Assembly: GCA_947184155.2 (NCBI GenBank)
Contig: CAMXCT020000525.1
Coordinates: forward strand, 62,001 to 126,000
Direction of reading: 5' to 3'
From: Cladocopium goreaui
Taxonomy: Eukaryota; Sar; Dinophyceae; Suessiales; Symbiodiniaceae
Length of the DNA: 64,000 nucleotides
The notes beneath the pieces were generated by a model. The model had not been told where the DNA came from, made no database searches, and was given only the letters and a program-made list of their open reading frames with translations. Below, in pieces: positions 1-64,000 of the stretch. The translations under genes were made by a program, and so were the position numbers. Every line of letters starts with the position of its first letter. Within the stretch, counting starts at the first letter, position 1.

Positions 1-1040
1 GGTTGCAGGGTTCCAGGGTGCCAAGGTTCCAAGGTTTCAGGGTTTCACGGTCGCAGGGTTCCAAGGTTCCAGGGTTTCAGGGTTCCACGGTTCCGGGGTT
101 CCAGGGTTCCAGGGTTCCAGGGTTCCGGGTTCCAAGGTTTCAGGGTTCCAGGGTTCCAGGGATCAGGGTTCCAGGTTCCAGGGTACCAGGGTCCCACGGT
201 TGCAGGGTTCCAAGGTTTCCAGGGCTCCAAGGGTTCCAAGGGTTCCAAGGGTTCCAAGGGTTCCAAGGGTTCCAAGGGTTCCAAGGGTTCCAAGGGTTCC
301 AAGGGTTCCAAGGGTTCCAGGGTTTCAGGGTCCCAGCAGGGTGCCAGCAGGGTGCCAGCAGGGTGCCAGGTGTGCAGGGTTGCACGGTTCCAAGGTTCCA
401 GGGTTCCAAGGTTGCAGGGTTCCAGAATCCTTGAGGGTTCCAGGGTGCCAAGGTTCCAAGGTTTCAGGGTTCCACGGTCGCAGGGTTCCAAACCTTGGAA
501 CCCCGGAACCCTGGAACCCTGGAAAATCTGGAATCCTGGAAAATCTGGAACCTTGGAACCCTGGAACCCTGGAACCCTGGAACCCTGAAACCTTGGAACC
601 CCGGAACCCTGGAACCCTGCAACCCTGGAACCCCGGAACCCTGGAACCCTGAAACCCTGGAATCTTGGAACCCTGCGACCGTGGAACCCTGAAACCTTGG
701 AACCTTGGCACCCTGGAACCCTCAAGGATTCTGGAACCCTGCAACCTTGGAACCTTGGAACCCTGCAACCCTGCACACCTGGAACCCTGCTGGGATCCTG
801 GAACCCTGAAACCCTGGAACCCTGGACCCTGGAACCCTGGAACCCTGAAACCTTGGAACCTGGAACCCTGGAACCCCGGAACCCTGGAACCCTGAAACCC
901 TGGAACCTTTCAGGGTTCCAGGGTTCCAAGGTTCCAGATTTTCCAGGATTCAAGATTTTCCAGGATTCCAAGGTTCCAAGGTTCCAGGGTTCCAGGGTTC
1001 CAGAGGGTTCCAAGGTTCCAGGGTTCCAGGGTTCCATTTC
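1..1040. repeat. Decameric GGTTCCAGGG minisatellite with internal strand switches
   Basis: The stretch is built of 10-bp units related to GGTTCCAGGG and GGTTCCAAGG, with a near-perfect run at about 228-318. The unit is read on the plus strand up to about 490, on the opposite strand from about 491 to 908, and on the plus strand again to about 1036. Positions 421-490 are an exact reverse complement of 666-735 (70 bp). The match extends outward to roughly 353 and 795 with one 10-nt unit missing. The long open frames here (G-F-Q/V-P and W-N-P-G-T-L-E-P repeats) come from a period without stops and are not genes. Confidence 0.95.
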
Positions 1041-1090
1041 GGATTTTGAAGGCTGCAAGTCCTCGCAAGCCAGCCCCAGCCCTAGAGATT

Positions 1091-2691
1091 GAAACCCAAC
1101 AGGCCCTGCTGTTGGGAATGACAGCCTTTAAAAATCAACCAAATTTCGCAAAAAAAAGGGGCCGATGAAATCAGGAATATAAATCAGGAAATTCAGGAAT
1201 CAATAGCATTTTGCAATGACAGTAGATAGTCGTTCCCGTTTTCTCAATTCGTAGCCCCAAATCCCCATGTTTCATCGCTGGAAAAAGTCGCCTACCATGA
1301 TGACCTTCTGCAACTGCAACTGATCCAAGATCTGTTTCAACACCTGGAGATCGATCCGCAATGGGAAAAAAGTGCATTGAAGACTTGATTGGATGTGTTT
1401 AATATTCATTATATGCGAACCATGGTGCTGGTATATAAAAAACATTAAAAAACCTACAAGTCACTGGGTGATTTTTTGGACTTTTGGGCAGTTTTCTTGG
1501 TTTTTGATATTCCAGCACCATGGTCTTCGCTTGATGGGGCTGGTGGAGTTTTGATCGGCGATTTGGCCCCGGATCCCCCAGCTGTGGAAAATGGCCCAGG
1601 TTATAGTTGATCTATGTTGATCTACCTATTAAAAGTGGTGATTTGACAATAGTTATATTAGTTTACCAGCCGCTCCCTCTGTGAATGGTTTTTCTTAACT
1701 CACTTCTGTTGCTTCTGAATGAACATCCACCATTCACTGGTCATGATAGCTGCTCTGCTCGAACTCTGAAACATGCCCTTTGGATCCTTTTGGATCCTTT
1801 TGGTGTTACCAGTGCACACAGTGCACAGATATAAAACAAAAATACCTAAGTCAAAGCAGCTCATCAAAAATACCTAAAACATGTCAACATGTCATAAATC
1901 CCTATGGCAAGAAGCTGACATCTTAACGCATGGCGGACCCTTGCGATCTCTCGCGTGTTTTCTGGTTGTCCAGCGAGTCTCGTTATCGTGAGCAGCCCTT
2001 TCAGAGTGTCTCCAGGCGCAGAAAATTGTGGAAACTGCATGCAGTTGGTGATGGCTTGACAGGCGCAAATTTGGATAACAACTGTATCACATTTGAGGCC
2101 GACAAAACTGGACTTCTTTACATTTTGAAATTCACCAGGTTTTTGGCAAGGTTGTCTTCACTGGTTGCAACATACTGTGCCTGAGGGTAAACCAGCTGCA
2201 GCATTTGAACTCTAATTTTTCACAAGGCTCGTTGAGCCTTTGGCAAGCGTTGCCTGTGTTTTTGTGGACGTTGGTTCTTGCAGTCAGTAGCTTTTAACAG
2301 TTGCACGGACCCCAAAATATAAGTAGGGCCGTTGGGTACACTTCAAGAAGGTCTATCACCGAAGATTCTATTTTCGAATTTTCTCATTAAACATCAGTAA
2401 ACATAAACCTCTCCCAGCAACCAGTTTACATCAAGCAGAACTTGGCCTGGCAACGCAGCCGCGTTGCCGAGTTTTCAGGTGAAACGGATCTACCATGGCA
2501 GTGATCTTGAACGGCAATCATCTGGCCGTTGCCCTTGCGCGAACCATGGGAACATATGGGAACCCGAGTGGAACTCGGAGTTACCCAATGCACAGATATC
2601 AACAGCGAACAAAATATCTGGTTGGTGGTTGAGCCCTACCCCTCTGAAAAATGATGGAGTGAGTTCGTCAGTTGGGATGATGACATTCCCA

Positions 2692-2723
<32 letters not shown>

Positions 2724-3422
2724 GTGAACAATTTTACCCTTGTTCTAGGTGTTGTCAAATGTAGTTTCGATACCTGCTTTGCTGGTTAACCGAGTCCCGT
2801 TATGGCGCGGCAGCGACAGCACGATTTGTTTTCCTTCAAGGGGCGCTTGAGCCACAAAGGGCGTTTGAATGTATGTTGATATGTGCATATGATACATGCA
2901 CCTAGCGCCTGGTTCCCTTTGACACCCCCCATGCCCGTGGTATTCTTCGAACCACGGACACGAGAGAGGGAACTTTTGAATTAGAATGTCTCTGCTACCT
3001 GAATTACGCCTATGTACATAAAACAAGCCATTCGGCTCCCCCTTCCCCACATACCCGAAGGGAATAATGGTTCAGGGTTCGCCTACTCTATGGCTGTCGA
3101 TGCATCGGCGCTTCGTCAAGCTGTACAACGCGAATTATTGCTAGCTAACATCTACTTTTCTACGTTGGCTAAGCTTGCCACTCACCCGTCGGGAGAAATG
3201 GGTCACTTCGCTACCAAAGATTTACGATGCTAACTAACGAATTCACGTGCACATTGCAGAATTTCGTGCAGATTGGGAATATCAAAAAGTCTTGAACCTA
3301 AGCGAATTAGTCTACTGCCTCGCTCAGAGTCCACTCAGTTGGTCTTTTCCTGATCATCTGTTTACAAAGACGATACACATCTTGTAGTCCAGTGACCATT
3401 TTGATGGACAGAGGTAATAAGT
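1091..3422. other. Non-coding stretch, no gene recognised
   Basis: No frame here shows a recognisable domain or gene-like structure. Visible items are short A runs, a duplicated GGATCCTTTT at about 1780-1800 and a TA microsatellite at about 2695-2718. A stretch at 2618-2700 resembles one at 35738-35815, on the far side of the copia-like element. The 3' long terminal repeat of that element would be expected here, but I could not match this region to the right flank well enough to call an LTR. Confidence 0.6.
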
Positions 3423-6400
3423 TCACTGCTCACGGCGGACTTTCTTCCATTGAGGTGCTGTTGGAGTTCTCTCCCATCCTGCCGCACGTTTCGGAGCAGC
3501 TTTCGGCGATGAAGGCTTTGCAGGCGGCGCCTTTGATGGTTCATGGGATTTCGGCATAGCCTTGCCCTTTGGTGCACTAGCCGATGAGGATGATGCTGAA
3601 CCAGTGCCTTCAGGTGTCTGTGAAGGTTGCGCAGGTGGTTTAGCAAACTTGGAAGCTGCAGTATGTCCAACCGCTTTGAATACTTCACTCACCACTTCGT
3701 CGCCAAGGGTTGGAGCCATCTTCGTTTTCATCTCGGTCTTTCCCCTCTGCGCCTCGGCCTCGGCCAGCTGAATAGCATAAGCCATCTTGCTGACAAAGTT
3801 TTGAGGTAAAGGAATGCCACATTGTTGGGCGGCAAAGAGCAGTTCTACTCTCTGTTCTTTCTCCCTCAGGCTCAGATATACCGAGAAAGCTGGGAGTTCG
3901 ATGCAGTTGGGGAAGCCGTGGCTCCCGGAGCGAAAGAAGGTGTATGACTCGTGCTCCGGAAAGGTTCCTTTGAGCAGTCGTCGAAGGAAGTTGCTGATGG
4001 TTACTCGCATCTCCTGTTTCCCTTGGGCATCGGCCTGCATTCGGTTCATTGGCATGAGGAAACCCAATGATTCGGGAGTGTACCCGGCGCAGACCAGAAA
4101 TTCCATCATCTTTTCATAGATCTCCAAATTCTTGATGACAGGCATCATCATGTTTCTTGGTCGTCCTGAGTACATCTTCTCTCCCTCTGACCAGGAGTTC
4201 CTTTTCCCTTTCTCCTGAAAGAGTTCATCCAATTCCAGCTTTGTCGGCCGCTTGAGGTTGCCGTCCGGGTCTTCGCCTGTGTAGGGGCAGAAGTCGTCCA
4301 GGTCCAGCCGGACTCGCCTGGTTTCCGTCATCATCACATGGTACTCCTCTGGGGTCATAGTGACTCTCTGGTTATAGTAGTGCCTGAACATTGTGATGAC
4401 CTTTGACATGACAGCATTGTCATACAAGTGAGCCGCGGCCTCGGAGACATCATTGTTGATAAGACCGTCTTCTGGCATACCCTTGCTGCCGCTCTCAAGA
4501 TTCTTGGTCCATGCTGGAAGTTTGTTAGAGGGCTCATCATCAGGTTCGACGTCCATTTCATCATCGTCTTCTTCAATGATTTCGTCTTCTTCCTGTTGAG
4601 CTTCCTCCTCCTGATCCATTTCCTCATCGTCGCCTTCATTGTAGTCGACCTCGTCAGGATTGAAGCCATAGTCATTGGATTCGGATACGTTTTCTTGTGC
4701 TTGATTGACCGTATCCTTGAACAATGACTCTTCTTGTCGACGAACTTCTTCATCGAGCTCTTTCTTTGTGGCCTCATCTTCATCGTCTTCAGGAGCTTGT
4801 AGCCGATATGGACGAATCCCGCAACTTTCAAGTTCTGTCCAGCAAACTAGACACACTGCTAGCTTTGTCGGCGTCTCATTGATACAGTGAGGACAATGGC
4901 GGCAACCTGAAGTTTGCACCCTTTTGCGTTCGACTATGTAGTCAATCAGCTTGATGCGGGCCAGGTATTGTTCTTGTCCGCCAGGCTCGATGAGGTTGTT
5001 CTTGAATTGGTTGACGATGTTCATGGCATCCATGGCAATCTCGTCAAACGGTTGGTCTTCGGCGTCGATGCACTGACTTGCAACCCTTAGGATGGACTCC
5101 TTGGTGGCTACCGTTCTTGATTTGATAGTTCCAGACCGGACTACCTGGTCGTCGCCCGAAGGGACGAACAACCGGAGCCATGTCTTGTTGTACTGATCCT
5201 TGGGGTCCTGAATCCATCCTCCTTTGATTGCTGAGAATGGGATGATCCTTGGTGAAACGATCTGTCCCGAGTCAGTTAGTCGACCGCCATATTCCACCAT
5301 CAAGGTCTCGGTCGGGATGAACAAGCATATGTAGTCACCCTTACGCGTATCAACGCTCTTCGTGATGGTCCATGATCTGTGATCCCATGGGACGTACGGG
5401 TTGAAGAACGTGAACATCCGATGACCTTCTCCAAGACCTCCTGGAATTAATCCTTGCCTCCAGATGCTTCGGAGGTTGGTCTTCTTGGTGATGTGGAAAC
5501 AAACCGGTAATGACAAAACAGTGTTGGGTGCGATTGGATGCGAAAGCAGCGAGGACAGCAATGAAACGTCGTCTCTTGAAGATCCTTCTTTGTGCCCCGT
5601 GGGAGCACGAACCGCCACTGGATAGAGCAGTAGACCTTCATCAGGGATGTGCGTATCCGCATCGACATTGTTGTCAATGCACGTCAGGCTGCGGCGATCA
5701 ATATCCTTGTTGATCCCAAATGCCAAAACTTGTTCACGCACACGACGTCCATACCTGGCACAGTGGAACATGATCTTGAAGAGCAATGTCATGCGAAAGT
5801 TCGCCTCATTGACATTCCATGCACTCTGATCATTTGCTCTTCCCTTTGGGGCAAGGAATACGTGTGGCCAGCGTGCATAATCGTGCCTCCAGATGGACTC
5901 ACATTTGAGCACTTCCTCGATGGGCACCCAGCCGGCGTCATCACAGGGCAGACTCTGCTGCTCTGATACCTTCCCCACATTGTGCCGTAGGATCCTGTTC
6001 AGTGAGGCACTCACCTTGTCCTCGTAGGTGTCAAGTCGGTTGCCAGTTTCGAAGCGGTAGTTGGCTGCGTATTCTACGCCGCCAAAGTAGGAGCAATTGA
6101 AGAAATGGGCCCCTGTGGTTGGGATGATTTTCAAGAAACCATCTTGCGGCGCCTCGACACGTCTGTAGAAGGTCTTCCTGATGTTGTTGTCAGAGTAGCT
6201 TGCCATGAAGTCTGGCACTGACCAAGTGTCACCTCCTCCTCTGACGATAGCGTCTCGGATCACTTCGTTGAGGTCAACAACGTTCTGTGGTCCCAGCTTT
6301 GTAACATCACGCCCTTCAATGCAAAATTTACCATACTCATCGAGGTCACCAACTTCAGACATAGTTCTGATGCTGTCATACCATTGGTGTTCGCTGAACC

Positions 6401-7436
6401 TCGGTTTTGTAGGTTCATCTGTTTGCCCCGACCCTTCAGTAGCACCTGAACCGTCCTTCTTGTGCTCAGGAGGCTCCATATCGACGTCATCAGATGTGGG
6501 ACTATCAGCCTCGAGCGAAGCTCGGACGGCCTTTAGCACTTTTCTGACTTCATCTCTCTTCTCATGTTCACATTCAAGATGGCCATGTTTGGTGCTACCA
6601 CAATACAAGCACACATTGACATCCTCAGAGACAGTGAAGAGTTTTCCCAACGCATCCAAAAGTTGTTGTCTCCCCGACATCTCTGAGTCCCTGACCACAT
6701 CAGTGGGATCGTTTGCTGGCTCATCAGCTTCCTCCTCCCCAGGGTGAGCCGAAGACTCGTCACCTGGCTTGGCATCGGCATCAGCGCCCATGCTGGCGTC
6801 ATCCCCTGTGATGTTGTTCTTCCTGCGATAATGAGAGAATACCTGATCCTTCTCCCATTCTGTGAGGCAGCTGAAATTGGCCAGCGAGTCATATCCGGGG
6901 ATTGCATGGATGATCTTCATGACCCTCTCGGCTTCTGCGGTTTGCAGTGTGCAGTCGAAGGATCCCCGTCTCTTGTCATTGATGGTGCTTGAGGTTCTTG
7001 ATGTCGATGTGAACTGAGCCAATGCCTTTTCCAATCCATTGAGATATTCAGCTGGATCAACACTGGCATTGAAAACATCAACAACTCCTTTGGCCATATT
7101 GGCCACATCCAAGACACCAAGCCAGAATTCGATAATATCTCCAGTTTTCTCAGCAGATGCACGGGAGAATCCAAAGATCTCGTTCCTCTCCTTCACCTCG
7201 GGAACGGCGACCTTCTCGAAGAAGTCTTTGTATGCGACATTTCCGCAATCCTTTGTGACTCTGTAGATCAATAGCCACTTCTTCGCGACTTCATCAAAAA
7301 CTCTTTCGCGATAGATGCTGAATTGCTTGCCGCGTCCGTTCCGGAAAATTTCCAGAGCTTGCCTCTTCGAAATTCTGACTCCTCCCATGTGAGATAGAGA
7401 TTTCATCAAATGCTCCGACATACGCCAACGATGCAT
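3423..7436 (-). CDS. Copia polyprotein 3' part with CCHC knuckle and KptA/Tpt1-like RNA 2'-phosphotransferase domain
   Basis: Frame of 1,337 codons. A CX2CX4HX4C zinc knuckle of the Gag type lies at about 6580-6618. A KptA/Tpt1-like domain follows at about 6000-5215. It has an LRHN motif and a D-AGWVPIEEVL segment matching the N-terminal lobe, a VRAPTGH segment matching the family's R-A-x-x-G-H signature, and HITKKTNLRSIWRQGLIPGG matching the H-x-T...I...GL strand-helix. Known enzymes of this family remove the 2'-phosphate from spliced tRNA using NAD+. The family's key Arg and His positions appear retained. Downstream come a CX2CX2C...CX2C cluster (about 4915-4830), a long Asp/Glu-rich stretch (about 4780-4540) and a basic Ala/Pro/Ser/Lys-rich tail. 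The first about 45 codons overlap the preceding frame in another phase, so the ATG at 7436 is probably not a true start. The KptA call is strong; the substrate here is unknown. Confidence 0.75.
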   Translation of the reverse strand: MHRWRMSEHLMKSLSHMGGVRISKRQALEIFRNGRGKQFSIYRERVFDEVAKKWLLIYRVTKDCGNVAYKDFFEKVAVPEVKERNEIFGFSRASAEKTGDIIEFWLGVLDVANMAKGVVDVFNASVDPAEYLNGLEKALAQFTSTSRTSSTINDKRRGSFDCTLQTAEAERVMKIIHAIPGYDSLANFSCLTEWEKDQVFSHYRRKNNITGDDASMGADADAKPGDESSAHPGEEEADEPANDPTDVVRDSEMSGRQQLLDALGKLFTVSEDVNVCLYCGSTKHGHLECEHEKRDEVRKVLKAVRASLEADSPTSDDVDMEPPEHKKDGSGATEGSGQTDEPTKPRFSEHQWYDSIRTMSEVGDLDEYGKFCIEGRDVTKLGPQNVVDLNEVIRDAIVRGGGDTWSVPDFMASYSDNNIRKTFYRRVEAPQDGFLKIIPTTGAHFFNCSYFGGVEYAANYRFETGNRLDTYEDKVSASLNRILRHNVGKVSEQQSLPCDDAGWVPIEEVLKCESIWRHDYARWPHVFLAPKGRANDQSAWNVNEANFRMTLLFKIMFHCARYGRRVREQVLAFGINKDIDRRSLTCIDNNVDADTHIPDEGLLLYPVAVRAPTGHKEGSSRDDVSLLSSLLSHPIAPNTVLSLPVCFHITKKTNLRSIWRQGLIPGGLGEGHRMFTFFNPYVPWDHRSWTITKSVDTRKGDYICLFIPTETLMVEYGGRLTDSGQIVSPRIIPFSAIKGGWIQDPKDQYNKTWLRLFVPSGDDQVVRSGTIKSRTVATKESILRVASQCIDAEDQPFDEIAMDAMNIVNQFKNNLIEPGGQEQYLARIKLIDYIVERKRVQTSGCRHCPHCINETPTKLAVCLVCWTELESCGIRPYRLQAPEDDEDEATKKELDEEVRRQEESLFKDTVNQAQENVSESNDYGFNPDEVDYNEGDDEEMDQEEEAQQEEDEIIEEDDDEMDVEPDDEPSNKLPAWTKNLESGSKGMPEDGLINNDVSEAAAHLYDNAVMSKVITMFRHYYNQRVTMTPEEYHVMMTETRRVRLDLDDFCPYTGEDPDGNLKRPTKLELDELFQEKGKRNSWSEGEKMYSGRPRNMMMPVIKNLEIYEKMMEFLVCAGYTPESLGFLMPMNRMQADAQGKQEMRVTISNFLRRLLKGTFPEHESYTFFRSGSHGFPNCIELPAFSVYLSLREKEQRVELLFAAQQCGIPLPQNFVSKMAYAIQLAEAEAQRGKTEMKTKMAPTLGDEVVSEVFKAVGHTAASKFAKPPAQPSQTPEGTGSASSSSASAPKGKAMPKSHEPSKAPPAKPSSPKAAPKRAAGWERTPTAPQWKKVRREQ

Positions 7437-9090
7437 TTGAAATCAACGAAGACGCAGTAAATGTGAGCCAGGTTTGAAATCCTTGATTGATGTCGACAAT
7501 GTCAACACCAAGATCCTCGAATGCGACCTTCAATCTGGCCGCAAGGAGCAGGACGGACTTTCTGGCCTCCAATGTTGGAGCTGAACGCTTGTAGTGGTCC
7601 TGGGTATTGGCGGAGCAATTAATGCAATGGGACGGTCTCGACTGGCATGTCTCGATCTCATCCATCGTCACCGCATTTCTGCAGGTTCCGCATAAGATGT
7701 CGGAATTCTCCTTGTCGATGGTGAACCACATGCATCGATCGGAAACAACTGGTTCCAACTCATGGGTGCCTACTACTGGTTCGACCCAACTGGTCTTGAA
7801 CCTCTTGTCCTTTGTGAATCGGTTGACGGCGGTTCCAGGGCCTCGCTGGAAGATTGTTGTGTCATCATTTGCATAGTCACCTGGGGTCATCTCGCCACTG
7901 GCAATCCTGAACGCCTCAGTCGGTCCAGTCATATCCTCCAATACTTTGGTGTTGATGCCAGATTCATCGGGTTTGAACGCCCCCTCGTTGAGGACTGAAA
8001 CGTATTCCCGGTTCGTGGCACACATGAGGAATACTCTTTGGCGAAATAGGTTCTTCTCAATCACAGACCAAATTGCCGTCTTCCCCAAAGTCCCCTTCTT
8101 GGTCGTACTCAATATTGGATATTGTTTCCCAAATTGTGAATACATTGATCGCCACATTCTTTGGTCAGATGTCACCAAGATCCCTTGGAGCCTCATCTTC
8201 TCGATCAGCTCATCTGCGAGTCTTGACGTGACAGAGTCCATACCGTTGAACATGGAGTCATTGTTGATGGCGACCATCAGAGGTCGGGACGTAACTTGAT
8301 CAAGATCGAGCACCCCTTTGACAAACTTATTCTTGAAGTCGTTTTCAAGCATGACACAATGAGGTGGTTTTTGTGCATGTAGGAACTGCAATGACAACCA
8401 AAGGTGCACAGTTATCAAACCATCGTCGACGGTATCCGTGCTAAGGTACTGCTTGACTTTGTCAAGGGTGTCGAGGAATTGCTGAAGTGGTCGTTCTGCT
8501 TCGGAATCATGGATCTTGAATACTTCAACACTTTCCCATCCCATGTCAGCTAATCCCATTTGGATGCCATGCGTCCCACTTTGGGTTCCCACGCGGAACA
8601 TCAGGTCGGTGATAAGGATGGTAGTTCCAGCCCTGAAGTCACCTGCCAACATGTCGTGATCTCGTGGACCGTTTGGTGCTTCGATGATCCTGCAAGCAAG
8701 TGGGTTGGTGATCATCTTCTTGATGCGGCCCAAGTCAGATTGGTTGGCGACATTCACGTCGTGATGCCCTAGCATCATGAGCATTCCTGCAGTCGACAAA
8801 TAGCACCCTGTCCGCGTCAGCATGTACTTGCGGACGACGTGGCTGTAGCACCTCAGCCAGTCCTTCTCGGAGATGGTGGACGCGGTGTCCTCCGTCACGA
8901 CCGCCGGATTGCAGATCCCGAAGACCATGCAAGCATATGCGGTCACTCTCCTCAAATATTGTGCCCAAGGTGCTGAACCTGAAGTGCTGGCAGCTTGAGC
9001 TGCTGGGCCTTGGATGATTGATAGTAGGAAGTGATCCCGCTCGTCCATCCATGCCGATGTGATGAACTCTGAGTTCCTTTGATCGGGCAT
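7294..9090 (-). CDS. Copia polyprotein segment, unknown function (598 codons)
   Basis: Frame between the 357-codon frame upstream (overlap 8952-9090) and the KptA-bearing frame downstream (overlap 7294-7436), each in a different phase. The overlaps are best read as two frameshifts in one original frame, or less likely as programmed shifts. I recognise no catalytic domain. It has a CX2C...C...CX2C cluster near the C-terminal third (about 7700-7610). It has no membrane segment and looks globular and soluble. Its place after RNase H is outside any standard copia module. It could be a second Gag-like or envelope-substituting protein, but nothing in the residues decides this. Confidence 0.65.
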   Translation of the reverse strand: MPDQRNSEFITSAWMDERDHFLLSIIQGPAAQAASTSGSAPWAQYLRRVTAYACMVFGICNPAVVTEDTASTISEKDWLRCYSHVVRKYMLTRTGCYLSTAGMLMMLGHHDVNVANQSDLGRIKKMITNPLACRIIEAPNGPRDHDMLAGDFRAGTTILITDLMFRVGTQSGTHGIQMGLADMGWESVEVFKIHDSEAERPLQQFLDTLDKVKQYLSTDTVDDGLITVHLWLSLQFLHAQKPPHCVMLENDFKNKFVKGVLDLDQVTSRPLMVAINNDSMFNGMDSVTSRLADELIEKMRLQGILVTSDQRMWRSMYSQFGKQYPILSTTKKGTLGKTAIWSVIEKNLFRQRVFLMCATNREYVSVLNEGAFKPDESGINTKVLEDMTGPTEAFRIASGEMTPGDYANDDTTIFQRGPGTAVNRFTKDKRFKTSWVEPVVGTHELEPVVSDRCMWFTIDKENSDILCGTCRNAVTMDEIETCQSRPSHCINCSANTQDHYKRSAPTLEARKSVLLLAARLKVAFEDLGVDIVDINQGFQTWLTFTASSLISNASLAYVGAFDEISISHGRSQNFEEASSGNFPERTRQAIQHLSRKSF

Positions 9091-10025
9091 CGAGGATGTC
9101 CTGAAAAGATATCCGGTACCCGAGGAATCACCCAGTCCTTTCTCGCGGGAGGTGTAGATGGCCTTGCCTTCGATGGTGGTGCTTTTGGTGGTGGTGCACT
9201 CCCAGCTGCAGAGCTGGAACCATCGTGTCCACCGAAGGTGGAACCACTAGGCCCAGTCTGTTGTTGTTGCTGTTGTGCCCGCTGCGCATCGGCTTCCCTC
9301 TGTTGCTTGTCATTCATCATTCTGATAGGTGAAGGATCCCAACCTGGATGATCCGGTTGACTTGGAGGGTTTCTGCCGTCTTTCGGCATCAGCGGAATGT
9401 CCCAGCCATCGATGTGGGAGACCTCTGTGGCCCCTTGGCCCATCTGTGTGGTGGCAGTGGTCGTCACATAGTCGCGAATACAGGAAAATGTCCTGTTTCG
9501 TTTCTCCACCTCCTCGAACATGCCCTGATCGGCCCTCTCGATGTTGTAGCCCCCCAACTCCCATATGTCGTCGCGGAGGTCAATGGCCTGCTTCATTCTG
9601 ACCAGATCGGCTTTGATGATCCCGCTCAGGTGCGACATGGATTTGAAGTTTTCCAGTCGCGTCATCCACTCATGTAGCATCTTGGAGACCATGAGGATGG
9701 TTTGTAAATGGACGACGGCCGCCGTCCGCTCCAAGCTGAGATCATAGTTCATCGACATCCAGTCTTCCAGGACATTCTGGACGATGATGGTCTTACCCTG
9801 GCTGCTTGTCGCCCTGGCATTGTGGCGACGGAGCGCATAGCCTAAGCTGTAGCTCTCCTCGTACATGATGTTGACCAGGAATTTGATGCGGTCTTCAACT
9901 TCGTCCGGGGCAGGTGCCTCTCGTTGCATCACTTCAAATGACCATTTTTCCCACTTTCGACGGGCAATCTCCTCTGGGGTGGAATTAATTGGGGATTGTG
10001 TGCTGATTGTTGGTGCTTGCACCAA
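8952..10025 (-). CDS. Copia polyprotein segment with Gag-like character, 5' end replaced by TIR
   Basis: The first about 17 codons of this 357-codon frame lie inside the left terminal inverted repeat (10022-9974) and are not original. The true sequence starts at the TCCT duplication (9970-9973) and is the in-frame continuation of the frame ending near 23757. The body is a helical region rich in charged residues (about 9960-9450), followed by a Gln run (about 9258-9285) and a Pro/Ala/Ser-rich linker (about 9250-9130). This layout of helical domain, low-complexity linker and nearby zinc knuckle resembles Gag proteins; that is an inference. The frame shifts near 9085 into the next segment. Confidence 0.65.
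   Translation of the reverse strand: MVQAPTISTQSPINSTPEEIARRKWEKWSFEVMQREAPAPDEVEDRIKFLVNIMYEESYSLGYALRRHNARATSSQGKTIIVQNVLEDWMSMNYDLSLERTAAVVHLQTILMVSKMLHEWMTRLENFKSMSHLSGIIKADLVRMKQAIDLRDDIWELGGYNIERADQGMFEEVEKRNRTFSCIRDYVTTTATTQMGQGATEVSHIDGWDIPLMPKDGRNPPSQPDHPGWDPSPIRMMNDKQQREADAQRAQQQQQQTGPSGSTFGGHDGSSSAAGSAPPPKAPPSKARPSTPPARKDWVIPRVPDIFSGHPRCPIKGTQSSSHRHGWTSGITSYYQSSKAQQLKLPALQVQHLGHNI
9970..9973. other. Target site duplication TCCT, left
   Basis: TCCT directly precedes the left inverted repeat, and the same four bases follow the right inverted repeat at 23753-23756. Four identical bases could arise by chance (about 1 in 256), but keeping a single copy restores the interrupted reading frame, which supports a real duplication. 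Confidence 0.8.
9974..10022 (+). repeat. Left terminal inverted repeat, 49 bp
   Basis: Exact reverse complement of 23704-23752, with identity ending at 10022. Reading inward it starts CTGGGGTGG and ends GGTGCTTGCAC. Identity over all 49 bases suggests a recent insertion, or selection on the ends. Confidence 0.95.
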
Positions 10026-10585
10026 TCATACACATATCATGTTTTGTTTTTCTCCATTTTAATTTTCCAAACCAGCATGTACATTTAATCAAATAATAGA
10101 AAGCAATCTTATACATGTACATTTCAACATTAAAAAAACTAATGGCTACAAAGCTAGCTTGCAATATGATCGTATGTAGGTTGTAGATGTTTGTTTTTGT
10201 TTGTGCTTAAGTGCAGAGCCCCTCCCCGCTCTGCACGGTGGCGCCCTCCAACAAACTGCTATAACCAAGTAGCGGCGCCTCCCATTAGATTACTATCAGG
10301 AGGCAATGCCTTCCTTGACAGCTGCAGCAGGAGGCCTCATTGGCGGCCTGCCTTGCATGAAGCTATGCAATGCACACTGTGTTCCCAGGAGGGTTGTTGA
10401 AAAAGACCTCCTTGAGTTGCTGGTCGCGGAGCGGGCAAGCTTGCCCAACTCAAGCCCTTACAGGCATACGGCAATCAAACAACTCTTTTTGACAGCTCAA
10501 ACTTGCTGACCCTTCCAAAGATCTAGTCGTCTCTCAGCCATGTCAAAAAATCATGCCAAAGGCAGTGGCCACAGCAGCGTCAAGA
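10023..10585. other. Left subterminal region of the TIR element, no gene seen
   Basis: AT-rich up to about 10190, then mixed sequence. No supported reading frame. By position it may hold transposase-binding and 3' processing signals of the minus-strand genes, but no repeated motif stands out. Confidence 0.5.
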
Positions 10586-11116
10586 CTAAGTCTCCAAATT
10601 TGCAAAGCGAAACTCCAAGTGCACGTACAAGTCGTCCAGGCAAACAGCGGAGCCTTGCAAATGCGCTGCCTGGGGAATTCCTGACCCAATGGCTCCCATG
10701 GCACTTGCAATGAACAAAGCAGCGCTTTCCACCTCATCAATTTTTCTCTCCAGGCCAGCCTTTGACTTCAAAGCCACGCATTGTTTCACTTTCTTTTGCA
10801 AAGCCTGGATTTCTACGTTCTTGTTGTAATAGTCAGCGGTCCATGGCACATCTACCAGTTCATCCTCAGGATAGTTCAATGAATTCTGCAGGATTGTAAG
10901 GAACAAGATTGCCTGGACAAGCGCCACGGATCTGGTCCTGTCTTCGACAAAAAATTGCCGGCAGAAAAGCAAACATTCACGAGCGTTCTCAAGTTCATGC
11001 TCACTCTTTGCCCTCAGGTTGGGGTCCCATTGCAGAAAGGCACGGATGCCCAGCTGCAGGTCAGCTTTCGCCAGGACACCTTGGGGCTTGGCATTGGCAG
11101 GACGAGCTGCTGCCAT
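10586..11116 (-). CDS. Small helical protein of unknown function (TIR element)
   Basis: Single frame of 176 codons with an ATG start (11116) and a stop at 10586. I do not recognise it. It is rich in Leu, Ala, Glu and Lys with predicted long helices, has no signal peptide or transmembrane segment, and ends in LEFRFANLET. It lies just downstream of the methyltransferase gene and is the gene nearest the left inverted repeat. It could also be the last exon of a longer gene. Intact codon structure over 530 bp and the good start codon support it as real. Confidence 0.6.
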   Translation of the reverse strand: MAAARPANAKPQGVLAKADLQLGIRAFLQWDPNLRAKSEHELENARECLLFCRQFFVEDRTRSVALVQAILFLTILQNSLNYPEDELVDVPWTADYYNKNVEIQALQKKVKQCVALKSKAGLERKIDEVESAALFIASAMGAIGSGIPQAAHLQGSAVCLDDLYVHLEFRFANLET

Positions 11117-11298
11117 GTTACTGAACTACTTTGTCAGTTCAAACCTGGATGAGAGCCAAAAACCTGTGAGCGATACAACATGGGAAAAAAAACACGCTTG
11201 GTTTCTGGAGAGGCTGACCAAGTCTTAATTTTTGAACTCTGCTGGGAGGCTGACAAACATTGATTTTTGAACTCTGCTGGGTCTAGTGCTTTTCGCGT

Positions 11299-12675
11299 TT
11301 AAAGGATGCCACGTGCCTTGAAAATGCAGTGCGCTAAGAGTCTCAGCACACCAGCACTCATGGCATTTCCAAGCATGTTGCCTAACACGCTTGCTGGAAC
11401 ACATTGCGCAACATCTTTACGCCCATATGCCCCAGGCCACATGCCCTGAAGCAAGAAAAAATCTCGTGGCTTCTAAAACCTTTGGCCCTGATGCCACCAA
11501 TATCCATGCTTTCCTTTACACCGGCTTGCTGTGAGACAAGGGCACGTGTCCTGCATCCAAGTTGCCTTTGATCCACCTGTGTTAACTATGAAGTCAAGGT
11601 CTCGCTTGGCAGGATTTTTTTCAAGAAATTCTTGAAACTGTTTCAAATTCTTGCGGACGGTGTTGCTAAGAGCCAAGCCATCGGCATCATGCGTCATTTC
11701 CTGCAAGTTGCGCTTCTCACTTGTGGCGGGGTTGCCTAGGAGCTGCTTCAGTGTGAGCCTCTCCTTGCACGCCAATGGCCACTCAAACTGCTTCACTTGC
11801 ACATCTCTACGAATGCCGATGACATAGACCCGTTCTCGGTGCTGTGGAATTCCAAAATCCTGCGTGTCCACTAGCTTGTAGTAGACGTTGTAGCCTGCAG
11901 CCGCTTAATCAAGGCCGCTGGCATGGGCAGTCAAAAATCAAACAATAATACAAAACAAGAAAAGAATTATAACGCAGCTTAAATACAGGGCTGGCCGTTG
12001 GGAAGCACAATGTCTCTCAAATTCTGAATCAGCCAGTTGAACTCGTTGGGAAAGAGGCTCATAAGACCTTTCACATTCTCGGACACAAAGCTGCGAGGCT
12101 TATGCTTTTTGATCTGGAAGGGGATCAAGGCCATGAGACTGCCTCTTTGATCTGAAGCACCGTCCTTGCCACCAGCCACACTCCAAGGTTGACAAGGGCT
12201 GCCAACTGTGTAGAGATCAACATCAAACCAAAGAGGCTGAAGATGCTGCGTGTTCTCCATGTTGTTCTCCAGGTACTGAGGCTCCACAAATTGAGTAATG
12301 AAATTCCTTCAGGGTGATGATAGTAAAAAAACAATTTGGAAACAAACATTTTTGAAAACATATGGGCCTAAATTTCGGTTCAATCTCAGAGGCGTAGACG
12401 TGCTTCACGTTGACTGTGGCAGGCAAATTGACTCGCACTGCTGGCCCTTCTGTGCAAAGACCAGAGCAATCAGATGCCAAGGTCACTTCAACTACAGAAC
12501 TTGGAGGCAGCACAGGTAAGAGTTCGACTGTCTCAGGCTGGGCAGGGAGCAGCGTGTTCTTAGACCTGGTAGCCTTGAATCTGCCTCCCTTGGAGGCAGG
12601 TCTTTTCTCAACTTTCCGAGCTGCTCGCTTTGGAGCTACTGCCGTTGCGTGTCCATTGCCCCTGGCTTTCCCCAT
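11299..12675 (-). CDS. C5-cytosine DNA methyltransferase, three exons, premature TAG
   Basis: Transfers a methyl group from S-adenosylmethionine to C5 of cytosine in DNA. Exon 1 (12675 to about 12340) starts MGKARGNG, has a basic Ser/Lys-rich head and carries the motif I-II region (ASDCSGLCTE, then VYASEIEP). Exon 2 (about 12290-11980) carries motif IV GSPCQPWS with the catalytic Cys and motif VI SENVKGL. Exon 3 starts near 11907 after a CTGCAG acceptor and carries motif VIII, PQHRERVYVIGIR. An in-frame TAG at 11475-11473 then interrupts the frame. Past it the same frame continues with DFFLLQGMWP and motif X, LGNMLGNAMSAGVL, to a TAA at 11301-11299. The conserved motifs beyond the stop show this is a nonsense change, not the natural end. 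No CXXC, BAH, chromo or PWWP domain is present. It is a bare catalytic protein of roughly 400 residues, closer in layout to prokaryotic or DNMT2/element-borne forms than to DNMT1. Confidence 0.85.
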
Positions 12676-12994
12676 GGACAGTGACAGTTAGCGACCTAGT
12701 GCTGAAAATCTTGCAGTCACAAATCACAAGGGTAAGTTAGCGCAAAAAAAAGGCAAAACCGATGTCACACACGACAACCGAAAGAAATAATGCCAGCTGC
12801 TTCAGTCAGCCTGCTTTATGTGCCACTTGCGCTGCACTCCTGGATAGATCTGAGCGCGGCACTACTCTCAAAGGATGGCACTACTCTCAAAAGATCTGAA
12901 TCTGTTTGCCCCAATGGTCGCGGAGCGGGGCCTCACAACAGTCAGGTCAAAACAAAACTGCCCAGTGTTAGGGTCTTGTCTCCAAGCTGCTCTC

Positions 12995-15900
12995 TCAGGA
13001 CTGGCTCAAGTTGGCCAACTGGTTGCGGAACTCGGACAGAACATCGGCAGCTGTGCCGCTGCCACTGCCACTGCCGCTGCCAGTGGCGCTGCCACTGCCA
13101 ACTGCCTCAGAGCTTCCTTGGGCGCTGGGCTGGCTTGGTGGTGGCGCTGTCGCGGCAGCAGTGGACGCCCTGGATCGATCTCCTCCCAAACCTTGGATAA
13201 CAAAAAACAAAATGGATATTTAAAACTGGATGTTAATAAGCTAGAAGGAGTTCACGGATTTGAGGCGAGGGTATTGAATATCCAACTGTACATCCGAAAT
13301 ACTTTTTCTGAATCTATATAACCGCAACGATGCTGAATTCTTGGCAAGAAACTGGCTGCAAACTTGGCCTCGTAGACCGGCTCATTGCTGTGCAGCATCT
13401 TCAGCATGATCTGACAGACAACCCTTTCCGTCACAGCGGCCATGTGCTCTTCAGTCAAGCAGGCTCCTGCGTACGGCACACGCTGCAGGGCAGCAGCCAA
13501 AGCCATCTGTCCGTCTCCGACGCCGGCGTCCAGCACAGCGCAGAGATTGTAGGAACTCAGCAGTTCCAAGCACAAAGTCATGGGGCGGCTGTGCCAAAAC
13601 ACAGGCTCTTGACTGGTCAACTTGCGCGAGGTGACACCCCGGTGGCTCTCGGACTCTCCAGTTGTGCGACCGCCCACAGCAACACGGAACTTTCCAAAGA
13701 GAGTGACCTTGTCCTGCAAACACAAAAAAATCAATGAGAGATGATAGACTTAGACGGGTTAAAGTAAGAAAAAAAAACTGATGTCCTTCAAGGTCATGGA
13801 CCACAGCGTTTGAGGGCTGTCCAGGAGAACATCGCCGATCTTGTTTCCAAAGTTGGAGCCCTTGAAGTGCTTCCGGTTCTACTTGGTCATGCAATCTCCG
13901 AAAGACTCAGACGTAACAAGGGACATCTGCTCGATCTGCTGGAAAGTCGTTGTGTTGGCCTTGATGTACTGGCGGCGCTGCGTCAAAGAATCTTCATCAT
14001 AGCTGACGAAGACTGTGAAAGACTGCTTGGTCATGGCCTCACCGCCTCCGGTCTGAAAGGCTCCCAACCATTTGGGAAGATTTCCGGGCAAGAAAGAATC
14101 AAAGTAGATGAACAAATCCCTGCTATGGATGCTCAACTGCTGGTTGTCGCGGTTCTTGATCACAGCCGACAGGAAAGTCTTCAAGTACTGCATGTTCAAG
14201 GGACAAACTCGGATGTGAGGATTGGTGATTGCCTCCCCCCACTGGGCAGGATCACAGAGGATACCAACGAAAGACTTGCCAGCGCCACGTGCTTGGGCAG
14301 CTGCAGTTTTCTCCAACAGTTCACCCAATTCCTTCTCTGAGCTGGGAAAGACAAACATCTGCACATTCGAAGCCAGCAGATTTCGGGCCTTGTCTTCATA
14401 GTACTGGATGCTGTCAAGCAACTCTTCTTTCTTGATCTCGCCAACGCGGGCTTGCACATCCTCCAGGAATGCCTTGTAAGCACCACTGCGGATAGGCTTG
14501 CCTGAGTCATCTCGCTGGTTCTCAGCCTCTTCGCCTTGCATTTGAGTTCGGGCTGCTGCAGATGCTTCTGCCCTGGCTTCGTCGAGCTCGTGGCGCAGGA
14601 AGGTCTTGAACTCAGAGTAGCGCTCCCCAAGCTTGGTGTCCATGTTGAGCGCATCCAAGGGAGACTTGCCAGCAACCAGCGCGGCTTTCAAGTTGTCGTC
14701 GAAAGTAATGCCAAAGACCACGTCCTATGTCTTATGCATGAACGATGATAGCTTGGATAGGGGCAAGATGGATTCAAATACTTCAGGGGCAAGGGTTGCA
14801 TCATGAAAAAAAATGATGAAACTCACGGTCCTGAACCAATTGCAGAATGTGATCTGCGGAGCGGGACCAGCCGGCTTTCCAGGACAGATCCTTGGGATTA
14901 CTTGGGAAACCAAACTTTGCTCGGAAAGCTGCGTGCGAGGAAAAGACTTCTTTCAAAGACACGCGGTACTTCTCTGGCAAATCCTTGGCTTCAGTGCTCA
15001 GAAGGAAATCTCCAACCATGTAGTCTCGAAACCTCAGCTTGTAGAGCAGAAGGTCGCAATGGCCTTTGCCACCGGGCCTGCCCTCACCAGTGAAGAATCT
15101 CACAGACTGGTTTGGATCCAGAAGCCCTGCCACTCTGGAGTCATGCATGTGATGAAACATCCATGCAACCTCTTCTTGCCGGGAAGATTTGCTGCACACG
15201 GCATGCAACTTGCTCACAGCGTCCCAAATGCCAGAGCCAGTGCCTTCTTCACTCAAGATCACTTCCAAAATGTGTGGGTGCCGCAAGGCTCGGTCCATGA
15301 CAATTGAAGAGTGATGCAGGAAGCCTGCCCGAAAAGAATCAACCCCTTATATTTTAAAAATGAACATGTAGATTTGTTTCGTTCCATGCCCGGTATCATG
15401 TAAAAAAAAGAAGGATATAGCAGCTACAGATTCAAACAATGTTTCTTAAGCGGTCCTTTGGTGATTTTCTCCGACTTTGCGCTCAAGTGGATCTTGCTGC
15501 TATAGAGCTGGATCAAGCTCTCCGGAGTGTAGGAAACGCCCATGGAGTCCCGCTTCTGCATCACATCAAAGATGCGCTGAGTCGGGGTCCTTTGCAGGAA
15601 AGACAACTGCGTCATATCCTCACGCAATTGCTGGGCAGCCCATTCCATTTCATTCACGTCAGAGACCACTCGGATCAGCACTGGGCAGGTCAGACAGTGG
15701 TTGAGCCACTGCTGCAAAAGTAGGTCAGAAGCACCCTCGGCAACCTTGGCCGCTTCAGCGCTTGCAGCTTCAAAGAACGCCAGAATGCTCTCTTCTGCGC
15801 TGAGTCTCTTCCACGTGCCGGAGGCGGGGAAGGTCTTGCTATCCATTTCTTGCTTCAAGATGCCAACCGTGACCTGCTGCGATTCCATGCCGCATGGCTG

Positions 15901-16332
15901 TGCAAACCAGTGAGTCTTGATCTGCTCGACTGCGCCTTTGTTGATCGGAATCTGGGGTGTCGGTGACCAAGTCTGGTCAAGCCACAAGAGGTTGATCAAG
16001 CACATGTACTTCCCATCTCGCTTGAGGCTTTCCAAGGCAGCATTCTCGTCGAAGACCTGGGCAAAACTGCGGTCAAGAGGCTTCATCTGCACCAAGTCCT
16101 CCGACACTGCCTGCTCTTTGAAAACACGGACATTCTCAAGGTGAGTGGCCCAAATCTTGCCGTTCAGAGTCAGGGCCTGTGCGTTCACACTACTAGGTTG
16201 CTGCAGTGGCAAAGCCAAAGCCAAAGCTTCAGGAGAGCCTGCTGCAGGCACAGCAGCAGCAGCAGCCTTTGCGGCTGCCTTCGCTGCCTTCTGTTTTGGA
16301 GCAGCGGCGCCTGCAGGACCACGCTTGCCCAT
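12995..16332 (-). CDS. Multi-exon gene with SAM-binding-like motif, unknown function (TIR element)
   Basis: Five coding blocks in one direction: 16332-15424 (ATG start, MGKRGPAG, Ala/Lys-rich head), about 15298-14801, about 14725-13879 (begins DVVFGITFDDN after a TAG acceptor), about 13734-13330, and about 13195-12995, which ends in a Gly/Ser repeat and LANLSQS before a stop. Block four contains VLDAGVGDG followed by PYAGACLTEEHM. This resembles motif I of class I SAM-dependent methyltransferases, so a second methyltransferase is possible, but no catalytic motif such as (D/N)PP(Y/F/W) was found. Block three is helical and Glu-rich. Exon edges are approximate. The start has the same MGK opening as the neighbouring DNA methyltransferase gene. 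The blocks could belong to more than one gene. Confidence 0.6.
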
Positions 16333-17420
16333 GGCTGAGGCTCAAGGCAAGGTCTGGCAGAAGGCTTTGCTTCGACTACTTTGTCGGCTGAAAACTTTTG
16401 GAAAGAAATATAACAATCAACAATGCATCGGTCTCACAAAAACATAGAAGCTATACAACAGGACCATGATCATGAATCCATGTAGACAAAATATGGCCTA
16501 GGCGGTGAGCCGTACTATTGCCGCCGGACCGTACTAATGCCGGACAAGACATAAGCGATAAATACGTATTTTCTTGCCATGCCCGCGAGCCGTACTAATG
16601 CCGGACAAGACATAAGCGATAAATACGTATTTCCTTGCCGTGCTCACGACCCGTACTAATGCCGGGCAGGCGTGCATGATGAACACGTATTTGCTTGCCA
16701 TGCTCACGACCCGTACTAATGCCAGGTCAACTTAGAGAGCTTCCAGGGCAAGACTGCCATGTGAGCTCATGGTAAACCATGCCAGAACACGGCGGCAAAA
16801 TACGTATTCACTGTTGGTGCTAAGGAATGGTCTTCCGTGCCTCCACACGGCGAGTTGTTTTCTTTATTAAACATCTCTGCTGTGTGAGCACATGGTACAC
16901 CATGTCAGAACACGGCGGCTAAATACGTATTCAGCTGCTGTGTTCGGCATGGTCCAACCGTGTAAGACATGGCGGTCACGCTGCTCTCTGGCATTAGTAG
17001 GGGATGGCTTTAGTAGGGTCCTCAAAGCGCACGACAGAACAGTTCAAAGCTTCCTTACAAATCTCATTTCCTTGCCAGGTGGACTGTAGGAGCCAATGAT
17101 ATTATTGGCAGGAAGTATATTACTGCAAAAAACTTCCTTCCAAAAAGTTTTCTCTGTTGCGTGCCATTCTTGGTTAGGAGCACTAGTCTCCTTCCCCAGA
17201 AGATAACATGTTACCCTAGCACATGATATAGCTCACTTCATTAGGAGCCAGCGGCTTCCTTCTGTAGGAGCTCTGTCCTCTTATGCTTCCTTCACCGATT
17301 TTCGGAGCAGGAGCAACTAAAAACACCGCAACCCTGCAGCAGGCTCAGCAAGCAACTTTTTCCACGCCTTAGCTCACGGCCATCTTCTGGCGCAAGTCGC
17401 GGCGTGACACCGGGTGACGC
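16333..17420. repeat. Upstream intergenic region with tandem units containing AATACGTATT
   Basis: Between about 16510 and 16730 a unit of about 61 bp is repeated at least three times; it contains CCGTACTAATGCCGG and the perfect palindrome AATACGTATT. The palindrome or a near copy recurs at about 16564, 16624, 16684, 16799 and 16922. The last two sit in a different, longer context with GAACACGGCGG. The rest (about 16980-17420) shows no gene. The array lies directly upstream of the minus-strand gene starting at 16332, inside the TIR element, so it may be a promoter or a protein-binding array. Confidence 0.75.
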
Positions 17421-18441
17421 TTAGCACACCCACGCCCAGGTCCAACGACCTTGGCCATTGCCGCTCCCCCAGTCCTGCCATGACTTCCAGTCATCGTCCC
17501 TGCGCTCACTTGTTGGCCCTGAGTGCCAGTCCGTCCAGTCGGCCCACTCGTCCTCTGCGTCCTCTTCGGTGTTCCAGCGGCCCTTCTTCTCTTGCTTCTT
17601 CTTTTCGAGCCAGACAGGTCTCTTCTTTCCACGGCTTCCTCTGTGGTGCTGTGGCCACTTGGCTTCGAAGTGGGCTTTGTAGAGGTCCTTAGAAAAGAAG
17701 CAGGCTACAAATAACGTAGATGAGTACATGACCATCTATAAGCTTACAATTTCAAAATTATGGGGCAACTAAAAAAATAGAAAGATCATTGATTGCATTG
17801 GGCCAAGTTACGCAGCCAGTGTTCATGCACACCCCACGGGCAGAGTACGCCATCTCGTTGCAGACCTTGCAACGCCTGAGACCCAAGGTTGGGTTAGCAC
17901 TGGCACCTTTCCCATTCTTTGGGTTTTTGCTCTCATCGTCCGGCACCTCAATGGGCCTGGTGGCTGTGCCATTGCCAGCAGGCGTGGCAGCCGCATGCGC
18001 CCTCCATGGCGGAGACACTCCCATTGCCGGCGCCATTGGCATCGGCGGCTGTAAGCCCATTGGAGCCATTGGGCCCATGGGCACACTTCCCATGGGCACA
18101 CTTCCCATGGGCACACTTCCCACTGGCATTGTTGGCGCCGTGGGCGGCGGCATCATCATGGGCGCCACAGGTTGCAGTGGCGTTGGCATCGCTGCCGGTG
18201 TCGTCACGGGCGCCACAGGTGCCACTGGGGTTGGCATCGCTGTCGGCGGCGTCATGGGCGGCACTGTCGGGGGCACGGGGGCGACTGGTGGCACATTGTG
18301 CGGCCGTACCCCGGCGCGCCATAGAACCTGCCAGAGCTCACCGAACGTAGACGGCGAGCTTGGCGGGCCGTCAGGCTCCTTCTCAGGATCCTTGCCAGCC
18401 AGCAGGAGCAGCGGCAAGGTCAGGAGCACCAGCCGCAACAT
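17421..18441 (-). CDS. Secretory-signal, Pro-rich protein with CX2C zinc cluster (two exons)
   Basis: Exon 1 starts with ATG at 18441 and a hydrophobic head, MLRLVLLTLPLLLLAG, that looks like a signal peptide or anchor. A Pro/Met/Ala/Val repeat region follows, with four copies of a GS(V)PMG-type unit near 18085-18120. Then comes a CX2C-x10-CX4C cluster (RRCKVCNEMAY...) at about 17885-17825. A second block (about 17714-17421) opens after a TAG acceptor with FFSKDLYKAHFEAKW and is Trp/Asp/Arg/Gly-rich, ending WTWAWVC before a stop. I do not recognise the family. The link between the two blocks is inferred from spacing and direction. Confidence 0.5.
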
Positions 18442-18626
18442 GGCAGCTTGTCACACTTGTAGGGGGGTTGAGTGCTCTGAAGTGCAACACGGCTGCAAAG
18501 GAAAAATGAGACATATCTCCTGCCGCCCTGAAAGAATTTAGATTCAAAATGTCCAAGTGAAAAAAATGAGTGTGATGAGTACTTGATTTTTTTCAACTCA
18601 CTCAACTCGACTGGCGGCTCTCTGGG

Positions 18627-18975
18627 TTATAAAAAAAGGCTTCCTTTCCAGATGTGCATGGTGACTGCTCTCTGGTGAGGAGCCTTGGTGTGAAAAGAAT
18701 CCGTGGTCAAGAACCTTGCTAGGAGAAAAAAATCCTCCTTGTCAGATAGGCACGGTCGCTTTTCTCTGGTGAGGAGCCTCAGTAGAAACAAGAGGCGTCC
18801 TTTCCAGATCTGCATGGCGGCTTCTCTCTGGTGAGGAGCCCCAGTGGGAACAAGAGGCATCCTTTCCAGATACGCGTGGCAGCTTCTCTGTGGTGAGGAG
18901 CCTTGTGCGAAAAGAAAGGCATCCTTCCCGGATAGGCATGGAGCTTTTCTCTAGTGAGAACACTTGGCGAAAGAC
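18627..18975. repeat. Tandem repeat, period about 62 bp
   Basis: Units marked by CTCTGGTGAGGAGCC occur at about 18672, 18762, 18824, 18886 and, degenerate, 18948. Spacing is about 62 bp after the first. Each carries a TCCTTTCCAGAT-like segment. Open frames across it repeat the same peptide and are not taken as genes. It lies between two minus-strand genes of the TIR element. Confidence 0.8.
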
Positions 18976-19073
18976 TCCCTTCCACAAAACAAGCATGACA
19001 AGAATGATAGAGAAATCAGCGCCTCTGAAAAAAACAGCGGACTTTTTCGACATGGATCTGGCGCAAATCATGC

Positions 19074-20133
19074 TCAGTAAGTAGCTGCGATGCCGCTCCG
19101 GCTGCGGCTCTTATCTTCTGCACAGAAAACAAAATGATCAACTGCCTCGGACAAAGTAAAGACCAAACGAACCGCTTCAGGAAAGACTTCGTCTCCTGCA
19201 TCGGATCTCAGAATCAACAATTGCCGGGCTCTGCTGACATTCAGTTTGCCAATCATGTCTTGCAAAGATGCTCGGTTGAGCAATTGGAAATTACAATCTT
19301 GAAGTTGCAAAATGCTACTGAACTCTGTGCAAAGCTGTGCATGCCGCCGCATAAACGCGGGCGTGACGAAAACATGCCTCTTGGTCTTGATCGCTGGCTT
19401 AAAAGCTAGCGCAACACCTCTGACGCCCTTGGATTCGACAAAGTCCTTGGAGGCCAACAAGCCGCCCACCAGGCCAGCCATGAAGCGAACTTCCTCATTG
19501 CAATTGCAAGGGTCGGAAACGACAAAGATCCGACCGCTGTGCAAATTAGGGGCGAGGACCGCACTATCAGGCAGAACAGCGTTGCATCCTGGATCAGCAT
19601 AGATGGGCAAATCGTCTGACCAGGCAGCCTCGGTTGACAGTTGACATCATTGTGCGTTTGTGTGCTGATGTGCGTATATCAATCTGTGTGTGTGTGTGCA
19701 TGCGTGTGGAAATTAAATAAGAAGAATGTCGCTAATAAATTCAAATTCAATACAGCATCCTAGGAACTGCTTTCTGGGACACTTTGTTCTGGATGACTTT
19801 CTGGTCATTGTTCCTCTCTCTTTGAATCTTGGCAACCTTACCTGCATACTCTTCAGCCAGGGCCACCATTTCAGGCGTGATGTCTTCTCGTCGCACCACT
19901 CCAAGCAGCAGCTCTTCGATGCGAGCCTTCTTCTCCTTCTCGTTGCTGAAAGCAATTTCTCGCAACTGCTTCTCCCCAAAGACTTCTGCAATCTTGTCCG
20001 CTGTCGTCAGCGTCTTTGGCAGTGAAGTCGACGACGAACTTTTTGCGAGTTCATCGTTGACTAGCTGGCATCCTTGCAGAAAACCTGCCTCTCCGTCTTT
20101 GAGACGCTTCCTGGAGGGGCTACCCAGCGTCAT
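19074..20133 (-). CDS. Unknown two-exon protein (TIR element)
   Basis: Exon 1 runs from an ATG at 20133 (MTLGSPSRKRLKDGEAG) to about 19800. It is charged and helical, with a basic stretch at the start that could be a nuclear localisation signal. Exon 2 (about 19635-19074) contains PIYADPGCNAVLPDSA, a CNCNEE segment and a compact alpha/beta-looking region up to GIAATY. I recognise no domain. The pieces may instead be internal exons of a larger gene that also includes the zinc-finger/hAT-like gene upstream, since direction and spacing would allow it. Confidence 0.5.
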
Positions 20134-20172
20134 CAAATTAAAAAATCATGAAAGATTGTATAACAATTGTTC

Positions 20173-23100
20173 CTAATTCAAAAAAGCTACAGAGGGGGTT
20201 GGAGCTGTCCTTTGAATTCCGGTATCCCATCGTTGTACCCGCTTGGTCTGACCACTGCTACGAACTCGTGAGCAGTTCTTCACCCACAAGTCTTTCGCGG
20301 CTGCGATCAGGGTCTTCTGATCGTGGCTGCTGGCATCCTGATGTAGGATCAGCAAAGTTTCTTCACCAGTCACATGGTCATCTTGACTTTGCCCCAATTG
20401 CTTCAAATTTTGGGCTGCCCCCAAGCCGCGTTCGACACCAGAGGAACTACACGACCAGCAGCCGAGTCTCGCCAGCGCCGGGATGATGGCTTCTGCACTG
20501 TGCATCCGGCTCTTGGATGTACGCGCAATAGCTGCGCTCCATGCAGCAAAGTTCTGCATGCCTTCAACTCCGGCCATCTTCTCAGCAATGGCGTGGAAAT
20601 GCTGGAATTCGAATTTCAGCGCTTCTGAATCGATGCCTATTGCTTCTGCTATCTTTTCTAAACAATTGTTTCTTTCTCCAGACTCCAATTGCTTTTGTGT
20701 CCTGGATGAATCAGACAAACTGAAGACGCGCAGGCTCGATACAAGCTGGAAGCTGGGGAACTCACCCTCAAGGACAGACTCAGTGACAACTACATACGCT
20801 GCCATTCTCTTGAGGCAATTGCTTTTGACATCTTGCGTGACAGTCCCTGGCCCTCCAAAAGTGCAGCGAAAACCAGCAGAGAGCAACAGTTTCTGCTTGT
20901 CAAGATGTTTCAGCATCAGCTTGGTCAAGCCAACATGCAGGCAAACTCCTTCGATGAACAACTTGCGGATCACCGAGCGATACCTGTCGAGCTCATATGG
21001 GAGCTCACTTTCGTCGCACTCCTCTGCATCGAATGCTCTTACGACACGGTGGAGCTCCAGGGCTGCATCGGCCAGCATGGCCAAAAGGAGCGCTTTCTCC
21101 GGCGTCAAGAAGGCCAATGTTTCAAGACATGCATTCCCTTCAGTTGAAGTTCTGCCTCTGATTTCTGGCAAAGCAGTGAGAACACCGAGGACTGCATCCC
21201 ATGTCAGCACCAGCCTGGCTAGCACTTTGGATTCCGAGCTGTACCTCTGCGGCGCAAACGCCAAATCTCGGATATTCTTGCTGATGGGAACAAGTTCGTC
21301 AGTTTTCTTTCGGAAATTGCCATACAAATCCTTGACAGCTTCACTGTTGTTAATCAGCCTTGCAATGGATTGCGGCTTTTCCACGAAATGCCCAACCACT
21401 TCCTTCAGGACAGCATCTGCGGACCAAGGACGGGACAACATCCTCTGAGCGGCATGAGCTCTGTCTTTTCCCAGCACCTCAGGGTGAACAAGGGATTTGG
21501 AACTTTAAACTCTTAGAATTTCAATTTCTTCTTTGTAAAAAAAACCTGGGAGCCTTCAAGTTTGGAAACGCTTGGCTCATGACTTCTTGCAATTCCACAA
21601 CGTTTGGCCCGCTGATTCCGGCTAGGTCTCGGAGAGCCAGTTGTTCGTCAGCTGCTGCGTCTGCTGCCATGCACTCCACTTTCTGGGTGAGATGCCGAAG
21701 CAAGGCGTAGTCGGTTTCCTTTTCCTGCTTTCCTTCAGACGTGAGACCGCTGTAACTTGGAGGAGTACTTGGTCTGCAAAAATTTTCCAAAGCTTTCAGT
21801 GTCATTTGTCGAATGCCTTGGGCTCCTGGAGTGTCCGGGCTGTAAGTGATCTTTGTCAGCTGAAGAGTGCTTGTGCAGACTTTCAACTTGGAATTCACTG
21901 CGCGGAAGCGGACAAGGAATCTTCGGCCACGTGCATCTTGCTGCAGGGATACACACAGGGCATCTTGCATGAAGGCACGCTGCGCTTGCCTGATTGCTTC
22001 ACTCAGGCACCATCGCATCATGTGAACTTTTTTCCTATTGCCAACATCTGTGATATCAGCAGGACAGTCATTGGGCTTGGAATGCTCCAGCACGGACATC
22101 CACTCAGCATGCGTCGGACAAAATCCTTCCATTTCTGGCAGTGAAACTTTGCCAGATGCCAGGCTCACAGCTGTTCTGTGAGCAGGTGAGTCTGCATGCT
22201 TTCGAAAACGGGCCATGCGAATCTCTCCACTGCTCACTTCGAATCTTGCGAAATGGTGTCTACTGACGGGAAACTTCGACATGACTTCAGGGGACACTTG
22301 CTGAGAATCATGGCAGAGCCGGCAGCCAATGCCCCACTGGCCAGTCTCCATATCCACTTTGGAATCTATCCATGGCAGGTCTTTCTGCCATTGCGTTTTG
22401 TAGGTTGCCCATTTACATCGGGCACACTTCTGGACACCTGAAGAACAAAATTTCAGATGTGCTGCATCATCATAGCCACCGACTTTGAAGTCAGGCTGCT
22501 GCTCCATCACACCTATTTCGCTTGGATTGAACCCAAAAATGCGCAAAGTCAGATCAAGTCAAAATAGATTGACAAACAAACATGTCGGCGTGCAGTTCTT
22601 TCACAGTGACAAACTTGTCCCTTCCAACCAGAGCCCTTTTTGCCTTGATTTCAAATAGGGCCAGGCTGTGAGGGAACTGAAGCCATGAAAGCGCCAAACA
22701 AACAGCATTTTTTGCAAGTGATAATTGCGTGGTCTCACGGCGGTTGGGGGTGCAGGTGGCAGTTGGCAAGGAAAACAACTGATCCACTGTGAATTAATTA
22801 TTTACTAGTCTAGTCAGAAGCACTTGCAAGAAAGCTAAACGTCGTCTCTCCTACATGCCGAAGTCTTTTCGGCAAAGAGCTACAATGGTCAGGAAACATG
22901 CCCTCGTCCTCGCGCCAGCGTTTTCGCAAGCATTCATGATATTCATCCTCGGCATCTTGTTCCTTCTTGGCGTCAATCATCTTCTCTGCGTCAGAAGCCA
23001 TGGTGAATCCAACAGTCTCTTTCACCTGCCAAAAAGACGCAGGATCTGAACAAAAAAAACTGAAAGGAAGAAAAACAATTGTCACACCCAGACCTTGTCA

Positions 23101-23324
23101 TCTTTCAGGTGGCCCAGGGCGATCTTGACTTGAGAAAGGAGCCATCGAACCTGACCATCCTCTTTGAAACCATCTTTGGAAAGAAGCGTCTCCAACTCCT
23201 CTTCACCTGAGATGCAACAAACATTTTGCAAACGTTTGTTGGGCTTGGGAAACAACAGCATCAAATGAGGGGCAGACGTTTCAGCAAGGTCTGAACTTGG
23301 AACCTGAATCTCCGCTGCACCCAT
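20173..23324 (-). CDS. Candidate transposase: TTF-type zinc finger plus hAT-like C-terminus (five exons)
   Basis: Blocks on the minus strand: 23324-23097 (ATG start, MGAAEIQVPSSD; donor AAG|GTCTGG); about 23044-22850 (DPASFWQVKETVG..., acidic-basic helix); about 22770-22554; about 22550-21521; and about 21480-20173. Block four has WGIGCRLCHDS, then FARFEVSS and FRKHADSPAHRTAV. This C-x2-C...H-x4-H layout matches TTF/BED-like DNA-binding fingers of transposases. Block five ends with SSSGVERGLGAAQN, which resembles the SSxxVER segment of the hAT C-terminal dimerisation region. The catalytic D/D/E residues could not be placed by eye. It is the first gene inside the right inverted repeat, transcribed inward, a usual place for a transposase. 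Weak points: short motifs, approximate exon limits, and a target duplication of 4 rather than 8 bp. Confidence 0.55.
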
Positions 23325-23679
23325 TGCCAGTGCTGACGGGCAGGCATGGTGCAGGATGCCAGTGACGCTGTTTGGACCAAAAGCTCTTTGCAGTCAAAAA
23401 TCATCATGTTTCAATCAAAATGCAAATCAATTTCTCCAAGACATGAACGGTGTCAAGCCCCTTCCAACCAATGCCTTCTTGGAATTCAAGCAGGAAGTTG
23501 TGAGGGGCTAATTTTAGTTTGCAAGCCAGCAGAAACATGAAACGGTTGCGCCACAGGGTTGTTTGATATATATATATTATATATCATGCATGCATGTTTA
23601 CCCTAAGCATGTCCACTAGATAGCCAATGATACTACAACATGATTGGAACCGATGTAAGATAGTAATATGAAAAAATGT

Positions 23680-26022
23680 CTACCTTGAAGGCCTGTATGC
23701 ATCGTGCAAGCACCAACAATCAGCACACAATCCCCAATTAATTCCACCCCAGTCCTCGAAGTTCGTCCTCTTCCGGATTTGGTAACATGAACTTCCATAT
23801 GGAGGGTATGTTTGGTTCAAGGATCCGAGGTGTGTTGGACTCGTATTTGCAATCTTGTCACGTAGTCCCTTAACCGTGATCTCCTTGTTGATCATACTAT
23901 TTTGCCCGGTGTAGTGGTCCTTGAGGGTGTCCCATAGTTCATCTATTCTAATCGCACACTCAAAGGTGCACAAGAGCTGCATGATGCTCTTCTCCTCTGG
24001 GTTTCTGGCGGCCCCTTCCACCAACTTTGATAATCGGGCCCCTTTGTCGATGAAACTGATGGCAGACATCTTCAACTCATTCTCATTGGTCACTTTTGAC
24101 AACATCTTCATTAGCAACCTGATTGCATGAGTTACGAATACTCTGCCACTTCTATCCATGACAAAGGCTAAGGCCACAACGACAGGAGGAGAAATCTTCA
24201 CTCGATCCAACCATTCGTCGAGGTCCTTATCCTTGTAACCCCTGAAGTTTGCCTCCTCATAGGTTGAGAATGGAGCAGGAAGGTTGTGCTCTTGTTTCTT
24301 CTCCTGAATGAGGGACAGGGTTGACTTCAGTAAGCTGATCCCCTTGGCCGCTGATGGGATTACAAGGTCAGTTCCAGCCATTGCGAAGACCGAAATGAGG
24401 CTAGGAGAATCCGGATCCGTCAAGGTGCACCAACGACGCAGGTAACAGCCTGACTTCACCTTCAGTCTACCTTCAACGGGATCCGGATCCGCCAAGAGTG
24501 ATCCACGAAGTGGATACAGCCTCAGCTTCACCTTCACACCGCCTCGTCGGGTGATGAAGTTAATAAATAACTGTTCATTGATGGTCTTCACGTTGGTGTT
24601 GCATTCATAGTCATTCATGATGACACATGCACATGACTTCGACTTATAGTAATCTTCCTCTTCCATAACCTTTGGTCGAAATCTCCTTCCATAAACGTTG
24701 TTAATCAACATTTGATTTGTGACACCACGAAGGATGCATCTGACAATCTTCTCGGTATATAATTGTGTTGCACGTGTTTCTCTACCCGCACATTGACCGT
24801 GAGTGTGTGAGCCATCACATTTTTCATGCAAGTCAAAGAACTCAACTCCCCATGATACGATCCTCCATGGTTTCTTGATTGCGGTCCCAACATCTTTGAA
24901 TTGTGATTTCAAACCATACATGCATCCATCAAAGTCATGCACAGTCGACTGGGTCCCACTGATCAGAAACTTCATTCTCTCGTCATTCCAATAGTCGCAT
25001 CCCCGAGGTAGTTCCAACAATGCCATGGCATGCAAAATATGTACACGCTGCAGACACAATGTGAACTCTTCCCATAGCTCCCAATATAGAAGTGCTTTCA
25101 TTCTGATGTTGTGTGCTGTGACCTCACTCACATTTTTGTTTAACCGATTCCACGTTGAACCACCGGTGCAAGGTCCCGCAAAGAACACGCAGTCACTAGG
25201 GCCCCTGATGCAACGTCTCCATTTCGCCCTTCCGTAGTTGGACATGAGGTTGTCATCTTCGGTGATTGTGACCACATGCATCATCTTAAACCGACTTTGT
25301 TTGTGAATCTTGGTGATGATACTTTGCGTTTCAGCACACATAAGGAGCAAGCATGGGACATCATCTTTCATCTCATATATGTTGAGCGATATGACAACGT
25401 CATTGAGTATCTTCCCGAGAAAATCAGCATAAGATTGCTTGAAGTGATATGTCAGAATCTTCCCATTCTTTCGATGTAGTGTCATCTGGATATCCCAATC
25501 ATTTTGTTTTCTGGTCTCATGCTTCAACTTGTAATGATGGGCTATAAACATGTCATCCAATGGAATGATTTTCATGTTCCCATCAAGGATACAGGTGACC
25601 ACGGTGTCCTGGCACGATGCCCTGTCCTCCACGTCAGATCCGCTGTCCATCACATCTTTGATGTCTGCATTGGATATGATCTTGAAGGTAGTGGTCCCTG
25701 TCCAAAATTCATTTCTTTTGTTGGTCTTCTCGATGTTATTCCCCGCCAATCTCCATGAGTCATGGATCAATCTCCCACTTGACTGAAACACTTGGTTAGT
25801 TTCCCGTTCATCTCTAAACCGTCTCAGCTTACATGGCAGAAAGTCAGCCTCTTTGGGGGTAAACATCTTTCTTCTTGGTACTTTGTGCACTCTCGTCAAT
25901 GTTGTTTCATCCTTCCATATCCATTCATCTTGATCACATTCATTTTTGGATATCTTCTTTCCCTTTCTTGACGACGTTGATGGGTTATAGGCTTTGTCTT
26001 TTGATACCCTACCAGCAATCAC
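23680..26022 (-). CDS. Copia polyprotein segment with C5-methyltransferase-like motifs (780 codons)
   Basis: This frame follows the RNase H segment with a 4-base overlap (GTGATG|TGA) in another phase. Its first codon is GTG, so it was probably translated as part of the polyprotein. The middle contains FFAGPCTGGSTWNRLN (about 25190-25140), then LLELPRGCDYWND (about 25020-24985), then CDGSHTHGQCAGRE (about 24825-24785). The spacing and residues recall motif IV (PC..G.S.W) and motif VI (E-N/L-V/P) of cytosine methyltransferases, but the fold is not proven and it may be a different Rossmann-like domain. The last genuine codons are at about 23757; the rest is inverted repeat. Joined to the frame starting at 9973, it continues in phase. 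Confidence 0.65.
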   Translation of the reverse strand: MIAGRVSKDKAYNPSTSSRKGKKISKNECDQDEWIWKDETTLTRVHKVPRRKMFTPKEADFLPCKLRRFRDERETNQVFQSSGRLIHDSWRLAGNNIEKTNKRNEFWTGTTTFKIISNADIKDVMDSGSDVEDRASCQDTVVTCILDGNMKIIPLDDMFIAHHYKLKHETRKQNDWDIQMTLHRKNGKILTYHFKQSYADFLGKILNDVVISLNIYEMKDDVPCLLLMCAETQSIITKIHKQSRFKMMHVVTITEDDNLMSNYGRAKWRRCIRGPSDCVFFAGPCTGGSTWNRLNKNVSEVTAHNIRMKALLYWELWEEFTLCLQRVHILHAMALLELPRGCDYWNDERMKFLISGTQSTVHDFDGCMYGLKSQFKDVGTAIKKPWRIVSWGVEFFDLHEKCDGSHTHGQCAGRETRATQLYTEKIVRCILRGVTNQMLINNVYGRRFRPKVMEEEDYYKSKSCACVIMNDYECNTNVKTINEQLFINFITRRGGVKVKLRLYPLRGSLLADPDPVEGRLKVKSGCYLRRWCTLTDPDSPSLISVFAMAGTDLVIPSAAKGISLLKSTLSLIQEKKQEHNLPAPFSTYEEANFRGYKDKDLDEWLDRVKISPPVVVALAFVMDRSGRVFVTHAIRLLMKMLSKVTNENELKMSAISFIDKGARLSKLVEGAARNPEEKSIMQLLCTFECAIRIDELWDTLKDHYTGQNSMINKEITVKGLRDKIANTSPTHLGSLNQTYPPYGSSCYQIRKRTNFEDWGGINWGLCADCWCLHDAYRPSR
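23704..23752 (-). repeat. Right terminal inverted repeat, 49 bp
   Basis: Exact reverse complement of 9974-10022, followed by the second TCCT at 23753-23756. The last codons of the 780-codon frame read into it, so the C-terminus as written there is not original. Confidence 0.95.
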
Positions 26023-27824
26023 ATCACCACCGGCAAGTATAATTCGTCGTCGATTGGGATCTTTGTTTTCTGCGGGATATGGATCATCATCGGAGCCCCC
26101 GACGGAGGAAATCCCATTGGAAGACTACCCCATCCAGAACTCCCCCCATGAACAACTCGAAGGAGCGTGTTGATCACCCGAGCAGTACCACATGGAGCTG
26201 CATGAATGGTTGTGGGTTCATTTCCATGGGATTGATGACAAAATAGTTGACCTACCCCCACAGTTAACTGAGGATACTTCAGGACTGGAGTCTGACGAGT
26301 CGGCACCGCAACAGCATGGAGCCCTTGTCGTTCTGTTGACGCCAGGTGTCCCGGTGAGACAACACCAGCTGATTGCCTAGTAATCACCGAAGGTGATATA
26401 CTAAATTGACACGGATGGTATTGGAAACAAGCTCGTTCTACCCATTGATCAAAACGATCTTGTTGTTGAACAGGTGGAACTCGATCCTCAACCTTGATCC
26501 ATTTGCCATGAGAAAGTATCCAGGTACTTCTCAAACAATCATGAGGCAATGATACACCAGATGGTCGCTTTCTAAAGAAAGTTGGCGTCTTAACAACCAA
26601 TATGGGATCCATACCAGGTAGTTGTTGTAATTGTTCTTTACCAGAAAGACCCTTCTGATACACCTCAGGTGGTAGAATAGGTATTTCGGTATACGGAAAA
26701 TTTGGAACATCTTGAGTTTTGGTTTGAAACACTTGTCGGACAGTGGTATCAACATCCGTGGTGGGTGAGACCATATCGAGCAGATCTTTTGTACCGATGT
26801 CACCAGGGTCCAACAGGTTGATGAGCATACATGCTCTTTTCCATGCCAACGGATTCTTGAAGCCTTTGGTGTGAATGTCAGCGGCCATTTTCGAGGTCAC
26901 CTCATACATGAGTACGTAGTTCTCCCGAGTAAAATGTTCATGGAGGGAAGTGATGGCTATGCCATGGGTCCTCTCAAGATGCCGCATAGTGGGGTTACGA
27001 CCCGACCTGACTACACCGATCATGCCCTGATTGTCATCATGGAACAATAATTTGGGCGATTTTCCCGTCAGCGTTTCCCAGATGCTCATTGCGGGCAAAC
27101 CCATAGTACGGAGGGTGACATCGGCTGCCACGATTTCAGCCTCAGGCGTCGAATGGCTTACGCATCCTTGCCGTTTGCTGCCCCCGGACAAAGGAAACCG
27201 TGTGTGGTTGCCCTGGATATGCATATGAGACCCTGAAGTTGATCTCAAAGACTGTGCACACCCTGCAAAATCAGCATCAGCAAATAAAGACAATGTCAAT
27301 TCATTGAACTTGTCCCCAACCCAGCCGGTCATTCTTTTAGATAGGCTGGAATTCACGTAGCACATTAAGTGATACAACTTTGCATCGTCATCAATGGTCC
27401 ACTTTGTTACATTCCTGGCCAGGGAATTAATGGAACGAAGCAGATCAAAACGAGCAATCGCCGCGTACAGCAGCTTCATCAACACGCTAGCAGCGTGTGG
27501 CGCTAATGCACCTCTCTCAGACTCCCCAGGCGAGACGTCTTCCCCTTGGGTTCCTTGTTCATAAAACAATGGAGCGTCCGGATCAAATTCATGAGTACAC
27601 CATGGACATACCTTCTTGTTCTTGGGGTTCCCGGGACATGGTGCTCTAGACTTGTGTTTCTTTGTTTCTTCAGGTAGACTTGGAGTGGATACGTGTTTCA
27701 ACTTCGTATCTTTTCCAACAATGTCTAAGTACTTCTCAACCGACAGCTTCAACAAACCTTCCATGTCATAGGTCATGGTTGACACCGGGGTTCCATCATG
27801 AAGTTTGGTAGATCCCTTTCTCAA
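26019..27824 (-). CDS. Copia RNase H domain and C-terminal extension
   Basis: RNase H1-type domain that degrades the RNA strand of the RNA-DNA hybrid during reverse transcription. Visible motifs in copia order: LFADADFAG (about 27295-27265), STPEAEIVAAD (about 27150-27115), HDDNQGMIGV (about 27045-27012) and KMAADIHTKGF (about 26898-26862). Upstream is a CPWCTHEFD CX2C element in a linker. After RNase H another 270 or so residues follow (Pro/Gln/Thr-rich), where standard copia elements end. The first codon is TTG, and the segment joins the reverse transcriptase frame by a one-base shift near 27850, at the sequence equivalent to copia's YLG(C/I). Confidence 0.85.
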   Translation of the reverse strand: MRKGSTKLHDGTPVSTMTYDMEGLLKLSVEKYLDIVGKDTKLKHVSTPSLPEETKKHKSRAPCPGNPKNKKVCPWCTHEFDPDAPLFYEQGTQGEDVSPGESERGALAPHAASVLMKLLYAAIARFDLLRSINSLARNVTKWTIDDDAKLYHLMCYVNSSLSKRMTGWVGDKFNELTLSLFADADFAGCAQSLRSTSGSHMHIQGNHTRFPLSGGSKRQGCVSHSTPEAEIVAADVTLRTMGLPAMSIWETLTGKSPKLLFHDDNQGMIGVVRSGRNPTMRHLERTHGIAITSLHEHFTRENYVLMYEVTSKMAADIHTKGFKNPLAWKRACMLINLLDPGDIGTKDLLDMVSPTTDVDTTVRQVFQTKTQDVPNFPYTEIPILPPEVYQKGLSGKEQLQQLPGMDPILVVKTPTFFRKRPSGVSLPHDCLRSTWILSHGKWIKVEDRVPPVQQQDRFDQWVERACFQYHPCQFSISPSVITRQSAGVVSPGHLASTERQGLHAVAVPTRQTPVLKYPQLTVGVGQLFCHQSHGNEPTTIHAAPCGTARVINTLLRVVHGGSSGWGSLPMGFPPSGAPMMIHIPQKTKIPIDDELYLPVVM

Positions 27825-28308
27825 AATACAACCAAGGTAGAGTCCTAAGATGTCCTAAGTCAGTCTCGGGCTCGATGTTGAGTTTTGATCGAAGCATCTC
27901 CCAACCCTTAGTCAGGTTCTCTTCCGGTCCTGCCAGCTTTAAGTCGTCTACATAGATGACAAGAAGTAACTTCAGTTTCTTGTGAAAATACATTGAAGGC
28001 CATTCTTCTCCAACAGGAACGAAGTCGAGTTCTCGAACTTTCTGATCACAGTGTTGTTCCCACATTGTTCCCGAATCGGGGTGACCATATAAAGCTTTAA
28101 CCAATCTAACAACTGGTCTACGAAACTTTCGAAAATCGACATCGTCTGGCCAAGCATCTTCGGGTAGCTCAACCCAACATGGTGGTCCGGTTAGTTTTGC
28201 TTGAATGTACGCCTGAATAGCGTCGGCAAGTTTTACATTATGACCAGGAAGACACCCATAGAAATCAGCCCATCTCGATGCCTCAAAAGTAGCTGGAGAA
28301 TTGCCCAA
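27796..28308 (-). CDS. Copia reverse transcriptase core
   Basis: RNA-dependent DNA polymerase of the element. It contains LADAIQAYIQAKL, equivalent to the copia D-V-x-x-A-F-L motif A, then VVRLVKALYGHPDSGTMWEQ, matching the copia KALYGLKQ-x-P-x-x-W block, and the catalytic VIYVDDLKLAG (YVDD at about 27962-27946). The fingers part (RKFKGRGVLLGNQVKNQ) is still in the preceding frame. A frameshift near 28310 and another near 27850 separate the domain from its neighbours, so this copy cannot make an intact polyprotein without recoding. Confidence 0.9.
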   Translation of the reverse strand: MGNSPATFEASRWADFYGCLPGHNVKLADAIQAYIQAKLTGPPCWVELPEDAWPDDVDFRKFRRPVVRLVKALYGHPDSGTMWEQHCDQKVRELDFVPVGEEWPSMYFHKKLKLLLVIYVDDLKLAGPEENLTKGWEMLRSKLNIEPETDLGHLRTLPWLYFEKGIYQTS

Positions 28309-31300
28309 GCCTGGAAGAAAGCAGCCTCCCAGAATTGGTTCTTCACCTGATTACCAAGCAAGACACCTCGGCCTTTGAATTTTCTACTAGGGCTTCCTGC
28401 GGGCAATTGGTAATTTTTCTCAACACAGATACCATGCACTCTGGCCATGTGAACCTCTGTCTTGTTTGCCTTTGCTTCACGAACAACGTCATCATATTCC
28501 CTAACGACACTGAAATCATAAACTCCAGCAGCATGTTGACCCAACCATTCCTTCCTCATAGCTTTACGTGCATCATCGTTTTCCATCATTTCTTTTCGAC
28601 CAACAGGTCTAGCCACTGCAGTGTTGAACATCTTGTTGATATTGATTCCATCACCATTTGAAGCTAGCTTTTCTCGATGATCATCACAATGATTAATGCA
28701 TGGCATACATGGAAATGGTAGGAAAACATCACTGAGGCCACGAGCGTCTTGGGGTACTTCGTTGGTGTTGTGCAACGTCGCAGCAGCCACCACTTTCCCC
28801 TGGTTGAAGTCATACGCTTTGTCGTTGTTCCAAGTGGCTTTCGGCCCCTTGCCCTTCTCGATCTCCGACCATTCGTCCCACTCCATTAAGAAGTCATCAT
28901 CATCAGGCACATCAGTGTCTGATAAATCTGAATAGCATGGAGCAGAGGCAACGGTCCCTCTCCCGACGGGAGAATTAGACCCCTTTCCATATTGAAAAAC
29001 TTTGCCTCTTCGGACATGGTCTTGGGACATGGCCACTCCGGACACATGATCGTCTTTGTCGTCTTTCTTGGAGGATTTGGCTTTCTTTGCTTCTTTCTCT
29101 TTCTTCTTTTCTTCTTTTCTCTTTGCTCGCTCCTCACTCTCCTTGATTTTCGCATCACTTTTCTTCTTCTCCTTTTCTGCTTCAAGCTTCTTCTCTTCGG
29201 CCTTGGCAATCCCTTTTCTGACGGTTGGTGACATCTTCCTCCACTCGTCAGGGGTATATTTTGAAGGCCTTGGAGTAGTTGATATTCTGCGAAAACCACG
29301 TTCATCAATACGATATGGATGACCGCGAGCATTGAGTTTCACCCATTCACCATCGTCATTCAGGTATACGATCCCATCCCCGGCCTTCCCAACGGAGTAA
29401 TGATCTGGCCCTCCTTCTGGAATATGAAGGTCTGGATGCGCTGGCTTATCGATACCTGGTGGTCCCAATCTTTCTGACATAGCGTCAAGGTGTCTTTCGG
29501 CTTCCAACTCTCCTTCAGTTGGCTCCCGTGGGACCTTCGACGAAGGTACACCACCACCATCGTGACCATCGTCATCATCTCCATCATCATCATCATCATC
29601 ATCATCTGGTGGAGGTGGTGGTAGGATTTCTGGGTTTCCTTCAAGACGATCTTTCACTTTTAATCCCTCAATGGAAACATTAATCCTCTCATATTCTAAC
29701 TTACATGGGAATTCAAGGGGTTCCTTTAGTTCGACCCTTTCGGTATAGTGTGGAGTCCTCAGCTTGGCGATGGGCTTCTCCGCATCATAAGCCAAGTTCT
29801 GCTTGCTCCAATCACATAGTGCCCATACCCTGTACTTTCTTGACCAATGGAGCCCGGGACCAATGGAGTATCCGGCGAACACTCCAGGAATTCCCATAGG
29901 GTCAAACTTGTGTTGTTGTTCTCGTTCACGTGAACCACTGGGCTTGAAGTACACGAGGGCACCAAAGGGTATCATCTTCCCTTTGAATTCTTCTCCATGA
30001 AGTTTACACCAAGAACTTACCTCATCGTCGTTGGGCTCGATGTTGAGCAAATGGCTCACGCATCTGATGGCATACATCCAAAAGCATGGTGGAATCCCTG
30101 CCTCAAGTAGACAAGTTGTTGTTGCCACGAGCACGAATTGGTTAGTTCTCTCTGCGAGCGAGTTGTGCTTGGTCTTTCCGGCCAAGGAAGTATCCATTGG
30201 GATCTTTAGGATCTTCATTGCCTTGTCGAACTGTGAGGCATCATCGGAATATGCTTCTCGAATCTTACGACGGCCCATGAACTGTTTGACCGCCCGTATA
30301 ACGGCGTCTGTGTCCTTTCTGGCAGAAGGATAAGACTGAAGCATTCCTGTATACCTATCCCTGATGACAAAGATGGTTTTGTCGTCGCCATAGTCCTGTT
30401 CAGCAATACGACGGTTATCAACATAGTCGAATGTGATCAGGTCCCCAAACTTTGTGAGCTTACGCTGAAACGCACCTCTGAACGTTTTCCTGTGCTTCAT
30501 CTTGGCACGCACGCAAGACTCACAGTAAGGGTTCTTGTAGCGATGAGTTAGAAGGTGAACCTTCGACCGTGCTTCATTCTTCAAAGTTCCCCTCTTACTC
30601 AATCGGACTCCTCCATCTTCCTCATCAACATCAATGACATCATCGTCGTCTTCACCTCCTCCATCTTCAGGGATTTCTTCAACTTCAATTGGATGATCTT
30701 CATGGATGTCATCAGGTGCGATGCTGGGATCGTATCCGTCGTCCTCAAACTCGGCATCCTCATCAGCATAGCATGACATTTCCTCAGCATCACCTGCATC
30801 ACTTCCAACAGCCACTTCATGTTGATCATCTCTTACCTTAGCTTTCTTACGTTTCTTCATTGATCTCTTGGGTGATTTAACATTGGATCGTCCAACGGAG
30901 TCGGAAAGATCTTCGAGTTCATCCCCACTTTCTCCATCAATGACCAAAAGACCTTCACCTTCCGATGTTGAGCATCCATCATCGAGAACTGCCATGATCT
31001 TCTCCACACAAGATGATTTCAACTTGATCTTTTCTTGATCGACGCTCACATAGGGAATATAGTCTTTAACAGTCATTTCGATGATGTTGCCATTTGGATC
31101 CAACATGAATGGAGTTCTTCCGGTCGGCCATACAAAAGAGTAACCAAGATCAACGCATCGCTTTCCCATGGAGAGCACGGAGGGTGTGTCCTCCAAGATG
31201 TGAGCTTCTGCTGGTTCGCTAAATGCCTCGAACTTGATGCTTGAACGTTTGGTCGAACACGTTACCCCATTTGCTGTATGGAAGTTGACGACCTTGTCAT

Positions 31301-34202
31301 CGTATGTTGGGAGATCCATTCTACTTATTCGCGTGGATGAAATGAGATCATGGCCACTTCCAGAATCCAATATGAATCTCTTATCTCTCTCTTCAACAGG
31401 AACAGTGATACACATTGTGTTGCCCCTTTTACCATATCGACCTTCAATATGCTGAACATAGTTCTCCACAAAAACTTCCCTGGACACCTCACCGTCCTCG
31501 ACGTCGAGTCTGATCAGGATGTCCATGCTAGGGCCGACTATGACCAGGACTTCATCAATGTCACTGTGTTCACCCTTCTCATCGATCAGAATAGCCATTG
31601 CTTTCCCTCGGCTCGAAGCTAACCTACATGAATAAGACCATTGCTCATCTTTCCTTATCTGATCAGTGGGCTTTCCAACTTTACCATGACCTTTGGAGAC
31701 AGTTTGAGATTTCCGATTGCACTTCACGAAGTCCTTCTTTATGTAAGTTTGAACGTGAGTCTTAGACTCATCAAATCTGACCTTCTTCTTGACCACGTTC
31801 GATGCAATCTTATGGAACGTCTCTTCATCATCGCTCCAATCATGGACAAGTGCAGGAGTAGCCTTTGAGCTTGGTGCTTCGGTGTTGGGAGCAGTGTTAA
31901 ATAGATGAGGATCGTGGCGTTTGTTGCATTTGTCTCCATACCGACACTTGCCCTTGGCCCAATGCCAGCATGGTTCATCAATCTTCTTGGTCTTGTTTGC
32001 CGGAGATTGACTTCTTGGAGTTCCTGGCTTCCGACCATTCCCTTTTGCGTTCTTATTCGCCTCGAACACCTTTTGATCATGACTGTATTCACAATCTTTG
32101 CCTTTTCTGCATGATTTCTTGATGAAATGGAAATGGCATGGGATCTTCTTCTTGGATCTGGGGCTGGTACTTCGGCTGTTTGCTCGATCCTTCCCTTTCC
32201 CTTGACCTTTTCCTTTTCCTTTTGCATGCTGTTTAGGCTGAGGTGATGGTAGAACTGGAGCTGCATCGGCCTTGGCCTTCGCCTTGGGCGCTGCCTTCTC
32301 CTTGGGAGTAGCTTTAGGCTTCGCTTTTGGATTTGCATCCGGTGCAGCGGCAGTTGGGTTCGGAGCAGGAGCTGAAGGTTTGCCGCCACCCGCGAAGTCT
32401 CTCGCATACTTCTCTCTGGCGGCCACATGCTTGTCCTCTCTGATTCTGGAGATGTGCCTTTCGATGACGTCCAACAGGTAGCGATAATTTCGTCTTTGGT
32501 CTCCTTCCATCCATGGCTCGTACTGCTTGATGTCGAACATCATAAGACTCGAATTTCGAATCTTCTTGTATAGAGCATCACGAAGCCAATCGTCAGGAGG
32601 TACATCATCCGGCATCATGTTTGATACCATCTCCATCCATTTCTCGTAGAACACTTCTAGGTTTGAGTCACCGAGATACTTCATCGATACGATGTGCTCC
32701 ATGGTGAAGGCTGTTTCTCGTTGACCTGGGGTTCTGAAGTGCTCCAGGATCATAGCCAAGATTTCCCGTCCCATGACATAGGTTCCTCTTCGACTATGAC
32801 TTTGTGTTCTCAATCTCAATTTGATCGCTACATGACGAGCAACATCACCGGCTTGGGCTATCACGTTTGACAATGCAATTGACAACTTGGCGTCGATGGA
32901 CTGATACCGTTGCCCTCCACTGTCATTCAATAGCTCGATGTCAGGATTTGGTCGAATAGCCGGCTGTAGCCATGCTTCCCATGCGGCCTTATCCCCGTCA
33001 TTTGCCGAAAGAACAACACTCTTGATGAGATCTGATTGCCAAACCCCAAGATTCTGTTGCTTTGGCCATGGGCTAACATAGACTTTGTCAGCCTCTCGTC
33101 TTGACATTCTCGGTACTTCTTCTGCAGTGTAAGCCGCTGTGGAGACATCATCTGCTGAATCGCGTTGTGATCCTCGAACTGAAGGCAAACCTGGAGGTTC
33201 AGGAGGTGGTCCTGGTCCGTTAGGCCCGAAAGGGTCCGGAGGTCCATCAGGGTCAGGCGGACCGCCCCATCCACTCGGTGGCTTGTAATAGTCCCTCTCA
33301 GTTCCGCCAGCGATCTTGTTGTCAACCTCTTTCAGCAGATCAGCGATTCTTTTGCTTGATTGAGAATGCTGTTGTTGTTGAGGAGGTACAGCATGCCCAC
33401 GATAGGAATGAGCCATATTTGTCTCATAAGTCAACTCCTTGTCGATCTGCGAAACCCAAGATTTCAGAATAGCGTTTTCACAGTTAGCCTCACTCACATC
33501 ATTCTCCAGTTTGTCGATGACTAGTCTCGATGCGAGATCGGAGTTGGGAATGCCTGCCGAATAGGGAAGTGTGTCAGGACTGATCCTAGCCATAGATGTT
33601 TCAGAATCCTTGAGACTTTTTCTCAGTTCATCTAAGTGACGTTTCATGTCAACAATCTCAGAATTCTTGATGCCAATCTTTTCATCCCTATCCTGGATTT
33701 CCCCCATGAACATGCATGATCTCTCATATTGTTGAACACCACTAGCCAATTTCAATTTTCGCTCACTCTCTAGTTCAGATCTTAGAGTTCGGACCTCAGC
33801 ATTGGTGAGGGACGACGTCCCTACATCCGTAACTTCAGCCAATCTTTCTTTCAATAACATGTTTTCTTGTAAACATTCATGAACTTCATGATCTAGATCC
33901 TGAACCCTAATTTGAGCAATTTTGGCTTGATTACGTAGATCTTCAACAAGCATCTCATCGGGGCCACGACCGTCGGTCGTAGTACCCTGAGTCAACGATC
34001 TCCGCAACTTCGTGTTCTGCAACTTGATCTCATCCTTTAACTCGCAGTTCATCTCCTGCTCATTGGTGTAGAGCTCTTCATAATGCTCGGCCCTCGCGAT
34101 CGAATTCACGCTGGCCTGTGATTCAAGCCTCAGGTGTGATATCGCTTCGGCCTCTTGGTTCCTGTATGATGCAATTCTTTTGACGGTATCATGTTCGGTA
34201 TT
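28233..34202 (-). CDS. Copia Gag-Pol: coiled coil, CCCH fingers, DSG protease, integrase
   Basis: About 2,000 codons in phase with the N-terminal Gag frame, separated from it by a single TGA. Order: long coiled coil (34200-33300), Pro/Gly linker, helical Gag domain (about 33100-32430), basic Lys/Ala linker, then two zinc fingers CX8CX5CX3H and CX7CX5CX3H (about 32145-32090 and 31975-31918). The protease motif FILDSGSGHD is at about 31378-31350. Acidic linkers follow. Integrase has the HLLTHRY...CESC zinc site (about 30560-30510), FDYVD, YSDDASQF and NSLAERTN as the D-D-E triad (about 30450, 30250, 30150), and the copia-type FAGYS segment (about 29870). CCCH fingers in place of the usual CCHC knuckle are unusual for copia Gag. 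The tail is Asp, Lys and Glu-rich. The frame breaks near 28310 inside the reverse transcriptase. Confidence 0.9.
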   Translation of the reverse strand, partial: NTEHDTVKRIASYRNQEAEAISHLRLESQASVNSIARAEHYEELYTNEQEMNCELKDEIKLQNTKLRRSLTQGTTTDGRGPDEMLVEDLRNQAKIAQIRVQDLDHEVHECLQENMLLKERLAEVTDVGTSSLTNAEVRTLRSELESERKLKLASGVQQYERSCMFMGEIQDRDEKIGIKNSEIVDMKRHLDELRKSLKDSETSMARISPDTLPYSAGIPNSDLASRLVIDKLENDVSEANCENAILKSWVSQIDKELTYETNMAHSYRGHAVPPQQQQHSQSSKRIADLLKEVDNKIAGGTERDYYKPPSGWGGPPDPDGPPDPFGPNGPGPPPEPPGLPSVRGSQRDSADDVSTAAYTAEEVPRMSRREADKVYVSPWPKQQNLGVWQSDLIKSVVLSANDGDKAAWEAWLQPAIRPNPDIELLNDSGGQRYQSIDAKLSIALSNVIAQAGDVARHVAIKLRLRTQSHSRRGTYVMGREILAMILEHFRTPGQRETAFTMEHIVSMKYLGDSNLEVFYEKWMEMVSNMMPDDVPPDDWLRDALYKKIRNSSLMMFDIKQYEPWMEGDQRRNYRYLLDVIERHISRIREDKHVAAREKYARDFAGGGKPSAPAPNPTAAAPDANPKAKPKATPKEKAAPKAKAKADAAPVLPSPQPKQHAKGKGKGQGKGKDRANSRSTSPRSKKKIPCHFHFIKKSCRKGKDCEYSHDQKVFEANKNAKGNGRKPGTPRSQSPANKTKKIDEPCWHWAKGKCRYGDKCNKRHDPHLFNTAPNTEAPSSKATPALVHDWSDDEETFHKIASNVVKKKVRFDESKTHVQTYIKKDFVKCNRKSQTVSKGHGKVGKPTDQIRKDEQWSYSCRLASSRGKAMAILIDEKGEHSDIDEVLVIVGPSMDILIRLDVEDGEVSREVFVENYVQHIEGRYGKRGNTMCITVPVEERDKRFILDSGSGHDLISSTRISRMDLPTYDDKVVNFHTANGVTCSTKRSSIKFEAFSEPAEAHILEDTPSVLSMGKRCVDLGYSFVWPTGRTPFMLDPNGNIIEMTVKDYIPYVSVDQEKIKLKSSCVEKIMAVLDDGCSTSEGEGLLVIDGESGDELEDLSDSVGRSNVKSPKRSMKKRKKAKVRDDQHEVAVGSDAGDAEEMSCYADEDAEFEDDGYDPSIAPDDIHEDHPIEVEEIPEDGGGEDDDDVIDVDEEDGGVRLSKRGTLKNEARSKVHLLTHRYKNPYCESCVRAKMKHRKTFRGAFQRKLTKFGDLITFDYVDNRRIAEQDYGDDKTIFVIRDRYTGMLQSYPSARKDTDAVIRAVKQFMGRRKIREAYSDDASQFDKAMKILKIPMDTSLAGKTKHNSLAERTNQFVLVATTTCLLEAGIPPCFWMYAIRCVSHLLNIEPNDDEVSSWCKLHGEEFKGKMIPFGALVYFKPSGSREREQQHKFDPMGIPGVFAGYSIGPGLHWSRKYRVWALCDWSKQNLAYDAEKPIAKLRTPHYTERVELKEPLEFPCKLEYERINVSIEGLKVKDRLEGNPEILPPPPPDDDDDDDDGDDDDGHDGGGVPSSKVPREPTEGELEAERHLDAMSERLGPPGIDKPAHPDLHIPEGGPDHYSVGKAGDGIVYLNDDGEWVKLNARGHPYRIDERGFRRISTTPRPSKYTPDEWRKMSPTVRKGIAKAEEKKLEAEKEKKKSDAKIKESEERAKRKEEKKKEKEAKKAKSSKKDDKDDHVSGVAMSQDHVRRGKVFQYGKGSNSPVGRGTVASAPCYSDLSDTDVPDDDDFLMEWDEWSEIEKGKGPKATWNNDKAYDFNQGKVVAAATLHNTNEVPQDARGLSDVFLPFPCMPCINHCDDHREKLASNGDGININKMFNTAVARPVGRKEMMENDDARKAMRKEWLGQHAAGVYDFSVVREYDDVVREAKANKTEVHMARVHGICVEKNYQLPAGSPSRKFKGRGVLLGNQVKNQFWEAAFFQAWAILQLLLRHRDGLISMGVFLVIM

Positions 34203-35321
34203 TCAATGCTTCAGATCGCTTTCCAGTTTGGCCTGATTTGCCTCGAAAACCTTTTTCCTAGATTCTCTAGTGATCTCGTCAATACTGCTTTCATACAGCT
34301 CGGCCTGTTTACGAGACTGAACCAAAGCTTCACTCAATAGTTGATTCCGTTCAGATAGTTCATGAACTGCAATTGACTGTTGTTGGCTAATCACTTCAAG
34401 TTGATTGCTAGAGAAGGATGCAATTTCGGATCGATTACGATATTCCATGATTGAGTTCTGGAAATCAGTTTGCATTTCCTGACCTTCATTGTACAGTCGA
34501 TTGGCAATATCGGTGGTTAAGACATTAGTTTGATGAAGTTGTTGAAGTCTTGCCTCCGTATTACCCAATAGTCCTTGAAGGTGATGTACTTCATCCTTGT
34601 ACTCCTCCTGGATCTCCATACCACGTTGATGGATCCGTCGTGCACCATGTTCCATTAGGGCACCTCGGCGCTCAAGGTCTTGGATGCGTATTGTTGCACC
34701 TTCATCTTCCTGAGATGCTACCATTAGTTCTGCTTGATATTCTGCAACCTCATTCGCGGAACGTGACAATCTGTGATTGAGTGCACTGACTTCATCAAAT
34801 ACATTCTGGTTGTGTTCCTGAAGATACTCGGTGAATCTAATCTCAATGTCATGAATCAGTTGATCTCTAGATGCGGCGTATGCTTCCATTTGGTTCAACG
34901 GACTACGTAGGGATTGACATTGTGCCCGTAGTTCTTCTATCATGGCAATAGGTTCACTAGCCACAGAAGTATCCGTTGATCTCCTCTTAACACGACTATC
35001 CCCGGTCCTCTCACCAATTCGGTCAGTCACGGCCCTGGTGGATCTGTCCCTAGGAGTAGTTCGTCCTCGAGATGGTCGATGCCCTTGGCGGACAACATCA
35101 CTCCGAGGACTGTTTCGAGAAGATCTTGGTGTACTTTGGGTGGATATCCTTCGTCTGTTCGTCGTTACTTGCCATCCGGACTGTGTAGTTCGGGTAGAGC
35201 GTATCCCACCACTGTCTGCCGTGTCACCAGGGGAAGACTGATTGACCTCCTCGACCGGCATGGCAGTGTTCTCGTTGAAGGTAAACTGCGTGGTGCGCGA
35301 ATCTCCGCTACCGCCTTGCAT
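34203..35321 (-). CDS. N-terminal coiled-coil part of copia Gag, ended by TGA
   Basis: The first ATG of this frame is at 35321 (MQGGSGDSRTTQF); the frame is open further upstream but only from a TTG. It has a Ser/Arg/Thr-rich basic head (about 35230-34960), then about 230 residues of heptad-like coiled coil rich in Glu, Gln, Leu and Arg. A TGA at 34205-34203 ends it, yet the codons after the stop stay in the same phase and continue the coiled coil for hundreds of residues. The stop is therefore either a nonsense change or a read-through point; a read-through signal was not seen. Confidence 0.75.
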   Translation of the reverse strand: MQGGSGDSRTTQFTFNENTAMPVEEVNQSSPGDTADSGGIRSTRTTQSGWQVTTNRRRISTQSTPRSSRNSPRSDVVRQGHRPSRGRTTPRDRSTRAVTDRIGERTGDSRVKRRSTDTSVASEPIAMIEELRAQCQSLRSPLNQMEAYAASRDQLIHDIEIRFTEYLQEHNQNVFDEVSALNHRLSRSANEVAEYQAELMVASQEDEGATIRIQDLERRGALMEHGARRIHQRGMEIQEEYKDEVHHLQGLLGNTEARLQQLHQTNVLTTDIANRLYNEGQEMQTDFQNSIMEYRNRSEIASFSSNQLEVISQQQSIAVHELSERNQLLSEALVQSRKQAELYESSIDEITRESRKKVFEANQAKLESDLKH

Positions 35322-35360
35322 CTTTGCAGTGATGAGCTGATTGGTCCTTTGCGTCCTCAA

Positions 35361-36880
35361 TCAATTGCTCAGAAGGCCCGGCTACCAGCACGCAGGTACC
35401 ACTCTCCCGACGGGAGAAGTGAGCCTTACGGCTGATAACCTGTGAACAATTCGATCCTTGTTCTGGATTATCCCTTTTATCCGTGGTACCAGTAATGCTG
35501 ATAGCGCTGGGCAACCTCAGTGCATGGCAAGCGGAGAGCGGTCTTATTTTCCTCGCGCAGGACTTGAGCCAATATCATTGGCGGTCCATGCATGACTGTA
35601 CACATGTTCATCATGTGCAGTTACACTGTTACCTCGTTCCCCTTCGCAAGTATAATCACCAACCATCTTCGCAACTCAGTTGTACCATCATTAAAACCAG
35701 TATTCAACCATAATAGTTATATTGGATGGTTAAAACCATAACTGGTTGGTGGTATACCTATATACCCCTCTGAAAAATATTATCCAGTTGGGAGTATTAT
35801 TCCCAGATATGGAAAATCACAAAATTCATGTTCCAAACCACCAATCAGGCTATATTGGATGGTTAAAACCATGATAATTAACCTAATTCATGGTTTTGAA
35901 CACTGCTCAGTTCTTCCCATCGGATTTTGCCATCGCCACTGGTTCTTTCTCTCCGGAGCGGTGAAGTCTTTGGGCGTCGCCCAAGCGCAGCTGTCCTGCG
36001 AAGTGATGGATGTTATGGCATCCATAGCCATCAACTCATAGAGCCTAATAATTATAGTTGAACATGATGGCTAAAAAAATGTTAACAGTGACGAATAACA
36101 ATGACTAATAATAATAATAATGGCTAATAATTGTTGATAATGGAAAATTATGGTTCTATAATGTTATATAATGATGGTTAATTATGGTTAATTATGGTCA
36201 ATAATTGTTGGTCATGGTTAACTTTATTAATAAACATGATTAAAAAGTGTTCATAATGGACAATCGTGACTAATTCTGGCCAATAATGACTAATAATTAT
36301 AGTTAATAATTATGAATGGTTAAAGTGACGAATAACAATGACTCATAATAATACTGGCTAATAATGGCTAATAATGGTTAATAATGGTTAATAATGGTTA
36401 ACTATGGTTCAGTATGGTTGGTAACTAATCAATTACGGTTACTAATGCTTGATAGTGTTTAATTGATAGTGATTAACAATAATGATAATGCCAGTTCATG
36501 TGGGCAGCAAAACGCACTAAACCTAACATTTTGGGATGGTTAACACACCATTCATAAACATTGCGATTTAAGGTTTTTGGATGTTTTAGGATGTTTTTGG
36601 CATTGGGTTTACCACATTATACAAGTAGATGCGCAGAAAAGATCACAGTCTACCACGAAGCATCTGACTTTTGGAAGCCTCGAACTGAATCCAGCGGAAC
36701 CAGGCCTCAACTCAGACCCATCAGGGAAACCTCAACTGTTCAATGATTGCATTTTTGACCTACTTGAGTTCAATTTCCCTTTCAAATACCGTTAAGAATC
36801 TCTAAGCATGTAAGATCATCTAAGCATATACAAAAATACATCTATGATATTTTGTAATGATTCGATATTTTCACTTATAT
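35361..36880. other. AT-rich intergenic DNA with TAATGGTTA-type repeats
   Basis: No gene seen. From about 36040 to 36480 short units such as TAATGGTTAATAATGG recur irregularly. 35690-35880 contains repeated TATATTGGATGGTTAAAACCAT segments. The 5' LTR of the copia-like element should lie at the left side of this stretch, but I could not pair it with a copy near 2.7-3.4 kb. Confidence 0.6.
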
Positions 36881-36881
36881 C

Positions 36882-39800
36882 CTAATGCTTATCAATTCTC
36901 TTACTGGCTAGACACCCTAAGATGGACCAACCTTCCCAAAAAAGGGCCTGCTCAATGGCCAAAGCGCCACTCTGCACTCGGAAGTAGCCCTGTTCGCCCC
37001 AATACTCACCTGCTGAGCCACAAATCCTCCCAGGGATGTGCTTTGCCCATTGCTCAAGTACAATCATGAAGTACCTGGAATGAAATCATCAATTCCCAAT
37101 GAATGGTCATGTTACATCTTTCCAGTACTTGGCTGTACAATTTTGGGGCACCGCGACTCTCCAAGTACCCTGAAAGAATGAGAAATCTTACGGAATTATG
37201 TGGTAAAACTTGTAAAATACGAATTTTTAGAGCTACTGGTCGCTTGGAGATACTTGGGGGCTCAGCCAATTCTTGGACAAACTGAAATTGGGGTTACAAC
37301 TCCAATTCAAACCTAGGCAAACTGCATTTATGGGCGGTGCAAATCTACAACATGATCTGATTACTGAGGATATATATCTGGAAGGGGCCCAATCTCTGCA
37401 CAAACCGGAGAATGATCATGACCTCTCTCTTGCTCGGGATGCAGGGGTGCCCTTTCTATTTACACATTTAAGGCAATGCATCCCTTTCTATTTACACATT
37501 TAAGGCAATGCATCCCTCTCCCTGATGTGATTCTCACTACAACAGAACCCGCCTACAACTTAGTCAGCATGCAAAAACGCCATCATGGATCTCCCGTGCC
37601 CGGTCCCAGGGGTCGGCATGCCAAGCTACCCCAGGAATTGCGCACAATCCAATACAAGCCCAACTTGGCATCAGTGCCCCAGCCAACGACTGAGATGGTA
37701 TGGTCTGTCTCGGTTGCCCTGGGCAGACCAAGGCCGCTGGGGCCCAGAGGTGTTGTGGCTTCACCACTCACCACCCGAAAAAGACTCACCCAAAATCTAG
37801 GATGGCACAGGAAAAGCAAAAAGAACTGTGAAGCTTTTGTGTGCTCTTCCCAACATTTTGGAACCTTAACCATTCTCTTTCACCCGCAAGTGGTTCACAT
37901 AGACCTCCAAAAGCCTTATGCCGGACAGTTCCTTGAGATATTTGAAGCACTCAGAGTGATTCACATATCATCCATCTCTCCTAAATATAAAATCACCTGG
38001 CATGGCAGTTTACCGTGTCTCAGCACCTTTCCAACTCAACTCAACCATCCTCTTCCCCATGAACCAGTATCTCGGAAATCCAAGAAGCTTGGCAGTGACG
38101 ATGCCAGTGGTGTAGTTCAGGATGTAGTTGGCATCCACATTGCAGGCAATGGGCCCCCGATTGAAAATCTCCTTCATCATGGCATCCTTGCCCTTAATGG
38201 AGCCTCGGCAATGCAGCTTGATCACTTCCGGATTTTTGGATCACCTTTAAAAATGGCTCCAATGACAAATACGCTATATCAGCAACTCCACTTGGGTCCT
38301 CGGCCCCGCTTCTCCTTCAAACATAAGTTTAATCTTCACCACTTTGGAGGGATTTATACTATAGTGCATATATACGGTAACCATATACATTTAAATATAC
38401 GGACTTTTAAATATACGAGCATGTATTATAGACGACTATCTCCGGGAAGGTTTTTCGTGGCCCGCCGGGTCATTTAAACATACAGAATCCAATTCATTTA
38501 AACGTTACGGTAACTACATCTAAATATACGAACTGGTATTTCATACTACCTCCGGGGCCTCGCGGTCTGGCCAGCCCTCCACATATTTAAATGTGGTTAA
38601 TTACCGTATATGTATATAACTATCTGTATAGACATGTGTGTGCGCGTAACATATAATTTACATGCAAACCATAAAACAAATAAACATCATGGCCAGCGTC
38701 GCAACATCCTTTGCCCATGGATCCCCCTGACGCCACCAACCCATCACCTCACCCAGTCGCCGTATTCTGCCACCGTGGCGTTGGGATACTTCGCCAGCCC
38801 CACGCATTGCTTCCCGAAGGTTGCGCAGGTGCGCTGCACGTTGGCCGCACTGCAGGTGAAATCCGCGTCCTCGGACCATGGGGTCAGGTGAAATCTGGTT
38901 GGCTGGATTGGTTTAAGGGAAAATCTACAGGACAACCCAATATTTGGTGGGAAAAAACATGGTTTCCTTTCCTGTAGGTTTTCTAAACCCAATCCAGTGA
39001 CTGGTCGGATCTGGTTGGTTGGGGTAAGACCTATTAACTCCACCATCTTCCGGCTGCTGAACTCAACTTGGATCGCAGAATGTGCCGACCAAAATGGAAC
39101 ATGCATGAATGCCCCAGCCAGAAAGATTACCGTCATCTTTTGCCACTGAAATTTGGGTTCAACAACGTTCAACAATCAAATTTGGGTTCAATGATGGTTA
39201 ACTCATCAGATCAAATTTGGGTTCTAAAATTGTTTCGCTGAAAAAGAGTCAGCGACTCCCGGTGAGTCGAGTCCAGTGGCCTTGCAGAAACCGCTGCTGA
39301 GATCATGGGAACAGGCCAAGTAAGGTTGACCTCGGCCCAGTGGAGAGATGGTCGTGGTGCTACTGGGCTGGAAAAATGATCTGCATACGTGTTTTGTTTT
39401 GGAGTTTGCTGGTGCCTGCTGTGTGTTAGTAAGAGAGCATGTTGAAATTATATATATATATATATGTACTATGTACACACATTTTTTCAAAAAAAACTTG
39501 TTCAACCATGCACATGTCTAAATATATTTGAATAGAGTAGATGTATCTCTATAGAGTAGCTGCTGGCCCAGTTCTTGGGATAACCGAGAGACCTGTGGTG
39601 TAGCTGATGCCTTGGCAAAGCTGGGAAGCTGAGGCCCTCCGGGGAGGGACGATCCATGGTGAGATCCGTTTTCCTTCCAAGTTCTAGAACAGAGTACGAA
39701 ACAAATCAGAACAAACATGAACAAACTACAAAAGTTGAAAATTGCAGTCTTTTCATGTCCTTTCAGGGCTAGCAGAATTTGCATACATTTGCTAACTAAA

Positions 39801-42800
39801 TATACTTGGAGAATCTCATAGGATTCGTGAAAACAGGCACACGCATGACACAAACAATCACGTAAACACGACAGCAGCTCCAACAGTAGGAATGGAACAG
39901 GAATGGAGTATTTAGACACATATCAAAAACACAAAGCAATGCCCGTCGTAGGGTCCGGTCTGACCAAATGTGGTCATGAAGGCGTCTATTTCCGTGGACT
40001 AAGGCACCCCAAAATCGAATAGTTTTTCATTATATTTTTTTCCTCATGACAATGTCAAACGACACACATTTTTTTCGTTGGATCATTTTGGGTATACCGA
40101 TATACCGGTATACCCTATCGTTTCTGAGCAAACCCGAACAAGCCTCCACATCCAGAAAACAAACGGCACGATTAGAAAGCAACAACGCACCATACTCACT
40201 GTATACCCGATTTCATCACTTTTTTGAGGGAGGCAACAGCTACAAGTTTATCATTGAACCAATAGTCTGGCCGCTCGGATCTATTGGCTTTGCCTATGGT
40301 CAAAATTTGGGTACCCCAAGAATTGGATGGTTAATACTGTGGAAAATAATAAACCTACCATTTGGGGATGGTTTACCAATGGTTTACCAATATATAAATA
40401 TGGTGGTTTTGGGGGATGGTTTATAAACAAAAATGGTAGTGGTTTTACCTCATCACTAAAAATCAACTGAAATCTGTGGTCCCCCCCAGGTCTCAAATCT
40501 TAAGCCATAGCTGACCTTCTGCGCTGATCCCAGCTGCCGGTGCCGGTCTTGTCGCTGATCTCCTTCAACCATTGGTAGGCCGAGTTGGGTTCTCCGCCTG
40601 GGAAGAAACCAGGGACAAAACATGACACGTTGCAAAGAATGGCTGCTTTCCCATATAGAGCATGTGTGTTAAATGGGTGTTCCCCTCCAGTAAATCCACA
40701 GTTTTGACCCTGAACATCATCATTTTGGACTGGAGACCAATCTTCCAACCCCCGACGTATGTCAGGATGTATCTTAATTTTGGGGAGGGTAAAATTGAAT
40801 AAGCATGATGGGTAGCACCGGGAGAGGAAAAAAACGGGATAGCAACAAATCCAACCCAAACTTAAATTGTCAATACCAAACATTACAGAAATCTACGGGC
40901 TCTACAGGCTTGTCCAGGGAAACTTTCTGAGCCAAACTTACCCTAACTGTCCCCTTTCCGCGGCAAGTCTCATCTGTGATCAAACGGAAGTATTTGCAGA
41001 ATTTGGATGAAAAAAACCCTTGGAGTGAGAAATTCTGATCCTTCTCTGCACCAAGAAGGTCGCTGGAACACTGCAAACCAAGACGCCATTGCAAGTACCT
41101 GCCGTTCCGCAGTTCATCAAATGCTGCACGGACAGTTGGATGTCGATACCTAGCGCATGGGGATGGAGCATCACAAACAACTCAGCTTTCCGTAACTTCG
41201 CTAAATAGTTTGCTCCTCCAGCTCCTCCTGCTCCTCCTTGGCAATTAGCTAATGACAATTAATGCACATGAATATGATTTTACAACAATTTTCATGGATA
41301 TAATATGATTTTGTATGACACATGGTGCAATTGCGCCTACACCCAGTTCTCAATGGGTGGTGTACACTGGTACTCCAGTGGTCATAGGCCCTATCCTTTC
41401 TGCAGGGACATAGGCAATTTTTGGCCAATCTCAAGCCTCAATCAAGCCTCACTTAAGGATATCAAAACATATTTTTGCAAGGTTTGCCTCATATTTATCA
41501 ACCGTATTCACCACGATATACAGTACCAAGGTTGCACGAGGCCGCAGTGAGCATAGATTGTTATTTTTCTACCCAGGTCATCACACATTATCAGTATTGA
41601 ATATGACAAACACCAAAAAAACATATCATGGCACATTTTAGATACATAGCCGACAAACATTCCAGCTAGTTAGTATACATAACCGCTTCCAGCCAAACAT
41701 GACATCTCTTCAAGGTTGCAACGAATACCCAGGCGATAGTGACAAAGTGAAAACCGCTGCTGTACATTCTCATTATATACCCATTATATACCATCCGGCA
41801 ATCAATCGTGGCTGGCTGGAAAGTCCCCCTGTAAATGGAGGTTTCTAGCTGGGAAATTCATGAAACTCAATGAGGATTTTCCAGCAACCGGAGAGTACCC
41901 AGTTTATAAACCGATTAATTATATATCCTCATTACCCTCTGGCAATTCAACATAGCTATGGAACATCATTGTTAAATAGGTAATCATCTGTAATCGGGTC
42001 ATTTTCAATAGCTACGTAACAAATTGCCGGAGAGTATACAGCAAGCATAATATATCAAATAATCCCTGGTGATTAGCCCATAGGATGCTTTAAGGGTTCA
42101 ATTTATACGGTGGGTAGCCCTTGGGCCCGTATAAAGTGCTCCATCCAACATATTTTTAGCAAAAACAGCTTAAAAACAACTACATCCAGTGTATAAAATG
42201 ATAGCCAAAAAATAGTATAAAATGCCCCATCCAGGTTAATGATTCCACCCAAGGACAACATTAAAAACAACAAAAAAACATAAGCAACCAACTATCTGTA
42301 TAAAATGCTCCTACCAGGTGAAGCATGTCCACATATGTCCACAGTGTAGTGCAGCAACTTTAGACAATTGCCAAGTATAAATTGCTCCGTGCAGGTTATC
42401 AGGGATAGCTAGTTCACTAGACACAACAAGACCCATAAGATTGTATAAAATGTTTCATCAAGGTTAAGGATGGTTATTGCATTTTATACTACTTTTAGTG
42501 TTGGTCCTAGGGGGGTCCCAGGCGTATAAAGTGCCTAGTTTTTGACATAGAATGTGCATTTTATACCCCTTAAATGTTGGGCATTTTATAGAGGTCTAAT
42601 GACCAAGGATATCAAATATATATATATATATGTACATATCATTATACTACCTACTATACATGACATGGGATTTATGTATCGATTTTGCTATGTTTTTTTT
42701 CACACATGACATGGGAGTTATGCGCCGACCTAACGGGCAGGTATTTTTCAATTTTATTGACAGATGACATGGGAATAAGTGATCAAAATTACACATGACA

Positions 42801-45800
42801 TGGGGCTTCCAAGAAGACACAGACGACCAAGATGGGAAATGGCAGGTAAATTTAAGTCCTTTAAATTCCTTTAAATTCATTTAAATTCTTTTAAATTCCT
42901 TAAAATTCTTGAAAATTGCTTTGAATTCCTTTAAAATCCTTTAAATTCTTTTGCATTCCTTGAAATTCGTTTAAATTCTTTTAAAATCCTTAAAAATCCT
43001 TTATATATATGTGTGTGTGTGAACATAACACAGACCAAATGTCACTAACATCGTATTTAATGACCCTCCGTATGTACCAATGGTACCTATTATACCAACA
43101 TACATGCCAATAGTGTAAATAAGTGTATATATCACTGCTAAATGAGACAACATTAATATCAAACATATATGCAGTTATTACATCTACCAATAGATAGTAG
43201 TACTTGTTACATGGACACATATCATTATACATATATATACACAGTACATCATACATGGTCGAATTACATGGTAAAATATCATCAAATATTATTAGGTGGT
43301 CAAATATCATTACGCTCTGGTAATTTGTTCCATAGCTATTGAAAGTTGCCATGGAAATAGTTGATTGACCCATTAAAAATGGTGATTTTCCATAGTTGTG
43401 TGAACGCTTACCAGCGGGCAGACACAGCTGGACAGGCCTTCAGCTTTGCGTGCGATCTTGATGCGGTCGGCGAGAGATGACATACTGCCCTGCGCCCAGC
43501 AAGAGCCACAGTACCTGGTCGGGCGCGCTTCGGGTCGTGGAGGATCAGCCCCTATGAGTTGTAACTAGTTATATTACCTCCAGTAAACACAGGATTTAAT
43601 AGGGTTTGTTAGGATTTAATAGCTTTAATAATAGGGTTTGGTTTAATCGGATTTAAAAAGGCTTAATAGAGTTTAATCGGGTTTAATCGGATTTAAAAGG
43701 ACTTAATAGGGTTGAATGGTATGGTAATATTATATTCGAAGGATTTCCAAGATGTCACGCCCGATAGCGGCAAACGAACATCGCCATGTTTTTTCCTGGG
43801 TCTGAAAGCCAACCCAGTGGGCCTCAAAGGTTCCAGCCCACGAGCTTTGAACTCTCTATCTCTCTCTCTCTCTCTCTGGCAACATATATATATATATATA
43901 TCACAAACATGAGTTCCCAGGTGGTTTAAACAGTTTCATCCAGTTACTAAGTTGGATGACTCGAGAAGTGGGGACTGAAGAACAGCTTTAAAAACAAAGA
44001 AACATGTGACCATGTAAATTCAGTCACTTCCCAATGCAGTGCCGTTTTAATCCGTTTTACAGTGCCAAATATAGATGTATTTGTCATGTATTTTTGGTAT
44101 ACCCCGAGGACACGACCCCTCCTTGCAATAGGTTTCAAATGATTGAGGAATTCATAACTGCCGGATACTGGCGGTGCCTGCAACAGATCCATAGATGAAT
44201 CGTTAGAAATGCATCATGTAGAATGTAGAACTTAGAACTTAGAACTCTACTTAAGTGGAGGTTTCCTAAAATCGGGGTACCCCGAAATCATCCAAGTCTT
44301 TAAACAAATTTAATATTGAAACCCATGGTGACTTGGGGATCCTCCATTGCAAGAACCCCCCATATGGACATGGACATACAGCACCCGACAGAATTATGGA
44401 AAAAAAAACGTTTCAATTTACAGGCGCCGCTTGTCTATGATAGAAAAGTTACGAACATTTTTTTTCCATAATTATTGTTCCATAATTATTTTTTTCCATA
44501 ATTCTGTCGGTGACTGTATGTCCATCGATTCGCAATTTGAATGCATTTTAAGGGGGAATATTGAATTATAGAAAATATGTGTCTAAAGATCTGGTATATG
44601 CCCCTAAGTCTTCCATTGATATACAATTGCACCACCAAAACTCATTGTTGTACGTACATACATATGCGGGATGTATCCTTTTGCCAAGCCACCAATTGGG
44701 TTGATACTACATACTTGCATTTGCATACATATTTCCATAACCCAAAAAAAAAGGGGTTTGAATTGTGGATCCATGACATGTCCAACAGGTGGAGCCCCAA
44801 ACATTAATTATGGAAACAATAATTATGGAAAAAATAACTATGGAAAAACCGGTCAATCTGCCCTAGCCCCCTGATTTTACAGGAAAAATCAATTATGGAA
44901 ATAATGGCCACCTCCAAGAATTATGGAAAACAAAAATGTTCGGATCACTTCCGGGATATTTTGAACCCTTATGGGGAAAAACCTAATTATGGAAAAATCG
45001 GACGCAGGCGCCGCCTGTCTAAGTTGAACGTTTTTTTTTCCATAATTCTGTCGGTTACCATACATCAATGAGTACTTTGGAAGGGACTCAACGACTCAAC
45101 ACGGGTTTGTCTGGAAATAAGGTACCCCCAAATTCCCATGGATTATCAAAATTTTCCCTCTGAACATGGACGTTTGTGGGTATACCTTAGCTAAGGTGCT
45201 GTGGGATGTGCTGATTCACCGAGATGGTGCAATAGCTCTTGCCGTCCTGCGATGCCGAGATCCCTCCGACATGATGCCAACGTGGGGTCGCGAAATCAAT
45301 GGAATTTTGTTATGTTTTTTTGGACTTGGAATATAATGGAACCAACCATGGTAGGACAACTGCCATGAATATCTATATCTGTATGTATATTTATGCAGAT
45401 ATATTTATTTAAAAAGCAGTGCGAATGTGTTCATAACGCAGGGAACCCTGAACAATCAACCAGAATTGATTGTTTTAGTAGGGACCCGCGTCCTTTCGGA
45501 GTCCCCCCCCTTCAAACACCCTACAGAAACCATGGTGGGTGTGGTTGATTTACATTGGGTATAGAGTTGGAACCAGCCATGTTTTTGGGCCCATTTCGGC
45601 TCCGCCTTGTTGCACCATGAGAATTCTGCGGGATAGCCATTTGAAGGCAGATCCAAGAGCCTTTCATGATCGAAGGGCCGCCGTCGTGAAAAACTCATCT
45701 AACATGGATGGAAGATGACCCTCCAGTTGTTTTTCTTTGCATTGCATGTTGTTTTGGGGGGCATGATTTGTGATGAATTCTGATTAGTTGTGAATTGCTG

Positions 45801-46390
45801 CCGTTTAGCAGAGCAATGCAAGTCCATCTTACCCCACACTTTGCCACTGCAGCGTGCGGGCTACCCCGTAATTCCAAGACACTTATACACAACCCATTTC
45901 CATGTTCCATCCATTTCCAACATGGTAGATGGATCATGGTCATCCAACCATGTCTAGGAATTCTAATCGGCCGTTCGATGGGTATATTGCCAGTGGTGGA
46001 TGGCGAAGGTATGACCATCCCCCATCAAGGGACTAATCTAACCACCTTCCAATGCTCCATGTCCCGAACTGTTCAAACAGATGTTCCAACAAACGTGACC
46101 CAATGCCGTAGATATGACATGAATGGAACATACAATAGCACACCCTGAATGTTGGTGAAACCATGTAAAAACCATTCGACTGGCTGATTTACACAATCTT
46201 TCCCATAATGCCATAATAGGCTATTGGATACTACTAGCACAACATATAGTATAACTATGACACTCTAAGGCCAACCCTATAATCATCCACAGCACCATAC
46301 AGTTTTGACACCCGCGCCACGCCACTCATGCGACGAAGGGTTTGAAGAGTTGCCGTTCCACACGAAGCCACGGCGCTCAACCTCCTCGCG
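36882..46390 (-). CDS. Cathepsin Z/X-like cysteine protease, copy A (about ten exons)
   Basis: Papain-family (C1) lysosomal-type protease; cathepsin Z/X acts as a carboxypeptidase. Exons by motif, 5' to 3': pro-region FVWNGNSSNPSSHE (about 46390-46320); SYCTISVNQHIPQ (about 45275-45200); [26 protein letters not shown] with the catalytic Cys (about 43515-43410); IQLSVQHLMNCGTAGTC (about 41150-41080); GGEPNSAYQWLKEISDKTG (about 40605-40510); QPYLACSHDLSSGFCKATG (about 39345-39255); RTCATFGKQCVGL...NATVAEYGDW (about 38880-38720); [20 protein letters not shown] (about 38200-38085); [13 protein letters not shown]...YWIVRNSWG with catalytic His and Asn (about 37720-37630); [20 protein letters not shown] (37009-36930). 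NQHIPQ before YCGSCWA and the GYxRV...A(L/I)EQ end are typical of cathepsin Z. The last intron (37629-37010) has a GT donor and CAG acceptor splitting a Gly codon in phase 1. Signal-peptide exon not found. No disabling change seen in the exons read. Confidence 0.8.
38371..38612. mobile_element. MITE-like inverted-repeat element in an intron of copy A
   Basis: The left end (38371-38400) starts TATACGGTAACCATATACAT, and the right end (about 38583-38612), read inward on the other strand, starts TATACGGTAATTAACCACAT; both go on into TTTAAATAT. Internal TTTAAATATACG-type segments recur. There is no coding capacity. It sits between the exon at 38.7-38.9 kb and the one at 38.1-38.2 kb. Confidence 0.6.
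42110..42590. repeat. Irregular array of TATAAAATGC units
   Basis: GTATAAAATG(C) or a close variant occurs at about 42130, 42193, 42215, 42298, 42376 and 42444, and on the other strand at about 42478 and 42550. It is often followed by CYCCAYCCAGGTTAA. It lies in a large intron of cathepsin copy A. No reading frame. Confidence 0.7.
42850..43000. repeat. TTTAAATTCC tandem repeat (10-11 bp)
   Basis: About fourteen imperfect units of CCTTTAAATT run head to tail, ending in a short TATATATGTGTGTG tract. Intron of cathepsin copy A. Confidence 0.85.
43575..43720. repeat. GGATTTAATA / GGGTTTAATC tandem repeat
   Basis: Imperfect units of about 10-12 bp built on GGRTTTAATMGG, about twelve copies. It lies just upstream (minus strand) of the CGSCW exon of copy A. 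Confidence 0.8.
44258..44366. repeat. Dispersed repeat, copy 1
   Basis: Shares an ordered set of blocks with 49510-49625: GGAGGTTTCCTAAAATSGGGG, GTACCCC, TATTGAAACC, ATGGTGACTT, GGGATC and CCCCATATG. A third, partial copy with some blocks in the other orientation is near 51295-51380. No coding capacity; all lie in introns or spacers of the cathepsin array. Confidence 0.65.
44379..44516. mobile_element. 138-bp MITE, Tc1/mariner-like ends with TA duplication
   Basis: Left end CAGCACCCGACAGAATTATG; the right end read inward is CAGTCACCGACAGAATTATG. Both are followed by a run of A, and TA flanks each side (44377-44378 and 44517-44518). CAG...CTG ends with TA target duplication are what Tc1/mariner-type elements show. 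A further inverted copy of the same end lies at about 45000-45056. It matches the left end further inward (GGAAAAAAAAACGTT... CAGGCG), so a longer relative of about 680 bp may span 44379-45056. Confidence 0.7.
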
Positions 46391-46499
46391 CTTCCAGAGT
46401 TTGCTGCGGCGCTGCGGCACTGGTGCTGGGCGGTTGCCGCGCAGCGCAGAGGAACCTCCAAGGATCTCCAAGGTATGCGACCGGCTTAGGGAACTACTG

Positions 46500-48150
46500 T
46501 ATGCCATTGAGGTCGTCTAGTGTATTTTGGCTCTGTAAAAAGTATTGGAGTGACATCACCTGAAACATGGCTGAAAACATACACGAAAACTGTTTTTTCT
46601 CGCAATTGAATTCAAACTGTGACGATTTTACAGCGTAGCATCAAGGTCTCAAGGACGTGCGCCACCGCATCATCTCAATATGCAAGTGTGCAAATGAACG
46701 TTCTCGCCGAAAGGTCATTTTGTACAAGGCGGCAAACAGCGTTGTTGGCAACAAGGGGCACCTCCTATGTATTAAATGTATCCCTGGTCAACCCCGAAAC
46801 AGCTACTAAATGGATGTTGGACCCCCCAAATATGGCACAGATTTGGAGAACTACAGCCAGCATGTTTCGCTCCAAGTGGCAGGTGCCTGCATCCTATGCA
46901 TCCCAAGAACACATGCCAAGCAATTTGACTTCCCACTCCCACAATCATTCACTATCAGCGTTGGAGATTTGAGAACTGAAGGAAAACACAAAACCATCCA
47001 CTGGTGAACCACATTTTTGTCTAATAAACTGTGCGCTTTTAAGGTATCTTATCCCATTTCCAGACGAACACCATGTGTCATGAAGTCGCACCCTACCGCC
47101 TGACTTGCTCTGGCAGTTCTCGCCACCTTCATAGCAATGCACCTCGTTGTCTTTCTCCGGAGCTGTGTAACTCGGCCAACACAAGCGTTCAGCGGTTGCA
47201 CACACTCTGAAACCTTTACGTTTGTAACAGGTAGAGAACAAAAAACAAATGGTACACTTGAGATAATTTGAGTATGGTTTCAGCTGCTTACCACAATAAC
47301 TGTCAAAAACCCATTATGTTTCCACCCGCACGTTGCTTCTTAATTCTAATTATATTCAATTTTCAGCGGGTACATGACTTGAATCCATATTGGATAATCT
47401 AAATTATGTCTATTCAGCCCTCAGGTCCTATTTAAAGGCTTTAATTTTTGGCTCCTTACAAGGTTGCAAAGAGATGCAAATAGCACCAGTTTATCAAACT
47501 TGTTGGTTAAAACACAATGTAGATATTGTTAGTTGGTTATATATCCCATTATACAATACTATCATTAACTGAATGCCATATGTAATCCCCATAGATATTG
47601 TTGTTGTTGGTTGATTATCCGCAATATATCCCGTGTATATATATATATATACTCCCCTACATACAAGCAACAACAAGTTTGATGATCTATCCCCAAAATG
47701 GAATTTTCCCACACATTATCAATCGCGTAGATGCTCAAATCCAACCCACAACTATTGCTATTGTTATATGGGTAGTTTTATTCCCAATACATCAAGAGGA
47801 CTAAAGTTCCTTCCCATCAAAGAGGCCATAAAAAAATACGATATCATGATGATGCGGATCAGATTTCATGGGTCATTTTGTGTGGCCTGTGCGGCGGATC
47901 TGGAAGAAGCAGGACGGTTGTAGGAGTCTAAGGGGAAAGGGTTGCAACTGTGGAAAGGAAACACGTTTGCGCGGGTGTACTATATCCCATATATCACATC
48001 CCCAAATATAATAAGCCACATAACGTTCCATATAATTTCCCACATACTTATATTTAATATGTTCTATAATGAGAACCGTCCCAAATAAAATCCGCCTATA
48101 TTCCAAAATATTTCCCATATATATATATATCCATATATGACGAAACTTGT
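46500..48150. other. Spacer between cathepsin copies, no gene recognised
   Basis: A minus-strand segment at 47220-47090 reads as a Cys-containing peptide (CYEGGENCQSKSGGR) of unknown origin, possibly a stray exon. The rest is AT-rich with a short TA tract at 47635-47650. The first exon (signal peptide) of copy A should lie here but could not be told apart. Confidence 0.45.
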
Positions 48151-48159
48151 TGGTTACAT

Positions 48160-51100
48160 CCCCCTACCCAGCCAAGCAACTCTCCAGGCACAGCCCAAGT
48201 GCACTGCTGCTCCAGTGCCAACGCGCCGCCCTTCACCCGGACGTAGCCCTGCTCGCCCCAATACTCGCCCCAGGAGTTGCGCACGATCCAATAGAAACCT
48301 GCCGGGAGTGAGAAAATTCTATCGATCCCTATATGGATCCAAGGTCCACTGTACCTTCTTAGAAAGTGTCTGGGGTATGATTTGGGGGTTAAGTACCTTC
48401 TCAGGAGGTGTTTGGGTCCATATCCTTGCCACTTAAATTTGTATATATATATACACACATATGCAAATTATAAATACATATGTCTATATATATATATATA
48501 TATGTGTGTGTGTATGTATGTAATGTAATGTAATGTCATGTCATGTAATGTAATGTAATGTAATGGTATGTATGTATATGTGTCTGTATGTATGTATATG
48601 TGTCTGTATGTATGTATGTATGTCTGTATGTCTGTCTGTCTGTCTGTATGTATGTATGTATGTCTGTCTGTATTTATGTATGCATGCATGCATGCATGCA
48701 TGGATGGATGGATGCATGCATGCATGTACGTACGTATGTACGTATCCCGCATTCTATATCCGAAAAAAAATCGTACGGTTGATGGTTAGACTATCAAATG
48801 GCTTGGTCTGAAAATATGAATCAACTATTGAATCATTGATTATCATGGATTCATCATTTTCCTTATGGAAACGTCCAATTTGGAGGATATACTCTATTTT
48901 CAGATATGGCCATATGGATGGGAAACTCTATACTTAAGCAGCTCAGCAGCTCCAACTGGCTCCCGATTTTTTCTGGGGAATATAGAGGCCTATAGCTCCG
49001 AACCCTCCTAACTGCTGGATAGGTATGGCAATCCCGGATTCTGGTTTGGAACATGTGGGATAAACCATGATTTGTTTCACCACTATTGGGTTTTCCGGCA
49101 ATTTCATTTGTTTTCACTTCTGGGAATGGGATGGAATTGGGTGATTTCAGCAGCCACAGGTTGGGGGCATAGAACTTGAAATTTTGGTGATTTTACGACC
49201 GAAGATGCGGGGTTCGCCCAAAAAGAAAATGGATCGCTGCATACTTTATTTCTTCATGTTGAGGTGGGAAACAGGATGGCGGGACAAACATCTGTGACAT
49301 ATTGGTAAGCACAGTAAAAGGTGATGTTTAAATGTCAATTGCAATTTGAGCAGTGCTTCGCCCCAGTGGGAATCTGGTGCTGTGCGGCTGTGCAATCTTA
49401 TCACCACAGAATGAGACCACATTGCCATCGCATTGCGGTGCTTTCTTGCAAGTCTTCACATTACATGTATGCATTGGAATGTATTGGGGTATCTAAACAT
49501 GTACAAAACTGGAGGTTTCCTAAAATGGGGGTACCCCCAACTCATCTAAGTCATGGATGACCATGACTTAGTATTGAAACCTATGGTGACTTAGGGATCC
49601 CTCATGACTTAAGAAAACCCCATATGCCCAAAGGGAATCCAAAGGCCCATCAGCTGGAGCACTCACCTTCATCGGCGTCAGTGCCCCAGCCCACCACTGA
49701 AACCACATGGTCCGGGAGGAAGCGCCAGCCCCTGCGGAGTCGCCACGACGCCGAGCTACTGCAACCAATCATGAACATTGACCAGGTAAGCAAACAGTTT
49801 GCAAATGGTCAGTGAATCAAATAGCAAATTGTTGTTTGGGTAGTTATTACAAAAGGGCCCATAGATGGCTAGGAACGGGTGCTGGGACCATACCAAGACT
49901 AAGACACAAGGATATTTTTTCATCGTTGACTCGTTGACCAACATAATTTCACTATACACCCATCATTGTGCAAACTAATGGAACATCATGGAACAGTCTA
50001 AGTGCAAGTAACTGTCGGCATCATCTTCTCATCATGGTTGTGTCGATGGGTAAGGAACATTATCTCCTCCTGCATGCGTACAAACAATGTCTTTTCTGTT
50101 TGTAAATATGCAAAAGCAGTCAGGCAGGTAAACATGAATCAACACCCACACACACATAATATACATGTGGTATATGCACGTATAGGCGTTTATATGTGCA
50201 TATATATATATATGTACATATATATATGTATGTTTAAATAAATAAATATGTGCACACCTGTATGAATATATATATATATATATTTATTTAAACCATACAC
50301 ACAAATATCAGCATGCGTACATAATGCACACACATATATATATATATACATAAATATGTATATATATATATATATATGCATATACGCATGTACACACAAA
50401 AAGAATATATATATATGTATACATTATATATATATATGTATACATTATATATATATTTAAAGGTATTTATATAGGTAAAACAAAGTTATATATATATATA
50501 TGTAAATAAAAATCTATATGTATATATTTGAATATAAATAGTATATATATGTATATTTGTATATAAATAAATAAATAATATATATATATCAATAAATGAA
50601 TATATATATATATATATATATATACATTTATATATATATGTATATATATATAATGTGAATATGTATATGTGTATATCTATATCTATATATGTATATGTGT
50701 ATATGTTTTTAAATGAATATATAAATATGTAAATAAATAAATATATATAAATATGTAAATAATTAATTAATTATATATATATATATGTAAAAAAATGTTT
50801 AAACAAATAAATATACAATGTGTGCATATAATATGTAACTATGCTGATATATAATTACCTTATCTGCACAATTATCAATGACGTTGCCTCACCTCGCAAT
50901 GCCCGAGGTGTATTTCAGCAGCGGTCCCGCATCAATGCCACAGGAGATGGGGCCACGGTTGAAGATTTCTTTCATCATGGCGGCCTGCGCGACATGCCCC
51001 GAAATCTTACATGGTAGCGAAGGAATGGAATCTATAGCCATCTGTTTGGATTCACAAAGTTGGATTGAAGTGATTTAGACAAAGGCTATGTATAGCTATG

Positions 51101-54100
51101 TGTTCGAATGTCTAATCCCAAGCGTTCAGTGGAACATGCCCTATAAATGTGTTCTGATCAAGCATGGAAATGGAACGTCCCCGTCAGGGAAAAAAACACA
51201 TGATCTAGATACCAAATGATTTTTCCCATCACGGCAAATTGAAAGGTTCCATGAAAATTGCCATTACCGGTAGGTCACCGAAAGGTATCCTCCTTCCAGG
51301 TTTCCTAATGGGGGTACCCAAAACCATAGGTTTCAATACTAAATGGATTTTGCGATTACCTCTATTTCAGGAAACCTCCATATATATAATCTTATATGCT
51401 GGTAGAACATGGTATAGTCCAAACATGAACTTCTCGCAGGTTGCCTTGGAATGCCTAAATCTGCCTAAGTTCGGGCCATCTAATGGCCTGCCTTGCCACG
51501 AATAGAACCATAGTCTGAGATGGTGGCGTTGGGATAGGTATCCAATCCCACACAGGGCTCCCCAAAGGTACTGCAAGTCCTGCCAGTGGCTGGGAGACTC
51601 ACAAAACCGGGGCAAATTCGGGTAGGATAGGGCAGGAGATGTACCTACACGGGCAAACAGACATCGGATTCCAATAAGCTGATCGCCATAAGTTTAGCTC
51701 ATGTCCAATGAGGCTGCTACTCCGGCTCCTCCACTAATCCCATCCCCCTAATATTAAACACCCCTAAATAATCCCAAATGTATGTAGATCCCCAACTAAG
51801 CCGAGGTTTATTGGGGTTGTTTAATATTAGGGGGAAGAGATTGTATTGATCGTCATGACAAAACAACCCAGCCAGCGACCATCCGTACTTTTGTCCTTGC
51901 GACATTCTCTGCTTTGCAGCTTGTATCAACATGGGGGCAAATTCCGGCACGATTCCCACCTCGGAATTGTGAAAGAGGAGGAGGGGGGGTGCCAACAAAG
52001 GTCAAGAAATGCGTTCAAAATGGGATTGTTTCCCGACGTGGTGGACGTTCGTCAATTTTCTGTTTCTTGACTCAGCACACATGCCGCCTTTCCGGTCGGA
52101 AGAAGGCCAAACAATGATTATCATCTATAATTGTTGGATATTCTGATCCTCTGGGTACGGCAAAAAGGAACAACAATACGCTGACACAAACCCGCAATAG
52201 GTGCATGTCGTTCATTTTTTGCGCTAAAAACAACCTTAAACTTTAACATCTCTTTGTTGATCCACGATTTTCAGCCTAATCACGTGGGGATATCATCAAC
52301 AACTTGTACGACATCACACGAATACCAGCAAAAAATAGCTGTTTTACCCATTTCAGCCAAAAGAAGCAAACTAATGTAACTAATGCATTCAACAATGCAT
52401 ACCAACAGGTAGAAACCCAACCCACATTTTGAGCCATTCCCATCTCCAAAATACATGCTGGTGCCACACAGTTCCAGGTTGGCTTCTGAATCCTTTCAGC
52501 CCCCAAAGAAAATACCTATACCATAAACCACCGAATTCACCTTAGATACCAACTTCATCCAACTTCCCTATCCAGTTCACTTCTCCGCCCCAGCTACCGA
52601 AAGTCTAGTCACTGGAACATGCCAAGTAAGGCTGGGAGGTGAAGTAAGAAATTCCACTTCCAGATCGACCTCGGCCAAGGGGAGCTCCCAGCTCCGCCAG
52701 CTGCCATGCAGGATACAACGTTGAAGAAAACGTGGATTCACGTTGCTTTCACCAGCCAAAAATGAAGATCTTAGCATCAAAAACCTGATCTTAGCATCAA
52801 AAACCTGGTTTCACCATCTATTCTTTTTGCCCGTCAAAAAGAGAATCTAACTGACGAGACCTAGGGGTTCATCAGGCTCAATCAGAAGACATAAAATGTA
52901 CAGGGGAAGGCGAAAGGTACGCCTAGTGGGATAAAAACATTGCTTTCCGCATGGAACTCCGTGGGCACACAAAAGGTGCGCCTACCCATGCATTTCCGCA
53001 TTGAAGTCCGGCTTTTAGGACCACTTTTACAAGATTCTAATGTGCAGGTTTTGTGGAGGGTTGCGTATTTAAAAAAAACACGCTGTGCAAATCGCCATGG
53101 AACTCCGTATCCAGAACAATCCTAGATCAAATCATAGCCAGGGAGAGCTGTGAAAAGTTCAACATTTTGCTTACAATCAATCCCCATGGAACTCCGCTTC
53201 TCAAGATCACTCTTGCCAGAATCTCCTGTGCAGTTTTTGTTTTGTCAATTCATAGGCTCCGGATTCACAAGTCATGAAACCAACATGTCCAATGTACATG
53301 AAAGCACATACCATGAACAGTTGAAAGACTGTTCTCGCAAATGGAAGCGAATTGCATGCAGAATAGTGTGGAACCCACAGTCCATTCTTTGTGTTCAATC
53401 TTATATAGATTTCAGGCACCAAGGAACAGGGTACAACCTGTGGGATCACTAAAAACCCACATCGTATGCCCTGGATACAAACCATAATCTAAAACGAGAT
53501 GCAGCCAGTGTGCACTCAGTTTAGTTTACAAAGGAAATATCGCACATTCATTTCTACATGGGTATGGGTCAAAGTTAAATATCCAAAGATATTGTGATGG
53601 TTAATATTGGTTAATACTATGATACTATATAAACATGAACAGACTCTGCGGTCCGGGCCTTACATTTTGACCCATCCATGTTTTTGACATTGAAAGCTGG
53701 ACCTGCACGGGTCCGAGACGATGCCAAGACGCTGATTTTGTGGATCCACTGGTAGGGACCATCCACAGTGCCACCGTGACCTGAAAGACATGCTGATTGA
53801 AAGCCGGGTCATGTCGGTCAGGGAACATGTTCCATGTGTATAAATAAATGTGCATAATAATAATATCAGTAAAAGGTTATCTATCTGTCTATCTATCTGT
53901 CCTGTCCTTTCCTGTCCTGTCCCATCCTATCATATCCTATCCTATCTATCCTATCTACCCCATCTTTTCCTATCTTATTTCTCTATCTCTCTATCTAAAT
54001 AGCTATCTAGCTATCTAGCTGTCTAGCTATCTAGCTATCTAGCTGCCTCGCTGTCTAGCTATCTAACTATCTAGCTCTCTAGCTGTCTAGCTATCTAGCT

Positions 54101-54563
54101 ATCTAGCGCTATCTAGCTATCCGGCTATCTATTTGTTTCTCTCTTTGTCTATGTCTATTTGTCTATCTGTTTATTTGTCTCTCTAAAAATACAAATATTA
54201 TATATATATATAAGTCTGTCCGTCTCTCTCTCTCTCTCACCATTTTTTACATTTATCTCACTATCTTACAAACTTCCTGTCTTCCTATCTTATCTGTCTG
54301 TCTGTCTGTCCGTCGGTCCGTCCGTCCGTCCGTCCGTCCATCCGTCCGTCCGTCCGTCCGTCGGTCCGTCGGTCCGTCGGTCCGTCGGTCCGTCGGTCCG
54401 TCGGTCCGTCGGTCCGTCGGTCCGTCGGTCCGTCGGTCCGTCGGTCCGTCGGTCCGTCGGTCCGTCGGTCGGTCGGTCCGTCGGTCCGTCGGTCGGTCGG
54501 TCTGTCGGTCTGTCGGTCTGTCGGTCTGTCGGTCTGTCGGTCTGTCGGTCTGTCGGTCTGTCG

Positions 54564-54599
<36 letters not shown>

Positions 54600-57500
54600 A
54601 TCTCTCTACCTATCTATCTATCTATTTATCTATCCATCTATCTATCTATCTATCTATCTCTCTCCCTCTCTCTCCCTCTCTCTCCCTCTCTCTGTGTAAA
54701 ACCTCCTGTTATGTAATATATATATATATTACATACCTATGGGCGTGCAACCCCAAATCTGTTTTCAACTTTTGTGAGAACTGAATATGTGTGAAAGTCA
54801 ATATTTACATGTATGCGCCATGTGTATGATTAAGCCATGGTGAAACTCTCATGCGAATATCACCAAATATCGCCAAATATCATCAAATATCATCAAATAT
54901 CATCAAATATCAACCATGTGCATGCAACGCTCCGCCACGATGGGACCCATTCATTACTATAAATCTATGGTTTCCGTGGAGTTGTTTGGATATGATCGGA
55001 TGTCCCCGTTTGTGGAACCTATCGAGGTTACAACCAGGGATCCTAGATTCTTGAAATGACCAGATCGTCCATTTACAGCACCGCTAAATTCATTAAAAAG
55101 TAGCCACGAAACTTTCATGATTTAGATCCTGAAGCGCCGAAGCGCCTAAGATCAAAAAAACTGAGAATGCTCGAGATCCATCACCAGTCATCCCTGGATT
55201 AGCCATTGGTCCCAGGCCCTCGCCCAGTGTGAACAGGGGCACAGGATCCTGCGTTACCACAGTTGAGCATGTGTTGCACTGAAAGCTGCACATCAGCACC
55301 TGCAATCAGGTAGGGCATCATCTTCAATAACCAAAATAGTGGTTGAACAATGGGGAAGTCATAATTTCATATGAGCCGATTGAATCGCTTGAGTTACTGG
55401 TGGGTTGGTGGATTAGTTGGCTCGTTGGTTGGTGAGGGGCTCAACCATATCCACTTGTGCCTTCTGTAGAAACTGACCAGCTGATCTTCCACGCCTTGTG
55501 CCTTGCGCGCAATCTTGATGCGATCCCCAAGTGCAGACACTGCTCCGTGCGCCCAGCACGAGCCACAGTACCTGAACGAATGTGTCATAGCATGAACGCC
55601 CACAGCTCACTTGGTGATGGGGCAGTCTGTGACCGGTGGATGTGGTCATCATATCGTGCAGCAAGTTCTCTGCTGCCTGTAGCTACCATATGTTGAAAAA
55701 GTATCTGGTTGTAGTCTCTCACCTCAGTGGTTTTGGCCGTGGTGGGCCATCCTAGTCTGCGTTGTAGTTGGCCACGTAGGTGGTTGGCGAGGTGGTGGGT
55801 TGCCACGGAGGTCCAAAGCTGGTGGTCTGAAGTGCCTGCCGCTTGGCATCTGGTGCATTTGATCCGTGGATCGTCTGGGTTGAGTGGTTCTGCAGGTACA
55901 TTGCGTATTTTCATGATACCGAACCTGGCGGCGCTGACTGCCCCTCCGGTCGTGATTGCAAGGTGGTGCGGCCCTGCGGCCAGCCTGCGTGCTGCGTGGA
56001 ATCTGTCACTGTTCCACCTTGGGTGCTGTGCAGCTGTGGCGTCAGCACGAGTGGATGTTGCCAAGTGTTGAAATTGCGTCGCGCGCCATGCTTCGCGCGG
56101 TTTGTGTTGGAATTGCTCTGTAAGTTCCAGGTGGTTGGGTGTGGCTTGCGATATGTGTGCATGGTGGTGATTGTGCCGTGGTCCGAGGATCTCGTCGTTG
56201 GTGTGGTTTGTGTGTCCAGGCAGTTGCCAACCTTGATTTTGTAGCCAGTTGCTAAGTGCTGTGTCTGTGGGTTGACGCTGATGGGACGCGTTCGTCCCGG
56301 ATCGTTGGTGCTTGTGCTGTTGCTTGTGGTGGGCAGTTGCAATGCTGTATATAGCCTATGAAAACGATGTCGGTGTTGTGGCCTGTGAACAGGGTGCTTT
56401 GAAGGTGTCAACGCGGACTTGTCTGCAGAAGATGGCGGATGGCATGTGGTGTAGCCAGCCGTAGCTTGCTTTGGGTATGGTTGCTGTTGCTATGAAGCGG
56501 GCTCTGGATCCCCCATCGAATTTTAGGTGAGACGTTGTGACCCCTGGTCTGTAAGGCATAAAAAAGATTCACAAGCTTGGGGCTATAGAATGAGGTTGCT
56601 GAGCTCCATTTTTCTCGAAAATAGCCTTAGCTACAAAATGCCCCTTTGTTTCAACAACCTTGACATAGGGGGAGGTTTTCCCTTGTTACAAAATGCCCCT
56701 TCGTTTTCAACAATTGTATCATACAAGGACATACCCTTTGCTACAAAATGCCAATCTCATTTTCAAGGACTGCGCATGCAAAGGAACAACAACCCTCTCA
56801 GGTTGATGCAATTTGCAACAACAACATAGACACACTATGCATTGTATTGCTTCATTCAGGCACACACTTTCCTTACAAAATGCATCCGTTGTTTATCAAA
56901 GCAAAGATTTGGACCATATTCTTTTGCTACAAAATGCCCGTTTGATATTTATAAGCCAGTATGAAGCTCATCATGTCATGCTACAAAATGCCACTGCGAT
57001 TTTCATGATGGGCTAACATGACTAAAATGACTCCTTTATAAAATGATATTCACAAGTTTAAGCTACAAAATCTTAGTCCTGGATTTCATCTTAGGGTTAG
57101 CCTGACTAAAATGGAAGCCTCTGTATAGTGCTTGTGGCCACCAACTCTGTAGCTTAAATTTGCTGGGGGATGGCTCTGGTGTGTGGGAGCTGTTGGATTT
57201 TTTGTAAGGCATTGTAAGGTGGCAAGTTTTGCTTCAAGCCTGCTGGCTTCCTTTGGGTAGAGGTCGCGATGGTCTCTGGCCTCCGCATCGATGTGGCTGT
57301 GCTGGCGTTTGGTTGCTGGTTTGCGGGTTGATGTTGTGGCAGAGATTGGCAGAGCGGGGTCGCGCCTTGGGCGTCGGTCGCTTCCGCTGTGGTTCGTGTT
57401 CTTCGTTGGTGGCAAGCGGTAGTTGTTGTCGCCTGCGAGGTCCTGTAGTGTTTGCTGTGGCGGGCGGCTTGGCCTTGGCTTTTTATGTGTGCTGACACGT

Positions 57501-59235
57501 TTGCGGGCACCCCCCACGTGGTGTGGTGGGGGAGGTGCCGGTAGATGCTGCAGTTGTGATGGTTCAGGAACATAGTTCCGTTTGCGGTGCTGGCGAGGTT
57601 GGATTTCTGCTTCACAGTGTAGCATTGGTCGGTTGTGTGGTCCGAGGTCAAGGTGATGCCAAGGAAGGTGATGTGGTCGTGGTGGTTGGAGTCGTAGTCG
57701 CAGCCCATATAGCTTGCGCCAAAGCTTCGCGCCGAGACGGTCGCCGTCAATCAAATATTGTGCTTTCTTGGTGTTTTCGGGGATCCCGATTGTGGCCGTG
57801 TAGTGTTGCCAGAATGAATGTCTTGACTTGACTTGTTGTAATTCATGAAGTGATGGTGATGCCCAGGTGTGGTCGTCAACGAAGAGTGTTTGTTCAGTGA
57901 ATGGCCAGGTGCTGTTTATGTGGTGAAGGGCTGATTGCATGCAGGCGCTGAGAGCAAGCATGCTCCAGCTGTCACCCTGCGGGATTGATGTTGAAACTGG
58001 GATAATTAGGATGTTTGCTATAGTGCTGGTCGTATGTGAGGTACTGGAGTTGGTGCTGCCAGTTGTTCGCAAGGAAGGTGACTGTGCTGGTTGCTAAGCC
58101 TAAGTGTTGCAAAGTGTTGATGGCAATGGCTGGGGTGACGTGGCCGAAAGCCTGTGTGAGATCGAGTGTGGCCGTGTAGCAGCCAGGTGATGTGTTGATG
58201 ATTGCTGCAGCTGTGTTGGCAGTGAGGTGTTTGCGGCCCCCATAGGTGGCTGGATGCTGCCAGCGATTGATCGTGAATTTTCTGCCGTAGTCGATGTCTG
58301 TTTTGTTGTTTTGGGGGCCATCCAGCACATTTTAATGAACTTTCTATCAATGAACAATACAATGGGTCAGTAAATATTCAACCACATAGCAACAACGAGG
58401 AATCAGGTATAAAGGGGCGCCGCCCCAACCCATGTGACCGTGAGCCACGGTATCTTCCTAGGCAATTGCTCTTCCATTGGGAAATTTGTATGGTCTTCAA
58501 GGTGGTTTGTGAATCCAACCTGCTTGAGCCTGTGGGGTAATGCATTGTACATGGATGCCAATGTAGGCATACATCTATGGACAAAGATTGCAACACATAT
58601 ACTGACTGATTATGTTAAGTAGTACCATCCTGGAATCCCAAAACCCACACTACATTGATAACACAAACGGCAGCAAGGATAATTCTGAACCAAAGGCAAA
58701 CTGCGGGGAGCTCCGCATTCTGTGCAACTTCTGATTGCTGGGCAGGGGCCGAAAAGATAAACACTTCATCCAAGCTTCTGTGGAATGTGCTGGTTCAACG
58801 AAATGGTGCAATAGTTGACGCCGTCCTGTGTTCAAAAGGCGGTGCTCTGAAATGACTCATCTGAAGCCACAGGGACTGACCAAGATGAAGCAAAATTAAG
58901 TGTGACAGCAACTGACTCGCCCAAGCGAATGCCTTTCTAAGTCGAGCACACCAGAATCGGCATACCCTCCGGCCGGCAATCAAACATGGCAATGGAGAAC
59001 CCACCATGTATACACTTGATTTTCCGATTAAAACATGTAATTGTAAAGGATTTTCATTTGCCATGTTTGGTTACCGGATGGTAACTTTGTCACCGACGCC
59101 TTGTCACACCAGGAAAATGCATCGGGATATCCACCGTTGGGCTCCGGCAATTCCTCGTGACTGGAGTGTTCTGTCGCATTACCACGCCAAATCACACCCA
59201 GCGCCTCGGCCTAACGATGCCGTCGGAGAAGTGCT
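48160..59235 (-). CDS. Cathepsin Z/X-like cysteine protease, copy B (about ten exons, possibly disabled)
   Basis: Same protein and exon order as copy A, 10-11 kb upstream in the same direction. Exons by motif: [20 protein letters not shown] (about 59225-59130); [15 protein letters not shown] (about 58830-58785); [20 protein letters not shown] with catalytic Cys (about 55570-55460); [17 protein letters not shown] (about 55305-55240); [17 protein letters not shown] (about 53785-53715); QPYLACSSD (about 52650-52610); [13 protein letters not shown]...NATISDYGS (about 51585-51505); [19 protein letters not shown] (about 50985-50890); [16 protein letters not shown] with catalytic His (about 49720-49667); [20 protein letters not shown]...LEQQCTW with catalytic Asn (48298-48160). 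In the PYLACSSD exon a TAG follows directly, where copy A continues through SSGFCKATG, so this copy may be a pseudogene unless splicing avoids it. A LINE lies in the intron between the second and third exons. Confidence 0.75.
48480..48760. repeat. ATGT/CTGT tetranucleotide microsatellite
   Basis: TA run, then (ATGT)n, AATGT units, (TCTG)n and (GATG/CATG)n. The open frames across it (Cys-Met-Tyr-Val repeats) are artefacts of a stop-free period. Confidence 0.95.
49510..49625. repeat. Dispersed repeat, copy 2
   Basis: Second copy of the block set described at 44258-44366, in the same orientation. It lies in the last intron of cathepsin copy B. Confidence 0.65.
50170..50830. repeat. TA-rich low-complexity tract
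   Basis: About 660 bp of TATATATGTATA, AAATAAATA and (TA)n runs, with no reading frame of interest. Intron of cathepsin copy B. Confidence 0.95.
53880..54690. repeat. Compound microsatellite: CTAT, then 8-bp TCGGTCCG / TCGGTCTG units
   Basis: CTAT/CTAG tetranucleotides at 53880-54140, a CT-rich bridge, then an octamer TCGGTCCG (about 54355-54480) changing to TCGGTCTG (about 54490-54565), then CTAT and CTCTCC units. The 185-codon frame with S-V-G-P-S-V-R-R repeats is a by-product. Confidence 0.95.
55585..58362 (-). mobile_element. LINE (non-LTR retrotransposon) remnant: reverse transcriptase, RNase H, C-terminal zinc motif
   Basis: Minus-strand pieces in order. Reverse transcriptase with [13 protein letters not shown] (motif A) at about 58180, [10 protein letters not shown] (motif B) at about 57970, [10 protein letters not shown] (motif C, catalytic DD) at about 57885 and ENTKKAQYL (motif D) at about 57770. 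A thumb-like region, FLGITLTSD, lies near 57650. An RNase H start, FDGGSRARF, lies near 56520, and a [15 protein letters not shown] zinc-knuckle-like motif near 55860. The frame shifts at about 58000, about 57740 and between 57100 and 56560, where a tandem array has been inserted or expanded. No endonuclease domain is seen, so it is probably 5'-truncated as is usual for LINEs. It sits in the intron before the CGSCW exon of cathepsin copy B. Confidence 0.8.
56620..57075. repeat. Tandem array of CTACAAAATGCC units inside the LINE
   Basis: TTGCTACAAAATGCC-like cores occur at about 56631, 56684, 56738, 56870, 56926, 56978, 57030 (degenerate) and 57062, mostly 50-55 bp apart. The array lies between the reverse transcriptase and RNase H parts of the LINE and has no frame linking them. 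Confidence 0.75.
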
Positions 59236-59324
59236 GGGAATGGTAGGCCCAAACCAAGGACGAAAACGATAGAAACGATGCCCTGAACTATCCTTCGCAA
59301 AACGTTTCACCTCCCAGAAGTCAC

Positions 59325-59765
59325 TACATGTTATTTTATTTTATTTATGTGATATTATATGATATTGTTATATTATATTATTTTATATTATATTATTTTT
59401 ACAGTAAAATATATTTCATTACATTATAGATAAATTGTATTATATTAAATTATATTGTATTATATGATATTACATTAAATGATGTCATACTAAATATTTT
59501 GTGATAATATATTAAACCACATTTTATTTTGTTAAATGTTTTTAAATTGTGTTATATTAAAATATGTTATATATTTCATTTTTTATTACATGACTTATAT
59601 AAAATTATATGCTATTTCTGTTTTATATTATATAATAGATTTCATTATATAATTATATTATTTTAAACTACATGAAAAACATTATATTATATTAACTCAT
59701 ATTATCTTATATTCTATTAATTCAAATTACATTATACTAAATCATATTAAATTACAATATATACA
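59325..59765. repeat. AT-rich TTATATTATATTA tract
   Basis: About 440 bp of almost pure A and T with imperfect TATATTA units; no gene. It lies upstream of cathepsin copy B. Confidence 0.9.
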
Positions 59766-59999
59766 GCTTGAGCAGCTTGAGTATTGTACAAGAATTCACT
59801 GTATAAGAATTTGAGGGGCTCGAATCCAAGGCGGGCTACATATTTTCAGTTGTACTAAACACATAGGACTTTAAGAATTTGAGGGGCCCTGGAATAGGAT
59901 TGCCAAATTCTTAAGTTACTCCTTATACGTGGGGTTTGCAATTCCCCTTGCGTTTCTTTTTATTGCGGCGTGATCCCTTATATGGTCGTATGGGATGAA

Positions 60000-60690
60000 G
60001 TCGGGTTTTGCAGAAAAACAACTTTTCAGGCTCGGTTTTTTTTCGCGCATGCTTGGACTGCTTCCAATCCACACAAAATCAAGGGTAGACTTGGGGACCT
60101 GAAATATTGTTTTCTTTAATAACTTGAAGAAGATTGAGGCCTTGCAGAAAATCAATTTTTCAAGCTCCGAAAAATGTTTTTTTTTTCGCGCATGCTTGGA
60201 GTGCTTCCAATTCGGACCTGGAACATTGTTTATCAGAAAACCCGGTCCAAAGGACAATGCCGGGCATTGAGCCCGCGACCACAGGTCCTTAGCACATCGC
60301 GCTACCAACTGAGCTATGGGATCTTCGATTTCTTTTCCATAAGGAAGGCAATCAACAACAAGACTAGCTAGAGTAAGCAACAAAGTTTACGGAAACATCG
60401 CTCTGCAGAAAAACAATTTTTCGAGCTCCGAACAATTATTTTTCTGCACACTAACCTTATGAAACTCAGACCAGCCCAGCTTTGCAAAACAACAACTTTT
60501 CAGGCTCTAAAAAATTGCTCTTTTTGCATACTAACCTTATGAAACTCAGACCAGCCCAGCTTTGCAAAAAAACAACTTTTCAGGCTCTAAAAAAATGTTT
60601 TTTGCACACTAGCCTTATGAAACTCAGACCAACCCAGCTTTGCAAAAAAAAACAACTTTTCAGGCTCTAGAAAATCATTTTTTCGCATGC
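60000..60690. repeat. Tandem units around CAAAAAAACAACTTTTCAGGCTC
   Basis: The block GCAAAAAAACAACTTTTCAG plus GCTCT recurs at about 60485, 60565 and 60645, with GAAACTCAGACCAGCCCAGC before each (period about 78 bp). Looser copies with TTTTTCAAGCTCCG or TTTTCAGGCTCGG occur at about 60010, 60145 and 60405. The tRNA-like sequence sits between these copies. No gene. Confidence 0.8.
60252..60325 (-). tRNA. Degenerate tRNA-Leu(AAG)-like sequence (tRNA pseudogene or SINE head)
   Basis: On the minus strand an A-box-like TAGCTCAGTTGGTAGCG (60316-60300) is followed by a seven-base loop CTAAGGA with T33 and anticodon AAG, a five-base variable loop, and a B-box-like GGCTCAATGCC (60272-60262; consensus GGTTCGANNCC). 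The T arm keeps four pairs. The anticodon stem is mostly wobble with one mismatch. The acceptor arms do not pair, and the T loop begins CT instead of TT. It is therefore not a sound functional tRNA. A tRNA-derived SINE is the alternative, since repeats surround it. Confidence 0.45.
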
Positions 60691-60699
60691 CTCTTCTCA

Positions 60700-62130
60700 A
60701 ATCTGCCAACTGCACCTTGTTACCTCACTCTTGCTTGCTCCAAATTATGCAGATGCCTGCAATACAAAACTAAGAATGCCCTAAGAATTTGAGGGACCCT
60801 CAGCCTGTTGTGGTGTAAATTTGCCTGCATTTAAACATAAGAATTTTAGGGACCCTGGGCCTCAAGCTTTCGGATTCTTCACCAGCGCTCGGGCTGTATT
60901 ATATAATGTGTATATCATATCATATATATATATGTATATTATAAACAAATACAATGTCAAATATTGTTGTACTGGGAGCGGGCCTATTGGCAAGCAGTCT
61001 AAGCTCCCAAAAAGCTGCACATCTATATAACAATCTGGTACTGTAATGTACTGTATGGTTCATGAGCCCGAGAATAAACTAGCTAGCCCGATAGTTGGAT
61101 TTGTTATCGCCTGCCTTTATTGCTGCCACTATTCTCACCATTCAATCTAAATATTTGCTGTATTACCGTTTCATGTTGCTTGCAGGCACAGAACTCTGAA
61201 AGCTGCGAAGAAGGTGCGGTCATTATTACCATCACCACTATACTCTTAGGGTTTCTAATTATCATAGTGATTATATATCTTGATCTTATTACTGATCCAT
61301 TCCCCCTACAGTAATAATTAACCCATTCTCTCTTGGCGGTCCCAAAATGAGTAGACACAATACATGCCACCAGGTTTTCAAAAGGGGGTAGCGTATCAGC
61401 CAGTTCCCTCCCAAATACATAACAAACCACAAAATCGCTGAATTCATCTCCTTCATCAGAGCCGATGGGAGGGGCAATATGCGAGGGAAAGGATTGATGT
61501 GGAAGACCAATGGCAGACTATGCATCCCCAATTTCACCAGAAATAACCACCAAAATTGGAGGTAGTTTCCTGCTGGCTTTAGCGGAGTAGATTTTCCATG
61601 TCTATGTTGTTTGACTGGATAGCAAGCGGCTGCATTTAATGATTTCCCCTAGTGATAAATCACTTTTCCCATCTTTTTAGGGATGACCGTGACTATTCCC
61701 ACTTACCCATTATTAATCTTTATTAACCGCTAATCATTAATAACCATTAGTTCTAATTCTGCCAAATTTGATGGTTTGTTGCGTTTGAATATCTTTGAAT
61801 AAATCTAGGACCAACCAACAACCCTTACAATTAACATACTGAAACACAGCTATTGAGCGTGGCCCATTCATAGATGGTTTGACAAGGTTTGCACATGAAC
61901 AATGGTGGTTTTCCCATCGCCATGTTAAATTGTCAGAAGGATTCAAAGGGTATACCCCATTAAAATCCCATTAAATCACAATACAACCCTATTATATCAC
62001 CAATCGCCAACTAGGTTTCACTCCTAAAACCATTGCCAAAGGGTCCAAAAACAAAATGTATATCTCCACATTTATGGTTAAAACATGCTAAAACCATATT
62101 TCAAGATTATATAAATCATGTTAATTGACT
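60700..62130. other. Intergenic DNA, no gene seen
   Basis: Repeated TAAGAATTTGAGGG(G/A)CCC phrases occur here and at 59800-59895. A minus-strand frame at 61400-61110 and a plus-strand hydrophobic frame at 61120-61314 have no support as genes. Confidence 0.5.
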
Positions 62131-62139
62131 ATAAACATA

Positions 62140-62290
62140 GCGGATCACGGCCTCCTCCCTGCTCAGGAGCTCCGAGCGATGCGTCTCCAGCTGCGGCAGG
62201 TCCTCGTGGCTGCTGTGCTGCGTGGCGTTGCCGCGCCACTGGACGCCGAGGGCAACGGCCTCCGGAATTGGAATGGCCATGGTCATCATC
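62140..62290 (-). CDS. Isolated pro-region exon of a third cathepsin Z/X-like copy
   Basis: Minus-strand reading AVALGVQWRGNATQHSHEDLPQ matches the pro-region exon of copy B ([20 protein letters not shown], about 59.1-59.2 kb) and, less closely, of copy A at 46.3 kb. No NQHIPQ or CGSCW exon lies between it and 59.2 kb, so it is either a partial third copy or a duplicated exon of copy B. Confidence 0.65.
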
Positions 62291-62739
62291 CCCAATCAAT
62301 GGTAGTTTTCAAAAAACCTAGGGCAAACCCATGGAAAACCCATGAAAAACTGATGGGGTTCGCTGGGGTTTCCTGTGGTTTCAGCGGCCCACATACTATG
62401 AAAATCGCACATGCACTCCCAGTTGATTTTCTAATTTACATACTGTGACCAGAGGAAGTTTAGAAATCAAACTTCCGACATATGGACAGATGCGGCAACA
62501 GTGGTGAGAACGTCGGAGAAGAGAAGGAGTCAGTAGAAAGAAGATCAGCGAAGAGAAAGAGAAACGGAAGACAGGACAAGAAGAAAGAATATCAGAGTGG
62601 GCGACAAGGTAGAAAAGTTGCAAGACACTCATGTTTTACAGTCTTTTGTGGCTCCGGAAGGTCGAAAAGTAGGCTCGCTAAACCGGCGGGTGCGGAGCCA
62701 TCTTGTCGGATGAGGGATCAAAAATTGCACGCGGCTGTG

Positions 62740-62960
62740 GCGCGAAGCACATTTCAAAGTCAAAATGATAAAAGCATCACATTCTCGGAGCACTTTTGGA
62801 AGTTGCGTGTCGCTGCGGTGAGAAACGCGTTTTGAAGTCAAAATGACAAAACACATCTAAAGACTTCAGCTGCAAAGCACTTTTGGAAGTTGAGCGCACG
62901 CGGCTGCCTCGTGAAGCACATTTGGAAGTCAAAATGCTACGTTCGGATCACTTTTGGACG
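62740..62960. repeat. Imperfect tandem repeat with GAAGTCAAAATG and CACTTTTGGAAG
   Basis: Two to three units of about 85-100 bp share CGCGGCTG, GAAGCACATTT, AAGTCAAAATG and GAGCACTTTTGGAAGTTG. No gene. Confidence 0.7.
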
Positions 62961-63179
62961 CTCAACCGTCATATTTTGTGGCAGGCACAATGGATTCTGC
63001 ACCATACCAACTTAAGCTAAACGTGTGGGTTTTGTAGCAGTTTCAAATAAACAATGGCTGGCGTGGGACGTTTGAAGAGGATCTGCAAACATGCATTTCG
63101 CATGGCACGCGCAATAATTCAGACAGATGGAATGGAGAAATCACAAAAGATATTGGCACGGGGCCTCTGCACACAGCTT

Positions 63180-63390
63180 TCCATTTTTGAAGGAAGTATC
63201 GCAGAATTGCTTCGTTTTTGATGTTGGCATCTTCGAATTTTGGAATAAATCTCGCAGAAATTCTTCATTTTGGAGCTCAGAACTTCTATATTTTTTTGCG
63301 GGCGTCTCACAGAATTGCTTCGTTTTGGACATGTCAACTTCCACTTTTGACGGAAGTCTCGCACAATTGCTGACTTTCAGATATATAGAA
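63180..63390. repeat. Imperfect tandem repeat with CGCAGAATTGCTTCGTTTT
   Basis: Units of about 60 bp with TCKCRCAGAATTGCTTCGTTTTKGA and CTTCSAYTTTTGACGGAAG; about three to four copies. No gene. Confidence 0.7.
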
Positions 63391-63950
63391 AGATAAGCAG
63401 ATAGGTAGATAGAAAGATAGAGACAAATGCAAAGAGAGAGGCAAATAGATAGATTGTCAGATAATCAGATAGATAGGTAGATAGATAGATAGATAAATAG
63501 ATAGATAGATAGATAGATAGATACACAAATAGAAGGAGATAGACAGGCAGACAGAAAGACAAATAGACAGGTAGACAAACAAATAGACATGCAGTAGACA
63601 GATAGAGAGTCAGATAATCAAATAAACAGATAGATTGATGATAGATAGACAAACATATAGAAATATGGACAGGCATACTGACAAATAGATAACCAGATAG
63701 TCCGATAGTGAGTTAGACAGATAGTCAGATAGGTAGATATATAGCAGATAGATAGACAGAAAGTCAGATAGTCAAATAGATAGATATAGATAGATAGATC
63801 GATCGGTCGATACATAGATCAATAGATAGATAGACAGACAAACAGACAGATATATTTATATAGTCAAATAGTCAGATAGTCATCTGTCAGGCAGATAGAT
63901 AATAGCTAGATACATAGACGGGCACATAGATAGATAACTCAGAGCCTCGA
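63390..63950. repeat. ATAG/ACAG tetranucleotide microsatellite
   Basis: About 550 bp of GATA and GACA units with interruptions. The frames translating as Tyr-Leu-Ser-Ile repeats are artefacts. Confidence 0.95.
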
Positions 63951-64000
63951 CCACCTTTGGGTCCATCGGTTCGTTCTGCCATCCATGAATCACAACAACT

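Follow-up and report, generated by a model that had tools for sequence, protein, structure and literature searches.

What is the segment with inverted ends that interrupts a retroelement of Cladocopium goreaui and carries a C5-DNA methyltransferase, and does that enzyme work for its carrier? In the window (the whole stretch of DNA that was analysed, 64,000 nucleotides), positions 9974-23752 form a segment with inverted ends and a TCCT target-site duplication on both sides (9970-9973 and 23753-23756, directly outside the arms, no strand assigned). The two terminal inverted repeats, 59 nt at 9974-10032 on the plus strand (methyltransferase side) and 23694-23752 on the minus strand (transposase side), are identical at 56 of 59 positions when inverted, the first 49 without mismatch; by an arithmetic estimate, the chance expectation of a perfect 49-bp inverted pair in 64 kb is ~1e-20, and several insertions with the same ends rule out a chance repeat. 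When the segment is taken out together with one TCCT, two long frames on the minus strand become continuous and in phase (...RKRTNFE followed directly by EIARRKWEKW...). The uninterrupted joined site of 177 nt is full-length in all 40 scored retroelement copies of the same genome, at 97-100% identity, and four of the 40 are 100% identical to it; this scoring covered 40 places out of 295 first-look candidates and the window insertion only. The perfect 49-bp inverted repeats, the matching TCCT flanks and the exact in-frame repair of the interrupted retroelement that a sequence-only reading of this locus had described are all present, as are the retroelement paralogues without the insertion that it had named as support.

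In a search of the organism's own genome, nine of nine candidate end matches fall into five copies of the window family. Three further complete insertions, 98.5-99.3% identical, are bordered by the duplications CTAA, AGGA and ATGA and bring the complete copies to four with the TCCT-flanked window element; the fifth copy, C3020, lies at a contig end and is counted as the C113 insertion because it has 12 nt of flank and an end variant in common with C113. A second family, family C, encodes a transposase 58-73% identical to that of the window family and has related ends, beginning CTGGGGTGGATTTAGT; three of its four paired copies have exact 4-bp duplications (TATA, TCTA and CTGG), and the fourth, C1466, is bordered by two dissimilar tetranucleotides (CTGG and TTGA). 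Of the seven exact duplications, two lie inside simple repeats, an AGG run at C113 and a TA run at C2979, and so count for less. Element size across the family is 13-14.5 kb. Dispersed copies with different flanks rule out a host gene cluster. The several copies with the same ends, common internal genes and 4-bp duplications (exact in seven of the eight paired copies of the two families) anticipated by the earlier reading are thus found, and together with the many uninterrupted target paralogues they make it practically certain that the segment is, as that reading had held, a large DNA transposon.

The interior genes of the window element lie on one strand and contain introns, which in the gene models are GT-AG, GC-AG and GA-AG, a set that suits a dinoflagellate. 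In C2568, the one family C copy read, five of these genes recur in unchanged order: transposase, proline-rich CxxC protein, large protein, C5-DNA methyltransferase and small protein. In the window these are, all on the minus strand, a transposase-like gene at 19074-22507 (exons 22507-21546, 21502-20210, 20110-19819 and 19628-19074, all four open; 1033 aa); a proline-rich protein with a C-x-x-C motif at 17421-18441 (at least two exons), whose counterpart stands ahead of the large gene in family C; a large protein at 12995-16332 (exons 16332-15438, 15324-14831, 14724-13786, 13713-13353 and 13191-12995; 961 codons); the methyltransferase at 11473-12675 (exons 12675-12368, 12306-11987 and 11894-11473; 349 aa up to an in-frame TAG); and a small protein of 176 aa at 10586-11116, relatives of which are found behind the methyltransferase in family C (52% over 145 aa) and P0007 (58% over 110 aa). 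The succession of large gene, methyltransferase and small gene also occurs in the adjacent-named EukProt proteins s225_g23/g24. A small two-exon gene of 148 aa (22810-23324, minus strand) is present in the window family; at E 0.01 the family C copy has nothing that matches it. The spliced methyltransferase model matches PF00145 at E 9.7e-33, in keeping with the earlier description of a same-strand, intron-rich gene set that includes a cytosine methyltransferase. A likeness, by eye, of the C-terminal part of the large protein to methyltransferase motif I has no library support and is not claimed; PDB profile searches with the transposase and the large protein gave no lead, nor did searches of genome_contigs. 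P0029 is 88-100% identical to C2568 over most stretches and 63.6% in one short stretch.

The transposase has residues D191, D283 and E678 in a hAT-like D-D-E pattern. The three residues are unchanged across six aligned sequences (in P0005, a truncated protein, the E678 is produced by the alignment and is not real), and the pattern recurs in a 1022-aa ORF, ~27% identical, that contains STSAIEQNFS. The SSSGVE motif of the transposase resembles the hAT motif. The pattern is thus conserved, without a profile or structure match: neither a Pfam transposase model nor one for hAT dimerisation matches the transposase, and its sole Pfam match, to zinc finger PF25431, is below the cut-off of that model. 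The transposase is probably of a hAT-like D-D-E type. With hAT, including hAT5, hAT6 and hAT7, it has in common the D-D-E spacing, an S-x-S-x-x-E-type motif near the C-terminus and an N-terminal zinc-finger-like region; unlike hAT, the element has no hAT Pfam match, its ends start CTGGGGTGG, and its duplications are 4 bp in both families, against a usual 8 bp in hAT, with 5, 6 and 7 bp known, the 5-7 bp in hAT5-7 (from excerpts of PMC12730594). Placement in the hAT superfamily is rejected because of the duplication length and the lack of a hAT domain match, and the misfit that the sequence-only reading had sensed between a hAT-like motif and a 4-bp duplication is upheld. The Kyakuja-Dileera-Zisupton (KDZ) transposons, set beside the present element by description, are likewise DNA transposons known for cytosine-modifying enzymes, but the same excerpts of PMC12730594 give duplications of 8 bp for Zisupton and Dileera. 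A further transposase group is ~30% identical, and one element boundary was seen there.

The window copy is in decay: two of its cargo genes carry stops, and its transposase frame is open. Its methyltransferase frame contains PCQ, ENV and QHRER; the C-terminal GNA motif lies past the stop and is present in relatives. In C5-methyltransferases PCQ, ENV and QxRxR are catalytic motifs, and GNA is a motif of the C-terminus. The stop is a TAG at 11473-11475, beyond which relatives read on and the window frame is open to ~11299; it is absent from two sister copies. In the large gene a TAG interrupts the frame at 13879-13881, a position at which relatives carry an amino acid (the large-gene matches in C158, C113 and C935 run across introns). 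With its methyltransferase truncated, the window copy therefore cannot be an active source.

The best explanation overall, and a likely one, is a cut-and-paste transposon family with a five-gene cassette, the cargo serving the element and the window copy in decay. A D-D-E transposase of hAT-like type would bind the CTGGGGTGG ends, excise the element and reinsert it through a 4-bp staggered cut, and the C5-methyltransferase and its three partners (large, CxxC and small protein) would serve the element. The most likely role for the methyltransferase would be to mark element DNA, which when excised or newly inserted would then bear heavy CG methylation of the kind reported for Symbiodinium genomes, or else to tune transposase expression or binding. 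That self-methylation is the purpose of the enzyme is a suggestion to which we give somewhat less than an even chance. Its target may instead be the host genome or competing elements, so that it would silence rivals or antagonise host control. According to excerpts of PMC5890265, transposable-element-borne methyltransferases in Symbiodinium methylate CG de novo, and effects in trans are therefore possible; however, the low copy number of the window family (four or five copies from nine end matches) makes a genome-wide role less likely, and such a target seems unlikely.

Slightly less likely still is that the cassette is an accidental passenger, ordinary host genes caught between transposon ends with no benefit to the element. 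Apart from the transposase, no gene of the element has a known role in transposition, and the window copy has lost two cargo genes yet is present; against this, the same genes stand in the same order in two families, and the 27-42% difference between their transposases is a divergence over which unselected cargo should have decayed. Between family C and the window family, dN/dS is well below 1, at 0.18 for the methyltransferase, 0.12 for the large gene (with a dS of 2.1, near saturation) and 0.33 for the small gene, calculated on codons taken from tblastn matches that may include a few intron-edge codons; the transposase comparison is saturated (pN 0.23, pS 0.81). Among the young copies of the window family, dN/dS is ~0.3-1 and gives no sign of selection. 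The values for the methyltransferase and the large protein therefore indicate that the cargo is kept by selection, and it probably serves the element. A retroelement or virus-derived (Polinton-like) carrier owning the inverted ends is highly improbable, for although some LINE and DIRS elements of Symbiodinium are known to carry methyltransferases (excerpts of PMC5890265) and protists, according to excerpted sources, harbour large virus-derived elements with inverted ends, the interior ORFs that were scanned have no Pfam match to an integrase, polymerase or capsid or, as the earlier reading had observed, to a reverse transcriptase, the genes have introns, the duplications are 4 bp, and viral_contigs, a collection that may not hold dinoflagellate elements, is without relatives of the transposase or large gene. 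One viral_contigs search returned ten loci with short matches.

The cut-and-paste family resembles SymbioLINE-Dnmt and SymbioDIRS-Dnmt3, described in excerpts of de Mendoza 2018 (PMC5890265), in being a dinoflagellate mobile element with a C5-DNA methyltransferase. Those are retrotransposons with a reverse transcriptase and mostly intronless methyltransferases, whereas the present element is bounded by inverted ends and 4-bp duplications, its transposase is D-D-E-like and its genes have introns; the same excerpts mention methyltransferase-bearing DNA transposons in marine viruses (reference 16 therein). The TET/JBP-carrying DNA transposons of fungi (Kojima 2025, PMC12730594, in excerpt) are also cut-and-paste elements, hAT among them, with a captured cytosine-modification enzyme; theirs is a demethylation-type dioxygenase in fungi, in contrast to a methyltransferase and three further proteins in a dinoflagellate. 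Tentatively, and with less assurance than for self-methylation itself, we propose that these elements may be the first known from a DNA-transposon lineage not described before, a distant relative of hAT, which would depend on its own C5-methyltransferase and partners and write cytosine methylation on its own DNA for transposition or for survival in a heavily methylated dinoflagellate genome.

DNA methylation is usually something that transposons suffer. Here a coral-symbiont alga houses a large cut-and-paste family with a conserved gene set that includes a DNA-methylating enzyme, and the family may bring its own tool for epigenetic marking. The transposase catalogue gains a lineage that combines 4-bp duplications with a hAT-like catalytic pattern. 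A methyltransferase kept under selection in two families offers a direct test of whether mobile elements write cytosine methylation and do not merely receive it, and the same system bears on the origin of the unusual methylomes of dinoflagellates.

The segment at window positions 9974-23752 has the terminal structure described in the sequence-only reading. Its 59-nt inverted ends are identical at 56 of 59 positions, the first 49 being free of mismatches; TCCT lies directly outside each end; and removal of the segment with one TCCT restores the long minus-strand frame that it interrupts. This host frame is downstream of a retroelement-like region of the window; a Pfam-type domain scan of the ORF at 28233-34202 found a zf-CCCH domain above the cut-off and an aspartyl-protease match below it, and a copia-type RNase H-like stretch in the ORF at 26019-27854 was recognised by eye only. 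Another ORF of the host retroelement region (3423-7442, minus strand) matches Tpt1/KptA RNA 2'-phosphotransferase (PF01885; E 1e-5, 26.1 bits versus a cut-off of 26.0). The expected uninterrupted paralogues exist: the joined flanks (177 nt) match at least 40 places at 97-100% identity, all 40 scored among 295 candidates being full-length and four of them 100% identical. Thus, the window insertion is secondary to the spread of the retroelement.

Further copies, also anticipated by the sequence-only reading, were found by searching the source genome (1.166 Gb, 6202 contigs; the window is C525:62001-126000) with the element end: nine matches (nine candidates, all scored) represent five copies, four of them complete with 4-bp duplications. 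Besides the window copy (TCCT), the complete copies are C158:45379-59148 (CTAA, 99.3% identity), C113:1018103-1031826 (AGGA, within an AGG run; 98.5%) and C935:366021-385924 (ATGA, 98.6-98.8%, with a 6.18-kb insertion). The single end on C3020, after which the contig stops, has the flank and end variant of the C113 copy and is counted as the same insertion. The 6.18-kb insertion is repetitive and of low complexity, contains a 100-N gap, and lies within a methyltransferase exon, the one in which the window methyltransferase has its stop; the C158 and C113 copies have no stop in that stretch.

The interior is intron-containing and all its gene models lie on the same strand, as first read, here the minus strand, with GT-AG, GC-AG and GA-AG intron borders: a transposase-like gene (four exons, 1033 aa), a proline-rich CxxC protein, a large protein (961 codons), a C5-methyltransferase (PF00145; 349 aa up to its stop), a small protein (176 aa) and a 148-aa gene adjoining the transposase-side end. 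At 16519-16933, between the CxxC gene and the gene for the large protein, lies a possible regulatory region: tandemly arranged, imperfect units that contain CATTAGTACGG and the palindrome AATACGTATT. The C-terminal part of the large protein (12995-13713, minus strand; VLDAGVGDGQMALAAAL) resembles a SAM-binding motif by eye; library searches with it gave no match. Residues D191, D283 and E678 of the transposase are invariant in a six-sequence alignment, E678 of the relative P0005 being an artefact. Its motifs QDARG, ADAAADEQ and SSSGVE, and STSAIEQNFS in an ORF about 27% identical, look hAT-like. In profile tests the sole match was a PF25431 zinc finger, below cut-off (best E 0.004, in two of six members; E 0.0015 in a second test), and a PDB profile search with the family gave no match.

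Among 8000 scored candidates, the transposase has five relatives: P0001 at 77%, P0002, by name a Cladocopium goreaui protein, at 56% over 29%, and three others at 28-31%. The methyltransferase has 23 among 999 candidates, the closest (33 member sequences) at 98% over 37%. The large protein has three among 8000 candidates, P0029, P0030 and P0031. The two that carry the name C. goreaui, P0029 and P0030, share 876 of 886 aligned residues and are not independent of the window's genome; independence is possible for P0001, P0006, P0007 and P0031. The P0029 prediction fuses the CxxC protein (a weak match), the large protein (68%) and the methyltransferase; its CxxC part has a Smith-Waterman score of 86 versus 36.4 +/- 6.2 for shuffles, none of 500 reaching 86, and BLAST gave no match at 1e-3. 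In P0007 (EukProt s225_g24.t1), the end of the large protein (70%) is joined to the methyltransferase (63%) and small-protein (58%) sequences; going by their names, P0007 and P0031 (s225_g23.t1) are products of neighbouring genes.

A genome search with a 752-aa transposase query (68 matches; 60 of 365 candidates scored) found relatives at about 73% on at least eight contigs, at 54% on at least two, and many copies at about 30%; degenerate copies lie on C3398 and C5831. The 73% family has ends CTGGGGTGGATTTAGTAAGG; over their first 50 nt, these agree with the window family's ends at 37 and 36 positions. Its paired copies are at C2979:433862-448318 (TATA/TATA, inside a TA run), C682:87249-100450 (TCTA/TCTA; arms identical over the first 27 nt), C3723:9059-22268 (CTGG/CTGG) and C1466:53466-66684, with CTGG on the left (10 nt as at C3723) and TTGA on the right, unlike flanks that could come from recombination or misassembly. 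On C2568, one end at 82440 is followed by transposase, CxxC, large, methyltransferase and small protein genes up to the contig end; the 148-aa gene has no match in this copy (E 0.01). From C6026:602137 on lies a third subfamily (transposase 72%, end CTGGGCTGG) in which the first transposase exons form one continuous frame. Five places (C2363, C5793, C4502, C113:917303 and C3533) have the N-terminal part of the transposase alone (residues 2-155, 65%) and may be gene fusions or products of deletion. In two copies of the 73% family, L043 and L044 (C1485, C3144), the sequence preceding the transposase on its upstream side is unlike that of loci L045 and L046. The ORF at 3217-6285 of locus L049 and ORFs about 30% identical form a large group of intronless transposase relatives of about 1000 aa with the same D-D-E pattern.

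The 4-bp duplications and empty sites indicate that the element transposes by cut-and-paste through a 4-bp stagger. No description of a methyltransferase-bearing DNA transposon in dinoflagellates was found in the open literature, subscription papers and Repbase being outside its scope; DNA transposons encoding a methyltransferase are known from marine viruses according to PMC5890265 (its reference 16), which limits the novelty of the present element. The same paper describes Symbiodinium genomes as mostly methylated at CG and the retrotransposon methyltransferases of Symbiodinium as having de novo activity. The CpG observed/expected ratio is 0.63 in the element versus 0.79, 0.73 and 0.67 elsewhere in the window, which may weakly fit methylation; a role for the element's own methyltransferase is something we infer.

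Codon comparison of the 73% family with the C158 copy gave dN/dS of 0.18 for the methyltransferase (dN 0.206, dS 1.14, 347 codons), 0.12 for the large gene (0.255, 2.10, 849 codons) and 0.33 for the small gene (0.41, 1.26, 145 codons); the transposase is saturated (pN 0.233, pS 0.81, 1022 codons). Among window-family copies, most ratios are 0.3-1 with few changes, the small gene reaching 1.5 or being undefined. These values indicate that the cargo was under constraint during the divergence of the families and that young copies decay.
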